DNA from: Paracyclopina nana
Taxonomy: Eukaryota > Arthropoda > Copepoda > Cyclopoida > Cyclopettidae
Length of the DNA: 64,000 bases
Direction: 5' to 3'
NCBI GenBank assembly: GCA_019096065.1
Contig: JAGUCH010000005.1
Location: 3,658,001-3,722,000, forward strand
Both the position numbers and the translations under genes were made by a program. This document shows positions 1 through 64,000 of the stretch, one piece after another (the stretch's first letter is position 1; each line of letters starts with the position of its first letter). The notes below the pieces were generated by a model that was given only the letters and a program-made list of their open reading frames with translations, had not been told where the DNA came from and did no database searches.

Positions 1-1750
1 TTTGAAAATCAAATCTATATAACGCAAAATTCATTGCACGACCACCAGAAGATGCGACTTTCACAAACGAAACTCGAGTAGAACGATTGAAAAGGCCTTG
101 ATTTTTTGCTGAAATCGTAGATTTTCAAATGGCTTCGGGTGGTGCGGAGTTTTTTATGAATTTGAGCCTCGAAGCAGTTTTGCGGTTTAGCTTTCAGCTG
201 CACGGAAATTCTTCAAAATTGCAAGATAGTCTTCATCGCCAAGATGCTTTGTGATTTTATATGGAAGAAGTTGAGGTCAAGTTGACCTCAACTCTATGCT
301 TCTTCTTGAGAACTTTCACTCAGCGGACAAGCATCATCATTTTCCATAAGAGTGGCCATTGAAAAAGTCCTTTCATTGGATTTCTAGCTTCTGCTGCAGA
401 AACACTTCTATGGCATTTGACCCATATGCAATTGACGATGATCGTATCAATCTGCCTTTGTCAATTGCTGTCATTGCAATGATCTGCAATATTGCTATGT
501 ATAACAATTGAGTATTTTCAGCTCAAGAAAGTAAGGGTTTAGATGCGAGCCATTCTTCATGTGTGCATGCACAGATTGAAATAATGCTATATTGCTGCAA
601 CTTTCGAGAACAGCAATCAAGCTTCCAGAAGTTTGTTACACCTGCAACCAGACGAAGTGTGCATTTGCTTAATGGCGTCATTTCGAGAGAACCTTACTAT
701 TATTAAAGCTATATTTCCCATATAGTATATACAAGCAAAGATACCTGGTGGCTGATTTTTATTTTTTTCTGAAAAATTGCAAGAAAACTAAATGCACAAA
801 ACAAAGCAAATGCTGGCTTTCCATTTTGTAATGTTCAATCAGTCCATAAGCCCTTCCGGAAGCAATTAAGTTTATCATACAGCTTCAGATAATCATAAGC
901 CGATCACATCTGGCATATTTTAAAATTGTGTTAAAAGTCCTTGATGTATTTGCAATGAAATCATCATCGTTGGTACCCTTTTAGTCAACATTATCTTTCC
1001 CTTTTTAAGATACCTTACAATTTCGAGGTACATTTGTTTTTGCTCTTGGCACAACTTTTTTAAAATGAAGCACTGCAAAATTCAAAGATCACCCAAAAAA
1101 ATAATAATAACAGTTGGAAAATTGAAGTTCCTATCTCAGTTCTCTTAATTATATAAGCCCAAGGAAAAAGTTTTTAGATGAATTTGTTCACTCCGTTGTG
1201 CATTTTTTCGACACTTGATTAGGAGGCATCCTTCTAAAAAATTGGCGTGTTAACTTATCTCAAAACTTCTTGATTGATTTAGCAATAAAGAGGTAAGTTT
1301 GGAAGCAGTTTATTAAAGTGAAGAATTAACTATTGTTTGTCAGAGGCTAAGTGAAAAATCAAATATTTTGAAGAGTGCTTCAAAAATCTAAAGCTTTTTA
1401 GGCGATTCCAGTCAAACGCATTCCGGATTTTAGTGAATCAGGATGCCTTTTCATGCACGTACCTGAACATTAGTTTTTCCTTCTCCACTCTCCACGATGT
1501 TTTCAGATGAAGGGACTAGTCGCATCATTTTTATTAGGCTTTATAAAAGATACAGTAATAAACTAGAGGTTTAGCATATGACGTATGCATTAATTGTCAT
1601 CAATGCAAATTGTAAGTTAACACAAATACACTTTTCATGTGGTACACTTTCAACATATTTTGCATTTGGAAGGTGGGCTAAGATACACACTCTTTGGCAT
1701 TTGCTTTTGCATAACACATTCACTTTATCAAGCCATAAGGTATAAGTACT
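1..1750. other. non-coding stretch, AT-rich
   Basis: I see no convincing exon, RNA gene or structured repeat here. The open frames are short, lack splice-site continuity and have no recognisable composition or domain. The stretch may be the downstream flank of the doubtful minus-strand exon that follows. Confidence 0.5.
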
Positions 1751-2145
1751 TCACGGGTTGTTTGCATTTGGTTTTCTGGTGGGCACAACTGAAGCAGCAG
1801 CTCTTGGTTTTGTCGTTTTGCGCCATGAAAGCATCCTTTTTCGTGCCTCTTCTTTGGTCAAAGTTTCTTGGTTTTTCGTGGTGCGAAAGTTCGGTCTAGG
1901 CCTTGCTTTTTTAGCGTCACTATTCTCTTCTTGGTCTGTAGTTGCAGCTCCTTCTGAGGAAATTGCATTCATTTGCTGCTGTTGCTGCTGAATTTGCCAA
2001 TCAATTTCCTGCTGTTTGCCAATCTCCATTTTGGCAAAGTCGTTGCTCTCTAGCTGCAATGAGGACTTGCCTGCAGGGGAATCATGGATGGATTTTCCGG
2101 ATGCTGCTGCTGCAGCAACTGATGTGGAGGAAGTGGAGGAAGTCT
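1751..2145 (-). CDS. possible terminal exon of an unrecognised gene
   Basis: On the minus strand an open frame ends at a TGA at 1751-1753 and is preceded by a plausible acceptor (TGTGTCCTCAG, exon from 2145). The translation looks protein-like rather than random: a Ser/Thr-rich start, a short Ala run, a Gln run (IQQQQQQ), then a basic stretch with TKEEARKRMLSWRK near the end. I recognise no family. No convincing upstream exon could be joined, although a weak candidate frame lies at about 2413-2598. It could equally be a chance open frame caused by CTG/CAG triplet repeats. Confidence 0.3.
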
Positions 2146-2212
2146 CTGAGGACACACAAAGTCTTCTCAACAATGGTGACAGCATTTGGTGACAGGTCAT
2201 ATATAACCACAC

Positions 2213-5200
2213 AGTATCTTTTCAGTCAACTGTTCTCTCGCCTATGCTAAAAAGTACTCTCGCCTTGCACGTCCTATAGCCTATTTATAATTAGGTGCAG
2301 CTTATCACACTTCAAGGAGTCCACAAACAAGCGAGAAAACAGATGTTGCTCTGAACAATTACTGCTGCGGAGTCCTCACACCGATGAAGGCATGAAATAT
2401 TCAAAATCTAGCCTAATGATGTGCTCGTGTTTCCCTTGCAGCAACAAAGAGTTGACTCCTCCTCTGCAGTGGAAACCTGTTGTTCTTCTGGCTCCAGCTG
2501 TATTTTCTGCTGGTGCCATTATTTTGACTCACTGCTTTTTGTTGGCACGGTTGGCAATAATAAGGTCTGTCTGATGTGGAATGAGATTGTGGAGTCACTC
2601 CTACTAGTACATACTACTAGCTCACTTTTTACACTAACTAGAGCAAGAGAAAGAGAAAAAGAAAGCTGCTATGTCACTCCACAATGTAGTATTTTCACAC
2701 CAACAAAAACTATTTAGTCACCACGAACATTCTCTCCGATTTTTTGGTATTTGAAAAAAGTCTTCATTGTTTCCCTTCTTTCTCTTCTCGTTAGGCTTGA
2801 ATAATTGCTCTCATGCCGTTGCAAGCGCGCGCGTAAAGTTTTTATCTATTGCAGAGCAAAACATCAAGCACAGTCATTCTTATATAGTGTACCCCCAATG
2901 TCCATCTTATTGCGTAGACAGATCAGTTCAAAGAAGCAATCTATCACTCGCGGGAGTTATTGACGTTGAATCAAGTTGAGCTGGAAGCTTTCATTGTGGA
3001 TGCATTATGTCTGTTATTATTTGGGCTCTGCATTTGATTTATGGTTGGGATTGCTTGTGGGGGGCAACTCTCACCATAAGCATGTACACACACACACACC
3101 GAAGCGCTTTTCTTGTGAGAGTTTTTCGTGTTGCTAGCAGGCTAAAAACAATTTTTTCCGCTTGAGCAAATTCTCCAAGGGAGTTGTCGGAAAAGACGTT
3201 TGCAAATTGTGTGCATATCTTCGTCTAATTTGGAAAGCCATGTTTTAAAAATTCCTCAAGGTTTGTCAAAGTGCGGTGAAACAGATTCTTGCGTAGTCCG
3301 CATTTTCGCTAGTTGACAGCTTCAAATCTTGACTTTCGTCATTATTCTCACCTGCTCACCTACATCTCCTTTTGAAAATGTTTGCACTGAAGTGATTTTT
3401 GCCAAAAAGTGAGGACAACTTCTTTATCAGATAGATTTTGCCCTTTTCGCCTGAATAGAGTGAAAGGGAAGGAGACTAATCTATTGACTTCACAAAGCTT
3501 CTAAGCTCTCAGTTGCAAATTCCATTTCTGATCCGAATTTGTACTGCAAAGCTTTTGCTTTTTAGTGGCGCCTGTCTAGCCCCGACATCGTATATTTGCC
3601 TATTGCAAGATAAGTGCCTACTTGCAATTGCGACGTATGCCTGCGCTTTATGTAGATTTCCTAAAAAGACAAACAGTTTACCTATAAAAATCCACTAATC
3701 ACTAAAACGATTCATTTTTGAGGAAAATTAGAGTAAAAGAGCCTGTTGGGTCGTTGTCACCACAAATGCCTTGGATTATTCGAGCAAAGCGGAAAAATGA
3801 AGCCTAATCCACAAGCAGAACTGTTTTTGTTTCTGCTAATGGGATTTTGCCAGAGATAATTGAATGAGACAATCAATTTCCTGGTACTCACACTGAAGCT
3901 TAAAGTGCAATGAAAGAGGGTAATCACAATGTGAGTCAGCATTTTGCGCTATATGAACAATTTCTGCCTTAATCATGCAGTCTGCTAATAGTTAAATTAT
4001 CCTTTCTTGCATAATCAATGGTTTAAGATTCCGAATCAGCGTGATAGTATTCTAGCCGTGGCCTCGACCTCTTCAGGCAGTTAAAGTGAGATTTCTCATA
4101 TGACACAGTATTTTTCAGCCTCTTTGTTTTTTGCACGAACAAAGAAAAGAAGAGATGGGCTGAATACAGAAATACGATTAATCATGCCTGGAATTGAGAG
4201 GTGGTCACGGCTGTGTTTCGTCTCAAAATGCAATAAGTACAAAAGTTAATAGCGCACCAGTTGTATCACAGTCTAGTAAACAGCTCGACATTTGATCCCT
4301 GCATTAATTCAAAGAGTTCAAAAAATTCTAAAGAAAGGTTGCGAGATCATAGCACAATATGTTCCCATTATACGATGGAGAAGTGGATTGGTAAAAACAC
4401 GACACAATTAACATTGATATTTTTATTTTTGGGCAATAACCTCATTGGTGAAAGAAAATATAAATACTTTTATATGATGGAAAGCATTTTTCGCATGTCT
4501 CTTGTTGATTGCAGGGCCACGACAATTGTTTGATTGAATTAAAATACTTTATAGAGTGACACACCTTATAAATACTCGAGCCCGCAAAGCTGCCACTCAA
4601 TATTTCCTTTACAAAATTTGCTCAGCTTGTTTTATAAATTGTTTACATATATAAATAGATAGAAAAATTGCAATCATTTCGCTGTACTGCAGTGAGTAAT
4701 CTGATGGAGTGGAAAGCTTTTTTGCACTACACGGCCCAATAAAAACTTCTTTGTCTCAATACAGCTCAATATGTTGCTGGTCCATAACATTTTCAATTTT
4801 CCGCCGAATTGTTGGGATCAAGTTTTGCAACATGATATGGGAAGTCGTGATGTCATTTGGTGCATTTCCTTTCACAAAATACCGATGCGGATGATCCAAT
4901 AAAAACAGGGGAGCGTATTTTCCGTTTCCCCTTTTTCTTTCACGGTTTCATAGCAGAGCTTTCAGTAGCTGAGAGGCCGAAAGTGTGGTAAATGAAGCAA
5001 GCTATGCCATTTGAGAGGAGCAACAATTCTCAAAAAAGTTAATTTTTCATAGCATGTATTTTTACTAGTTTGAAAAGCATATGCAAATATGGTGAAAGGC
5101 CGAACTTTGCTCAAGCTGCTCGCATTTGTACTCCTAAGTATTTATTATTCAAAAGCTGTTGCCGCAGTCGGCAAATCGATTTACCTTTTCACGTTTCCGA

Positions 5201-5572
5201 CAAAATGAAAAATTAACTAGTACAAGCTTTTGCTCCAATTGGCGCCTTGCATCGCTAAAATCCGCGTTGCCACCGCAGCTCAGAAGCATTATCATTTTCT
5301 CCATTCTTTTTGAGGTTCCAGCTAAATTCGAGCTAAGGCCGAGGCCAAGGCTGCTGGCGGTATGCAAGTCTTGGACGGCCTTTGTTACAAAGGGAGGAGG
5401 GCTCGCGCGCGCGCGCAGTAGCTCGAAAGTTCCACGCAAGGGCCCACTGTACACATATGCGCAGAGCTTTTGAGCCTTTTGCCGCGCGGCGGTTCATGCA
5501 ACCATCCCGGCCTCTATTTTGCTCAGTTGAGCTCAGAAAGACTTCACCAAAGGACATGAATCACCCCTAACC
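2213..5572. other. non-coding stretch with a CA tract and a dispersed repeat
   Basis: No supported gene. It contains a short CA microsatellite near 3087-3100, a GCGCGCGC tract near 5405, and a dispersed repeat at about 4420-4660 (listed separately). The last few hundred bases are the probable promoter and 5' UTR of the EF-hand gene. A tiny upstream ATG reading MNHP-stop begins at 5556, just ahead of the true start. Confidence 0.5.
4420..4660. repeat. dispersed MITE-like repeat, copy 1
   Basis: This stretch shares blocks with two places at the other end of the window. TTTTATATGATGGAAAGCAT and the following TTTTTCGCATG recur in reverse complement near 62820-62860. The block CGAGCCCGCAAAG...TTTATAAATTGTTTACATATA recurs in reverse complement near 61514-61602. 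Shared blocks about 57 kb apart in opposite orientation point to a mobile, foldback-type non-coding family. Exact ends and a target duplication were not resolved. Confidence 0.55.
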
Positions 5573-6077
5573 ATGGCTTCCAAAATGAGTGGTTTTTTGG
5601 CCTTGCAGGCCAAAAAGTCCAAAGAGAAGAAGAAGACGACTGATTTGGAGGACGCGTTTCGCGCTGCTGACACTGACAAAGATGGCAAGTTGAGCCTTGA
5701 TGAGTGGCACGAGGTGATGGTCAAGACCGGCAATGCTGTATCTAGGTAAGACAAGGCTCATCTTGCATAATTTGCCATGTGCGCAACTGATGCTCCGCAG
5801 GTCAGAGGTGATTGATATTTTTCGCGAAAAGGACCGCGACCTCGACTGCCTTATGAGCTACGAGGAGTTCGTGGGCCACGAGACCAGAATAGAGCTGGCC
5901 TTTAAGGCCTTGGACACAAACGGGGACGGCTTCGTGAGCCGCAACGAGTTCAAAAAAATCTGCCCTAACATGACCAAGGAACAAATGGAGGCAGCCTTTG
6001 CAAAGTTTGACAAAGACAAGACCGGCCGCATCAACTACACCGAGTTTTGCAGCATGCTCAACAAGAACAACAAGTGA
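5573..6077 (+). CDS. calmodulin-like four-EF-hand calcium-binding protein
   Basis: Two exons, 5573-5745 and 5801-6077, join through a 55-nt intron (TCTAG|gtaag ... ccgcag|GTCAG) to give 149 residues. The start sits in a good context (ACCATGG). A lysine-rich leader (about residues 1-22) precedes four EF-hands. Loop 1 is DTDKDGKLSLDE. Loop 2 is DRDLDCLMSYEE, with Cys at the usual Gly position. Loop 3 is DTNGDGFVSRNE. Loop 4 is DKDKTGRINYTE, with Thr at position 5. Length and the paired-hand layout match calmodulin-like proteins, which change shape on binding Ca2+ and regulate targets in the cytosol. It is too divergent and too lysine-rich at the N-terminus to be calmodulin itself. The physiological partner cannot be told from sequence. 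Confidence 0.9.
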
Positions 6078-6987
6078 AGTTTCTCCATGTTTAGTTTGGC
6101 TTTCATTGTACGTACCACATGATGATTTACCGCCATCCTGCATTTTTAAGTTGTACTCGCTACTATGATTCGAATTTCCGAATTGAGTTGAACTCGTACT
6201 GAAATCTGACAATCGGATTTTTTGACTGCTGCAACTACAATGAAAAAACATACACAATCAACTTGTCTCTGTTGAATGAGCACAAAAATACGAATATTTC
6301 ATGATACTACTACATATTACATGCTTGAGTGTCTGCGTATGTATCTGTCCCACTATTGTACTACTGTAAAAAAATACTATATCGAGCGTAGAACAACAAT
6401 GATGCAAGCATAGTGTAACAATATTGATAGATCATTATTCAAGTATTCAGATGACAAGCATCTTCAAGAATACATGAACGTGGTCGAGATGACAAAAACA
6501 CACACTATAACCATTTATCTTTCGTCTGATTTTCTCATCTTTTTGAGTGGCCGCTCCATAATCGTCGCGCGCGTTGCTTTGACAGATCAAACATTTAGAT
6601 ATGAAGCTTTATGGCAAGATATGTAAGAATCTCAGAGACTTTCATCAAAAACCAAATGATAACTTGGTAATAATAGAGGGCCTCATTCAAAAATGAGAAA
6701 GCTCACTATATAGAGCAGCAAAATCAAATATGGCCGGCTGCAAAGGCATGTGGCCAGTTACTGGAAACTCTTAATTAACCTTGAAATGTATTCCAACTAA
6801 AAAATAGGAGGAAAAACGAACCCAAGTCTAACTCATTTCCATTTGCCTAGCTGGCTTTTTTTCCTCTTGGCACGTTCGATTGGGCTTACATCGGATATAA
6901 TTCTTTCCACCTAAGCTTTCCTAACCATCATACGTACGTACGTAGTAAAACTATGCTTCTTCTTTAAAATGGTGTATTTCAAAATTA
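6078..6987. other. convergent 3' flanks of the EF-hand gene and CEP131
   Basis: No further gene seen. The stretch should hold the 3' UTRs of the plus-strand EF-hand gene and the minus-strand CEP131 gene, which face tail to tail. A short alternating tract (TACGTACGTACGTAG) lies near 6930. Confidence 0.5.
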
Positions 6988-9900
6988 CTATTTTCGCCCT
7001 GGCCTTGATTTCGGTGTGGTGGACAAATAATTCTGTTTCGTTTGCCTTTGCAGCAAGGCCTCCAAATGTTGACACTCTTCCATGGCTCGCTCGTAATTTC
7101 GCTGAAGCTCGCAAATTGTCTCGTCCTTCTTTAAAATGGCGGCCTTGACCCTTCAAAAAAAAAATAGTCAATTAGGATGATGGCTTTGCATGACTCCACC
7201 CATTTTTGCAGCGGCCACAAAAATACCACAGTTGGTGTCATATGTAATTAATTGAAGTTGATTGCTTCAAACCGAAACTTATTAGGCTTACTTGGCGTGT
7301 ATTTTGGCAGCCTCTTCGTCCGACTTGCTTCTCCACTCCTTTTCCGCAGCCTCCTTCTCTGACTGGGCCTCTGCCAGTTTCAGCCTCAATTCTGACATCT
7401 GATTAAGGAGGTTTGACCTTTCGGTCGTGAGACTTTCCATGGCAGAGCTGAACTCTCCACGAACAGCTTGTCTCACGTCCTCGCGTTCGGCCTCGAATTT
7501 GGCATTGGCCTGGGAAAAAAGAGAGATGCAACCATCAAATTAGGCACGACTCAATACGAGCTTGCCGCTTTAAGCTAAATCAGACTTTGCATAGTGCTCA
7601 AGTTTCCCTTTTCTGCATTATATGCATTATTAAAAATTGTGATGAGTGCAAATACTTATACTGTTGTAAAATGACGTCGTCTTCAAATGCTGCAATTTCG
7701 AACAATTGCAACTGTGCCACAACTGCTATATAAGGCCAAATGGCGGAAAAGTGCATTTTGGAATTCAATTACCCGCCTGGCCATGCAGTCTTTTGTCATT
7801 TTAGCCGCGCAAATCGTCGAATTATATAAAAATACAAGGCGTAGCATAGGTAAGCCGCAATGTTACATAAGTGTACTCAAGTGCTTACATCCAATGCTTG
7901 ACTCAGGGCAACCTCCTTTTGCTTAAGAATAGCATTAATCACGATAAGCTCCTCTTCTCTTTTGGCAGCCATATCCCGAGAGTTTGCCCACTTCTCTCTC
8001 ATGGTCTCAGCCTCTCGCGAGAACTCGCTCATTTCGGACTCGTATTTGGCTCTCATGCGGCTGAAAACAATGTACGCTTCAAACTGTATCCAAATTACGT
8101 AAAGAAGAAAGCTCAACATTTTTATGGTACATGATAGCATACCTCATGCGATCCTGATATTCAGCTTCAATCTCCTTCCGGCCGCTTATGACCTCAGCTT
8201 CAAGCTTTTGGATCACCCTGTCAAGCTCAGAATCTCTCTCCTTGCGAAACTTATCCCTCAATCCATCTTCCTGTTGCTTCCATTCTTCATCCAATTTTTG
8301 GCGGCATTTTCGCTCCCAATCGGCTCTTTCAGCCGCTTCCGTTTCTTTCAAAGCCACCATTTCTTGCTGCAGAATGAGGGAAAATGCAAAGGTGCTTTTA
8401 AAATATGTAGATGGCTACTCAATTAAAGTAGAATATCACATACAGCATGCTTTTTGCCCAAGGCTTTCCTTTTGGTCTCTTCTTCCTCTCTAATTCGTTC
8501 GATTTCAGCTTGAGCTCGTTCGTGAGCAATTCTTCTCACTTGGCTGGCCTCATGCTCGTAATGAGCTCGATCTTCCTGCCCACGCGAACGTTCTCGCCTT
8601 AATTGCTCTTGCAGCCGCTCGACTTCATCCTGGTGCTGAACAGTCAGCTCCTCGATTTGTTGATTATGCCTACATATATACAAGAATGGTCACTACTCAT
8701 TTAGCTATTTGCGTCAACATTGCTTTATTGCAACGGAAATGCTGCCAACCTAATTATCATACACGCCTATATACCTTTGCGTGAGAATTTGCCTCTCGTG
8801 TATCCAACCATCTGCATTTTCCTCCTCCCATTGGGCCCTCAACTCGCGGATATGCTGCAAGTGTCGCTGATGCAGCTCGCGTTCTTGCGCTTGCAGCCTC
8901 CGCTCCCGTTCAGCCTCGAGGTCGGCCAGCTCGGCATTGTGCCTGGCCAGCAGCCTCTGGATTTCGGGCTCGAGGCCACGCACCGTTTGCTCCTTGATTC
9001 GCTTCGTCTTCTCATCCACCCATTTTTCTTGCTTCAATTTATTGCTCGTCTCCGCGAGAGACTTCAGCCGCCTTATCTCCGCCGTATGTCTTTGCTCTTG
9101 ATTCTTGAGGCTGTCCTGAAACTTTCTTTCGGCGTTGGACAGCTCCAAAGTGAGGAAATCGCAACGTTCAGCCAAACTTTTCTTATCTTCAATCAGCTAA
9201 GAAAAAAATGATCATTTCATTAGTGCATACTGTGCATGGAGGAATCTATTGTTTTCTGAAATTATTAATTAATCAAATATATAGACTTTCCATTTCACCA
9301 ATGTGCATGAATGATTTAGAATGAGAGGTTAGCTTTACTGATATTTTGTCCCCAGTCAAGAGCATTCCGTGCTGAGCTTAGTTAAAAGTAAATTAATTAG
9401 CGCTGCGTGTTTAATTAACTGATGAGTATCGCCCCCTTGCACAGCGTAGCGTACACTCTACACAGCATATGAAGCGCATGTGTATTCAGATTTTTCTTAT
9501 ACCTGATCTATAAAGTTTTGATGCCGATGCACGGTAGCTTCGTATTCGGTCTTTTGAGCAGCCAGCCTCTGTTTCAGCTCTTTTTGGAATTTTTGGCTGA
9601 AATTGGCTGAGAGCCTCCTTTGATGTTCGAGAGCTTGGCGCAGAACCTCAATTGCCCTTTCTTTCTCCTCCACCACAAACTCGAGGTTGACCATTTGTTC
9701 GGCCAATTTGACCGAAGATTCGCAAGCCAAGTCTGCGATTCTGCCAAGATAAAAAATGAGGCCATAAATACTCGTATGATATGGTTATTGTACGAAATGC
9801 CGTAATACTTTGAGTTCATTGGACTTTTTGTGCACGCATGCATGGGAGAACCGTCCTTTGTTGTGGCAGAGGCCTTTTCGTTTTCCACGCTATCCAGGTA

Positions 9901-11220
9901 AGTAAGAAGGTCGCTGCGGACAAATAGTACGAGATTTGCAATATTTTGCTGTCGTGCATTCTACATGACACTATACCTAATTTTGGATCCACCAAATTGC
10001 TTCTGCTCCTGCATTTTTTTCTCGCTACTGCAATTACTGCTTTCGGCCGAAGATATGGTTCGTTTGGGGCTTTCCGATAAAGGCCTGCCCGAATCTTTAT
10101 CCTCATCATTTGTCTCTTTTTCTAGTCTTTCGAGGACGTTCAGGATATCATTATAACCTCCATTAATGTCTTCGTTATGGTCGGGCGTGAAGGCGCAAGA
10201 CGACGGCAGTGTGACGGTGTCTGCAGAGCCTTGAGAAATAGTCGAGTCAGCTCTTCTTGCTCCAACTTCTTCACTCTTCTCCATAATTGCAGTTGCCTCC
10301 CCTTCCTCCTCCTTAAGATTAACTGACTCTTCCTCTTTTTCTTCATTATTTTTTATAGAGCTATAAAAGCTGTCCGAATCAAGAATTCTTTCCAGCCTTT
10401 TTTTATTGCCTGCAATGGCTTCAGCCAAGACGCCTCCTTCAATTGCTTCTGGATCCCCTGCTGCAGGGTCAATGCCTGCATTTTCTTCTTCTGAGCAATT
10501 CTCATCATTGTTGAAGGTATCCTCGTGAGAGTTACAGTTCTCCTCGTTTTTCATCGACTCAACGTCGTCGTCGTCATCATCATCAATCAATTGAACCAAT
10601 GTCTCTGGTGTGAGGGACTTTTTTACGCAAGCCTCGCGATAATCTGCAGGTTTTTCTTCGCCGGTGACTTCTTGCTGTTGCTTTTGGAACCAAGGAGAAT
10701 TGGTCCCACTAAAGTTGCCCCTCTCATCAAAGCTATCGTCGCAACTTGAGGAACCAGCATCTGGTTCGGCCTTATTTTCCTCTTCATTATCCGAGTTTTT
10801 TGAGCTACTACTACTACTACTCGCGTATATTGATGAGGCTGGTGTATTGCTCCTTGAGGAATGATTACTTATGTACACCCCATCATCGTCATCCACTGAT
10901 GGCATTTTCACCATCACCGCTGACGATGAATCATTGCAGACCGATTCATTTTTTAGAGCCTTGTTTGCACCACCCACCTTCCTCGATGCAGACAGACTTT
11001 TTTTCTTCATACTTGGTTGTATAGGCTTCTTGAGACTGCTTTTTCTCGGAGGGGGCCTGTTTTGGGGATTCTGGAAAACAGCAGCCTTCTTCAAAGCAGA
11101 CCCTGGTCGAGAAGACATTGACATTGGCGCACCACTAACCACAAAAACCTCCATATTCCAACAAGGAATGCCATAAAGTGACGCTACTTTTGGTGTGTGA
11201 TCAATTTTCCGAGTTTCCAT
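6988..11220 (-). CDS. CEP131: CEP131/AZI1 (dilatory) centriolar satellite protein
   Basis: Nine exons were joined by frame continuity: 11220-9977, 9913-9809, 9740-9503, 9196-8775, 8669-8444, 8366-8143, 8060-7889, 7509-7292, 7150-6988. They give 1,003 residues. The first exon encodes a disordered Ser/Asp/Glu-rich N-terminal third. The rest is almost continuous coiled coil. Landmarks match vertebrate CEP131 in order: VEEKERAIEVLRQAL, YEATVHRHQNFIDQ, EKWVDEKTKRIKEQTVRGLE, LDRVIQKLEAE, and a C-terminal VKAAILKKDETI. CEP131 acts at centriolar satellites and the ciliary transition zone in ciliogenesis; the Drosophila orthologue (dila) is needed in sensory neurons and sperm. The start used is the first ATG of the long exon. 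A later Met at MSSRPGSA, which resembles the vertebrate N-terminus, is also possible. Confidence 0.95.
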
Positions 11221-11683
11221 TACTCATCTCATTCCGTTTTGCCCCCCTGCATTTCCGGGGGTGCTTATTGACAACGTTTGATAGATCAATAATCAGTGAA
11301 GGTGCATTTTTCGCGTTTGAATTTTCCCGCTGCTTTCTCTTAAAATATTCCGCCAAGCTACTACAGGTCGAGCTACTTTTTCTAAGGCATCTTTTATCCA
11401 GTAAAGAGAGAAAATATGAGCATAAAACTTTGATTGATAGCAACAGTTTTGAAGCTATGAATGTATTAAAAATATGGTTCATTTTCTTTTTGAGGAATTT
11501 AAAAGAAGTAAAATAGTGTTTGACATTACCTTCCGGGTAGCGTTACTTTAGCTCGATAGACACAGTTTTCGATCATTCTTAAACACCTGATAGGCTGATC
11601 GTATGTTGTGAAAATTCGTCCTTTCTCGTCTCGTCGCTTTGATGGAATTCCAAAGTTGAGCAATTCTTTCAAATTTTGCCAAA
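11221..11683. promoter_or_regulatory. shared divergent promoter region, CEP131 / zinc-finger gene
   Basis: The 463 bp between the CEP131 start codon (minus) and the zinc-finger gene start codon (plus) must contain both 5' UTRs and both promoters, so the pair is head to head. I see no specific motif that I can name with confidence. Confidence 0.45.
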
Positions 11684-14600
11684 ATGGAGGAGGACACTTT
11701 CGGCGACTTGGTCATAGACTTTGAGCCTCCCGAGCTCCTAATGGAGGACGATGACGAAGTGGAGCTTTGCATCGTTCGCCCCATCATCGAAAATCTCATC
11801 TCCGAAGCCGTCGACCATGCTCGATTCAAGGATCTCCAGAAGCTCGTTGAAATAAATATGGAGGAAGTCGCCTTGGAGGAGATGACAAACAAGAAGATGC
11901 AAATGATTCAAGAGATTATCGACAGTTGCATCACGCTAGCTGTCAAAGAATCGGAGATCACCAAAGGTTAGTTTGCATATGAAACTAAAGAATATATATT
12001 TTTACAATTTTTATTCGAATTGTCAGGTGTTTCCTTGCCCGAAACAGTTTCTACCCAATGCTCACAAGGCCAGACTCACTCCATGGGCACAATTGAGCTC
12101 TGTAATGATAACTCGTCCTCTGATGAAGAAGACAACGAAGGACATTCCTTTAAAAAGGCAAAGAAAGTAGATCTCAAAGCCAGCGCTGAAGATAGAATCA
12201 GAAAAGTGGCCAAAGTATTCCCTTTCGAAGCCAATGAGGAAGATGTAATGTCAGACGAAGGCGAGTCAATCATTACAATCAACGAATTCACGACCTCCAA
12301 TTCCCCGAGCTTATCCATTGGTGAAGATCCTTTTGCTGGCATAGAAAGCTCTGAGACTTTGGCGAACGTTAATGACGAGCCCACTGATGATTCTAGGAGG
12401 CCCTCGGGTTCAGGATTGGGACTGAGGCTCCGTAATTTTGCTGTTGACCCTGCAGCCTCCAACAGCCTGCATGATGCTCTTCCTTGTACCACCTCTGCCC
12501 AAGGCACTTGGCATATGACTGAGGGCTTCCCTTATGAACCCACCCAGCAACAGCAAAGCGTCCCAATTTCGAGGCCAGCACTAAATGTGCGCCTCGGAAA
12601 CTCCGCAGAAAACCAATCAGGAGTCGGACCTCCTGTCTACTCAGTTCAACCAGCATTCCGTAGCCAAGTGGATTTACCTTTCATCAAGAAAGAATACTAC
12701 TATTGTTATCAAGTTCTTTCTGATCGCTCAGGTGGCGTGTCTCAATATGCCATCTTCACTTCCAGAAAGAAGGGTTCTGTTGAGCCGTATTTGAAGATCT
12801 TTTTACCGTGGTCGTCCCTAAGATCATGCATCGTCTGCCCTGACAACTGGAATTGCCTCTCCGGTTCAGTAACCAATGTTGCGCCAGGAATTGTCAGTCT
12901 TACCCTTGATGCGATTAACTACACCATTTTCCAGGTAATTCATTTTAAGCACATAGCTTTTTACATTTTGTACTTTAATTAAAAAACCAGATTTAGTATT
13001 GTTTAACTTATTTTGGTCACAACAATTGTCTGTCTTTTTTAACTGATCATTCACACTCACTGTTTCTGATATTGATGCGATTAACCACACCATTTTCCAG
13101 GTTGTTCATTTTTAGCACTTAGCTTTTACATTTTGAAGTTTAATTAAAAAACCAGATTTAGTATTGTTTAACTTATTTTGGTCACAACAATTGTGTGTCT
13201 TTTTTAACAGATCATTCACACTCACTGTTTCTGATATTGTTTTCTCTCGGTTTTCAGCTGCATTTGCTAAGAAGCGTGGATAGGGTTCTAGAAGCAGTCA
13301 AGTCCAACGGATTATTTGCAATTCATGCCTCCGACATCCGTGATATTAATGCGTCAACAGTTCAAGTCCAAAAGCTTGCTCTGATTCACTTTGCCATTGA
13401 CAACTTTTGCAACGCCAACAGCCTCATGTGCATCGATCTGTCTAAATACTCAGAGCCCTATGCGACACTGCTTTTTGAATACTTCCAGAAGCACGGAGGC
13501 CCACATGTATCTGATATTGCTCGCAAAACCACTCGGATAAGGCTTCAGCTCATTCTCAAGCTATTCGGGAGGGATCCATTAAACGCAGGGGGTTTAGAGC
13601 AATCAATTTTTAATCGGTGCAACGGAATGTTGCAATTTTACGAGTCAACGCTGTACAAGGAGATATCTACCATGGTTGAAAACTTGCGAATGGCTGGAAA
13701 TACTCCAAGGTTCAATATCCGCTTTCCACTCTCAGCCCATGACACCTTGAAAGTGTGTGAATTTTGTGACTTCACCTACAGCGGAAACGATGAAAAACTC
13801 TACCTCCATTTATCAAGAGCACACTTCGGCGTCAAATTGTCAAAAATGGCCCGGCAAAGTTCATGCGCGGTGAATGTGAACTGCTCGTTATACCCGCCAC
13901 TTCTGGCCGCCCGAATCGAGCACCTTGGGGTGTATCACAGGTTGGCCAAATCTTTCCTGGAAACGACCATTGCCAATATTGGCCCATTGCTCGATGGCAA
14001 CCTTAGGTAAAAGAAAACGAATTTGAATACTATTCTCATCAGGTCTTCAAGATAATTTTCTTTTTGCAGAAAATCGGTTCTCAAATGCCCTGTTCCTGGA
14101 TGCATTGAACGTAACAAATCATTCAGCATCTCCCATTTTATTCACCATGCAACAGACCACCTGCACACTGTCGTGTCAAGCAAAGTGAGAGAACTACAAA
14201 ATTGTCAATGCCTGTCTGAAGATAAGTGCCCTATCGATGGTTGTGATGTAGCTATCAAATGTGTTCCTTCTGTCCAGCTCAAGTTAATGCAGCACGTGGC
14301 AATTGACCATTTTGGAATTCTAGCACATTTGTGCCTAAAGTTTGACCTCATTGGCGACCACTCGTCGAAAAACCTCATGAGGGTCTACGCTGCTGCCATG
14401 ACTGGCGAAGATTCCGTCTGCAATGACTGTCAGGCAGTGTTTGGCAATCAAACCGAGCTTCGACATCACCGAGCTGTTCAGCATATCACTGGCTCTCTCA
14501 TTCAGTGCTTCGAGAAGAACAGTTCCACAGTTGGATCCAAGAAGATTTGCTTTCTCTGCGCCAACTGCTCCTTCAATACTACCTACGTTGGTGCTATTCA

Positions 14601-17600
14601 TTATGGAGTGGTCCACATTGACAATGGGCTCAATGTTCACACTAGCTTTCCTAATTCTGCACCAGAATCATCAAGCATGGTTACTGTCAGACCAATTGTC
14701 GTCTCTCGCCATCAAAATCCTGCTCCAAAGCCTGCGGGAGTGTTGCCAAGTTTGCCCTCATGGTACTACCAGTGCCCCATTTGTGCCGAGAAGATCAACG
14801 CTGACAATGATAGGGCCAAATCTGTTGACAAGCTTGTCGTGCACTTGGTTACCATCCATGAAAATGGCACCTTCAGCAAGATGCTCGACAACATGAACTT
14901 TCACTGCCCTACCAAGGATTGTTCTAAATCGTTCTCAACAACCCATCACTTGAGAAGCCACGTTTTGCGAACCCACATCACTTATCTAAATGACTTCCTC
15001 AAGAAGTTCATGAAAGGACTCTGCATCAAGGATTGTTTTGTTCAAACCACGATTGCCATCGCACCGCCACCTCCTCATGAGAAGACAGCAAACTCTAATG
15101 ATGACATCATTTTTGTGGAGGAGACGCACAATCCACTCATTGAACAGTACATAAAGTATTGCAATGACCGCAAAACGGACCCGTTCACGTGTCCTCCACA
15201 TGTAGTGAATTGTTTCATCAACTATGCTTTCGCTAGTTTGAAGTTTTCAAAGAGCGACATTCAAGCTGCCATTGTAGGCATTGAAAAGAGGCACTCTTGC
15301 AAGACGTTGAGTTCTCACCCTCTCTTGGTCCATACCTTGTCCATTTTGTCAACTGCAGAGCCTGCCAAAGCCTCACGAAAAGAAAAAGCTTCCAGTGGGA
15401 GATTCAAGAATGAGCCCACGAAAAAAGCAAGCTATGACCGAGTGTTTATCTGCTCGCCTTGCTCCAAGGACTTCTCATCGGTACGAGACTTGTCTCAACA
15501 TTTGCATGATGTCAACCACAAGGAAATTATCATCGGCTGCAAGCTTTGCGACTTCAAAACTACTATCGCAGATGCTGCAGGTGCAGAGCGTTTCCTCGTG
15601 TTCCACACCTTCAGCAAGGTCCACTTGTACAATCGATGGCTCAAGTTGACCGCGAAAGGACACCAAGGGGAAGCACGTGCCCTCACCAATGCTGAGATGA
15701 CTTTGGTTCGCTGTGAAGTATGCTCTGAAGAGGTGACTGATCTCCAGCCACATGCAACCAGCCAAAAGCACAAAAATAATGCATTTATTGTCAACCACTT
15801 TGTCGCACATTGCGATTTGCGCCAAATTTGCCCTGTCACTTGCTCAACTGAAGAGATCATATTCTACCTTGACTACTTGTACCCCAAGACATTGGTGCCA
15901 ACTCCAGAAAGGAAGCTGATCCACGTTACCATTTTCTCGGTTCTCGGCGTCTTGTCTAAAATCCACGATCCTTTGGCAGATGGTCAAGATGTGACAGGCA
16001 ATATGACAATTGCCTCCCACATTCAACAACTGATAGCAGCCGGATCGTCTGTGCAAATTGCCAAGTTCATTTGCTATCCCTGCTCGTACTTTGCGAAAAA
16101 CTACAAAGCTCTGGAGGCCCATGTCAACTCTAATGACCACACAATGAAGAAGTCCCAGCACAAGAGCAATCAAACGTACAGATGCGAAGTGTGCAACAAA
16201 ATCATTGAGGACTTCTATCAAGTTGAATTGCACTCCTACTCTGTCGAGCACATCACGAATGAAAACGCAGAGTTTGCTGGCTATGGTGAGCCGTTGAAGA
16301 GGTTCCACAAGCCTGACAACTTTTGCTACATCTGCAAGGTGACTGTCAACGATGAAAAACATGCCGAGACGTCCATTGAGCACAAGTCACGAAAAGTGGT
16401 GTTGGACAAGTACTTGCGGTTTTGCAAAGCCAATGGCCACCACCCTCTGAATTCTGGCTCCACAGCCGTGAGCTCTTTTGTGAAGCAACTTGACGGACAA
16501 ATACCAGCCATTAAATTGAAGGCTGCCTTGACCACCTTGGAGCTCCAGAACCTATTGCCAAAACTGATCCCGAATTCTGCTTCTTCGGCTATTAGTGGTA
16601 GTAGCACTGATGATAGCCTTACCGTGGCCTCCTCATCCAAACCCAAGTTTGAGCCTTATGGCATGGATCAAAATGATGAAGAGCTCGTAACTCGTTGCCC
16701 GGTGTGCAACATCAAATACAACCATGCCACTTACTTGCTTTACCACTTGCTACACATTCACAAGCGGAAGCCTTCGAATTTTGTGATGGATATTATGGGC
16801 AAAGCTGGCCGACTCTACACTTGTGGAAGGTGCATGAAAAGATGCTATTCTCCCATCATATTGGCTCTTCACCATGATCGCCACCAAACCAAAGGAAAGC
16901 ACCTGACGTGTCCACATCACTGCAAGAAGAACTTTACTTCTCCTGCTGCATTTTATGCTAATGATACTTGCAAGGCTAACTCGTTGCCTGAGACTGTCAA
17001 AAGAGAAGTTGACAAGGTGATCCTTAAAGCCGTTGAGAGGAGTCCATTCTCGGCCGTGATTGGTTGTAAAGACAATTTGGCCAGGTTTTTCAAGGAGACC
17101 AAAAAGCGCCCAAGAAACTCGGATGACGAAGATATCCTTGATGAGCTTCCAAATTCTAAGAAGTCCAAATCCATATCTGGCAAGAAGCTCTTCATATCAT
17201 CTGATGATGACTCTGATTTCGAACCGGACAATGAGACCGTTGTCGAAGAATATGATGACTTTATGATGGAAAATTTGGATGACCTTTCAAGTAGGAGCTC
17301 ATCCAGGAGTTCAGTCCCGGAGAAGGAGCACTTGGAGGAAAATTCACTTTTGAATGTTGCAGCCATGGAGGCTAGAGTATTGATAAGTGCTCAAGATCAA
17401 GACAGAGCAAATCGAGCCTTGCGGCTGCTTAAGCTCAAGTCCATGACTAGGCCTTGCTCTGTAGTGATCAAAGTTAAGGGATCAGGCTTAAAAGTACCTA
17501 TTGAAAAAACCAGCAGCAATAGAGCAAGGTCCCGTACTCCTAATCCGGAACCTAGTTGCCCTGTTAAGAGAGAACCCATCACTCCTCCCATCCAAAAGCA

Positions 17601-18270
17601 AGGTAAAAAGCCTGGCCCCAAGAGCAAGCAGACTAACAGCCTCACGATTGATCAACCGTCAGCTATCGTATCAAAACCAGCCGTGAAAAAAGTTGGGGTC
17701 ACCAAGCCGAAAGACTCATCTTCAGCAGGGAAGAAGAAACCAGGGCCGAAGCCAAAATTGCCAGGTCCCAAATCTAGGAAAATCACCGATTTCTTGATCC
17801 CTGCTAAGGAAAAATCCCCTCCGCCAGCTCCTGTCGTAGTCAAAGAAGAAGGACCAACTGTTTCGCCTTCCACTGGAAAAACGGTGTTTTGCTTGAACTG
17901 CGAAGGGTGTGGCCAGAACTGCACTCACATGGGCCATCCTAGAAGAATGGTTGCGGACAAAACATCTCATGTCATTCAATACAACCATGGCAGGTATCAG
18001 GACCTTGATGCATTTTTGGATGCAAAGGTTAGTGTCAGCCTGAACGATGTTGCCTATCACTACGTGCACGGGCACAAAGTGAGGAAATCTTACAAGAAGT
18101 ATGCAATTGCCATGGAAAATGTTGAAGGGTCATCAAAGCTCAATTTATACGACTACGATCAAATCAAGAACTGCAAGTTCAAAGACTGTTCTTTCAAATC
18201 AAGCAGCATTGTGTACATGTTCAGGCACATTCGCCAGGAGCATCTCCTAACGATTGAAGATCATGAGTAG
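11684..18270 (+). CDS. giant multi-C2H2 zinc-finger protein, function unknown
   Basis: Four exons, 11684-11966, 12027-12934, 13258-14006 and 14070-18270, give 2,046 residues; the last exon is 4.2 kb. The first about 400 residues are acidic and finger-free. From about residue 564 I count roughly 16-17 zinc-finger-like C2H2 units, many degenerate, for example CEFCDFTYSGN...HLSRAH, CPIDGCDVAIK, CPTKDCSKSFSTTHHLRSHV, CEVCNKIIEDF and CPVCNIKYNHATYLL. A Ser/Asp-rich acidic region and AT-hook-like repeats (KKPGPKSK, KKPGPKPK, LPGPKSRK) follow. Then come KITDFLIP, which faintly resembles a PCNA-interaction motif, a Cys-rich knot (CLNCEGCGQNCTHM) and a last finger at the C-terminus. The layout suggests a nuclear DNA- or chromatin-binding protein. 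I do not recognise the orthologue. Confidence 0.85.
12908..13239 (+). repeat. 166-bp tandem duplication across an exon/intron boundary
   Basis: Two adjacent near-identical units start at 12908 and 13074 (GATGCGATTAAC...TTTTCCAGG...TGTTTCTGATATT). The unit carries the last 27 coding bases of exon 2, its donor and most of the intron. The second copy therefore holds a decoy exon end (TTTTCCAGGTTGTT) inside the intron. A few substitutions and a small indel separate the copies, so the event is recent but not brand new. The intron is enlarged to about 323 nt, against about 60 nt for its neighbours. Confidence 0.9.
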
Positions 18271-19251
18271 TGATCTGTCAGGAAATAATTGAGTACTGAA
18301 ATAAACACCTACCTAATTTATCTTTTCTGGGAAAAAAGGAAGTGGGAATGCTCTCCACAATCTAATTTCTATATATAATAATTAGGCTTTGCATGCATCT
18401 TCTTGGGCTTTGATTTCAAGCGAGTCTCTTGACTTAAAGGCCATGAGTATCGATGTCAGGAAATAATTGACGAAATTGACAGGTTTCAAAAGTCTAATTA
18501 AGTAGCTTTTATATCTAATACTATGCTGGCCTATCGTATGGCTTGTGAGCAGGCCTGAGGCCTGAGCAAATGAGCAATAATAGAAAGTGTAGCCAGTTTG
18601 GAATGCACAATAAAGTGACTTTTTCATAAGAGTAAGCTGGCCCTTTTTGGCCTTTTTATAGTTTTTGAATTGTAGCTCTTATGTTGAACGGGTCAACTCA
18701 GAGACATATAAAAAACCAAAAGAGGGATGGAGAATAAATTTTGCTTATGGCAATCTGCTAATGTAACATGCAAGGCTGATATTCGAATTTTACCGCCAAA
18801 TCACCTCTTCACAATTGCGTCGTGAGAAAGTAATTAAAAAAATATTTTTCAGGCCAACTATTTTATACTGCTACAATTATTTTGGTAGGTAATCAATTGT
18901 TGAATTGACAGAGCAGAAAATAATGATTTGATTAATAAATCTTAATAATAATTTTATTTAAATGACATTTTTACCAAACTTTGTGCAAACAATGACTAAA
19001 ATACAAAATAAATAGGGCTAGAAATTCGGAGCATTTTTATAACCAAATCGCGCTTTTTCGCCTTTTTGAAATCCGTGCAACAACAAACAGCCGTAAGCAA
19101 GTTCATGTGTGCTAGTTAAAAAGTGTACAGGATTCCTCAGTGTCCACAGTTCAGCGGAAATATCAATTATTATTAATTAGTTGTTTGGTGCTTTTTGGGC
19201 ACAGTGCGTAATTTGTAATTCCTTGGAGTAAAATGTCAACCGAATTTCAAT
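18271..19251. other. intergenic region with poly(A) signal and a duplicated 3' end
   Basis: AATAAA at about 18300 lies some 25 nt past the zinc-finger stop codon. A roughly 40-bp block at 18262-18302 (CATGAGTAGTGATCTGTCAGGAAATAATTG) recurs imperfectly at about 18441-18475, so part of the 3' end has been duplicated. The remainder is AT-rich, with no gene seen, and leads into the promoter of the POP7 unit. An out-of-frame upstream ATG lies at 19233. Confidence 0.55.
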
Positions 19252-19781
19252 ATGGCCGAAGGCCATCAACCTAACCCAATCTCCGGTGGTGATTCAGTTG
19301 CTGACAGGGTCTGGTTCGATCCAGAGGAGTTTGCCATTCGTAAGAGGTTACCTCCGAGTTTGCCAAGGAGACCGATCGACGTTTACATCACCAATAAAAC
19401 TGCGTTTAAGGCTCAATTGGAGCGCTGTCAAAATTTGATAGACAAGGGAGAGCCTGAGATTTACCTGCACTCATTGGGAGCTGCAATTCCGAGGGCTCTC
19501 AACTTAGCCCTGCAGGTTCAGAAAGACAATTCAGCGACCGTAACATTGGACACGGTTACCTCAACGGTTGAATTAACGGATGACTTTGAGCCTTTGAGCG
19601 AAGGTGCAAATTCACATAGCAATCAGCACACTAGGTATGAATCGTTGCTTTACTCAAGTAACTTTGAAAGTACAGTTAATTTTGATTTAGGTATAATTCA
19701 GCTGTTCATATCAAGATCAATTACAGTCCCGACAAGAGTGCAGATTCATCAAATCAACAGACATCTCTTCAAGAGCAGTGA
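19252..19781 (+). CDS. POP7: POP7 / Rpp20, RNase P and RNase MRP subunit
   Basis: Exons 19252-19634 and 19691-19781 give 157 residues. The intron is 56 nt (CACTAG|gtatga ... gatttag|GTATAA), and the join restores the family C-terminus RYNSAVHIKINY. Landmarks of Rpp20 are RKRLPPSLPRRPIDVYITNK, FKAQLERCQ, EIYLHSLGAAIPRALNLALQ and STVELTDDFEP. Rpp20 is an Alba-like subunit that pairs with Rpp25 and binds the P3 domain of RNase P/MRP RNA in tRNA and rRNA processing. The stop codon is followed after 5 nt by the TMEM203 start, making this the first frame of a tight three-gene array. Confidence 0.95.
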
Positions 19782-19786
19782 GATAA

Positions 19787-20259
19787 ATGTTCTTCCAATT
19801 GAAAGAATTACTGCGCTGGCTCGGATTGACAGTTTTCGAAATTTGGGTGGCATTGGTTAGCTTTACCATCTTCACCGTCCTCTTGACATTGAAGGCTGAA
19901 AATTTGGTGGGAGAATCACTCACTTGGTGGATTGTGTTTTCACCATTGTTCATCAGTGACGCTTTTAATGCCTATTTTTGTGTCATTGTCTTCATTCGTA
20001 TGTACCTTGAAGGTAAATTATTAACCAACCGCGCATTTTTTTAAAGTTTATTTTAAAGCGAATTTTTTTAGGTGCCTACAAATCTGCATTAGTTCGAGCC
20101 ATTTGGAGCCTGTTTATGATCTCTCTGCTTTTTGTGTTCAAGTACCTGTTGTGTAAGAAGCTTAGTGGAGCCGATTCTAAGCTTGAGTATTCTGAGGTGA
20201 TGAGCCCAGTGTTTATTCTACTCCAACTTGTCATGATCAGAGCCTGCCAACTTCATTAA
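19787..20259 (+). CDS. TMEM203: TMEM203, ER membrane protein
   Basis: Exons 19787-20012 and 20072-20259 join through a 59-nt intron to give 137 residues, almost the vertebrate length (136 by my recollection). Matching features are an N-terminus FQLKELLRWLGLTVFEIWV, the motif LTWWIVFSPLFISDAF, and a C-terminus PVFILLQLVMIRACQ. Four hydrophobic segments are visible. TMEM203 is an ER multi-span protein linked in vertebrates to calcium handling and STING signalling. Its start lies 5 nt after the POP7 stop and its stop lies 2 nt before the MIS12 start. It therefore has essentially no private UTR if the three are made from one transcript. Confidence 0.93.
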
Positions 20260-20261
20260 AA

Positions 20262-21022
20262 ATGGATTTTGAAGCTACAGAGGCAGAGAAGCAGCAGTTG
20301 GCTTATTCAACCCAATTCTTTGACTTCACCCCCGAGGTTTTCGTCGATAACTTATCAGCACCTTCATTGACCATCATTGAAGAGAACTTAGACGTAAGCA
20401 CTCAATATAAATGAATATTTTAAGGTTTTCATCAATTCCGTTTTTGTAGGCCACCAAGACTAAAATTGCCTCCGAGTTTTCCGGAAAAGTCCAAGAGAAA
20501 GATTTGAACGAATCCTTTGCCTCGATCAAAGACGCATACGTTTCGCACGCTGGCGAAGTTTTCGATAAATTCGGGCGATACCTTAAGAAAAACATCTTAA
20601 CAATTCCACCGAATGTAGTTTTGCCCGAGGACCGCCCGCACAATAATCCCGAAGCTAAAGATTACACTAGCCAAAGTCTTGCAGATGATTTGCAGAAAAT
20701 CAACCATTTGAAGCAGGACATCATAAATGCAAAGTATAGCAAAGCCGTATTGGAGGCCAAGTTGAGCAATTTGGAGGCTGTTGCGCAACGGCAGCAGCAG
20801 TTGATGGAACGAGCAGAGCTACTGCAGATGGATCGAAGTGAGCGAGCTCTCATTGATGGCCAATTCGACATACTGAAGACCAAGCTCAACTCTTTCAAAT
20901 CCGTCCTGGAAACAATCGACAACAACCTCGGCAGCAGCTCGGACGAGCACAATCTGAAACGTAGCTTCGAGCTCAAAGATGCCCTTTTTGCCAAAAAAAA
21001 TAAGTTGGACAAGGAAAACTAA
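20262..21022 (+). CDS. MIS12: MIS12, kinetochore MIND-complex subunit
   Basis: Exons 20262-20393 and 20450-21022 (56-nt intron) give 234 residues. The N-terminal STQFFDFTPEVFVDNL matches the Mis12 signature (QFFGFTP in vertebrates). The block LKKNILTIPPNVVLPED matches the conserved IPSNILLPED region. The remainder is coiled coil ending in a lysine-rich tail. Mis12 joins Nsl1, Dsn1 and Nnf1 in the outer kinetochore complex that links CENP-C to Ndc80. It is the third frame of the POP7-TMEM203-MIS12 array. An AATAAA at about 21053 lies some 30 nt after the stop, and the next gene (ATPAF2) ends 43 nt away on the other strand. Confidence 0.93.
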
Positions 21023-21064
21023 CAATAGCCACTAATCACACATTTCTTCAGTAATAAATTCGTC

Positions 21065-22059
21065 TTATTGATTCTTTGACATTGATAGGTGCTCACTGCT
21101 CATGCATTGGACTAACAGTGCTGCTGCAGACACTCTTGCGCTAGTGTCATATAGCTCCAAGTCATGATGCCACTCGACGTTGCCCCAATGTTGAATCTGA
21201 AAGTAAACCGTGATGTGACCACCACCATCAATTGACTCAAGCAGTTTCTTATGAACCTGAAAATCGATCTCTAGTCGCCCAATTTTCACGGCTTGTTCCA
21301 CAGTGAGTTTCTTGTCAATAATGGCCGACATCAAAATGATTGACTTTATCGAGTCCACCCCAAAGGTGTAGCCATGTACTGCTTCCAGGCTATAAGATAG
21401 CAAATGCCTCCGAATGACCTCTTTGGCATTTGGACTAAAAGTGGGCGCATTTATGGACGTCGAAGGCTGAATTTGAATTCCATGTTTGTCAGAGAACCAA
21501 TCAATAATAGGCTGCCATTCATTTTTTTGTCTCTCAACCAATGGTGGAGGATTCTACAAAAAAAGCAAGAAAAATTTATCTAGATGTTTTAATTAAGATG
21601 CCACTCACATCAGCAAAGAAGAGGATGGTGTCAGTGTCCAAAAAGTTGAGAATACTTTCAACGATCTCATATTTGCTGGCTTTGGTCGGATTATCAATGC
21701 AAAGGTTGCATAGGCCAGTGAGATGCATTTGGCTTATTAGAACATGCTCCTTTTGCGCTGACCACTCATGTGCAACCGCCAATGCTAATGGTTCGCTCTT
21801 GATCTGGAAAACAGCTCCATTTGGAGTTTTCATCTTTCTTGAGTCAAGGACAATCTCGTATTGGCCTCCAGCACTGATGACATCAACATTTTTGTAAAAC
21901 CTTTTCCTAGCTGACAATACATCCATATTATAATCTTGGTACGGTTGAATAAAAGTAGCTGCTAAATTTACCTTTAACAGACATCAATCTTGATTGATAA
22001 GTGAAAGACACTCTCGTACTCGAGAGCACATTTCTCATTATGCTAGGAATCAGTGACAT
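21065..22059 (-). CDS. ATPAF2: ATPAF2 / Atp12, F1-ATPase assembly factor
   Basis: Four exons, 22059-21972, 21910-21609, 21553-21257 and 21196-21065, give 272 residues. The short first exon supplies a Ser/Arg-rich mitochondrial presequence (MRNVLSSTRVSF), and the mature part opens with ARKRFYKNV. Family blocks are MHLTGLCNLCIDNPT, LNFLDTDTI, NEWQPIIDWF and QHWGNVEWHHDLEL. Atp12 chaperones the alpha subunit during assembly of the mitochondrial F1 sector. The last intron (21197-21256) is exactly 60 nt, has no in-frame stop and begins GTTCAT. Its retention would add 20 residues inside a conserved motif, so splicing is much more likely. Confidence 0.95.
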
Positions 22060-22262
22060 AATGACAATTAAGGATGGATGTTAGCAAGAAAAAATCCACA
22101 AGGGTGAACCTTTTGTTGGTAAACACAGCTATACAGCGCTACCAGATGAGTTTTATGAGCAATAAAACAAGCCACCTTTTTATGCGCAAAACGCTACTTT
22201 TTAAGTATACTGTATTGGATACATCAATGAGGGGAGCACACATTAACAACATTTTGAATTCT

Positions 22263-23330
22263 TCAGTCCCGTCCAGTGTAGTATCTTTGACCGGGTGGAG
22301 GGTGTCCAGGGTGTCCATTCGCCATTCGAGGGCTGCTCGAAATGCTCGACGCCAGGGTGACCGAGTTCGACGTGGTAATAGCAGAAGGGATGCCAAACCT
22401 TGCAAAGCCTGTCATTATGCTGCCTGCAACAGTAGCTGCGTTGGGCCTATACGTGGCTGCCGATGAATGGGCCGCAGGGGGCCCACCCCGATGCATAGCA
22501 ACAGCGACACGATCTCTGTCAGAGTATACATTGCTTCTGGAGCCTTGCTGGTTGCCAGAGGCCGCGGCTGCGGCCGCAGCCGCGGCCACGGGTCCATTTA
22601 GGTAAATGTGCTTTGCTGCTGCTGCAGCACGTGCAGCCTCCTCCTGCTCGTGAGACAAGTGATTGCCAACGGAGACAACTGCAGATCCCGGGTACGAAGT
22701 GTAATGCGAGGAAGTGTGCGCAGTGGTCGGCACCGTGTAGGACGTTGTGGCCGCATACTTGTTGACAGATGGACCCGCAGGGTTCCTATAGTAACTGGCA
22801 TGAAGGGCTGACCTCGGAGGAGAAGGAGAGCGTTGCCTTTTCACGGGCTGATTTTGCGGTGGCGCTTGTTGAATGAGCAACTGCGAATGGGGCTTCATGT
22901 AGAGGCCTCCCAAAGGCCGCACATTTGTCTGCAAATACTGGCTGGGATGTGGAGCCTCCTTGGCACGACGTCGAGTTTCGTCTTCGTACAGCACCTTTTT
23001 CAGCGTATGAAACAGCTCATGTTTGTCCGTTTTGTAAGCGTTCAATTTCGCCTCCAATTGTGCAATCTGCTCTTTCGTCTCCTCGAGAGTAAGAGCCTCT
23101 TGTTTCTTCTTGTTTTCTCGCTCAAGCTTCTTTTGACGCTCGTACTGAAAGCAACACAACATTTTTGCTCGTGTGTCAAATATTTTTTCCCGTCAATTTA
23201 CCTCGGCATTTTGCTCCAGCTCTAACTTTTTTCGCTGCCGCTCGCGAATTATGTGGCTTCGGAGAGCCTCCCAAGTTGCTCGAGGCATCTTGGGCCTCTC
23301 GATCATGATGGAGGGCAACTTTTCTGCCAT
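22263..23330 (-). CDS. GPS2: GPS2, subunit of the NCoR/SMRT co-repressor complex
   Basis: Exons 23330-23202 and 23144-22263 give 336 residues. The N-terminus has IERPKMPRATWEALRSHIIR, the next part is a charged helix, and the diagnostic block is LTLEETKEQIAQLEAKL followed by LFHTLKKVLYEDETRRR. This region binds NCoR/SMRT and TBL1 in vertebrates. The C-terminal half is low complexity and rich in Ser, Ala, Pro and His, with a run of about nine alanines near residue 240. GPS2 is a nuclear co-repressor and a regulator of JNK signalling. It lies upstream of ATPAF2 on the same strand and head to head with the TIF1-family gene. Confidence 0.93.
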
Positions 23331-23699
23331 TCTAAATCGGGAGCAGAACGGTCGAGATTAGCAAGATTGCTTGCGCTGAATAAACAACAGAGTATCGAAT
23401 ATCTACCCCAATCTCTACTCTTCAATTTGAACATTTTGAAAATCAAAAGATTGTAGCAAAAATTGGCGCTAATTACTAGCTCTAAAAAATGTTCTTAGCA
23501 ATAATCGTAACTCAAATAAAGCCTTTAATCATGTTCAATTTCAGCGTGAGAGCCTTTTTTCAAGTGGTTTACCTGAGAAAAAAAAGTACGGTTTACTTCA
23601 CGTCAGAGCGACGCTTCTTGGGCAAATCGGTGGTGCTGGTCACTGACGGCGAGCTTGGTCGACTTAGCCCTACAATCAAAACATAAACAATTTGAGGCC
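23331..23699. promoter_or_regulatory. shared divergent promoter region, GPS2 / TIF1 gene
   Basis: These 369 bp separate two divergent start codons and must carry both core promoters. Both genes encode nuclear transcriptional cofactors, so shared control is plausible, but I see no named motif. Confidence 0.4.
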
Positions 23700-26600
23700 A
23701 TGGCCTCCAACCCGTACGGTAACCCCTATGGCCATCCCGGGGGCGGCAACGGGTACCCTCCCATTTTGCCACAGCAACAAGGCTACCAAGTGAACAACAC
23801 TCCTTACACCACGATGATGCAGCCTCTCCATCAGCCTCAGCCTCCGGGTAAGACTTCGTTTTAACTCTCGCAAGATTTTGTCATCCACCTAAGTTTTCAG
23901 CGTATACCACTTACGGAGGCCAACCGTTGTATTCTCCGCCTGGAATGCAGCCTATGCAGCCTCAGCCTCCTCCCATGAGCTATCATCCTGGCCAGAACCA
24001 GCAGCCTCAGCCTCAACAGGCGCAACAAAATAACTTTCACAATGTATCCGCACTCGTGTCCGCCCCACCAAACCTTCAACAAAGACCGGTCATAATTCAG
24101 ATGCACAATCAGCAGCAGCAAATGGCCCCTCATCAAATGCATTTGCCTCAAAATAGCCAACAAAGGCCACCCATGCCCCCTCAGCAGCTCCAACGAAAAC
24201 CTGCTGTGCAGACACCAAACTTACCACCTGGCATCACTATTCAGAGGCCGAAATTACCTCCAGGAATACAAGTGCAAAGAACCAGCTCTCCACCCTCAAT
24301 GAGGCCGTTAAAGCCAAAGTCCAGCCCTGTCATTCCCAATTTGCCTAGTTCAATTCAAATTCAACGCGAGCCAGCGAAAACAATTCCTAAATTGCCTGCT
24401 GGTATTTCCATATCACATCAAGGATCCTCCAATAGTGCTGTTGAGAATAAGCTCCCGAAGTCCTTGTCGGTATCTCGTACTCCTGCTTATGCTGGCTCAG
24501 AAAACGCATCTGGTATTAGCAGATTGAACAAGTTGGCTGGCATATCTATTGTGGGAGGAGGTGGCTCCAGTGGAGCCCCAAGTGCAGCTAACAAGCCTAA
24601 TAACGGAGCACCCCAAAGCAATACAAATTCGCCTCTCTCAAGACTTTCGCATCTGAATGTATCCATTCGTACTGGTAACGAATCTGCTCCACCTCCTCCA
24701 AAAGCTGCTCAGTCTACTCCGAAGCCTCCGCCAACTCAGCAAGCTCAACGTAAGTGAAATCCTTAATTCTCAGCCAAAGATAGTCTCAGTGGATAAAATG
24801 ATTTTTGTCTGTCGGGTTCTGGAGTTGCTAATTAATTGTTTTTTGATACATTTAGCTAATGTATGCTATGTAATTTTAGCAATGGCCACACCCGCTCGAA
24901 ATTCAGAGGCTCCCAACTCGCAACATACAACCTCAGTGACGAGTGAAGGGCCCAAGTCGTATAGACCTTTGGTGAAGGACTTTCGGTCATCTGAGGAAAA
25001 TGACGAAGGCTTTGATTTATCTAAAGTGAAGACAGAGCCAGGTTTCAATAAAGGTAGCAAGCCAGATACCGATACTCTGCCGCCAGCCACGTACTTTCAG
25101 AGACGCGCTAAAATCAGCCTTACTCCTGCCAACCGTGAACGATCATCCTCTGAATCAAGTCAGGAGGAAGATAGCACAACAAAGGCCGAAGCTCCGAAGA
25201 ATACACCTTCCGATCCTAAAGAAGATGCGGTTGCATCCAACCCGCTCGTTGCAAACGCTGACGAGAGGAATTCGGCTGTTACTAACTCTGTTGAAAGTAA
25301 TCCCGTTGTACCGAGCGAAGTTATGGGTTCTGAAGATGAATCCAAAAAAGATACTGAAAATGATTCCAAAAAAGATACTGAAAATGAACAAGGGAAAATG
25401 GAAATCGCTGAAAGTGGCGTCTCTGAAGAGGAAAAAGGTACCCAAGTTGCAAAGAATGACTCGATGGAGGACGAGGAGGCGGAAAAAAGTGATGATAAGA
25501 CTCGTGATAATCAGCACGGGGATACTGAAGAAACTAATAACCAGGAAAAGGGCCAGGAATTGTCTGCAGAAGAAAGAGGAGATGAGGAACAGCTCGAAAA
25601 AGGAGATGAGGAACAGCTCGAAAAAGAAGACGAGGAACAGCTTGAAAAAGAAGATGGTGACAATCTCAATGACACGAATGAAAATGACAAAACTGAAGTC
25701 ACTGATGAAAATCCTGAAGTCATGGAAGAGCACACCGACACGGAGCCTGAGCAAGGTATAACAGCTCCTGAATCCTTGGTTGCAGAGGACGAGCCGATGA
25801 CTGAGGACAACTCTGACTCCCAATCTGGATCTCAGTTTAAGAAGCCTCCCGAGTCTGTAAGCAATGCCAGTCTCGATGGGTCTGCCACCGACGAAGCTAA
25901 AAAGCCTCGCGAGAGGCGTTTATCAGTGGCCTCAGTTGAGTCTACCACATCGGCCTCGGAATCTTCAGAAATACGAAGACAAAGTGTCAATGAGGGCCTT
26001 GCTGCCCAGTACGCTCAGCAGTTGGCCTTTTACAGGAACCCTATCGTTGGACAAGACACCGTCTGCATGTTTTGCTTAACGAGATGTGCCTCAAAAAGCC
26101 CCAAAATTCTCACCTGCCTTCATTCAGCTTGCGAGGATTGCTTCAAAGAACGTCTTGAGGCAGCTGCCAAGGACGAAAAGTTGGTTGACAGCGTCACTGT
26201 GGATGAAGATGGGTGTCCTATTGCTGCTGAAGTGGTCGTGTCTTGTCCTCTTTGCAAAGTGACTACATCAGAGAAGGAGCTGGTTGACAACTATTTTCTC
26301 ACCGCCTCTGAAGATGTTGGCGAAGATGACATTCCTCAGAATAATATCTGCACGGTAATAACAACCTTTTGATAACTCCATGAAAAACCCTTTATTGAAA
26401 TTCTCCCTTTTCAGAACTGCGAGGATCAAAATTTGGCCACTTCTTATTGCGAGGATTGCGCAGAAAACCTTTGTGAGGACTGCGTTAAGGCCCACAAAAG
26501 ACTGAAAATCTTCAAAGATCACAAGCTTGTGGTCATTGACGTGAGTGCGAGCAGTGGCCGTAGTATTTCTGCTGCTGCTGGCGCCCCTAAAGATCTGAAC

Positions 26601-29600
26601 TGTCATCTTCACTCTGGGGAAAAACTTGTCCTATATTGTGAGACTTGCGAGGTTTTGACTTGCAAAGACTGTCAGCTGAGCGAACGGCACAGATCGCATA
26701 AGCACAGCCAGACTCATGAAGTCGTTCCAGAAGTCAAGAATTCCTTAGCCCAAACTGCATCTGATCTCCGACTCAAGAGAAATGTCCTTGACGAAAATCG
26801 ATCTCTTTTGGGTACAAAGTTGTCTGAAGTCAATATCAAGGAGAAATCATTAATGACCCAATTGCAAGATTTGAAGGCCTACATGATTACAAAATTGGAC
26901 GCTCGTTTTCGTGAGCTGTCGAACGAAGTCTCTAAAATAGTGCGAGAAAAGAGGAAGCAAATTGATGGGCGAAAAACAGTGCTAGATCGGTACTACGTGC
27001 AAGCAGACTATGCCCTAGCTTTTGTGGACTATTCGATGCAATTCAGTGAGAACGACGACAAGGCATTGCTCGTTGCCAAGCGGACAATGGAGCGGCAAAT
27101 GCGAAGGCTGAAAAAGGTTGATCCTTCAACTGGCCTCCAGTCAGATGCAGGCCTCAAGCTCGACCTTTATTTCCAGCAGTTTGCCTCGCAGAAAATGCAC
27201 AGTTGCCTTGAAAGCGTACTGAGGCAAGTCCTGAACGACATCAAGGTTCTCAGTGGGCCTCCACCAGTGCCAATGCAAATGGCTCCTCAGATGCCACACA
27301 TGATTCCCCAATCATCTCAATTGAGGCAAATTATGGCTAGTCAGAGGCCGCCGCCGCAAATCATTTCGAGTCCAGCCAAAAAGTCTGCAGTGACTCCTAC
27401 CAAGCAAGCAACTCCAATCAAAATTAGAGGCTCGCCTGTTCGTGTAGGAATGGTGACCTCCAGAGGCCGGGGGGCAACTAGCACTATTTCAAGTCGAGGA
27501 AGAGGCTCAACCACGATGATGTCTCGTGGAAGAGGAGCTCCGGTAGGACGTGGAATGACTTCATCTCGAGGAGCTCCAGTCCCAAGAGGAGCCATTAATT
27601 CAGCTCGTGCGTCAATGGCAAATTCTCGAGGCCGAGGAGGAATCTCCCAAACATCGATGAGAGGTCAAAGAGCTTCAAATAATTCGTTGATTCAAAGAGG
27701 TGCCATGACATCAAGGCCAGGACTCAACATAACCAGGCAAGACCCATCTTTAAATCAGACAGCTGCAGTTGCAGCAGCTTTGACCTCCAAAGGGGCCATA
27801 TCAATCACAGTTGACCCGAAGCCGAAGCCCCCACCTTTGCAAATGAGGCCGGGGCAGCAAGCTCAACCGCAGCATATGGGTCATAGACAGCACATGGCTA
27901 CCGGAGGGCCAAGGCCACAAATGAATCAACCAAGGCCTGTGATGAGACAGCCACATCCTGGTGTGGGAGGAATGAGGCCATCAGGGCAATATAACAATGT
28001 TGACCCTTACTATATGGCAGCGTATGTGAAGCAACAACCTCCTCAGGGGTATCCTCATCAGTTTAGTCACAACCAAATGCCACCTGGAGCTCAAAGGCCG
28101 CCTCAAATATCACCTGGGAGCTCATGGCATACTCCTCAGGGCTTGTCCATGCAGCCGATATCTTCTAATCAAATGTCAGTCTCGGACAATTCTTTTAAAA
28201 TAACTATTCCTTCTAAGAGCATCGGCGGTCGCTCAAATTCGCCCGACATTGTGACTTTGGACAAGGATGGAGCCCCCATTTTTTCTCCTCCTGCTCCGAG
28301 CACTCTGTCAATTCCAGTGTCCATGCCTATTTCTACTCAAGGATCATTTTCTAACATTACCTCGATTTCTTCATCGTCTCTACCAAAGGTAATGATTAAA
28401 CGTTTTGCTTGCTAATAATTTTTACAAGTGAGTTTTTGTGCTTAGGGAATATCAATTACGCCTACTGTGATGGTTCCTCAAGCTCAGGCTGAAAAGCAAT
28501 CGCAAAGTAACATTGATGGTGTACCAGACCTCACTAGTCTGCTGGACGTTGATGATTGGGATGGACAGGTATGAGAGTCTTAGAATATTATTAGCGAAAT
28601 AATACATTGAATCCGCTCCATTTTCTGCTGCTCAGAAGGCATTAAAAAGAGGATACTCGGTAAAATCAATCATAGCTCAGTTCTTCGTACCTTTTGAAAT
28701 GTATTTTAATCAATTTCTGTTTTGCTAGATTGGAAGCTCATCCCATACTAACCAGGGCAACCAGGAATCAGACCCTCTGAATATTGATCCACCATCTTCT
28801 ACAGCCAATACCATAAAATCGGATGTGCCGATGGTAATTTTAGCTATAACTTTCCGTATTTCACTTCATATTTGTTTACTCCAGGTCCAGATTGAGAAGC
28901 CCGCCTCTTTGGAGACTGAGTTAGATCTTGGCACCATTACAGATCCCAATGCTGTGAAGACTGAGCTTAACTTGGCAAACTTGGAAAAGTTTGTTAATGA
29001 GACGAACTCCAAGCTGTCTGAGACTTTGACCAATAATGTATCTGGCAAGGAAGATCCTGTTGAAAATATGCCATCTCCCGAAATGGAGGGAAATGATGAG
29101 GAAGAAAACTCACAGGGTAAGAAATCGGAGGGTGATGAAGACTGGTGTGCAGTGTGCCATGATGGTGGTGACACGCTGTATTGCTGTGACAGATGTCCCA
29201 AAGTGTATCACCTGTTCTGCTATATTCCACCCTTAACAGAGGAGCCTCCTGATGATTGGGTAAGCCCCTTTAACGGAAAATACCTCGTTTCACTTGAATC
29301 AACGAACTTTTATTTTTAGGTATGCGACATGTGTCGCACACAAGATGAGATATTTGGCTTCTCAACAAACAAAAAAATTCCCAAAGGCCAAATGTCTGAG
29401 TCAGATCAAAAAATGTGCACTCGGATTCTGTTTGAACTTTATAACCAGGTATGATTTCTAAGGATCAGCGAGCCATATTGCTTACATCAATCGAATTATT
29501 TATTAGTATCCGGAGTCGGTCATGTTCAGGGATTGCTCAGATCTCAACTTTAAGGAGTACCTGGACATCATTAAGGAGCCCGTTGCTTTGGACGTTATCA

Positions 29601-30253
29601 AAGAAAAGTTGGACCGTGATAATCCTGAAATGGTAACCTTCCTCATTTTTAATCAAGCCCATGGTAAAATTCAAAGTTTCGGTTTTCAGTACTGCACGGT
29701 TCCCGAGTTTTTAGCCGACGTCCGAAAAATGTTTCGAAATTGCCTTAAATTCCACGATAAGGACTCTGAATTCTACAGCCACGGTAAAACGCTTGAGGAG
29801 TTTTTAGATAAATTCTTGGAACAGTGGCTACCAGATTATGCTTATGAGACATTTGAGAATTATCAGTCTAGCCTTCCAAAGCTAGATTCAGAGCCTTCAA
29901 CTAGCACGGGGAAAAAGCGCAGACACGCTGATTCCAGCTCAGACGAGTCTCGTAAAAAGCACAAGATGAAGAAAATAAAGAAGGAGAAGAAAGCCAAAAA
30001 GAAGTCGAGCAAAGGATTGTCCACACGAGCGTTGCGCAAGGATGGTGACTTCATCGATGACCTTGACTCTGAGGAGGAAACAGCCGAGTCTGATGATTCT
30101 GAACTTTCGAATACGAAGCAGTTGGATCATTTGGACGAGCTCGAGTCAATGCTCAATCGAAAAAAGAAGAAAAAGAAAGTACACTCAAATGATGACGAGG
30201 AGGAGCCATCGACCACTAAATCAAGGAAGAAGAAAAAGAAAAGCAAAAAGTAA
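23700..30253 (+). CDS. bon: TIF1-family (bonus-like) RING-B-box-PHD-bromodomain cofactor
   Basis: Ten exons: 23700-23847, 23901-24749, 24880-26354, 26415-28388, 28446-28568, 28729-28833, 28885-29259, 29320-29448, 29507-29632, 29690-30253. They give about 1,955 residues. In order: a Pro/Gln-rich N-terminus, an acidic Glu-rich region, RING (CMFCLTRC, from about 728), B-box 1 (about 826), B-box 2 (about 890), a coiled coil, an RG/RGG-rich stretch (about 1170-1240), PHD ([19 protein letters not shown], about 1645-1700), a bromodomain (about 1727-1830) and a Lys-rich tail. This order defines TIF1/TRIM24-28-33, which bind chromatin and regulate transcription. The protein is far longer than usual (about 1,100). 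The extra about 700 N-terminal residues could reflect an alternative promoter; an ATG at 24882 (MATPARN) may be a second start. Confidence 0.88.
28636..28659 (+). CDS. candidate 24-nt micro-exon of the TIF1-family gene
   Basis: Inside the intron between 28568 and 28729 a perfect small exon is flanked by CTGCTGCTCAG and GTAAAATC. It would insert eight residues (KALKRGYS) in frame just after DVDDWDGQ. Both introns so formed (67 and 69 nt) match the local intron size. It may be an alternatively spliced cassette. Only RNA data can show use. Confidence 0.4.
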
Positions 30254-30583
30254 CGAGATGATAGCTTTTTACACTTAACTAGCTTTTTTATTCACTAGTT
30301 ATCTATTGTTTTTTTGAAAGTATTATACTTATTTCGGGCACAGAATATAAGCATAAAATATGTCGACTCCATTATCTATGCAAGTTTAACTTGAGAATTA
30401 TTCCAAAAGTTTGTCTGTGAACCTTGATTCCTTGTAGTTTCAAGCTTGACAATTTTATACGATTTTATGCAAATAATGTTTTATAAAATAAGCGGTTTTT
30501 TTAAATTATACGTTGATACATTATGGCGATCAATGCTTGGTTATGATTTCAATGTATTATCATAACTTACCAATTATGATGCG
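30254..30583. other. convergent 3' flanks of the TIF1 and lectin-mosaic genes
   Basis: This is AT-rich sequence between two tail-to-tail genes. A TTTATT (minus-strand AATAAA) near 30288 could end the lectin transcript. No other feature seen. Confidence 0.4.
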
Positions 30584-33500
30584 ATATCAGTTTTAGGGGT
30601 CGTGAAAGCTATGATTAAAAAAGAGCTTTAATGAGATGCTTTTCAGGAAATACTTACTTAGGCAGTTTTCAATGGAAGGGGGCCACCAAACCATGTTGTC
30701 GGTATCCTTATCCCATTTACATTGTACATATTGATCTTACGAAAATTAATTAAACGATTTTAAAAGGTTCAGCGGAAGATGATAGGTTTTCATTACATTT
30801 TAGCTGTTGCCTTGGAGTCCCTTTTCTAAAGGGACAAATATAAGTAATTAAGCTTCCTAATTCTCGGTGCTGAAGTGGCCAAATCATCTCAATTCCAAAG
30901 TAAGGCTGAGGTGGCTCATCCAGGCATTTTCGAGCTGAAACACCATATACAGAAAAAATTGAATGTGAAAATTGTCCCAAGGTCCTTACGAACGCATATT
31001 TCCGGTTCGGGAGGGTCCCAAACTTTGGCTACAGTGCAATTAGAGTACCAGTAAGGATAATTTCCCTTTTCGAACATGTATCCATTTGGGCATTTGTATC
31101 TTGAATTCTCCAAGTCATACCAAAACCACCCGCCTTCAGGTTTATCAGGAGGGAATTCAAAACATGGCAGCACTTCAATTCAGTGGAAGTTATTAAAAAG
31201 TTACATACAATAAAGGATAACTTATATGGCATACAAACGCATTTTTCCACGCTATCCACAGTCCAACTTTTATCAGCGAGACATTCGTTTATGATGTAGA
31301 ATTTTCCTGTTGAAGGGTAACCCCATCCGATTTTGGGACAAGAGTAGTTCACTCTGGTCCCATAGGTCTTGGTCACATTGTCCCAGTCCGAAATTCCCTT
31401 GTCATTGCCTAAAGGCTGATAAGGGTCGTCGGTGCAATTTACAGCTAAAATGTACTTTTAATGTAGACATCAAAATATGTAGGCATGCATTTTACATCAC
31501 TTACGAATGCAAGGCGGTACTTTAGATGGACTCCAATCTGCATAGGCAGCGCAAGTAAGATTTACTTCTCCAGTTTCATCCGTGATGAGACCAAAGTTGA
31601 TGTCTGGATCTGGATCTTCTTGGTAGATTTGAAAGACATGCCCCTCTGGACAATTATAGGTAGCTATGGCGCCATAAATGGGCTCATCACTTGAAGGATC
31701 CCATGTTGTGGTACCAATAGGAGTGTCTGGTTGGAATTTCGGGGTATCGGGACATACCACAGCTGAAAATACCAAATCCTCTTATAAAAGGCATATTGAT
31801 GACAGGAATTCTACATACGAACGCAAATGGCTTCAGGATCATACAAATAGATGAATTCCCAATTTACGCACAGTGCAAAGTGTGTGATGTTGTTGGATCC
31901 CTCGAATACGTATCCAATAGGGCATGAAAAAGTAACGTAGTCAAACTGAAAAAAAATCCTATTTTGAGATTGATCAAAATGCTTTTGTTTTGCTCATACC
32001 TCATCAGTTATCTTTTCAGATCCCTTTTCGTAGCTTGAAGTGTAATTAGCGGAATGTCTGCTGCCATCTGTGGCTGTAGGAAATTCTGGCTCTAATAAGC
32101 AGACGGAATTTTTTGGCTCGGCGGGGCAATCATCCAGACAATCACCCCATTCAAGGACATTCAAATTATCATCCAGCTTCGTTGGGCACCAAGGTCTGTA
32201 GACATCTAAGGTCGAGCAAATCTTGTAGATCAGCTCAGGATCAGTCTGATTTTGGTACCGAAAGGGAAACAGGCATTTTTTACCGGTGGTTGTCAAACAA
32301 GCTTTAATTAAAGAAACCATTTCTTTTTATGCTAGGAAAAATAATAATTTAGCATACCGGTGTATTGACAGGAAGCGGGCTGAACAGTATCACATTCAGA
32401 TTTGAGCTTTGTGTTGAAAATTCCATTAGAGGCCATTTCCAGGCATCCGTCTGTTGTAAAATTGACATCCAAAACTGACAGTGGAGGTACCCACGTATCT
32501 TTATCAATGCGTCGTAGATCGAGGTATGCATCAGTATCCATTTTATTGGTCTCATCGCCAAGCTCAACGTCAATGTACCAATCTCCTTTTGTAGTCATTC
32601 CAGCATCAGTCCAAGCAGGAATGAACCTTTAAAAATAATCCTTTTTTAGCATATATCTTCCGCTTATCACGATCAATCATACTCTAAATATTCGTATCTG
32701 AACCGATCTAATTGGTAAGGTGATTCGGGAAGCCACCTTTCTCTTAGCAAATCTTCGTTGCTATCGCAGGTTGCTGCATAGAAATTCTCAATTCCCACTG
32801 AAGGCGTTCCATGACATGACCTTCCGTTGGAAAGTTGCCCGATATAAGAATAGCCCTCAGGGCAAGGATGTTCCAACCAAACGCACACCGAGGCTTTTTC
32901 TTTCAAGCACGAGCCACCCATAGCGTCGAAATCTGCACTCTGCTTGAAATAATAGCAATTGGAATCAAACTTTCTTAGCCCATAGCCATATTGAGTTTCT
33001 GGGTCAAATGGTTCCCCATCAGAATATGTCAAGTCTGTGATAAAATCCTCTACCAATGGACGAGGCAAAGTTTCACTTCCATCGTAATATTGGTGCCATT
33101 TCAATTTACGCAGGCCAATCCAAAAGTCTGAGCTTAAAACCGCAGCGCCCCAAGCCACTATGAAGCTGTGCAATTCAGCGTCTTTGATTGGCAGCACAAT
33201 TGAGCCTCTTTTGGCACACTCAACCATAGCATCTTCATAACCAAGTAGTAATCGATTTGGATAGATGCAATCTCCCCTGTATGGGAAGAAATCCATTGGG
33301 CAGCGAAAGTCAGGCCTAGCATAAAGTGGCTTGCTTGAACAGACAAATGCATTCTTGTCACCACAGTAGCCAGTTTGAAGATACCTAATTTTAATTTGTG
33401 ATAAAAAGATAAATATTTGAAACATGAATAATTACCCTTTTTCACCCTTGTTGAAAACTCCACAAGCTGCATCTTGTGGTCCAGGCTGTGCAAAAATGGG

Positions 33501-36500
33501 AGAAAAGCTGGTCAGGTTTTCTCCAAAGCTGCTAGCAAAAAAGCCATCTTCATCCCTGTCAGAAATACCAGCCCATAGAGACAAAGATCCATAGTTGTCT
33601 GCCACCAACTTTGCAACATAATCCCAATGCTTGGGATTTTCAATGAACATCAATTGAGACTCATACGGGCTGTTAGGGTCAGGCATGCACATCAGTTCTG
33701 CTTGAGCAAAGCCAGCTTCACTCACTGAAAGCTTATAGCACCACCCATCAAAGAAATAGGAATCATGCGAGCATTGAGAATGAGTGTATTCAACAGGGAT
33801 ATCAGGACAAGTCTTTTTCAAGGAAACTGTTGGAGGATTGAGAGCCTTGTCATAAATTTGAAGGCAGCTTATGCTTCCATCAAATGCTTCCACACCAGAT
33901 GAAGAGTTGAAGTCTGCTCCAATTATAACCGAACCTTTCAATATCTCCGGAAGCCAATCGTACGATTCTAGCTGGAGATATTTCAGTCTACCATTGACTG
34001 AAGTAGCTGTTCCGTCAAAGCCAAACGCATCATTGACGAAAATTGTGGACATGTTCAATACACTATTTACAGTGAGGCCCACAAAACTCCAGTCATTCAA
34101 AGGCAATTTGTTCTCAACTAAGCAATTTTTACATTTATAAAAATTCCCATTACGCATAGTTTCAGCTTACCAACGCTCCCAAAAACGATTTCATCTCCAT
34201 TGTGGTTGATCATAACGTTTACTGTTTCTCCAACAAGAATATTCATTCCAGAAATGCCATTAAAGGTACTCTGAAAGCTACAATTTGAGGCAGAATTCAA
34301 GTTGAAAATCAAGCTATCTGATTACCAAAACAACTCCAGGGCTCGCTATGTTGGGTCGTACCCACATCAAAATTGTGAATTGCGTGACAAGTGCCAGGTT
34401 TGCATCCAACTCTGCTAGAGCATAGGACAAAACCTGCCTCGAAAACATTGGGCTTCCAAGCTGGAAAGATGGCACCCATCGTGAATCGAAGCCAATATTG
34501 TGCTCTTCGTATGGCTGATTGCTCAAGACATTTTGTACCCCGATTTCTTTGTTGAGAGGAAACAAAGCAGCCGGGCCTTTAACAAACGGCAAGAATTCAT
34601 GCTTCAATGTTTCATCTGAAAAAAGTACTCTAGCTCATTATTCCATTTGTACTTCATAGCAAAACTGTACTTTTTTGGCAGATGAAAAAGAACTCGGAGT
34701 CGCATTTAAACCTTTTCCATCCAAGATGGACACCATTGCTGTCAAAAGCCATGGCTATGCAGTCTCCTTCCTCTAATGCGAAGTTCCTAGGTCCATGGCC
34801 TTTCATAATCGTGTCGAAAAACGATACATCATACAGATCTATGAGCCTGTGACCAAGCCAAATGTTCTTTTCAAAGCTTGACTCTTTTTTCAAACTATCC
34901 AAGTATGTCACCAAGCTTTCTAAAAACTCGGCATGAGCGAAAGTGTCAGGAATAGCGAGAGTCCCATTTTCCTGTTCACATCGCACGTAAGCGTCAGTGT
35001 AATCAAGGCTGCTTCTGAACAATTTATAGCAGAAGCCTAGATTCATGTAATATCCTTCCGGACAGCCCCAAAGCTCTGAAAATTAAAGATAGGTAATAAC
35101 AGTATTTTACTGGTCATGTTGCTTCGCTCGATTTACGAAAACTGAGTTACCTTCGAGCTCGCAGATGTATCCAGCTTTGGCCCTAGCACCGCTGAAATCG
35201 TCAGTGTTGAACTTGGTCACTTCCAGCTGTAGGTCAGTCTCAGTTTCGATGTGAAAAGCCACAAACGACTCTGATCCATCTTCAGAGGGAAGAGAATCTT
35301 TTGGTCCCATGTTGCAAATCGAAGAACCACTTTGATCTAAATCGAACATGCCATAGCCAAGCCTATGCACAAAAGTGTAAGAAAAGGAAAAGCCATAGTT
35401 TTGTCAGGTAGGAAAACTCACGCATCTACTATATGATTTTGCTCCCAATTTCGGTAAAAGGATTCCTGTGTATTTTTGAACGCAAAAATCCCAATGTGAT
35501 ACGTTTGATTGGTAAGGCCCTTGAGCACAACCACTTCTTCCATCAAAGCTTTGGCTGCATCACATGTATCAACGGACACGAGTCGACCATTTTCGATACT
35601 GCATTGCAACATCGCGTCACCTATTGTTACTTCAGTGGCAGCTTTCCTATGCACAACTTTCAAACACTTCCCTTTCTCTGAAAAAAACCACACTCCTCTG
35701 TAAGGTAGCTTTGAAAGAAATGGCAGCTATTGCATTTACCTGGAAACCAAGTGAAATATCTGGGGCATTTTGAGATGCAGACATACGGCAACTCCAAGTA
35801 CTTGTCCTTGGCCTCCCATCCAACGGTAGCTTTTTGTTGGCCAGCATCATAAAATGTATTCGCAAATAGTGCATAGCTAGGGGAGCATCCTGTCAAAGTG
35901 CTGCAGCCAATGTTCGCAAATCCACCGTACCATCGAGTGTACTCTATTAAAAATTAGAAATAATATTCAGGTATTCAGGTAAGTATTTTTCTTATCACTT
36001 GAGAAACTTTGGGGATGGTCTCTCCATTTCCAACCGCCTTTCGTTTCAAAATCTCCACCTATCCAAAATCCAGGCAAAGACTGATATCTCTCGTACTTTT
36101 CCATCTTGTCCTTAATGAGATTTTCTAAGCCACTCTGAAAGAAATAAGTCAGTTAACTCACAGAAGTTAATGAAAAATTAGAGGGCTACATGAATCTCAT
36201 CGTTGAGGTCGTACAGGAGATATCCACCCTCAGTAATGCATTTCGCTTGAGCATCTTCGTAAGTTTCTGGCAAAGCGGAAAGTCGAGCACAATGTTCATC
36301 AGAAATGGCGTCGTATGTTTCGGCACATCCATTTTCTGTAATGAAAAAGTTCAGAAAGAGCGACGTTTTTTTCGAGGGACAAACCTGGAGGATATAGAAA
36401 TTCAGTACATTTTCCAATGGGGTTTGAAGCATTGTACTCATTTTGAGAGCTAACGAAATTAGGATCGGGACACCAAAAGTCCTTCTCAAAGCCTGCACTC

Positions 36501-39500
36501 AAGTCATGCTTATTTTTGGTGCAAAAGTCATAATACACTCGGTTGAATATGAAGGGGATAGGACAAGTGTAGCCTGCGCCATCTCCGTCGTAAATTATCT
36601 TTCTCTCGTCTTCGCATTGGCTCCATTTGCCAGGGAGTAAATTGAAAGTGGAGTCGACCTGAGTAGCACACCAGGGTTGACCTTCTTCTATGCCTCCGAT
36701 TGAAGCCATCGAGCAACTGGTATACTTGATGCCTTGGTAGATAAATGGGAAGGAGCAAATTGACCCTGACGGGACAGTTCTGATCACCCTAGCTTCGCAA
36801 AGGTAGCCTAAAGTGGGAGCAGCAACATCTGTAATAGTAGGACCAAAGTAGTGATTGGCATCTCCACAAGGAACATTCATAAGCTCCAGCTTTAGGATAG
36901 CAATGCAGGTGTCATTAGCTTCGCTGGTAGGATATCCACTTCTCCATTTAAAAGTGCCTACTAGGTTAGGATCAACTGGCATTTCATCGCTGAAAATATT
37001 AGTGTAAGGGAATCATCATCTGTAAGAGTACGGAAAATTATATTTACCTGTAATACAGCTTAGGGCTGCTATCTCCAGAGAGAGCCATGTATTTCATATC
37101 AATGGCAACCATGGATTCAGGATGATTTTTTATAAAGTCTGAGGTGAGGAAATGCTCCGATCTGGCTTCTTTGAGATGCTCAAATGCTGCAGTTGATCGT
37201 ATTCTGATCAATCTAGCTCCCAAGTCTGCGCATTTCTTTTCTGCATCTCCAAATGACGTGACTGTATCCAGAGTTGACGAGGACGAGTCTTGATAGCATG
37301 TGTATTCTGGATACATGGGTAAAAACCCAACAGGACAATTCGTTTTTCGTTCGCAAGCACTTGTGCATTTTTGCTCACTGCCTGGATTTGCATTGAGTAG
37401 AGCGTCAGTAGAGACGCTGCACCAATGCTCTCCAGGAACTTGAGCATCCACGTCAACGCAAGTATCGTACAGTCTTCCTTTGTACTTGAAAGGAAACTTG
37501 CAGCTGGTTTTTGTCACAGTAGCGCACTCGGTGTATTCACATAGAGCATAATTTGGAACCAAGATTTGATCACGACACGAGGCAGTGGTATACAACATTG
37601 ATGGTCCAGCATACACATTGCACCTGCCACAAGGTGATCCAGGTGGAGACCAAAGGCTGGGATAGGTGTTTGGAGGAAAAGTGACCCTGAATCAAACGCA
37701 CATTTGCAATAGTAAGCATTTCTGGAGGGAAAAGCGAAAGTCAATTATACCTGTCCACTTGGATGTATTTTGACTCGGACAGATGCGTCAGCACTCCAAG
37801 ATACAAATCTATGGATGCACCAACTGTGGTTGCTTCCTTGACAATATCAGCTGACTTAAGCCAATTTGTCATGGAGTTCGTATCTTCCAAAGTTTGTGGT
37901 GTTGCAAGCCGTGTGTTGTCTTTCCAACAAATTTTGTTAGCTGTGTTGAATTCAAAGTTTGTAGGGCCTCTGATTCGGAAGCAGGATTTTCCTTGGCTGT
38001 AAGAAGGCTGCCAAACGTATCCCTCTGGACAATTGGGAGCTAAGGCCATGCATAAGAACCTTTTTGGGGTTTTGCAATTTGCAGTCTTCATTTTGTAATT
38101 AGCAGATTTTGTCACGTATGCACAGTCAGCCCCAACTGCATTTTTGGGCTCATCTATGGCCCAATTCGACTTGATAGAGTCCAAAATCTTTGTACCAGAA
38201 TACCACTCTCCTTTGACACGTTTGACATCAATCCACAAATCACTGATGCCCTTCAAAAAACGTGCATTATCATTGATGTTGAGCGTAGCGAGGATTTCCA
38301 AAAAAACGTACCCATTCCTGCAGTAACGCAGCCATAATGGCATTTTGCACTTGATCAAGGGGTGCATAAAGGGTAGCATCTTTATCAGAGCAAATGGTTG
38401 AGGCTTGTGCAAAAGACTGCTCTTCTGGCTCAGCTGGAAGCATCAAGCACAATTTTCCTACGGCAACAAAGCCGCTTCTGCAACCAACTGTTTGCAGGCC
38501 GCCAGGATTAGAGCCGCCATAGCTTGGAATACTGTAGCTGTATTTTGCTGCCTTCAGCTTACATTGGACAAGGCCATTCCGATTTCTGGCAGCAACTGAT
38601 TAGCACTTATAGACGAAAGTGAAAAATTGGTTACCTGAAACAATGCTGCTGAGCCTGAATGGGATGATATACAGTATCAGATTGTGCATTCTTGTACAGG
38701 CTCATGAGGGTAGATTGCTCCTTAATGAAAGCCTTAGAGAAGTATGTGTATCCGCTGATGGAGGGCTCGCTTCTTACGCTTGCTAAGTTTGATTGTACAT
38801 CTTGGAAAACTCCCATGATACCAAACGGTGGGCCTACAATCAAATACTAATTTTTTGTTTATGAAACTGTGAAATATGCGCTTTACGGTAAGACACTTCA
38901 GTTGCAAAATGCATGGCAAAAGAGCTACTTGGATTCAATTGAATCATATGAATATTTGGCTTCCCACCAAACTTCTGGTGATACGCGATGGTGCTGGCTA
39001 TTCGTTGTCCTTGCAAATGAAGCACCAATGCGTCAACCGTGCATTTTATGTCGATCTCTATAGACTCTCCAGGAGTCATATCAGGTAAGCTTGGAATCTC
39101 AGTTACGGCGCCTGTCTCGTCCGTTTGCTCCATGACCAATTTTGGCTTGAGGAAAACATTCAATCCCCATTTAAATCCTAGTGCAGGGTCAGATAGGGCC
39201 AACGTAAAACCTTAGTGGCAAAAAAATGATCGCAAATAATTGATGAGTAACCTTAAAAGATATTTTTTACATTGGAACGGGCCTGTGTTGTATGGCAAGT
39301 ACTGATACAAAAAGCTAACTTTGACGCCTCCTCCAGGACAGATTCCATAATTGTAAAAATATTCTGTAACCGCGTCTCTGAAGACTTAAAATCATTTTTA
39401 CAATTCAATGTTTTTCGTGATCTACATTAATGCCTAAGTTTACCTGTCCTGAATTCCAATGGCTCAAAAATGGGATTCATTTTGTAGGCTTTCTTGTCGG

Positions 39501-42500
39501 TCAGACCCAAAACTTCAATTTTCACGAGTATTTCAGGAGCTCCATCCTTGACCAAGATTTTTATTTTTCCAGCCGTGATGGGTTGGAAAATTGCTGTTCG
39601 TTTCAATATTTTGGATCTAGTGGCTGGCAAATCTTTATAAAAGAGGGTGTGTTCCTTGTGAAATAATGCAGTTAGTATATTTAATTCTATGTACTTTTCT
39701 CTAGCCATCACTTACTCCCCAATGGGTATAGGCATTCGGGAACTGAATTCCAGATTCTTCGATTAATAGTACAAACCGACTCAGTGCCATATTATCTGGC
39801 ATTTCAAACTTGAGCCCTGACACTACGACTTGACGAGTGAAAGTGATCTCGAGGAATCGCTCTGCCACAAACGCGTCTGGTAGAAGCCCAACCAGAAATT
39901 TTCCCAAATTTTCTGAAAGTTATTTTGACGTGTTAGCACTCCTTCGTTTTACCCAGGTTGAGTTTATGTCGTTATGTAACATTAACTTCCATACCACCTA
40001 TGTAAAAAAATTGGAAAAAATCGAATGTGACAAGGAAAATGGGTATTTCCGATTTTACCTAGGTGTCAAGGCAGTTAATGTTACATAATGACTAAAACTC
40101 AATGTTGATAAAACGTATAAGTTTCACTAAGAGTTTTTTTGGCGTATGAGGGCTCAGAATTTCTGGTTGGGAGGTTAATAAAAATCGTCCCCTGTCCATC
40201 AAATGCAGTTGGTTGCACTCGTTTTTCGCTAGATAAAACCCTAAATGGCACCGAACTCTTTAGAGGCTCATGCCCATCGACTGAAATTGGCATTACTTTC
40301 AATATGATCAAAGCTACATGTATGTAGCAAAAAATCTTACCAAGTTTGAATTTGCAAATTCCTTTTCCCAGAGGACAAGCTACTCCATGTAGCTGATACG
40401 ATTCTTTGCTATCGGCTACATGTGGACTCAAGGTTAAGCAAGACGAATCAAGCATCAAATTCGGATTCACTCCTCCAATTCGGTCACCATAGCTTTCACC
40501 ATCTAAATCAAACAAAAAATATCAGTTATTTGAATGTACCGATTTTCATCCATTGTAAATTACGAGTGAAAAAGGGAATTCCAGGTAGAAATGAGCCATC
40601 AAGAAAATGAAAGCCTTTTGCTCTGCTGTAGTTTTTGGCCCCTATGTGGTAGCTAACATTGACGTCGAGAATAGGAAACTTTTGCCAGACAAAATTGATC
40701 TCTTCACTCGACTCAGGATACCACAAAAGTCCACCTTTGTCCATACAATCGTCAGCGTTATCACGGATGGGTGCACTTTCACTTGGTAGAGCCTCATAGC
40801 AATGGTCTCCAAACCGTACGAGATCTCCAGGGCACTCTAAAAAATGGGAATGCTTTTTATTTATTTCATGCCAAAAAAAAGAAGAATTTGAATTACTTCC
40901 AACGTAGACATTGGCGGTAGTGGGACCACCACACAAATAATTGGGGGCTCCCTTACATTGTGATGAGCATGAGACAGTCTCGTTGTCACTTGCCAATGGC
41001 TGAAGTTGGTCATATGGTAAATCTTTGTAGCAATAGCATTGCTCTTCATTTGTCAGCACTTCAAATTGGAAAATTGTTACAATTCAAGAAAAACGAGCGT
41101 CTCGCGACGGCTTACATGCAAATCTCTTCGTTATGTCACTTTCAAGGCATTTTGTCACGCACCAAGCTGGTGTTACTACATCTCCTGCTGCAATAAGAGA
41201 GCCATCTAGCGGACTCAATATCTCAAAGCATCCTGCATCAAATGGGACATCAACTACCAATTCAAGCGGACCAAAATTAAATGAGGCCAAGTTCTGGGTG
41301 CTTTTCATCGCTGCTGATACTCTGAAGAGTGATTCTGAATTTTAAAAGCATTTAGCTTGCTACAATTGCATTGGCTCTTACATTATATTTTCAAATGTGA
41401 GTGAAGAGAGATCCGGCAAGATAATAAACCTCTCAGCCATCCTCGTGTTATCTGCATTCGCTTGATTGAGGGGTTCTTCCTGTTCTATTTTGGTAGCAGT
41501 ATCTTGGTCGAATATAACCGAAACAGTCAACTCCACCAGCTTGCTTTTGTCAAAAGTGAGGAACCAATAACGAATAAATCCTTGAGGCTTAACCACCTTA
41601 ATATAGTCTAGATCCATGCCATAAGGCAAATCCGCGACTGCAATAGTTTGCTCCAGCCTGAACTCTTGGTCTGAAAGCACACGACAATAACTACCATAAA
41701 GTGCTCCTTAACATCATCTTTTCACCTTGGTCACATTCAAGGTAATTTGTATAGTGAAACCATCCTGTCACTGAATGCCTTGATGTTGCCATACCGTTGA
41801 TATTTTCCGACATTTTGACCACTTTGCAAGATTGCGCCGTAACATTCCACGCTGAAAAATAGCTTTTTAGACTAAAAGCTTTTGAGGTAAAATCCTACAG
41901 CGTTATAATTACGTTCGCGTGAATGAGTGTAAGGATCACTATTACGCAGTAAATTTTCCATCGGAGTTGAACAATGTAAGACATGAACCGTATCATCTGG
42001 ATTAGGTGGACTAGCTGTTAGAATGTCATGCAAGTTCAAAAATTTCCTTTGTTGGTTCGGAAAAAATGTGCACTGAGTGGTAACATGATTGAATTGGAAC
42101 ATATCACAAGCTCTACTTAGCAAGCAAAGCCTAGAGAAAATCGCGTTGAAAAGCTTTAAGGATGTACCAAAATGTCAAAGTTTTATACCTGGCGCATTTT
42201 TCCACCGAAGTTGTTGGGTAAGCATTTAGCCACGTGTCTTTATAGGACGTAGTGATTTCTGAGCTTAGATATGCAAAATGCCGCACAGTTTCCAAGTCAA
42301 TTGGAAAAGAATGAAGCATAGTATTTCTAGCTTGATTGGCTGAGAAAGCCACATTCCGCATAATCGACCATCTGGCAATGCATCTAAGGACAGAAATTAT
42401 GTAACTTCTCGTGCTGACATCATAACCATGGTGTTTTTACGTTTGTTGAGTGTAGTAGCGAATGTTGTCAAGATTCAGTGCGCCCATTTTTGTGTCGTAC

Positions 42501-44257
42501 TTGCCAAAAAAGCCAATCTTACTTCCAGCCTTGATGGGTGGCAGTAATAGGTCTTCCCATGGCCATTGTGTCAAATTAGCAAGGCTGCCATCATTGAAGA
42601 GCTTTTCATCTGGCAATTCATACAAATCAGCCTTTGTCCCCTCATGATCCAATTGAAGCTTAAGAGAGCAAGGATTGCCAGTGGTTGAAGTTGTGCCACA
42701 CGCATGATGAAAAGTCAACCTTGATCGCCTTTAAAATTTAACAAATTAAATGGCAACAATCTCTCATACTCGCAAAAGGCAAAAGCCCGTTCTCATATTT
42801 TTCTAGCTAGGCTCCTATAATGTTAAGCAAGGATCTTTGTAGGCCCATATCTCAACAGCTACTGAGCCGATCGGCACCAAATTTTGTAGGATTCGTCAGT
42901 AGACCCTAATGATTGTTCTTGCCAAGATTCATCAGGATTGAAGGCTGATTAGTGGAGGTCATTTTTTCCCGCAATAAATGTTTTAAAAGCAAAGCTGCAT
43001 TGCTTCACATTATAAACGGCCTCCAGTTGGGAGCTTCGGATCTCAACCAAATTTGGCACACAGCTGTGGATAGTCTCACTGAAGAATCCTACCAAGTTTG
43101 GTTTCAATCGGCTCAGCAATTGCTGTGATATTCGCTTCCAAAGAGCCTTGCTTAATATCTTAGGCTTTGCTTAACTAATATGAGAACGGGCTAAAGTCGC
43201 TAGATTTACTGTGTTATCTAGCCCGGCAACTTGAGCTAGGGCATTTGACATAGCAGGGCTACAGATACTAACAAAAATCAGCAATTGTTTGGCTTTTGGA
43301 GAACTTGAGCCATAAACTTCTCTAATATGTCATGATTTGCATTTACAAAAAATACTTGCTCAAAAAGCGCCATCTGACGGAAAAGTTTGTCCCTCCACTG
43401 GGTTATAGTTGAACTTACCTTAGGGCTGGAATCGGCTGTAAGATGATATGATTGTGAATATCCTTGATATTCTCAGGGGTCACGGAGTTGCATCCAAAAA
43501 GAAAATCTGCATGAAGGTCAAACATTTAGAGAGCTCTCTCAGTATTGTTATTTCATACTTTCGTTAGCTCGACTTGTAGTTCTGATGTATCTTGGATTTT
43601 TATCAGGGTGCGGCCAAATCGGAATTCGTAAGTTCTCTGGCGTTTTTAATTTTCCACAAGGCTCAGGCTGGTACAAAAATACGTTGTCATACACAGCCTC
43701 GGCATTCATCGGAAAATCAAACGTCGCTATTACAAACATTGATATTAATCAAAACTAATTTTTTTTTTGAATTCTCACAATTTCCTCCACATGCGTAGCT
43801 ATATGTGCTTGCCACAGGGGCGATGAATGAGGGTAAAACATCTCCATCATAAGCTGCAGCTGGATACAACACTAATGTGAATGAAGGGTATGCTAAAAAT
43901 ACCCAATAAAGGCCCCTCTCTGCATAAGTGAGTGAAATAAGTCGCGTAGGAATGGGATTAGCTCGGTCTGATAGCCAATACACTTGAGGCTGGTCGTAAG
44001 TCACTGCAATAAAAATAACGTGCTTTTTAAATTCACAGACCAGATGATGATTGATACCTCCGAACCAATAAAAGCTGCTAGAGGAAGTCATTTTCGAGTA
44101 GACGGGGACCCTTATAGGCCAACCACCAATTGATGCATCCACACCTGTATGGTCACCCAAATCTAGCAGAAAAATAGCAGCGGGAAAAATAGAGGAACAC
44201 AGAATTCAAGCTTACATGTGGCCAAATCCCCTATAAAGTAGGTATCCACTTCATTGC
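30584..44257 (-). CDS. large secreted mosaic protein (CTLD, FN2, WSC, LamG-like, sushi), main part
   Basis: This is the 3' bulk of a gene whose 5' end lies at 58234-58835, beyond the inserted retroelement. Some three dozen short exons with roughly 50-75-nt introns run from 44257 down to a TAA at 30584. Visible modules from N to C: a long unrecognised region with a possible PAN/apple unit (about 42.1 kb); a WSC domain (41.2-40.9 kb, CYCYKDLP and YLCGGP); C-type lectin domains at about 40.7, 38.4-37.7, 37.3, 36.3-35.7, 35.7-35.1, 35.0-34.7, 33.8-33.3 and 33.3-32.9 kb. Fibronectin type II modules lie at about 37.5, 36.7, 36.5 and 32.2 kb (CKFPFKYKGRLYDTC...WC). A LamG/pentraxin-like unit lies at 34.6-33.8 kb and five sushi modules at 32.0-30.7 kb. 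No transmembrane segment is seen. The make-up suggests an extracellular glycan- and matrix-binding protein. Exact orthologue unknown; exon edges approximate. Confidence 0.8.
39958..40102. repeat. foldback (MITE-like) element in a lectin-gene intron
   Basis: Near-perfect inverted arms of about 50 nt: TTGAGTTTATGTCGTTATGTAACATTAACTTCC at the left pairs with the sequence ending AGTTAATGTTACATAATGACTAAAACTCAA at the right. The loop is short. It lies wholly within an intron between exons near 40139 and 39916. No coding capacity. Target duplication not resolved. Confidence 0.75.
42784..43192. mobile_element. MITE-like element with long inverted repeats
   Basis: Terminal inverted repeats AGCCCGTTCTCATATT / AATATGAGAACGGGCT bound 409 bp. 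The inverted similarity continues well inside the element: GTTAAGCAAGG, CTTTGTAGGCCCATATC and CTGAGCCGAT each pair imperfectly with the other half. It sits in an unusually long (about 700-nt) intron of the lectin-mosaic gene. It encodes nothing. Possible 3-bp AAA flanks are too simple to count as a target duplication. Superfamily not assigned. Confidence 0.8.
44254..44257. repeat. target-site duplication, left copy
   Basis: TTGC here is repeated directly at 58234-58237 on the outer side of the other LTR. One more base (A) could belong to the repeat, giving ATTGC. The restored host frame is the same either way. Confidence 0.85.
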
Positions 44258-44493
44258 TATGATGAAATGGAGGTGAAGAACTGGGTTCGAACAGTTTTAT
44301 GAGTAGAAGAGTGATGAAACGGGTTGAGTATACTTTATTTGCTAGGGTGAAGTGAGCGAAGCAAACTTTAGCATACTGAAGTAAAAATGCAGGTAGAAGT
44401 AACATATACCAGCGGCGTGCGCGTAGAGCCAAAAAAAGAGAGATCGGGCGTCGTGACCTACTTGTGGTCGTCGTCTGGTTCCATTTCTTCATA
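44258..44493 (-). repeat. 3' LTR of the 14-kb element
   Basis: It is identical to the other LTR over 236 bp. Ends are imperfect inverted repeats (TATGATGAAATGG / CCATTTCTTCATA), with TG...CA two bases in. On the minus strand it holds a TATATG box (44403-44408) and, downstream, an AATAAA (44334-44339), which fits a promoter plus a poly(A) signal. It also reads open for about 79 codons in the frame of the host lectin exon. Confidence 0.93.
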
Positions 44494-44497
44494 GATA

Positions 44498-44504
44498 TCC
44501 CCCC
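44498..44504 (-). other. candidate polypurine tract
   Basis: On the minus strand GGGGGGA lies 4 nt upstream of the 3' LTR. It is short, and the gap is slightly unusual, but it is the only purine run at the required place for plus-strand priming. Confidence 0.4.
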
Positions 44505-44528
44505 GGAAGAAGAAGCTAGCCTTCCACG

Positions 44529-45094
44529 ATGAAGGCTAGGACCAGTCAGGTATGATTGAAGAAATGAATCACGACGCCTATAATAATGTGATTTTTCCAA
44601 TTTAGGTGTCGATTTGCATTGCCTATGTCGATCTTCTTATGATGATCCATCGTTTGCCCATGGACGAACTGGGGAATGTCGATGGGGTAGACCAGAGAAG
44701 TGTCAATTTTAGGTTGGAGGCCGCATCAGTGGTGAATACGTTGAAAAGGATCATTTTGTCATTGAAAAGGAGACAGTACGAGGAGGTGTGCCGGTATTTG
44801 AAGAGATCACCAATATTCAGGAGAAAAGTGCGGAGGGCTCTTGAGAAGAATCTTCACATTGACTTGTCATATTTCCGTGATCTGGTTTTAGAGGACCCCA
44901 ACCAAATAAGGGCAGCGTCATCTTCAAAATCCGGATCAGGCATTATGATGGAGACAAGAGAGAGTATTGAGATTACTATTTCAAATATGGGTGATGAAGA
45001 TGACCAAGTGGAAGCTGTTTCCAGGGAAGTCATGTTGTGTGATGAAATATCATTAGAGTATGATACTTTTGAGAATGAGAAAGATGATGAATAA
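44529..45094 (+). CDS. antisense accessory gene A of the retroelement, unknown
   Basis: Two exons, 44529-44549 and 44606-45094, join in frame through a 56-nt intron (AGTCAG|gtatga ... tttag|GTGTCG). They give 169 residues starting MKARTSQ. Without the splice the first usable ATG is at 44639. The N-terminal half is basic and probably helical (RRQYEEVCRYLKRSPIFRRK), and the C-terminal half is acidic. No membrane segment or known domain seen. It begins only 35 bp inside the 3' LTR on the strand opposite to gag-pol, so its promoter must be in or near that LTR, read in antisense. Function unknown. Confidence 0.6.
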
Positions 45095-45163
45095 ATTGTT
45101 AGTGATGTTTTTGGGCTGATCTTCTCCATGTGGACTTATTGTAGATTTCGTTGTGGGCCGGTA

Positions 45164-45664
45164 TTAAAACCTGTTTCTTGCTTCATGTCGGGCGAGTCCT
45201 CTTTGGCGGTTAGTAGTGGAGTTTCCCCTGAAGGCAAGCCTATAAAGTTTCTGTACTGTGTCTTCAATGGACTTCAATCTGCTTAATTCATCAATGTCCA
45301 GGATGAGTTCTTCAATGGAGTGTGGTTCGCAAATGAAATTGATCTTTTTGATTGGCGAATCCATAAGGAAGTGAAAATAGTTGTTGCAGAAAGAGTAGTT
45401 GATAATGATGCGACAAAATGTTCCGCGGTATTCTATGGTTGAGTTTGAGGTGGCTTCGACAAATGTCACTAAATTGAAGGCTTTTAAGATTTTAGAGATG
45501 CCAATGGTCACGTGAATGATTTGAGTTTTCTTCATTTTTCTTAATGAGATAATTTTGGCCACGATTGTAAACGCTCCAATGATCATGCAAATGAACGAGG
45601 CCAAGGTAAGCCATGTTTGCATGATTAGATTGGTACTTTCGAGCAATAGTTGCAAAAGATGCAT
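45164..45664 (-). CDS. small single-pass membrane protein frame of the retroelement
   Basis: Open frame of 166 residues from ATG 45664; an acceptor-like TCAAGCTAG lies just upstream, near 45692. One hydrophobic segment (LTLASFICMIIGAFTIVAKI, about residues 20-40) is followed by a basic stretch and a longer soluble tail ending Arg-rich. It is on the same strand as gag-pol but lies among the opposite-strand genes. I recognise no family. It could be a chance frame, though the clean hydrophobic profile and length argue for a gene. Confidence 0.5.
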   Translation of the reverse strand: MHLLQLLLESTNLIMQTWLTLASFICMIIGAFTIVAKIISLRKMKKTQIIHVTIGISKILKAFNLVTFVEATSNSTIEYRGTFCRIIINYSFCNNYFHFLMDSPIKKINFICEPHSIEELILDIDELSRLKSIEDTVQKLYRLAFRGNSTTNRQRGLARHEARNRF

Positions 45665-45983
45665 CTTTGTCTGGTAGCTGTTGTCAGGCAACTAGCTTGA
45701 ATTCGGCTTAGGAGTGCACGTATAGCTGAACAGACTTGTGGTGGCAACAGGTGAAGTCAGGAGTGTGGACCTGTAGCGGGCTGAATGGGCTGTATTAACC
45801 TGTCTCTTGCATGAGGTTGAGAAGCAGGGACATGAGGTCAACTTTTTAGGGTAGCATTCATAAGCCAGGTCATTCGAATTTTCATTCCCGGTCAGTCACC
45901 ATTACGGTTTTTTGTGAAGTCTTTGTCAAGGTAAGTTACACTTTAGCATTTTCTTCAGGGCTGTGGAAACATTTGATTTGTAG

Positions 45984-46472
45984 ATGGCTGATTTCATAAC
46001 GGAGCTTATTGCACATGGCCTCCAATTCTGGATGGCCAACGATTCTAGTCAAGAAGTAATTCGCCTTTTGAAGAGATTCCTTGTGGATTTGGAGGCGTTG
46101 ACTGAGGCTGCGTCGGGCTTGTCACCTCGTCTAAGGGCTCTTTGGGTCCTTGCCATGGCCATTCTGGCCTTGGCGTCACTTGACTATCGGATGGCATGGC
46201 GGGATTACTATGGAGGGCCAAGTAGAGTGGAAGCTGGTAGATGGCGACGAAGACTTTTGAGAAGGCTGATCTTGGCACTGATTGGCATCGTTATTGGCCT
46301 GGCTGGAGGCCTTGCCAGCCTTTTCTATGGAGTCCTCGTCTGGTCAGGGTCAACCAGGCGATACGGATTGATGGCTATGGTGTTGATGATCCTGGTGGTG
46401 TCACAAACCATGTCCTATTCGCCACCAGTTTCTCCATTCTGTTTCTTCTTCCCTCTTTTTCCTTTCTGTTAA
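45984..46472 (+). CDS. antisense accessory gene B, multi-span membrane protein
   Basis: The ATG directly follows a good acceptor (ATTTGTAG|ATGG). A matching donor (GTCAAG|gtaagt) at about 45930 implies a 5' UTR exon and a 54-nt intron. The 162-residue frame has three hydrophobic spans: ALWVLAMAILALASL, LILALIGIVIGLAGGLASLF and LMAMVLMILVV. An Arg-rich loop (RWRRRLLRR) lies between the first two. The extreme C-terminus (FCFFFPLFPFC) may be intronic pyrimidine tract read as protein, so the true 3' end may be spliced onward. By eye the region is more GC-rich than gag-pol. No family recognised. Confidence 0.55.
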   Translation: MADFITELIAHGLQFWMANDSSQEVIRLLKRFLVDLEALTEAASGLSPRLRALWVLAMAILALASLDYRMAWRDYYGGPSRVEAGRWRRRLLRRLILALIGIVIGLAGGLASLFYGVLVWSGSTRRYGLMAMVLMILVVSQTMSYSPPVSPFCFFFPLFPFC

Positions 46473-46565
46473 GCTTTTGTAAATAGATGTTTCCTCAGCC
46501 TTTTTAAGTTTGCTAGTTTTGCTTTACTGTCAATCACTTTGTTTAATCATTGCCTTTTCAGCGTT

Positions 46566-47470
46566 ATGTCGTCAGTTCAGCGTATGAACGAGTATCGGCT
46601 CAGTAAGGTAGCCTCGGAGGTCGGCGAGATCCGGAATGAGGTGTCCAAGTTTGTGGATCCGAATTGGCTTAAGGCTAATATGTGTCAGCCTGAAGAAGGT
46701 GTGGGGTCACTGTTGATTGGTGAGCTCGGTTTCTTGGTGGTGGTGGTGTACATGGTCCTCGTCTTCCTCGTCTTCCTCGCGTACATGGTGTACGGGTTTT
46801 TCACTCGTAAAGTAAGTTGATATGAATTTTAAAGGCAGCTTTCACTTTCACTGTTCCTGTGTTCTTCAAGGCTCTCCGGAATGTGTGGCTTGACATCTTT
46901 GTCAAGTTCCTGGCAGCTGTGTTCTTCCCGCTGACGTTTGGACCATTCCTGGGGTATGTCTTTCATGACATGTGCGGGAAGGAGCAGTTGCCAGTGAGGC
47001 CGAAGCCTACGGAGGCTGCTCAGACGTTGGCCAATTTGGTGCGCGTGGTCCTGCCTTACTTGTTAGCCACGAACTTCGATGGGAATGACGCGTTTGTGAG
47101 AGAGGTGTTGTCTGGCGAGTACCTCTCTCTCGTTTTCCACCCGCCAGGCTCCACAGAGAGGACAGTGTTGGTCCGTGACCTCATCCTCCCCCGTTTGCCG
47201 AGATGGCCCGAAGATGTGGAGTCAGGTCAATCGAGTTGGCCTACCCCATCAGCACCTTTTGAGGATGTCAACCTCGAGGATGGCATTTATGATGCTGTCG
47301 GCGATAACGGCGAGGTAGTGGCCTCGGCTGGACTGGCCAGTAATGGCAATGGCGTCGTCGGTGACCAGGAGGGTCAAGGGCAGCAGCCCTTTCGTCAAGG
47401 GGGGCCTGGATTCTTCCAGCCAGGTTGCCCCAACTCCAATGGAAGTCCCGAGTCGGAGGATGGCCATTAG
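46566..47470 (+). CDS. antisense accessory gene C, spliced membrane protein with acidic tail
   Basis: Exons 46566-46811 and 46871-47470 join in phase 0 through a 59-nt intron (CGTAAA|gtaagt ... cttcaag|GCTCTC). They give 281 residues. An acceptor (GCCTTTTCAG) lies 5 nt before the ATG, so there is probably a 5' UTR exon too. The N-terminus is a short charged helix. Two hydrophobic segments follow (LGFLVVVVYMVLVFLVFLAY and FVKFLAAVFFPLTFGPFLGY), then a soluble region and a Gly/Asn/Pro-rich acidic tail. The second segment spans exon 2, so the splice unites a two-pass membrane protein. No family recognised. It lies on the strand opposite to gag-pol. Confidence 0.62.
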
Positions 47471-48172
47471 GGCCAAGATGGCCCAAGAGAGGAGGTCAGC
47501 TCGAATGGCTGTCCTTTTACAGAAGAGGAAGCTTTAATCTAGTCACTTTGTTTAATAATTGTTATGATGTTAAGCCAGCAAATGACCAATATATGGCAAT
47601 TACTTTTGAAAGGTGTGATGTGACTGATTTTTGAAGATTCCTTATAGTTGACAGATTTACTTTCCTTATTATGGCGTCCGGAAGTAGGCCTGAGATGACT
47701 TGTCAAAACATCAGCTGATAGATGAATGAGGATGAATTTTCCCACGGTCCACATGACAGTTGTTGTTGTTTACTAATCATCAAGCCGTGTGAATCGAGCA
47801 GTTATTTTTAAGGCTAATTTGGGAAAATTCTTGCTTTGATGGTTTTGATCATTTTCAAAGATTTTGCGAAAATATAATCAGAGAATGCCATTACGCCATC
47901 GAGGGCGCCAATTGGTGAGGATTTTGGCGTTTGGATCCATGGAGAATCAGGTTGGAAAATGAAGTGTCTAGATCGAGCTATTTTTCCGACCAACTTAATT
48001 TTTGTTGACATTTTCCTAAAGCATGGCAAAACAAAGTGATTTTGTTAATTTTATTCGAAAGTGGATGCAAGTGATTCCAAATGCATTTTAATCAGTTTTA
48101 CACTGGGCCTTTTCAACTTGGGAGGCCGCAGTGACATCAGCGACGATTTTCTCAGTGGAAGAAGTGTTCACC
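47471..48172. other. convergence zone between opposing gene sets in the retroelement
   Basis: This 0.7-kb gap has no gene. The antisense cluster ends on its left and env-like gene 2 ends on its right. A minus-strand AATAAA (TTTATT at 48050-48055) lies about 120 nt past the env-like gene 2 stop and could end a subgenomic transcript before the accessory region. Confidence 0.5.
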
Positions 48173-48303
48173 TCAATGTTGTCGGTCATTTTCGACGTTG
48201 TTGCCGTCAGAATTGTTGTCATCAGCGACGATTTTCTCAGTGGAAGAAGTGTTCACCTCAATGTTGTCGTCATTTTCGACGTTGTTGCCGTCAGAATTGT
48301 TGT
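48133..48303 (-). repeat. 84/85-bp tandem repeat at the end of env-like gene 2
   Basis: Successive units begin at 48135, 48220 and (partial) 48304. The middle unit is 84 bp (28 codons). The 5'-coordinate unit has one extra G (GTCGGTC against GTCGTC), making 85 bp. The encoded motif is VADDNNSDGNNVEND. The extra base shifts the frame, so the protein ends with RQH instead of continuing the repeat. Confidence 0.85.
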
Positions 48304-49399
48304 CATCAGCGACATGAACTTCAACTGCGGTTTCAACGTGAATAGTGGGAGTGTTGGGTAGAGTTGAAGGTGAGTTTCCAGGTTTTGGCATCATCTCCAT
48401 GAGCTTGGCCTTTTTGTGCTTCATGGCCTCAAGTTTACGCTCGTTTTTGATAATGCTTTTCTCCACAGACTTTAAGATGTCCTTCGAAGGGTCAAGAATA
48501 TCCTCGTCGAAGTTTTCATTTTCCATGGAGTCCTTGGCTTTCCTCATCTTGGTAAGTCGTACTTGGATTCTGGATCTCAACTTTTTGTCTTGACGTTTCA
48601 CGTATTTTCTAGCTCTGGTTCCAAGCTGTCTCAGAAGGAAAAAGTTGTTCTCTGAGCACTTATGAAGGAGATATGTGAAGAATGCCAAAGCCAGGAGGAC
48701 TAAGATCGAGGTGGGGATGGTGAGCCACATCGTCAAGGTGGGATTGTTTCTCAGAGCGGTGTCGAATCCAGGGGTTCCAATCAATTCGTCATAAATGGGG
48801 ACCGTACCAGTCTTGACATCTTCTAGTGAGGCAATTGTAGCTTGGAGCTCAATGTTGAGGACCTTTTGATTGGATAGATCCTTTTGGAGGTTAAGGATTT
48901 CTGTATTGAGGCGTTCTTCTTGAGCTGACATGGTAATTAGCATATCCTCAACCTTGGATTTGGCATAATCATAGAGTTTTTCCAGGATGATGACTTTTCT
49001 TTGACAAGGGACATCACGGAGACCTTGATTGGGATTCAATCTGGATGAAGCATTGATCAAATCTTGAGAGGCCACACTTATGTTTTGAAAAAGAGCCTCT
49101 TGCTCCTCAAGATCGGTGTCTGCCGTTGGATCCAGATAAGTAGATTTGTTATTCTCCTTCTCTTCTGTTATCATGGCAGCATAGGTTGTTTGGCACTTGT
49201 CAAGTTGATCAGTCAAGGTGGTAATTTTGGTCTTAAATTCCTGGTTGTTTTCCTTGAGTTCAGCTTCGGATGCAAGACAGGTGGTTAGTCTTTGTTGATT
49301 GAGGACATAGTTATTGAGGAATTCAATCTCAGAGATTGATTTGGCTTCTATGGCAGAAATCAATCTTAAGGTGATGACGAAGAATTGGAGTGGACTCAT
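48173..49399 (-). CDS. env-like gene 2: type I coiled-coil membrane protein
   Basis: From ATG 49399 the frame opens with a probable signal peptide (MSPLQFFVITLRLISA). A longer frame from ATG 49486 exists but would bury this signal. The ectodomain of about 220 residues is helical with heptads and several N-glycosylation sequons (NIS, NAS, NKS). One transmembrane span (LTIPTSILVLLALAFFTYLL) is followed by a basic, then acidic cytoplasmic tail that ends in the tandem repeat. The layout is that of a viral or cellular type I surface protein. I find no similarity to a known fusion protein. It follows env-like gene 1 on the same strand. Confidence 0.75.
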   Translation of the reverse strand: MSPLQFFVITLRLISAIEAKSISEIEFLNNYVLNQQRLTTCLASEAELKENNQEFKTKITTLTDQLDKCQTTYAAMITEEKENNKSTYLDPTADTDLEEQEALFQNISVASQDLINASSRLNPNQGLRDVPCQRKVIILEKLYDYAKSKVEDMLITMSAQEERLNTEILNLQKDLSNQKVLNIELQATIASLEDVKTGTVPIYDELIGTPGFDTALRNNPTLTMWLTIPTSILVLLALAFFTYLLHKCSENNFFLLRQLGTRARKYVKRQDKKLRSRIQVRLTKMRKAKDSMENENFDEDILDPSKDILKSVEKSIIKNERKLEAMKHKKAKLMEMMPKPGNSPSTLPNTPTIHVETAVEVHVADDNNSDGNNVENDDNIEVNTSSTEKIVADDNNSDGNNVENDRQH

Positions 49400-49568
49400 G
49401 TTGTTTCTTCTTGGTAGTAGATGAGACTGAGGTTTTGCAATTTGATAGTGTATCTTCTTCGTGCTTAATGTGCAATAATGGCTCATTAAAATTGCTGTTG
49501 TGTTGAACTAGATGTAAAATGCTTGGCTATACTGTATTTGAAGGCGAAAAGTTGATGTTGCATATCCA

Positions 49569-51194
49569 TTAGTCATAGTAGGGGTGAATTTTGCTTGCTG
49601 CTTGAATTTCATCCTCACTTGTGTAACAGGAATAGTTGCTGTGTCTCCTGGGATCAATGCTATGGACATGAGCAACATCAATCACTTTTACAGATCTTTT
49701 GGCTCTTGGGCTTCTTCTTGGTGGTCTTGAAGGTTTTGTGTTGTCCATTTGTTTCTTTGATTTTGAATCTTGAGTCACAAAATAGACATCACTTTTATCA
49801 TTTTCCCCCTCGCTTGAAGAGTCCTTTTTTGATGGGAGAAAAGTGGCCATTTCAGTTTCATTACGATTGGTAGTTTTGGGACTCGCCTTGTTGGCAGGTA
49901 CTTTAAAAGCAACAAATCTTTTTCTTTTATGGCACATAAATCCATCTTTCCGACAGCTTCTTATGACGAGGAAAAGGCTTGTGATCAAGGTGACAATTCC
50001 AGATATACCGCCTATGATACTAAATATAATATCCAGCACTTTAGGATTTGTATGTTTAGTGATCCAATCTGGCAGTTTTTCTTTTGCCTTATCAAAAATC
50101 TCAGTGATGTTGATTGATGGCTTATCAGCTGGAAGTGTTTTTATCACCTTTGGCCTTTTTGTCTTAGTGGGTATAGAGCCATTAATAACTGTAGTAGGAG
50201 GGTTGATTTCAGCGGAGTTTTGTTTTTCTTCTTCATCACAAATGCAAATTTGGTTTCCATCCATAGATTTTGCACTATTATCCAATCTCTGAATAATATT
50301 GTCCGCTGTGACATAATCATTCACTAGATTAGGAAGAAGGTCAAAGATCAGCTCCATATTGGGTGGAGTAGATTCTAGTAGATTCTTCACTTCTTGTAAA
50401 GGGTGGTCCAGAAAGAGTTCATCCACATTGCTTTCTTGATATTGATCGCACCAATCAGCTTGATTCAACTCTTGGATTAACTCTTTTCCATTTGGGAAGT
50501 TGTCTTTGATAGTAGTGAGTTCTGCTGAGTAAACTTTTCGAAGGGAAGTGTACTTTTCATAATTGTCCGGAATGGCAGCTTCACACAGTGTCAAAGCTTG
50601 TCCGTTCCTGCAAGCCACATCTTCAATTACAAAAACAGTGTTGTCGTCGTAATTGTTTGGTACGACGATCCGATAGCACTTGTTTTCATCAAATAAAGTA
50701 GGCTTGACACTTAGATTCTCAACATTGTCTCCCCAGTATAGTGGAAATGGTTCACCGTCGAAGTAGTAGGAATCAGTTCTTTTGTCATATTGAAGATTTA
50801 CCCAGATTTTCTTGTCATCGAATTTGAAGTTAGGTGGGTCTCTCACACCTGCCTCTATCTTCTTTAAAACAGATGCAAAATCACCTTTGGGCTTGATGAA
50901 AGTCATCTTCTCGATCTCGCAGACCAATTTTGAAGTGGCAAACTTGTCTTGAACATTGATCAGCTTGTAAACTTTGTCGTTGACAATGCGACCTTTTGCA
51001 AAAGTCTCCACATCAGTAATTTGGTTCGAGATGGCATCAACTAGAGGCTCTAGGAGCTGATGTAGTTGATTGAGTGTTTCTGACAAGGACACAATGCTGT
51101 AAGCCTTGCAGAAGGGAGTGCTTGTCACACTCGTGTTGTGGAGCAGTGTTGCCAACGCCAAACTCCACAGAAGTTGTTTCATCCTTGTACTCAT
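49569..51194 (-). CDS. env-like gene 1: type I membrane glycoprotein
   Basis: Uninterrupted 541-residue frame from ATG 51194. A signal peptide (LLWSLALATLLHNTSVTS) leads a Cys-containing ectodomain of about 380 residues with N-glycosylation sites (NGS, NIT, NLS). A single transmembrane segment follows (IFSIIGGISGIVTLITSLFL), then a long basic tail with proline motifs (SRPPRRSPR). It occupies the env position downstream of pol, and an acceptor-like TTGACTTCTAG lies just before the ATG, so a spliced env mRNA as in errantiviruses is likely. I see no clear furin site or named fusion domain. Assignment rests on position and topology. Confidence 0.75.
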   Translation of the reverse strand: MSTRMKQLLWSLALATLLHNTSVTSTPFCKAYSIVSLSETLNQLHQLLEPLVDAISNQITDVETFAKGRIVNDKVYKLINVQDKFATSKLVCEIEKMTFIKPKGDFASVLKKIEAGVRDPPNFKFDDKKIWVNLQYDKRTDSYYFDGEPFPLYWGDNVENLSVKPTLFDENKCYRIVVPNNYDDNTVFVIEDVACRNGQALTLCEAAIPDNYEKYTSLRKVYSAELTTIKDNFPNGKELIQELNQADWCDQYQESNVDELFLDHPLQEVKNLLESTPPNMELIFDLLPNLVNDYVTADNIIQRLDNSAKSMDGNQICICDEEEKQNSAEINPPTTVINGSIPTKTKRPKVIKTLPADKPSINITEIFDKAKEKLPDWITKHTNPKVLDIIFSIIGGISGIVTLITSLFLVIRSCRKDGFMCHKRKRFVAFKVPANKASPKTTNRNETEMATFLPSKKDSSSEGENDKSDVYFVTQDSKSKKQMDNTKPSRPPRRSPRAKRSVKVIDVAHVHSIDPRRHSNYSCYTSEDEIQAASKIHPYYD

Positions 51195-51270
51195 AGTTGG
51201 GCTAGAAGTCAAAGTAGAGTGTAGAGGTTATCATTCATCCATCATCATTTGTATCACATTTGTCTAAGAT

Positions 51271-54200
51271 TCATTCTGCGAAATGTACAGTAGGTTCATA
51301 TGGCATTGCTTGTTCATCTTCTTCATCATCCAGGAACATCTGGTCAATGATTGGAAGCTGAGAGTTGACACTTTGAGCTTTTTCTTGCTCCTTTAGTCTT
51401 TTTGATTCACCACGTGTCATTACACGGCCCTTTGCAATGGGCTTGAAAATGTCCTCATCGAAGAATTCAGGGGTCTTTTGGATTTCCATGTACGGTTCGA
51501 GAGACTCCAATGTGAAGTGTGATCCAAGCATGAATCTAACACTTAATGGCAAATTTCCATAGAGCTCAGCGAAGCGAGGAGAGCATTTCTTTAGGAGATT
51601 CTTGTGAGCAGGAAAGACAACTCCATTGAAACTTTTTAGAAGGCATGTGTTTTGCAAGTTCTTGAGGACCAGGTAAGGGCTCGTGTGATAACGTACCCAA
51701 ATCTTTGGCTTTTCGTGTTTTCTCTTATCAAGCATGAAAACGTAAGTGCCAGGCTCATAGTTGATGTCTTTTCCAGGAATCTTTTCTCTTGCTTGCTTTT
51801 TGAGCTGAGTGTTCTTATTGATTGCTTCTTGTATAATGGCGTCATGAGCTTTCCAGATGTCTTTGATTGTGCTTGGTTCGACAATGTCCTTTTCTGTAAC
51901 TGGCCTTAGTCTGTCGTGATCAACTCCAAAGTAAGCATAAATGGGGCTAATGTTGCCAATTCTTGGTGAGGGGCGAGTGTTCAAAGAAAGTTGAACAAGA
52001 TACAAGAGTTTGATCCAGGGTAGTTTAAGTTGATTGGTCAAAATCCGGATGAGGTTGCTGACTTGTTGAACTGCATTTTCCACAATTGAGTGAGCTTGAG
52101 GAGAGTATGGCATTGTCACATGTGGGTGGATGTCATAATACTCCAGAAGTCTTCTAACTTTTGATGAAGAGACAAGGTTGGAGGCACCATCAGAGATGAG
52201 GATTTTAGGTGGTGAAAACACTGCTATGATGTATTGTTCAATAATCTTGGCAATTTCGTCACCAGTCGCATTCTTGACGGGTACTATGATCTTGTAACCA
52301 GTAAAGTACTCAATCATGACAAGGATTTTGGAGCTTTTATAAAACTCAGGATAGCCTTCGAGGATGTCAATTGAAAAGGTATGGCCTTTTGGTGATTCTC
52401 CATATGAGATAGGTTTTAGCTTGGCCTTTCCAAGTCGATTGGGTTTGGCGAGTTGGCAAAGATAACATTGGATTGTGAAGTTTAAAGCTGACTTAAATAA
52501 CTTGGGATGATAATGAGTCATAGCAGCCATTCGTGCCAAGCTTGTTCCTCCTATATGACAATCCAAATGAAGATAGGCTAAAAGTACACCAAGAAGAGAA
52601 TCGGGAATATAAATAAGGCTCCTTTCAGTGGATTGGTCTGGATTTTGAACAGTTTTGTATAGAACATTTTGTTCAAAAGCAAAGCCTTTTGGTGGATTTC
52701 TCCTCATTTTTTGAATATTGGCATCCTTTTCTTGTTCCATTGCGATGTTATCAAGAGTCAGCAGTTCAGCGAGTTCATGTTTTGGATTTTTCTTACCAAT
52801 GTAGTTAATTTGGATCTTCTCCGGAATCGAGTCAATGTAGGAAAAAGTCTTTTTAGGTTTTTTCTTGCGTGTCCCAAGCTTTTGTTCTCCATTGAACTTG
52901 GGTTCAAAACCTTCTTCATAGACTTTTTCTAGATATTCTTGGAGATCATTTAAAGTGACAACCTTACCAAGCTTGAACGGTGAAGTGATGAGAATAGGTT
53001 CTAGTTGACCATCATTTTGAACAGCTTTATACACTATGGGAAAGTTTCTAGTCATGGCATCTGCACACAAATTGTATTTTCCTTGGCAATGTAGGAAGAT
53101 GCATTTGAAGGGCATTGAGCTAATCGTGATGCACCATCTCACTAGCTTTGGAGGTGGATTTGGGGACAGCTTGGATGATTTGAGTATCCACAGAAGTGCC
53201 ATGTTATCACCACAAACAAAAGTCGTCGGAACTCCATGAAGTAGATGAGCAAAGTGTTCGAGTGATTTCACAAGGGCAAGGCATTCAAGTTCCAGAATGG
53301 TATATCTGGATTGCTGCTTGTTGAGCGTTGCACTGTAAAAACCCACAGGACAAATTATGTGTAATTTGTCCTTTTCCTGAAGATATGTAGAGATGGGTTC
53401 CAATTCGTCAAGTTCTTCATGTCTGATGTCTCTGATGAAGAGCTCTTCGTTGTTGGTTTTCAAGTTACTTTCATATTGCTTCAATGCTTCATCTATTGGT
53501 GACAGTGTTACCATTCCTGGATTATTTTTTCCAGATGGAGGGATGACTGGATGTTTTGTGTTCAATTTTGACTTGCTATCGAGGGATTCCTCTTGATAAA
53601 GTTCTTCATGCCATTTGGAGACTTCCTCCCTGGAGAAGGACTTGATCTGATAGCAGTAGCCAGCGATGGCATTGAGGCTGCTGTCATAATGGAGATAGAG
53701 TGGTTCGTCATAGTTCACAAAGTACACCGTGGTAGAGTTGATAATGGCATTTTTAATATCGTCAAAGGCTTGATCTTGTTCGGTACCCCAGGCAAAGTCT
53801 TCATCTTTCCGTAAAAGTTTGGTGAGTGGCTTCAATTTTTCAGAAAAGGCATAAACTAAGTTAGCGTTCCATTGAGCCAATCCGATGAAGGACATCAAAG
53901 TGTGTTTGTCCTCAGGCTTTTTAAAGTTCTTGACAGCAGACAAGTGTCGAGGAAGAATGGAAAATCCATTTTGGTCCAAGTGTTTGCCGAGAAGTTCGAT
54001 GCTTTTTTGGGCAAACTGGAATTTTCTTGGTCGTAGTTTGATTCCAGCATTGTAAAGTGTTCTGAGTATGATTTTGGTTTGCTGAATGTTGAGTTCAAAG
54101 CTTTTTGAATAAAGACAGACATCATCAGAGTAGTTGCACACAAAGTTGCTCTTACACGGAGATTTGTCTGTAGTATCAAGGATGCGGCTCATGCAGTAAT

Positions 54201-55767
54201 TGTAGTAGGATGGAGCATTAGAGAGACCAAAGATCATTCGAAGGGGAAGCCACTGACCTGAATTGGTGACAATTGCACATATCTTTTGTGCTCTCTCTGT
54301 CATGGGAATAGAGAGAAAGGCTGAGGCAATGTCAATGGTGGTGAAGTATTTGGGATTGGCCAATGAGATTTCTTCGATGATGGTGTTAATTGGCTTGTAG
54401 GGGAACTTTACAGGTTTTGTTACCTTGTTCAGTTCACGAGCATTATACACTGCTCTTAATGTTCCATTTCTTTTTGTGACCAAGAAACATGGCATGGCCC
54501 ATGGTGAAAATCCTTTTTTCAGAACTCCAATTTTCTCAAGTTCAGCGAGTTGGTCAGCCAGTTGAGCTTCTCTGAGCGGGTCCAAGGTGTAAGGTTTGAT
54601 GTAGACAGGTTTTTCAGTTGTAGTTTCTATGTCAAAGAAGATTTCAAACTTTTCATGGATCTTTCCAATGTCGGATTCATGTGTGCTGAAAAGATTGGGT
54701 GTTTCCTTTTCGATGAATGATATGATGTCTTCAACTGCAGATTTATCGATGTGAGAATGATTATCACGAATAATCATTTTCCAGTCATCTTTTTCTTCTG
54801 TAGTCAAGCATGGGAATCCGGTTGGTTCAACTGTCTCTTCATCTATTTGGTTGGTGGCTTCATCCTCAGTGGTTACTTTTCCAATGATTTCATTGCAGGA
54901 AAGTGGGAATCTTGAAGTAGACTTGTTTTCCATGGTGGTAGTGAATTTTCCCCCTCTGACTGAAAGTGATCCAACTGTCTTTAAGGGTGATTCACTGGGA
55001 ATTGACAAGTTATATTGGCCATCCGGAAGATCCAGAGTGCCAGTGACCTCATTTAATCCGGGTAGAACTTCGATCTCGTCCACTGAAGCCCATGAGTCTA
55101 AGCCTTCCGGAGATGGCAGAGACTTTTGTTCAGATCTTTGCTCAAAGCTTATGATGAGGTTTGTTCTACCTTTTTGTTGGATTATTTGAAGGTTGTGAGT
55201 GGTTATGAAATCTAAACCAAGTAGATTGCTTGAAGAGGCAATGAAAAATGTGTGCTTAAACTGAAATCCTTGTAGTTTGAAGGTTAGTTCGATTGGACAC
55301 TGGTATTGTGGTATTTCATTCTTTTGGACATCGACCAATGTGAGTTGTTCATTAGAAAGGGAGTACTTGTCTTTAGGAAGCTCTTGGAAAGTTTTGACGG
55401 AGAGAATTGAGACTTGTGCACCTGAGTCGACAGTGAAGTCGACTTTTAGGCCAAAGTCTGTTATCAAAGCTGTTTTTAGAGGACTTTCGTTGATCACTGG
55501 AAGATCGAGTCCTTCTAAAATGATATCTGGAGTAGGAATTTTGGAGACTTGCGAAATTTCTTGATAGTCGAATGAGGATGCGATTTCCAAGGCAGCATCT
55601 GAATCTAACCAGTCAGGTTCGATTGAAGAGGAAATGGTGGGGTTGTCATCATCTTCAGTGTCAATATCTGCGAGTGAAATGTCCGAGAACGTGACTAATG
55701 ATATTTCTTCTTTTACAGTTGCTGTTTTTGGAAAGGGCCGAGCTAGTTTAAAGGAACTGCTCGACAT
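51271..55767 (-). CDS. pol: pol: protease, reverse transcriptase, RNase H, integrase
   Basis: Uninterrupted frame of 1,498 codons. Aspartic protease DSG lies at residues 114-116. RT palm: IDIASAF near 479 and YSDD at 546-549, where Ty3/gypsy elements more often have Y-[LIV]-DD. The RNase H acidic residues include D695, E826 and the GDN near 854; the spacing from D695 to E826 is about 90 residues longer than usual. The integrase zinc knot is H1067, H1071, C1101, C1104, and its catalytic triad is D1134, D1193, E1230. A GPY/F-like module (SPYLVLKN) follows, with no chromodomain visible. The frame is -1 relative to gag and overlaps its last 25 nt. Expression as Gag-Pol by frameshifting is most likely. 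The product would copy RNA into DNA and integrate it. Confidence 0.95.
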   Translation of the reverse strand: MSSSSFKLARPFPKTATVKEEISLVTFSDISLADIDTEDDDNPTISSSIEPDWLDSDAALEIASSFDYQEISQVSKIPTPDIILEGLDLPVINESPLKTALITDFGLKVDFTVDSGAQVSILSVKTFQELPKDKYSLSNEQLTLVDVQKNEIPQYQCPIELTFKLQGFQFKHTFFIASSSNLLGLDFITTHNLQIIQQKGRTNLIISFEQRSEQKSLPSPEGLDSWASVDEIEVLPGLNEVTGTLDLPDGQYNLSIPSESPLKTVGSLSVRGGKFTTTMENKSTSRFPLSCNEIIGKVTTEDEATNQIDEETVEPTGFPCLTTEEKDDWKMIIRDNHSHIDKSAVEDIISFIEKETPNLFSTHESDIGKIHEKFEIFFDIETTTEKPVYIKPYTLDPLREAQLADQLAELEKIGVLKKGFSPWAMPCFLVTKRNGTLRAVYNARELNKVTKPVKFPYKPINTIIEEISLANPKYFTTIDIASAFLSIPMTERAQKICAIVTNSGQWLPLRMIFGLSNAPSYYNYCMSRILDTTDKSPCKSNFVCNYSDDVCLYSKSFELNIQQTKIILRTLYNAGIKLRPRKFQFAQKSIELLGKHLDQNGFSILPRHLSAVKNFKKPEDKHTLMSFIGLAQWNANLVYAFSEKLKPLTKLLRKDEDFAWGTEQDQAFDDIKNAIINSTTVYFVNYDEPLYLHYDSSLNAIAGYCYQIKSFSREEVSKWHEELYQEESLDSKSKLNTKHPVIPPSGKNNPGMVTLSPIDEALKQYESNLKTNNEELFIRDIRHEELDELEPISTYLQEKDKLHIICPVGFYSATLNKQQSRYTILELECLALVKSLEHFAHLLHGVPTTFVCGDNMALLWILKSSKLSPNPPPKLVRWCITISSMPFKCIFLHCQGKYNLCADAMTRNFPIVYKAVQNDGQLEPILITSPFKLGKVVTLNDLQEYLEKVYEEGFEPKFNGEQKLGTRKKKPKKTFSYIDSIPEKIQINYIGKKNPKHELAELLTLDNIAMEQEKDANIQKMRRNPPKGFAFEQNVLYKTVQNPDQSTERSLIYIPDSLLGVLLAYLHLDCHIGGTSLARMAAMTHYHPKLFKSALNFTIQCYLCQLAKPNRLGKAKLKPISYGESPKGHTFSIDILEGYPEFYKSSKILVMIEYFTGYKIIVPVKNATGDEIAKIIEQYIIAVFSPPKILISDGASNLVSSSKVRRLLEYYDIHPHVTMPYSPQAHSIVENAVQQVSNLIRILTNQLKLPWIKLLYLVQLSLNTRPSPRIGNISPIYAYFGVDHDRLRPVTEKDIVEPSTIKDIWKAHDAIIQEAINKNTQLKKQAREKIPGKDINYEPGTYVFMLDKRKHEKPKIWVRYHTSPYLVLKNLQNTCLLKSFNGVVFPAHKNLLKKCSPRFAELYGNLPLSVRFMLGSHFTLESLEPYMEIQKTPEFFDEDIFKPIAKGRVMTRGESKRLKEQEKAQSVNSQLPIIDQMFLDDEEDEQAMPYEPTVHFAE

Positions 55768-57635
55768 TGGTGATCAAGATGGAAACCTTGCATGCATTTG
55801 GAGCATGCATTGAAGCTAGGAGTGGAGCTCTTGTAAATGCAATTTTCAGCATTGAATCCACACAGTAAATGTCCACATCTCGCACAAGAAATAGAGATTC
55901 TTTCAAGAGTTTTCAAAGAGATGCGATACTTTCCCGGTTGAGTTTCAACAAATACTGGAAAGTCAATTGGTGCATTTTCAGGAATAATGCGTCCAAGATT
56001 GTCAAACTTGTAGGGAATTCGCGAATGTGGATCATCCAGCATCTTGAGCTTTGGGCCTCTCTTTCTGGTGTTTCGTTCATACGAATCGATTTCCATGAGA
56101 AGAACATTCATAAGAGGGCCTTTTTTGTCAAACTTGGCTGCTATTTCAGAAAATTTGGGGTCTGAAATTTTGTAGACAATCAGCTTAGACTTTTGAGGTC
56201 TGTTGTATCCTCCCTTTTCGTTTGGGTAAGTCTTGGGCTGATTTTCGAGTGCAGCCACAGTTTTCATCAATAACTGGTTCGTTTCTTTCATTTCAGAGAT
56301 GATTTGATTATTAGCAGCGAAATGGCCATTGGAGTGGTTGGAAGAACCGGTTTTTATGCTTGCGGTTGTGGTATGCTCATTATTTATGGCTTGAGGGGCC
56401 GCTTCCAAGTTTTTTACTACCCTTTTTGTCATGGAAGGATGGGATGTAACCATGTTTTTGAACGTGTTCAAATCCATGGGTGGAACAAAGGGTGATATTT
56501 TTTGGAGTTCCGCAATCTTTGTCCGTTCAAGGTTAACTGCCTTTTGTACCTCTGAAGGCAGCTGGGGAATGACATGATCGATAACTAACTTAGTCAAGGC
56601 ATCGTTCCTTTGTTCTGGGAAGGCCAAACGAGCCTTTTCGACTATCTTGGTTAGCGAGTCATCGACCTTTTTCATGTCAATTTTGGAGTCATAAAACTCG
56701 CACAAGAGTTCATCTGGTCTCTTGCTGCAGCAATAGCTCTCAAGGATTTCCTTGATAGCTTCATTAATATCATCATGACTCTTGAAAATGTTGGTGAAAG
56801 TGTCCTTGAGTTGAGAGTTAGTCTGGTGTATAATGAGGTTGGCAAACTGCTTGGCTGTTAGCTCGCCTGCGTGTCGTTCAGCCATAGCTTCAATAATGTG
56901 CCTCACATCTGGGCTTGCCTTGCTCAACCTTGGGAACTCTTTCAAGTTTTCTCTTTTTAGTTGGACAAAAAGCGCGTTGGACTCTCTTGTATCTGATCCG
57001 GGAATGAAAGGGACGGTTTTCAGGCATGGAATTCTTTGCGTTTGGATGAGTTTTGGAATGAGTTGAAGGAAGTCGTTCCTGAGTTCTGCTGCGATAATAT
57101 CTCGTTCCATTTCCACCCTGTTTTGGACTGAATTGTGACGAGCATATTCCTTCAGATCCTTAAGGGACTTTTCATATTTATGAGTTTTCCCTTGGAGAAG
57201 GTTGCTAGTTCCATAAGCCAAGCTTTGGAAGAGTGGGGCTACTCCAGCATTGGCATGAGGAGATGGTGCTCGAGAGTCTCCTCTGATGGAGGATGCCACA
57301 CTTGATCGGCGAGATCTTCTTGGCTCAGGTTGGTCTTGTGGAGGTGAGTCCGGAGATGGTTCCATGCGCTGTAGAATGGCCTTGTTTGACTCATGAACAT
57401 CATTCAATGCTCTGGTGATGGTTGAGAAGCTGGTGTCGACGTTTTCTTGCATTTTGAGGAGGTTTCTCTCAAGCTTCTCAATTTTCCTGTTGGTGGCAAG
57501 TTTTGCTCTGCGATCTTGTGAAACTTCATTTGGAGGCACGGCCATGCGAGCTGCAATGCCTAGTAGCTCATTTTGTATGGCGTTCTCTAAAGTCTCTTCG
57601 TGGTGGTCATGATGATGAGCACCAGATTCAGCCAT
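55743..57635 (-). CDS. gag: gag polyprotein
   Basis: Uninterrupted frame of 630 residues from ATG 57635 (MAESGAHHHDHHEE). The N-terminal third has a helical, probably coiled-coil region and an Arg/Ser linker. The central part is alpha-helical, as expected for matrix and capsid. The C-terminus lacks the common CX2CX4HX4C knuckle. It has instead a paired Cys-rich module (CARCGHLLC, later CSKCMQGFHLDHQC) that could bind zinc and RNA. It follows a 362-nt leader and ends at a TAG that abuts the slippery heptamer. Confidence 0.9.
   Translation of the reverse strand: MAESGAHHHDHHEETLENAIQNELLGIAARMAVPPNEVSQDRRAKLATNRKIEKLERNLLKMQENVDTSFSTITRALNDVHESNKAILQRMEPSPDSPPQDQPEPRRSRRSSVASSIRGDSRAPSPHANAGVAPLFQSLAYGTSNLLQGKTHKYEKSLKDLKEYARHNSVQNRVEMERDIIAAELRNDFLQLIPKLIQTQRIPCLKTVPFIPGSDTRESNALFVQLKRENLKEFPRLSKASPDVRHIIEAMAERHAGELTAKQFANLIIHQTNSQLKDTFTNIFKSHDDINEAIKEILESYCCSKRPDELLCEFYDSKIDMKKVDDSLTKIVEKARLAFPEQRNDALTKLVIDHVIPQLPSEVQKAVNLERTKIAELQKISPFVPPMDLNTFKNMVTSHPSMTKRVVKNLEAAPQAINNEHTTTASIKTGSSNHSNGHFAANNQIISEMKETNQLLMKTVAALENQPKTYPNEKGGYNRPQKSKLIVYKISDPKFSEIAAKFDKKGPLMNVLLMEIDSYERNTRKRGPKLKMLDDPHSRIPYKFDNLGRIIPENAPIDFPVFVETQPGKYRISLKTLERISISCARCGHLLCGFNAENCIYKSSTPSFNACSKCMQGFHLDHQCRAVPLN
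55746..55752 (-). promoter_or_regulatory. -1 ribosomal frameshift slippery site, gag to pol
   Basis: Read on the minus strand in the gag frame, the sequence is T TTA AAC immediately followed by the gag stop TAG. It fits the X XXY YYZ rule exactly, and a -1 slip here enters the pol frame (TTT AAA CTA). No obvious strong downstream stem or pseudoknot was recognised by eye. Confidence 0.88.
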
Positions 57636-57997
57636 TTTTGAACCTAATGTACGTGAAAGTAAGTTGTTGATAGGAAAGAACTTCTATGCTCCGCCCAGAT
57701 TGCCTTAAGGGCTTTGTTTGAGCTGTAAGTCACAACACGGGACTCTGAATTAAGGGCCTCTTTTAACTTATATGGGCGCGTAGCCGAAAGTGTCCTTTTT
57801 TGAGGTAGCTAATCTCGTCTAAGGCAAGGTTACCTTTATGGTTCAGATGGAGTGATGGAGCACTGTACGACTTTGTTGAGGGAGTCGATCCAAATTAGAC
57901 TGGCTAGGTCTTCTTTAGATGATATTATTTCCCCCCCGCTCTGGAAAAAGCACTTCACTTCCACTCGTGATCTTGATACAATTCCGTGGGAGCCAAC
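57636..57997 (-). other. gag leader with candidate primer-binding site
   Basis: This is untranslated leader between 5' LTR and gag. Starting 2 nt inside the LTR, the minus strand reads TGGCTCCCACGGAATTGT (57978-57995). It begins with the TGG required to pair with a tRNA CCA end. I could not match it to a particular tRNA from memory, so the primer is undetermined. Confidence 0.5.
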
Positions 57998-58233
57998 TAT
58001 GATGAAATGGAGGTGAAGAACTGGGTTCGAACAGTTTTATGAGTAGAAGAGTGATGAAACGGGTTGAGTATACTTTATTTGCTAGGGTGAAGTGAGCGAA
58101 GCAAACTTTAGCATACTGAAGTAAAAATGCAGGTAGAAGTAACATATACCAGCGGCGTGCGCGTAGAGCCAAAAAAAGAGAGATCGGGCGTCGTGACCTA
58201 CTTGTGGTCGTCGTCTGGTTCCATTTCTTCATA
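57998..58233 (-). repeat. 5' LTR of the 14-kb element
   Basis: Identical copy of the 44258-44493 repeat. TATA-like box at 58143-58148 and AATAAA at 58074-58079 on the minus strand. Transcription should start between them and run into the gag leader. The host lectin exon reads straight into this LTR without a stop, and the LTR poly(A) signal could truncate host transcripts. Confidence 0.93.
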
Positions 58234-58237
58234 TTGC
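58234..58237. repeat. target-site duplication, right copy
   Basis: Partner of the TTGC at 44254-44257. Four-base duplications are usual for many Ty3/gypsy elements. Confidence 0.85.
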
Positions 58238-58835
58238 GAGCTTCTACTAAGCCATAAAACCCCAAGCTTTTACAATAGGCCATTGCATCAAAATAGCTCT
58301 TAGTGTCAGAATCTTTCATAAAGCACACTTTATCCCCAGAAGGACTTGTTATGAGCCCCATTAAGCATAGACCGCCTGTAGCATAACGAGCATAAAAAAA
58401 TAACAATACTGCATGGTAATGGATAATACTTTTGAATCTTTTCCCGTAATGCAATAGGAAAACATTATCTCCAGCTGTAAATACTCTATTTGGTTCATTG
58501 TTCATGTTATCATATTCTAGCAATGTAGGGTCATAAGTTCCACTGTAAAATACATTTCCTGCTCCAGTCAGGTAGCCTTCCGACCCTTCATTGAGCCTAT
58601 CTCTCCTTAGCACTAAATCAAAGGCAAATAAGCATAAGTATTTCGCAATTGTTCTTCACTTGCCTTCAACGTCAGAGTAGTCGTAAATGGCGTATCTCTT
58701 TGATAACTAGCATAGAAATTGGAAAAGTTTTGACCAATGGCCTTTTATATAATCAAAAGAATTACTTACGTTAGGATATGATAATACCAATTCGAAAATT
58801 AAGGCCAAAAGGCCTCGGTGTATAAGTGGTGCCAT
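58234..58835 (-). CDS. 5' exons of the interrupted lectin-mosaic gene
   Basis: ATG at 58835 opens a probable signal peptide (LLALIFELVLSYPN). Donors and acceptors of the short exons fit in frame (PN|gtaagt; ataaaag|GCCATTGG; GGCAA|gtgaag; gatttag|TGCTAAG). The last exon runs to 58234, where the retroelement enters after GLVEAR. A further 54-nt in-frame segment (gtattatcc...gctacag) inside this exon has splice signals and may be an intron. The coding sequence resumes in the same frame at 44257 with NEVDTYFIGD, so both pieces belong to one gene. In this allele the product should be truncated or fused to LTR-encoded residues. Confidence 0.75.
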
Positions 58836-59588
58836 GAGACCACTATGTCAACTGAAGCACCGACCCACAAATTCATGTATCGACAGTGCATGACTAGTTT
58901 TCTTGAAGTCAATCACATTAAGTTTTAATGGTAATTTGATTAGAACGTTCATGCAGAGCTCAAAAATAGTATCATGCGCAGTTGAAAACCATAAGCCAAT
59001 CTAAAGCTGATCAGCCACAAAGATATGTTTACTCAAGGGTATCATTTTGTGATTAAGGTAAAGTGGTTTTTGCTCTTGAGAAAAACAAAGCAAAGTAATT
59101 GTTTCCCATATAGAACAGAAAAACAGAAATTATGTCCCTAGCAGTAACAAGAGAACCCATCTTTTCTTCTACTTTAGGACCATTAGACATATTATTGCAT
59201 TATTGAGAAGAATGATTGAAAATGACATTTTATAAAATTAAAAAAGAAGTGCATGTAACCTAATGTTTAAATCCTAATAATCATTTAAGTGTAGTTTTAA
59301 CCGAATTTCAAATACATCGAGCATCGCATCAAGCGGTTTTTTTATAATCTAGCTTTGAATTAAAAAAAAGATTAATCGTTTTGTTTGAGTAACCCCTAAC
59401 ACAATCAACAGAAAGCACTGTGATATGAGAAACGATTGAAAGGCCACAAAAACAAGCTTTCATATCCGAAAATTAGTGGGTAAATTTAATTGTTTACAAC
59501 CGCGCAATGGAGAGTTGGAGACATGCATTTTAGTGTACTCATTCTTGAAGCGATAAATGGTGACCTCAAGCTTGTCCGAAAATTACTT
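58836..59588. other. upstream flank of the lectin-mosaic gene
   Basis: AT-rich sequence with no open frame or repeat that I can support. It should contain the promoter of the lectin-mosaic gene. Confidence 0.45.
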
Positions 59589-61297
59589 TGATGTGTTCGC
59601 ACCACCTATTTGAATCCGTATATACTAATTACCGCAAACAAACGCAACGCAACGCACGCTACTAAATACCATTTGAATCGGCCGGTCAATTAGGAGACGT
59701 TCGTGCGCTGACCCTCTCAACTACTGGTTCCAGTTGTCTCAGTCAGTCTCTGCACCAGTGTTCTCTACTTTTAGTTGATAATTGTCCAGTTGAAACGAAA
59801 TACTTGAAATATGAAGATATCTTAACTCTGTTTAATGTCCATTTTGAAGAAATAAGTTTCCCTCTTCTAACATCTGGTACCGCAACCGGGATCAAACTGG
59901 TGCCGTTAGATTGACTTTCAAGAAAATCAAGGCTGTTCAGTCAGATGGGGAGGTTCACCAATTGTAATATATATTTTATGTTTTAACTTTGTAAACCATG
60001 AACTTAAAGGAGTTCATGGGAGCCGCTGAGGTTCCCACTATTGCATTCAAGAAGTCTCCGTTAAATTTGGCGTTTTCACCCTGGTTCGAGCAACAACTTG
60101 AACATAAACACACCCATTCTCACGCAAATAAATATAAAAGCATGTCTGGCATAAGCGCTGCCACCTTTGGGGAGGCTTTGGCCAGCCTGTCGGCCGCCTC
60201 CAACTCCATTAGGGAAGCCTCTGGGGGTCAGCCTCAACTTTTCTATATACTGAAGGCGTTGGCCTGCTCCTTGCAAGCGTAAGCGCTGGTGCCTACTATT
60301 TTTGGTGCCGAAGCACGTGTGGGCCCCACTCCGTGACGGCCGCCGACGCCATGGTCAACCCCAACAACCCCACCAGAGCAAGGCCTGCAGTAAGGTGGTG
60401 ATGGCCTTTCAGATTAGTAAGATCACAAGAGGCCCCAATGGACCTTGAGGCTAGAGCGGCCCTTGAGACCGCCCCCATGGAGGTAGAGGCTGCCACCGGG
60501 GCTACCACCCGCAGCCACAGAGGAGCCCCGCCCCCCGGCCCTGAACAGCAGCAGACTCGGAGGGCGACTGAAGGCCCAGATCAGGATTTCGAGAATTGAA
60601 ACGCAAGGCAGAAGGTGACCAGGCGGCCAAAAAGGCCAAGAAGAAGAGGCTCCAAGTGGTAAGAAGCCCCTCGATCCCCCTCCGCAAGCTCTAATTGAGC
60701 TTGGTCTACCTACCTACACATCTGATATCCATTGGTTAGATCAGATTAATTGCTCTGTGATTTGGGGGGAGAATGTTCGCGCCACCTATTTGAATCGGCC
60801 GGTCAATTAGGAGACGTTTGTGCGCTGACCCTCTCAACTACTGGTTCCAGTTGTCTCAGCCAGTCTCTGCACCAGTGTTGAAAGGAAGAGGCCTGGAAAT
60901 ACTATGTCTCCAGGTAATCGTCCTAAACTGCGGATATAGCCGAAGTCTGAAGATCTTCGTACAAAAGCGTCGTAATAAACGGACAACTTGTTGATGTGGA
61001 AAACAAAATGGAACTGATCTATTTAGCAGTAAGCTGTACAGAAGTTGAGTTGAGTTGACTGAGAAAACTGTAGTAGATACAGTTGAGCGTTGAGAGGTCT
61101 CCACGAGTATCGGGTTGCGTGATCGTAGCTACGGAACATTTCTGATCAAGTGTTCTCTACTTTTAGAGTTTTAGTTGATAATTGTCCAGTTGGAACGAAA
61201 TACTTGAAATATGTAGATAACTTAACTCTGTCCATATGCATGTCCATTTTGAAGAAGTTTCCCTCTTCAAACATCTTTCCCTTCTTTAAACATGATG
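59589..61297 (+). mobile_element. non-autonomous LTR element with TGATG target duplication
   Basis: A TGATG at 59589-59593 and one at 61293-61297 flank a 1,699-bp unit that begins TGTTCGC and ends AACA. The two LTRs (59594-59872 and 60774-61292) share TGTTCGC[AG]CCACCTATTTG, CAATTAGGAGACGTT and later blocks. LTR 2 has an extra segment of about 275 bp (about 60880-61154) and about 16 bp near its end. A TGG primer-site start lies 2 nt after LTR 1 (59875) and a GGGGGGAGAA polypurine tract abuts LTR 2. The 0.9-kb interior has no protease, RT or integrase. The 5-bp duplication suggests a Copia or BEL parent supplies enzymes. Confidence 0.85.
59998..60282 (+). CDS. short gag-like or orphan frame in the non-autonomous element
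   Basis: A 94-residue open frame starts MNLKEFMGAAEVPTIAFKK, with a Met 127 nt after the primer-site region. The interior after it is GC-rich. It holds two more broken frames, one acidic/Pro-rich (from about 60438) and one Lys-rich (KKAKKKR, about 60640) in a different register. This could be the remnant of a gag. No domain is recognisable. Confidence 0.35.
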   Translation: MNLKEFMGAAEVPTIAFKKSPLNLAFSPWFEQQLEHKHTHSHANKYKSMSGISAATFGEALASLSAASNSIREASGGQPQLFYILKALACSLQA

Positions 61298-61513
61298 CTA
61301 TCATCTTCACAGTAAGGTGGTAGCCACTCTAACTAAGATGAATTCGACCACTTTTAACAACTTATATTTTTTGAAACCTCTTCAAGGCTACATAAATGGT
61401 TTAATCAATTTCCGGCGCCCATCACTAGATAAGATAAAAAAACAGCTCCTGCCTGAACCGTTTGTTTTTTTGAAAAATATTACTTCTATGATACCCTCTC
61501 ATATCTATTTATG

Positions 61514-61689
61514 TATGTAAACAATTTATAAAACAAGCTAATAAAATAGCTGAGCAAATTTTGTAAAGTAAAAATCGAGTGGCAACTTTGCGGGCTCGAG
61601 CTTGCGAGAGCCAAGTGAGACTACGAGATTTTTACTTTGCAAAATGAGCTCAGATAGTTTAGAAGCCTGTTTTATAATTTGTTTACATA
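61514..61689. repeat. foldback element, copy 2 of the dispersed family
   Basis: Two arms of about 70 nt form an imperfect palindrome: TATGTAAACAATTTATAAAACA...AAGTAAAAATCGAG on the left and its reverse complement, ending TTTTATAATTTGTTTACATA, on the right. The centre carries GCAACTTTGCGGGCTCGAGC, shared in reverse with 4575-4600. TTTTATATGATGGAAA follows at about 61705. Confidence 0.7.
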
Positions 61690-61994
61690 TATATATACGA
61701 TTTTATATGATGGAAAATAATTTTCAAATGTTAATGAAGTTACCAGACCAGGGAAACTGGACGTAGTATCTAACCTATTACTGTGAGGGCTTGGGTTGAG
61801 AGGCCCTCAGTAGTGCAAGAGTAGCTGAAAGCGTTCAGGATTCAATTGAAAATTGTCCATTTTGAATTTGGCACTTTTTGGACCTAAAAGATGTGTTAGA
61901 TCAAGTTTTGTCTGGTATCTCTAATAGAGACTCTACTATTCTACTAAGATTAGCTCAGCTTACAAGAAGAATAAAAGGAGTTCTAACAACAATT

Positions 61995-62075
61995 TTCTTA
62001 TCTGTATTGGTGGCTCAGTCAGTAGGGCACCGGACTCCTGATCTTGATGTTCAGGGTTCGATCCCCATGTGAGAA
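61995..62075 (+). repeat. tRNA-like SINE head or tRNA pseudogene
   Basis: GGCTCAGTCAGTAGGGC resembles a D-arm with A box, and GGTTCGATCCCC about 35 nt on is a strong B box with T-arm. The anticodon-stem region (CCGGACTCCTGATCTTG) pairs poorly and the acceptor ends do not pair. It is therefore not a working tRNA gene. The pattern fits the pol III promoter head of a tRNA-derived SINE. No second copy is in the window. Confidence 0.6.
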
Positions 62076-62189
62076 CAAAGCATTTTTCTCCTTTTTTTCT
62101 GCTATGGGATTTACTTCTTGGACAATATCATGGTCTCTGGTCAAACTAAAGACCTGTATGTACGGGTTAGCCAGTGACGTCACTCACTG

Positions 62190-62676
62190 CCTTGAGAATA
62201 AGAACGGACGATCTCGTTTTTTGAGGAAGCGTGCGCTCAAAGTAGCTATGTTATAAAGGGAAAACCCATCTTTGCGCTGACATTTTTAAGGCTTCTTTGA
62301 AAAAATAATTTTAGAATTGTTGGCAATGTAGTGATCAATTTTAATTCAAGACCTAGTTTTTGCAATGATTCTTTTTTGTAGAAAGATATTGCTTGATTAT
62401 TTTGTACTGTATTCGTATTTTACAGAAAAAAAGTGAAGAAGCTTGAACTAAGTCGAGCAGCAATTTTAACAATTCGGGCTTATCCCGATGGGCGATCAGA
62501 AAATGAAAATTCTTATCAAAAAATATCGCTTTTATCGGCTTACCTTTTTAAATTACGCACAAGACATAGCAATAATTTTTGGCTTTCTTAATTAACATAG
62601 CCATTTTCGCGGCGCCCCTGTCGGCAGGCCGGTCAATTTTCCCTTTCTAGATGACCGTCCGTTCTTATTCCTAAGG
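62190..62676. repeat. element bounded by inverted repeats
   Basis: CCTTGAGAATAAGAACGGACG at the left pairs in inverted orientation with CGTCCGTTCTTATTCCTAAGG at the right, with about two differences. The 487-bp interior is AT-rich and non-coding. No target duplication was recognised. Confidence 0.55.
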
Positions 62677-62699
62677 TTGCGAACTACGTACATGCAGCC

Positions 62700-62900
62700 C
62701 TTTAGGTCAAACAGTGGAGCAACACACCTTATAAAATACTTTATAATGTGTGTCACTTCATAAAGTAAAACGTCAGAGCTTTTATATATGTGTAGTTATA
62801 TGAACTGAGACGAATTGGTAAACTGTACATGCGAAAATTGCTTTCCATCATATAAAATTAAAAGTTCTAGGGGTACTAAGTAATTTTTAGGCAAAAAATC
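62700..62900. repeat. dispersed MITE-like repeat, copy 3
   Basis: CATGCGAAAATTGCTTTCCATCATATAAAA is the reverse complement of a block at about 4470-4500. ACACACCTTATAAAATACTTTATAATGTG also resembles 4540-4575. It is a member of the same dispersed family as the 4.4-kb and 61.5-kb copies. Ends not resolved. Confidence 0.55.
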
Positions 62901-63050
62901 ATTCTAATCATTGTGTATCAAGTTACTAAAAGTTGAAAATAAGTATAAAAGAGTGATGGCATCTACTTAATACCAAAATAAGCAGATATCTCATGAACAG
63001 AGGATTCTAACTAGGTATCATTGAAATAATTCTTTATGCACTTTCTTTTA

Positions 63051-63526
63051 GGGTGCACAGTGGGTCAAAAAGCCGATTTTACGCGCACGAGAAATTACGT
63101 TAAATCGCAGATTTCCGATTTTAGCACCCATTTTCAGCTTCTAATTTGTAGGACTTCTAGGCTACCTAAAGAGCACAAATTAATGTTTATTGACAGATAA
63201 AGGTTCAATTTTGGTGAAGAAAACATAATTTTTGGGCAAAAGTTGATTTTGGCGAATTCAGTAGAACAGCAACTTTGCACAATTTGAGCAAAAATTGAAT
63301 CTCCCATAACTTTTGATTCCAAACGACTCCAATTGAGTGACCAAGTCAGGGAAGTCAAGCTTATAGCATAAATTGATAATCCACCAGAATTGGCTGCTCT
63401 TACTTGCTCTCCCGGGTGCCAGGATGGCATATTTTTAGCTTACCGCTAATAAGAAAAAGGTGCTACGTTGATTTCGCAACTTTTTTCCGTGCGCGTGAAA
63501 TCGGCCAATAAACCCACTGTGGGGTG
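63051..63526. mobile_element. 466-bp TIR element with 5-bp target duplication
   Basis: Terminal repeats CACAGTGGGTCAAAAAGCCGATTT...CGCGCACGA and their inverse, ending ACCCACTGTG, bound 63056-63521. GGGTG stands directly outside each end (63051-63055 and 63522-63526). The inverted similarity covers about 40 nt with small gaps. The interior has no convincing transposase, so this is a non-autonomous DNA element. Superfamily not assigned. Confidence 0.75.
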
Positions 63527-63829
63527 GATCGATTTTGTACATTTTTCTAAAAAATGAGCTGGTGAAAGAGCAGAAGTTTTTCAACTTCTTTTGTAGTGAT
63601 GGGCGCCGGAAATCGATTTAAACATTTGCAAACCTGACGAGCTACAAGAAAGACCTTTCAGAAAATATATACATATTGGGGTGGTCGAATTCATTTGGGT
63701 TGGGGTTGGCGACCACCTTATTGCGTCTTGCACTCTCGCGGAATATATCACGCAACCTTGTATTTTGTTTACCTTTTACGTAACATCAGAAAAATCCGCG
63801 AAAACACCACGGCATGAAAAATAACTAAA

Positions 63830-63965
63830 ATGCCACCGAAAAGAAAATCAAAATTTGTTGTTGAATCCAGGGAGGATGAAGAGGACTTGACCAATTCGAA
63901 GCCGTCAACGTCATCTTCGAAATCCCAAAGTCTCACAAATAACAAGGAAAACTCAAGGCCTACTC
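63830..63965 (+). CDS. first coding exon of a gene cut by the window end
   Basis: ATG 63830 opens 45 codons, then a phase-1 donor (CCTACTC|gtaagtg). The peptide is basic then acidic (MPPKRKSKFVVESREDEEDL), Ser-rich, and holds NNKENSRP, a possible KEN-box degron for the anaphase-promoting complex. This suggests a nuclear, cell-cycle-related protein, but the remaining exons are outside the window and I do not recognise it. Confidence 0.5.
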
Positions 63966-64000
63966 GTAAGTGTGTTCAACAATCTGCAACAAGGAACAAA

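Follow-up and report, generated by a model that had tools for sequence, protein, structure and literature searches.

A young Ty3/gypsy-type retroelement of Paracyclopina nana with a probable ambisense genome plan

Introduction

The genomes of retroelements and retroviruses are mostly taken to code on one strand, any given region having no more than one antisense gene. Positions 44258-58233 of the window, by which we mean the whole 64,000-nucleotide stretch of Paracyclopina nana DNA analysed here, hold a 14-kb Ty3/gypsy-type LTR element whose minus strand codes for gag, pol and two membrane proteins, and which has, between these genes and the 3′ LTR, a set of open frames on the plus strand. Are the plus-strand frames genes, and do they belong to the element? 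We conclude, with a probability of roughly 0.7, that the element belongs to the Ty3/gypsy-type (Metaviridae-like) LTR retroelements, was active recently and has an ambisense genome plan.

Results

Structure and classification of the element

The outer frame of the element and its minus-strand genes are as follows.

44254..44257, no strand: left target-site duplication TTGC (printed flanks)
44258..44493, minus strand: 3′ LTR, 236 bp, termini TATGATG...TTCATA (plus orientation)
48173..49507, minus strand: ORF4, 444 codons; one transmembrane segment (hydropathy), long N-terminal part, charged tail
49569..51227, minus strand: ORF3, 552 codons; one transmembrane segment near the C-terminal third; env-like by position and topology
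51271..55773, minus strand: pol, 1500 codons; PR, RT (YSDD), RNase H, integrase
55743..57683, minus strand: gag, 646 codons; CCHC knuckle near the C-terminus
57979..57995, minus strand: putative TGG-type primer-binding site adjoining the 5′ LTR, from sequence
57998..58233, minus strand: 5′ LTR, 236 bp, identical to the 3′ LTR
58234..58237, no strand: right target-site duplication TTGC (printed flanks)

The LTR pair, the frames and the pol domains all agree with an earlier note on this DNA, which had described a full-length 14-kb Ty3/gypsy-type element with identical LTRs and with gag and pol on the minus strand. The domain order PR-RT-RNase H-integrase is that of Ty3/gypsy (Metaviridae-like) elements, and the best PDB match of pol is Ty3 (E 1.7e-45); the integrase core narrowly missed the Pfam cut-off (31.0 against 32.6 bits), the protease matches likewise fell below cut-off, and a Pfam search of gag gave no match above it. 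Troyka, defined in the available text of PMC12440569 by a 3-bp duplication and CG...CG termini, does not fit an element with 4-bp duplications and TATG...CATA termini. The genes flanking the element look animal (G-protein pathway suppressor, fibronectin type II, C-type lectin, B-box), and GC skew is marked across it (0.07-0.21 over 44-58 kb).

In a midpoint-rooted RT tree of 55 rows (the 55 of 64 proteins with a long enough RT stretch), pol grouped with 12 proteins from JGI and ENA contigs in a 13-row clade with support 100/96. The nearest other pols in the genome share 28-29% identity with the pol of the element, and a pol search of IMG/VR viral contigs returned nothing useful. The clade sets this pol lineage apart from the remaining gypsy-type pols retrieved, in line with the possible new lineage for which the earlier note had proposed an RT tree.

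The two env-like genes claimed earlier stand as minus-strand membrane-protein frames, with 'env-like' reduced to a statement of position and topology. Neither ORF3 nor ORF4 had a Pfam match over cut-off, which includes any env related to the baculovirus F protein, the mark of errantiviruses, a relationship that a very diverged F protein could hide from this search. Against PDB sequences the best ORF3 match had E 0.86 and ORF4 had none at E 1, and the predicted structure of ORF3 (mean pLDDT 33.5) was set aside. Within the genome ORF4 is confined to the copies of the element, except for one marginal match (E 0.018).

Copies in the genome

The 92-Mb genome contains 11 copies. Their LTR pairs show no mismatch over 231-233 nt in 11 of 11, one pair differing by two gap columns, and every copy has paired LTRs with a 4-bp duplication outside its TA...TA termini, within the 4-6 bp of Metaviridae-like elements. 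The copies are therefore young, and most of the differences among them are probably changes acquired as the lineages replicated, not damage accumulated after insertion. Ten copies carry the plus-strand region, nine of which are 0-1.8% apart; the tenth, the C1 copy, is 2.6-3.3% diverged.

Had the plus-strand frames been incidental, other copies were expected to lack them or carry them broken. The region's presence in 10 of 11 copies goes against that expectation, and intactness held for most copies rather than all: one copy (L033) lacks 45314-48912, most of the module, and in another not only A and B but also pol and ORF3 are broken. Of the 10 copies, 9 have an open A, 7 an open B exon 1, 9 an open B exon 2, 10 an open C and 8 an open D. 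We considered the L033 copy, whose LTRs are still identical, as a possible ancestral state and rejected this: the missing stretch takes in parts of both D and ORF4, and its edges meet in a 7-base overlap, so a deletion is more likely. The module may be dispensable for transposition, or this copy may have been helped by others or deleted afterwards.

Layout of the ambisense module

The features between ORF4 and the 3′ LTR are listed below.

44639..45094, plus strand: gene C, 151 aa; no transmembrane segment (hydropathy); acceptor-like site 44605/44606
45164..45664, minus (sense) strand: gene D, 166 aa; N-terminal hydrophobic segment
45665..45930, no strand: conserved non-coding stretch from the D start (minus) to the A/B leader donor (plus); proposed bidirectional promoter and leader exon
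45931..45983, plus strand: predicted leader intron, AAG/GTAAGT ... GTAG/ATG; donor at 45930/45931
45984..46472, plus strand: gene A, 162 aa; two hydrophobic segments (hydropathy); acceptor 45983/45984 before ATG
46566..46811, plus strand: gene B exon 1, 82 codons; one strong hydrophobic segment; acceptor 46561/46562 before ATG
46812..46870, plus strand: gene B intron, 59 nt, phase 0
46871..47470, plus strand: gene B exon 2, 199 codons

Four plus-strand frames (162, 162, 115 and 214 codons, stop to stop), a leader donor, acceptors and the B intron were found, as had been claimed for open frames with good splice signals between the env-like genes and the 3′ LTR. Plus-strand frames of at least 110 codons sum to 653 codons, a total never reached in 1000 dinucleotide shuffles of 44494-48173 (mean 72), and none of these shuffles had three plus-strand frames of at least 150 codons. 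Because D is on the minus strand and sits between the plus-strand genes C and A, the module is not all plus-strand; it is truly ambisense.

No module protein had a Pfam domain over cut-off, the sole listing for the plus-strand frames being DoxX_3 for A at E 0.047, below cut-off; TRP28 (PF04195), which marks the antisense ORF of plant Retand, was not found in that search. The B protein, compared with 5.8 billion proteins, gave 458 candidates and none at E 10.

Splice signals and conserved non-coding stretches

The leader-intron donor and AG, and the GT and AG of the B intron, are kept in all 10 copies with the module, one of which has a 3-nt deletion in the B acceptor that leaves the AG and the frame. 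The B intron also has a counterpart in a distant relative at C3:1093710-1095327 (L063), where an A-like gene is followed by a B-like one. B exon 2 matches exon 2 of that relative at C3:1094896-1095108 (L063:6897-7109; E 2e-14), and since both alignments begin at exon residue 6, the intron lies at the same position in both. A similar donor and spacing, read by eye, precede the A-like gene.

Among nine copies, 4 of the 266 sites in 45665-45930 vary; at third codon positions in A, B and D the figure is 58 of 612 (Fisher P 5e-6). Spacers are likewise less variable than third positions (1/146 over 44493-44638 and 15/661 over 47471-48131), so that low variability alone is no mark of a promoter. The conserved internal stretch suggests that plus-strand RNA would begin inside the element and not, as in HTLV, in the 3′ LTR.

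Frame-specific purifying selection

Nonsynonymous (N) and synonymous (S) variants were counted among nine copies, leaving out the C1 copy, whose frames are broken; for pol, ORF3 and ORF4 the deleted copy was left out as well. Variants are few because the 10 copies are closely related. A and B together have 16 N and 42 S (dN/dS about 0.16, P 3e-11), a ratio as low as that of pol over 51271-52725 (10 N, 26 S, 0.16), and the earlier proposal to look for dN/dS below 1 in the plus-strand frames was answered in favour of A and B. Leaving out one copy at a time gave 0.15-0.18, and adding the C1 copy as a tenth gave 48 N, 56 S and 0.35 (P 1e-7). Purifying selection is seen in gene A (3 N, 12 S, 0.11, P 9e-5), in B exon 1 (5 N, 10 S, 0.20, P 0.002) and in B exon 2 (8 N, 20 S, 0.18, P 1e-5), and D is equally constrained (7 N, 19 S, 0.15, P 4e-6). 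Conservation did not extend with significance to gene C, which is open in every copy that carries the module and has 9 N and 7 S (about 0.5, P 0.14). Among element copies ORF3 has 9 N and 14 S (0.26, P 0.001), and ORF4 over 48320-49507 has 15 N and 14 S (0.44, P 0.02).

Four of the five other frames over A and B give 1.3-5.6, and the fifth, the antisense frame sharing third positions, gives 0.29; the corresponding antisense frame gives 0.18 for pol and 0.28 for D. The test shows frame better than strand, which for A and B is assigned from the open frame and splice signals, and no minus-strand frame of at least 100 codons overlaps either gene. The comparison of copies indicates that selection keeps the backward genes working. 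Of the accessory, mostly membrane-protein module that the earlier note had placed against the genomic RNA, A and B are antisense and selected as proposed, and D, just as constrained, proved to be sense.

Could the plus-strand frames still be functionless by-products, open by chance opposite a non-coding 3′ region? GC skew of the size seen here can lengthen open frames, and in several copies frames are broken despite identical LTRs. Frame lengths beyond all shuffles, selection as strong as that on pol and an intron position common to a distant homologue weigh against this, the last two strongly so for A and B, and we consider it extremely improbable overall, C being the one frame for which it may still hold.

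Selection might instead act on an antisense RNA, or on double-stranded RNA control of the element, with the proteins secondary. Antisense transcripts without coding capacity have been reported for Drosophila hydei micropia and others (in the available text of PMC7264820), and the non-coding stretches of our element vary little. The variable sites, however, follow the codons (13/6/39 at first, second and third positions of A and B, and 4/3/19 of D), which RNA function alone does not predict, and this too is very unlikely.

Relatives of A, B and ORF3 outside the element

A- and B-like pieces also occur outside the element family: at the C3 locus described above, at C7:5619-5622 kb (L062), and as A-like fragments at four further places. 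The homology of the window's A with the C3 gene rests on one pairwise match and on position, and the A-like protein of C3, used as a genome query, did not find the window's A at E 1. At C7, B is followed by an ORF3-like gene, both inserted in a copy of a gypsy family with a chuvirus-type glycoprotein; the two are on the same strand there, so their relative orientation is not fixed. The genome has at least 73 stretches with this glycoprotein (PF24664; 70 of 466 candidates scored), and ORF3 and B relatives lie beside only the one at C7. Another of these stretches has an A-like fragment some 2 kb past it (C3:4886172).

Such outside pieces would fit A and B being a separate gene pair, from the host or from another virus or element, that was captured in antisense and serves the host or its own spread, with most of the selection predating capture. 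The variants counted, however, are among copies of this one element, and selection therefore acted inside it. The ORF3 relative beside B at C7 is as in a set of virus-type genes, and neither outside place read has both A and B intact: at C3, A is open and B ends early, and at C7, B is broken with no A beside it. We regard a captured pair as unlikely, and favour A and B as genes of the element.

Discussion

If A and B are genes of the element, its expression may be pictured as follows. The 5′ LTR, on the high-coordinate side, would drive a minus-strand genomic RNA coding gag and pol, with ORF3, ORF4 and D made from the same strand, probably through splicing or subgenomic RNAs. A promoter inside the element, in the interval from D to A (about 45665-45930), would drive a plus-strand pre-mRNA whose short leader exon is spliced to A in one form and to B in another, with a further intron inside B. 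Since the signals of the B intron are on the plus strand, genomic RNA would carry it unspliced, and reverse transcription would preserve it. A, B and D would be small proteins of the membrane, and the element would spread less well without them; together with ORF3 and ORF4 they would most likely serve the release of particles, transfer between cells or the control of superinfection. More tentatively, and at less than even odds, the element may represent a deep lineage of animal reverse-transcribing elements with a true ambisense genome, in which one internal promoter, active in both directions, yields D in sense and, by alternative splicing, A and B in antisense, and these membrane proteins form with ORF3 and ORF4 a multi-protein envelope or transfer machine required for cell-to-cell spread.

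Here one module combines no fewer than two antisense genes with a sense gene, under selection comparable to that on pol. This makes a directly testable case of a reverse-transcribing element that keeps an intron-bearing gene by placing it against the genomic RNA, and offers a new membrane-protein set for the open question of how animal LTR elements pass between cells.

In the literature searched we found no spliced antisense module of several genes in any animal element of the Ty3/gypsy type. Antisense coding as such has precedents, since plant elements and deltaretroviruses also have antisense genes near the 3′ LTR. As far as the available text of PMC7264820 and PMC11963269 goes, plant Ty3/gypsy Grande, RIRE2 and Retand have a long region from pol to the 3′ LTR with conserved ORFs antisense to gag-pol; in maize Grande, a promoter upstream of gene23 drives the transcription of that gene, and most Retand clusters code for antisense TRP28 proteins with predicted DNA binding. 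Our element shares the position of these ORFs with Grande gene23, rice RIRE2 and Retand, and differs in the hydrophobic segments of A, B and D, the intron in B, the sense gene inside the module and the two membrane-protein genes after pol. HTLV-1 hbz and HTLV-2 aph-2 are antisense, spliced accessory genes near the provirus 3′ end that start in the 3′ LTR and code for regulators with nuclear localization (per the accessible sections of PMC10186651). An antisense spliced accessory gene near the 3′ end is common to both systems, whereas the start here is likely internal and the products look like membrane proteins. Among animal Metaviridae, the MDG1-group elements 412 and Stalker2 resemble ours by description in having a small accessory protein of the membrane, sORF2, which is linked with transfer between cells; LTR-to-LTR transcripts of that group include sORF1 and sORF2, and the portion of PMC11952523 consulted describes no antisense coding. 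In gag-pol followed by membrane glycoprotein genes, finally, the element resembles the env-bearing gypsy elements, namely errantiviruses, Dingle and the chuvirus-glycoprotein family of the same genome (PMC7854359 and PMC12440569, in the parts available).

An element with genes on both strands

The element is real and has been recently active. The original reading of identical LTRs with gag, pol and two further genes on the minus strand holds, as the features below (window coordinates) set out.

44258-58233, whole element (G000:C5, window 3658001-3722000), with identical LTRs of 236 bp at its two ends, bordered by a 4-bp duplication
minus strand, gag, 646 codons, one CCHC knuckle
minus strand, pol, 1500 codons, with PR (VDSG), RT (YSDD), RNase H and integrase
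minus strand, ORF3, 552 codons, membrane-protein gene after pol
minus strand, ORF4, 444 codons, membrane-protein gene after pol
44639-45094, plus strand, gene C
45164-45664, minus strand, gene D, between C and A
45984-46472, plus strand, gene A
46566-46811 and 46871-47470, plus strand, exons of gene B, with the intron at 46812-46870

The C-terminal end of ORF4 contains tandem 84/85-bp repeats (48132-48313) whose extent varies among copies. Minus-strand open frames flank the element at 58236-58655 and 43717-44205, and the element may interrupt a host exon; neither flank had a Pfam match at E 0.1.

Copies of the element

A genome search with the LTR found 23 places: a single diverged one (79%) and the members of 11 pairs. 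By match coordinates the pairs are spaced 13.6-13.7 kb apart in ten cases and 10.1 kb in one. All 11 copies have 4-bp target duplications, and no pair shows a mismatch between its two LTRs (one has 2 gap columns). The full 1500-codon pol frame is open in 3 of the 11 and shifted, interrupted or shortened in the rest.

The plus-strand region 45900-47600 occurs at 10 places with 95-100% identity and is missing from one of the 11 copies. That copy (C3:9795072-9805442) lacks 45314-48912, a gap that takes in A and B completely and D and ORF4 in part; it has a 7-base overlap at the junction and identical LTRs, and is possibly a non-autonomous derivative. No closer family was found in the genome, the next pols being 28-29% identical (31 of 676 candidates scored).

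Selection on the module genes

Selection was assessed from variant sites among related copies, with P-values treating each site as one event; the main test used 9 copies, omitting a strongly broken one on C1. Across A and both exons of B there were 16 nonsynonymous and 42 synonymous variants (dN/dS ~0.16, P 3e-11), where the same mutation spectrum predicts a nonsynonymous share of ~70%. Variable sites fell 13/6/39 by codon position, and the ratio stayed at 0.15-0.18 when any single copy was omitted; including the C1 copy raised it to 0.35 (P 1e-7). The five other frames over A and B gave 1.67, 4.27, 1.27, 0.29 and 5.55 in the 9 copies, the 0.29 belonging to the antisense frame with common third positions. 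No minus-strand frame of at least 100 codons lies over A or B.

The earlier note's proposed check, dN/dS below 1 in the plus-strand frames, came out in its favour for A and B; for C the value is not significant (9 nonsynonymous, 7 synonymous; 0.51, P 0.14; 9 copies). Its picture of a wholly plus-strand accessory module fails at D, which codes on the minus strand (7 nonsynonymous, 19 synonymous; 0.15, P 4e-6; 9 copies). By the same method pol (51271-52725) gave 0.16, ORF3 0.26 and ORF4 0.44. Since antisense partner frames sharing third positions are also low (0.28 for D, 0.18 for pol), the test identifies the frame and not the strand; strand is assigned from which frame is open and from the splice signals. 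Both antisense and sense accessory genes are under selection, and from the sequence we infer antisense transcription.

Opposite ORF3 and pol lie three more plus-strand frames of 105-168 codons (49556-49873, 49786-50292 and 54761-55189). Selection counts over the frames opposite ORF3 and opposite 51271-52725 of pol showed no constraint beyond that of the frame sharing third positions.

Splice signals and non-coding stretches

Retained in 10/10 copies are the leader donor AAG|GTAAGT (45930/45931), the AGs ahead of A and of B, and both ends of the B intron. In one copy 3 nt are deleted at the acceptor of the B intron, with AG and frame preserved; the C1 copy has lost 3 nt next to the acceptor preceding B. 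In L063, a piece of C3, an A-like frame is followed by B-like exons, in the same order as in the window, and by reading there is a donor ahead of A and an acceptor immediately ahead of B's ATG. A 61-residue match between its exon 2 and that of B (41%, E 2e-14) begins at exon residue 6 in both, so the B intron has the same position in the two. Homology is weaker for B exon 1 (26%, E 0.002) and for A (23%, E 3e-4, one comparison); a genome search with the A-like protein of L063 did not find the window's A at E 1.

Between the starts of D and A/B, 45665-45930 is variable at 4/266 sites vs 58/612 third positions (Fisher P 5e-6). Plus-strand TATA-like (45721, 45793) and initiator-like (45870, 45882, 45892) words in this stretch are weak evidence; the same patterns found none on its minus strand. 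Also conserved are 44493-44638 (1/146 sites variable) and the spacer 47471-48131 (15/661), which has poly(A)-type words for the minus strand at 48092 and 48055; those for the plus strand are weaker. Conservation of the introns (2/53 and 3/59 sites variable) is not significant.

Relatives of the module genes

ORF3 has two database relatives, 98% and 56-58% identical. In the genome, a 26-27% relative at C7:5619-5620 kb follows B-like exons and shares their strand, and a further piece (C7:5671197-5671808) is 71% like it. The B-like exons and ORF3-like gene occupy ~3.2 kb (C7:5619-5622 kb; 2316-5478 of L062, C7:5617001-5626500) inserted in a gypsy element of a different family, one that has a Monjiviricetes (chuvirus-type) envelope glycoprotein (PF24664, E 1e-72); the bordering sequences are contiguous in other copies of that family, among the copies listed. 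Another retroelement has therefore come to carry relatives of B and ORF3, placed in sense orientation. Because the stretch has internal duplications and a broken B frame, this arrangement may be secondary. A 113-bp repeat lies upstream of each of its two genes, the B-like and the ORF3-like one. A-like fragments occur at four further genome places.

With 70 of 466 candidates scored, at least 73 genome stretches match a fusion glycoprotein of Monjiviricetes type, for example L062:5608-7491. Many are in open frames of ~815-860 codons, and the glycoprotein sits after a gypsy-type pol where checked (L061/L062).

Pol lineage

A search with pol 330-1300 matched 63 proteins. Ten (P0004-P0013) cover 96-100% of the query with 31-35% identity and P0014 covers 79% of it; coverage is at most 42% thereafter. 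In a midpoint-rooted RT tree of 55 rows, the window pol groups with the 12 proteins P0004-P0015, all from JGI and ENA contigs, in one 13-row clade (support 100/96) separate from the remaining 42, in keeping with the new lineage first proposed. H741, P742, P745, P752 and P759 are invariant in all 12 aligned pols and precede the main RNase H match; the alignment suggests that residues ~700-800 may be a clade-specific insert.

Comparison with known systems

The top solved-structure relative of the window pol is Ty3. Among the matches listed, at the level of titles and abstract openings in open-licence literature, we found no animal element of Ty3/gypsy type that carries an antisense module of several protein genes. 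Further papers compared, in the portions available, were PMC11952523, PMC12440569, PMC5408684, PMC7854359 and PMC4122922. On the available portions of their sources, plant elements are nearest in plan to the window element (PMC11963269, PMC7264820) and HTLV is nearest in having a spliced antisense gene (PMC10186651).
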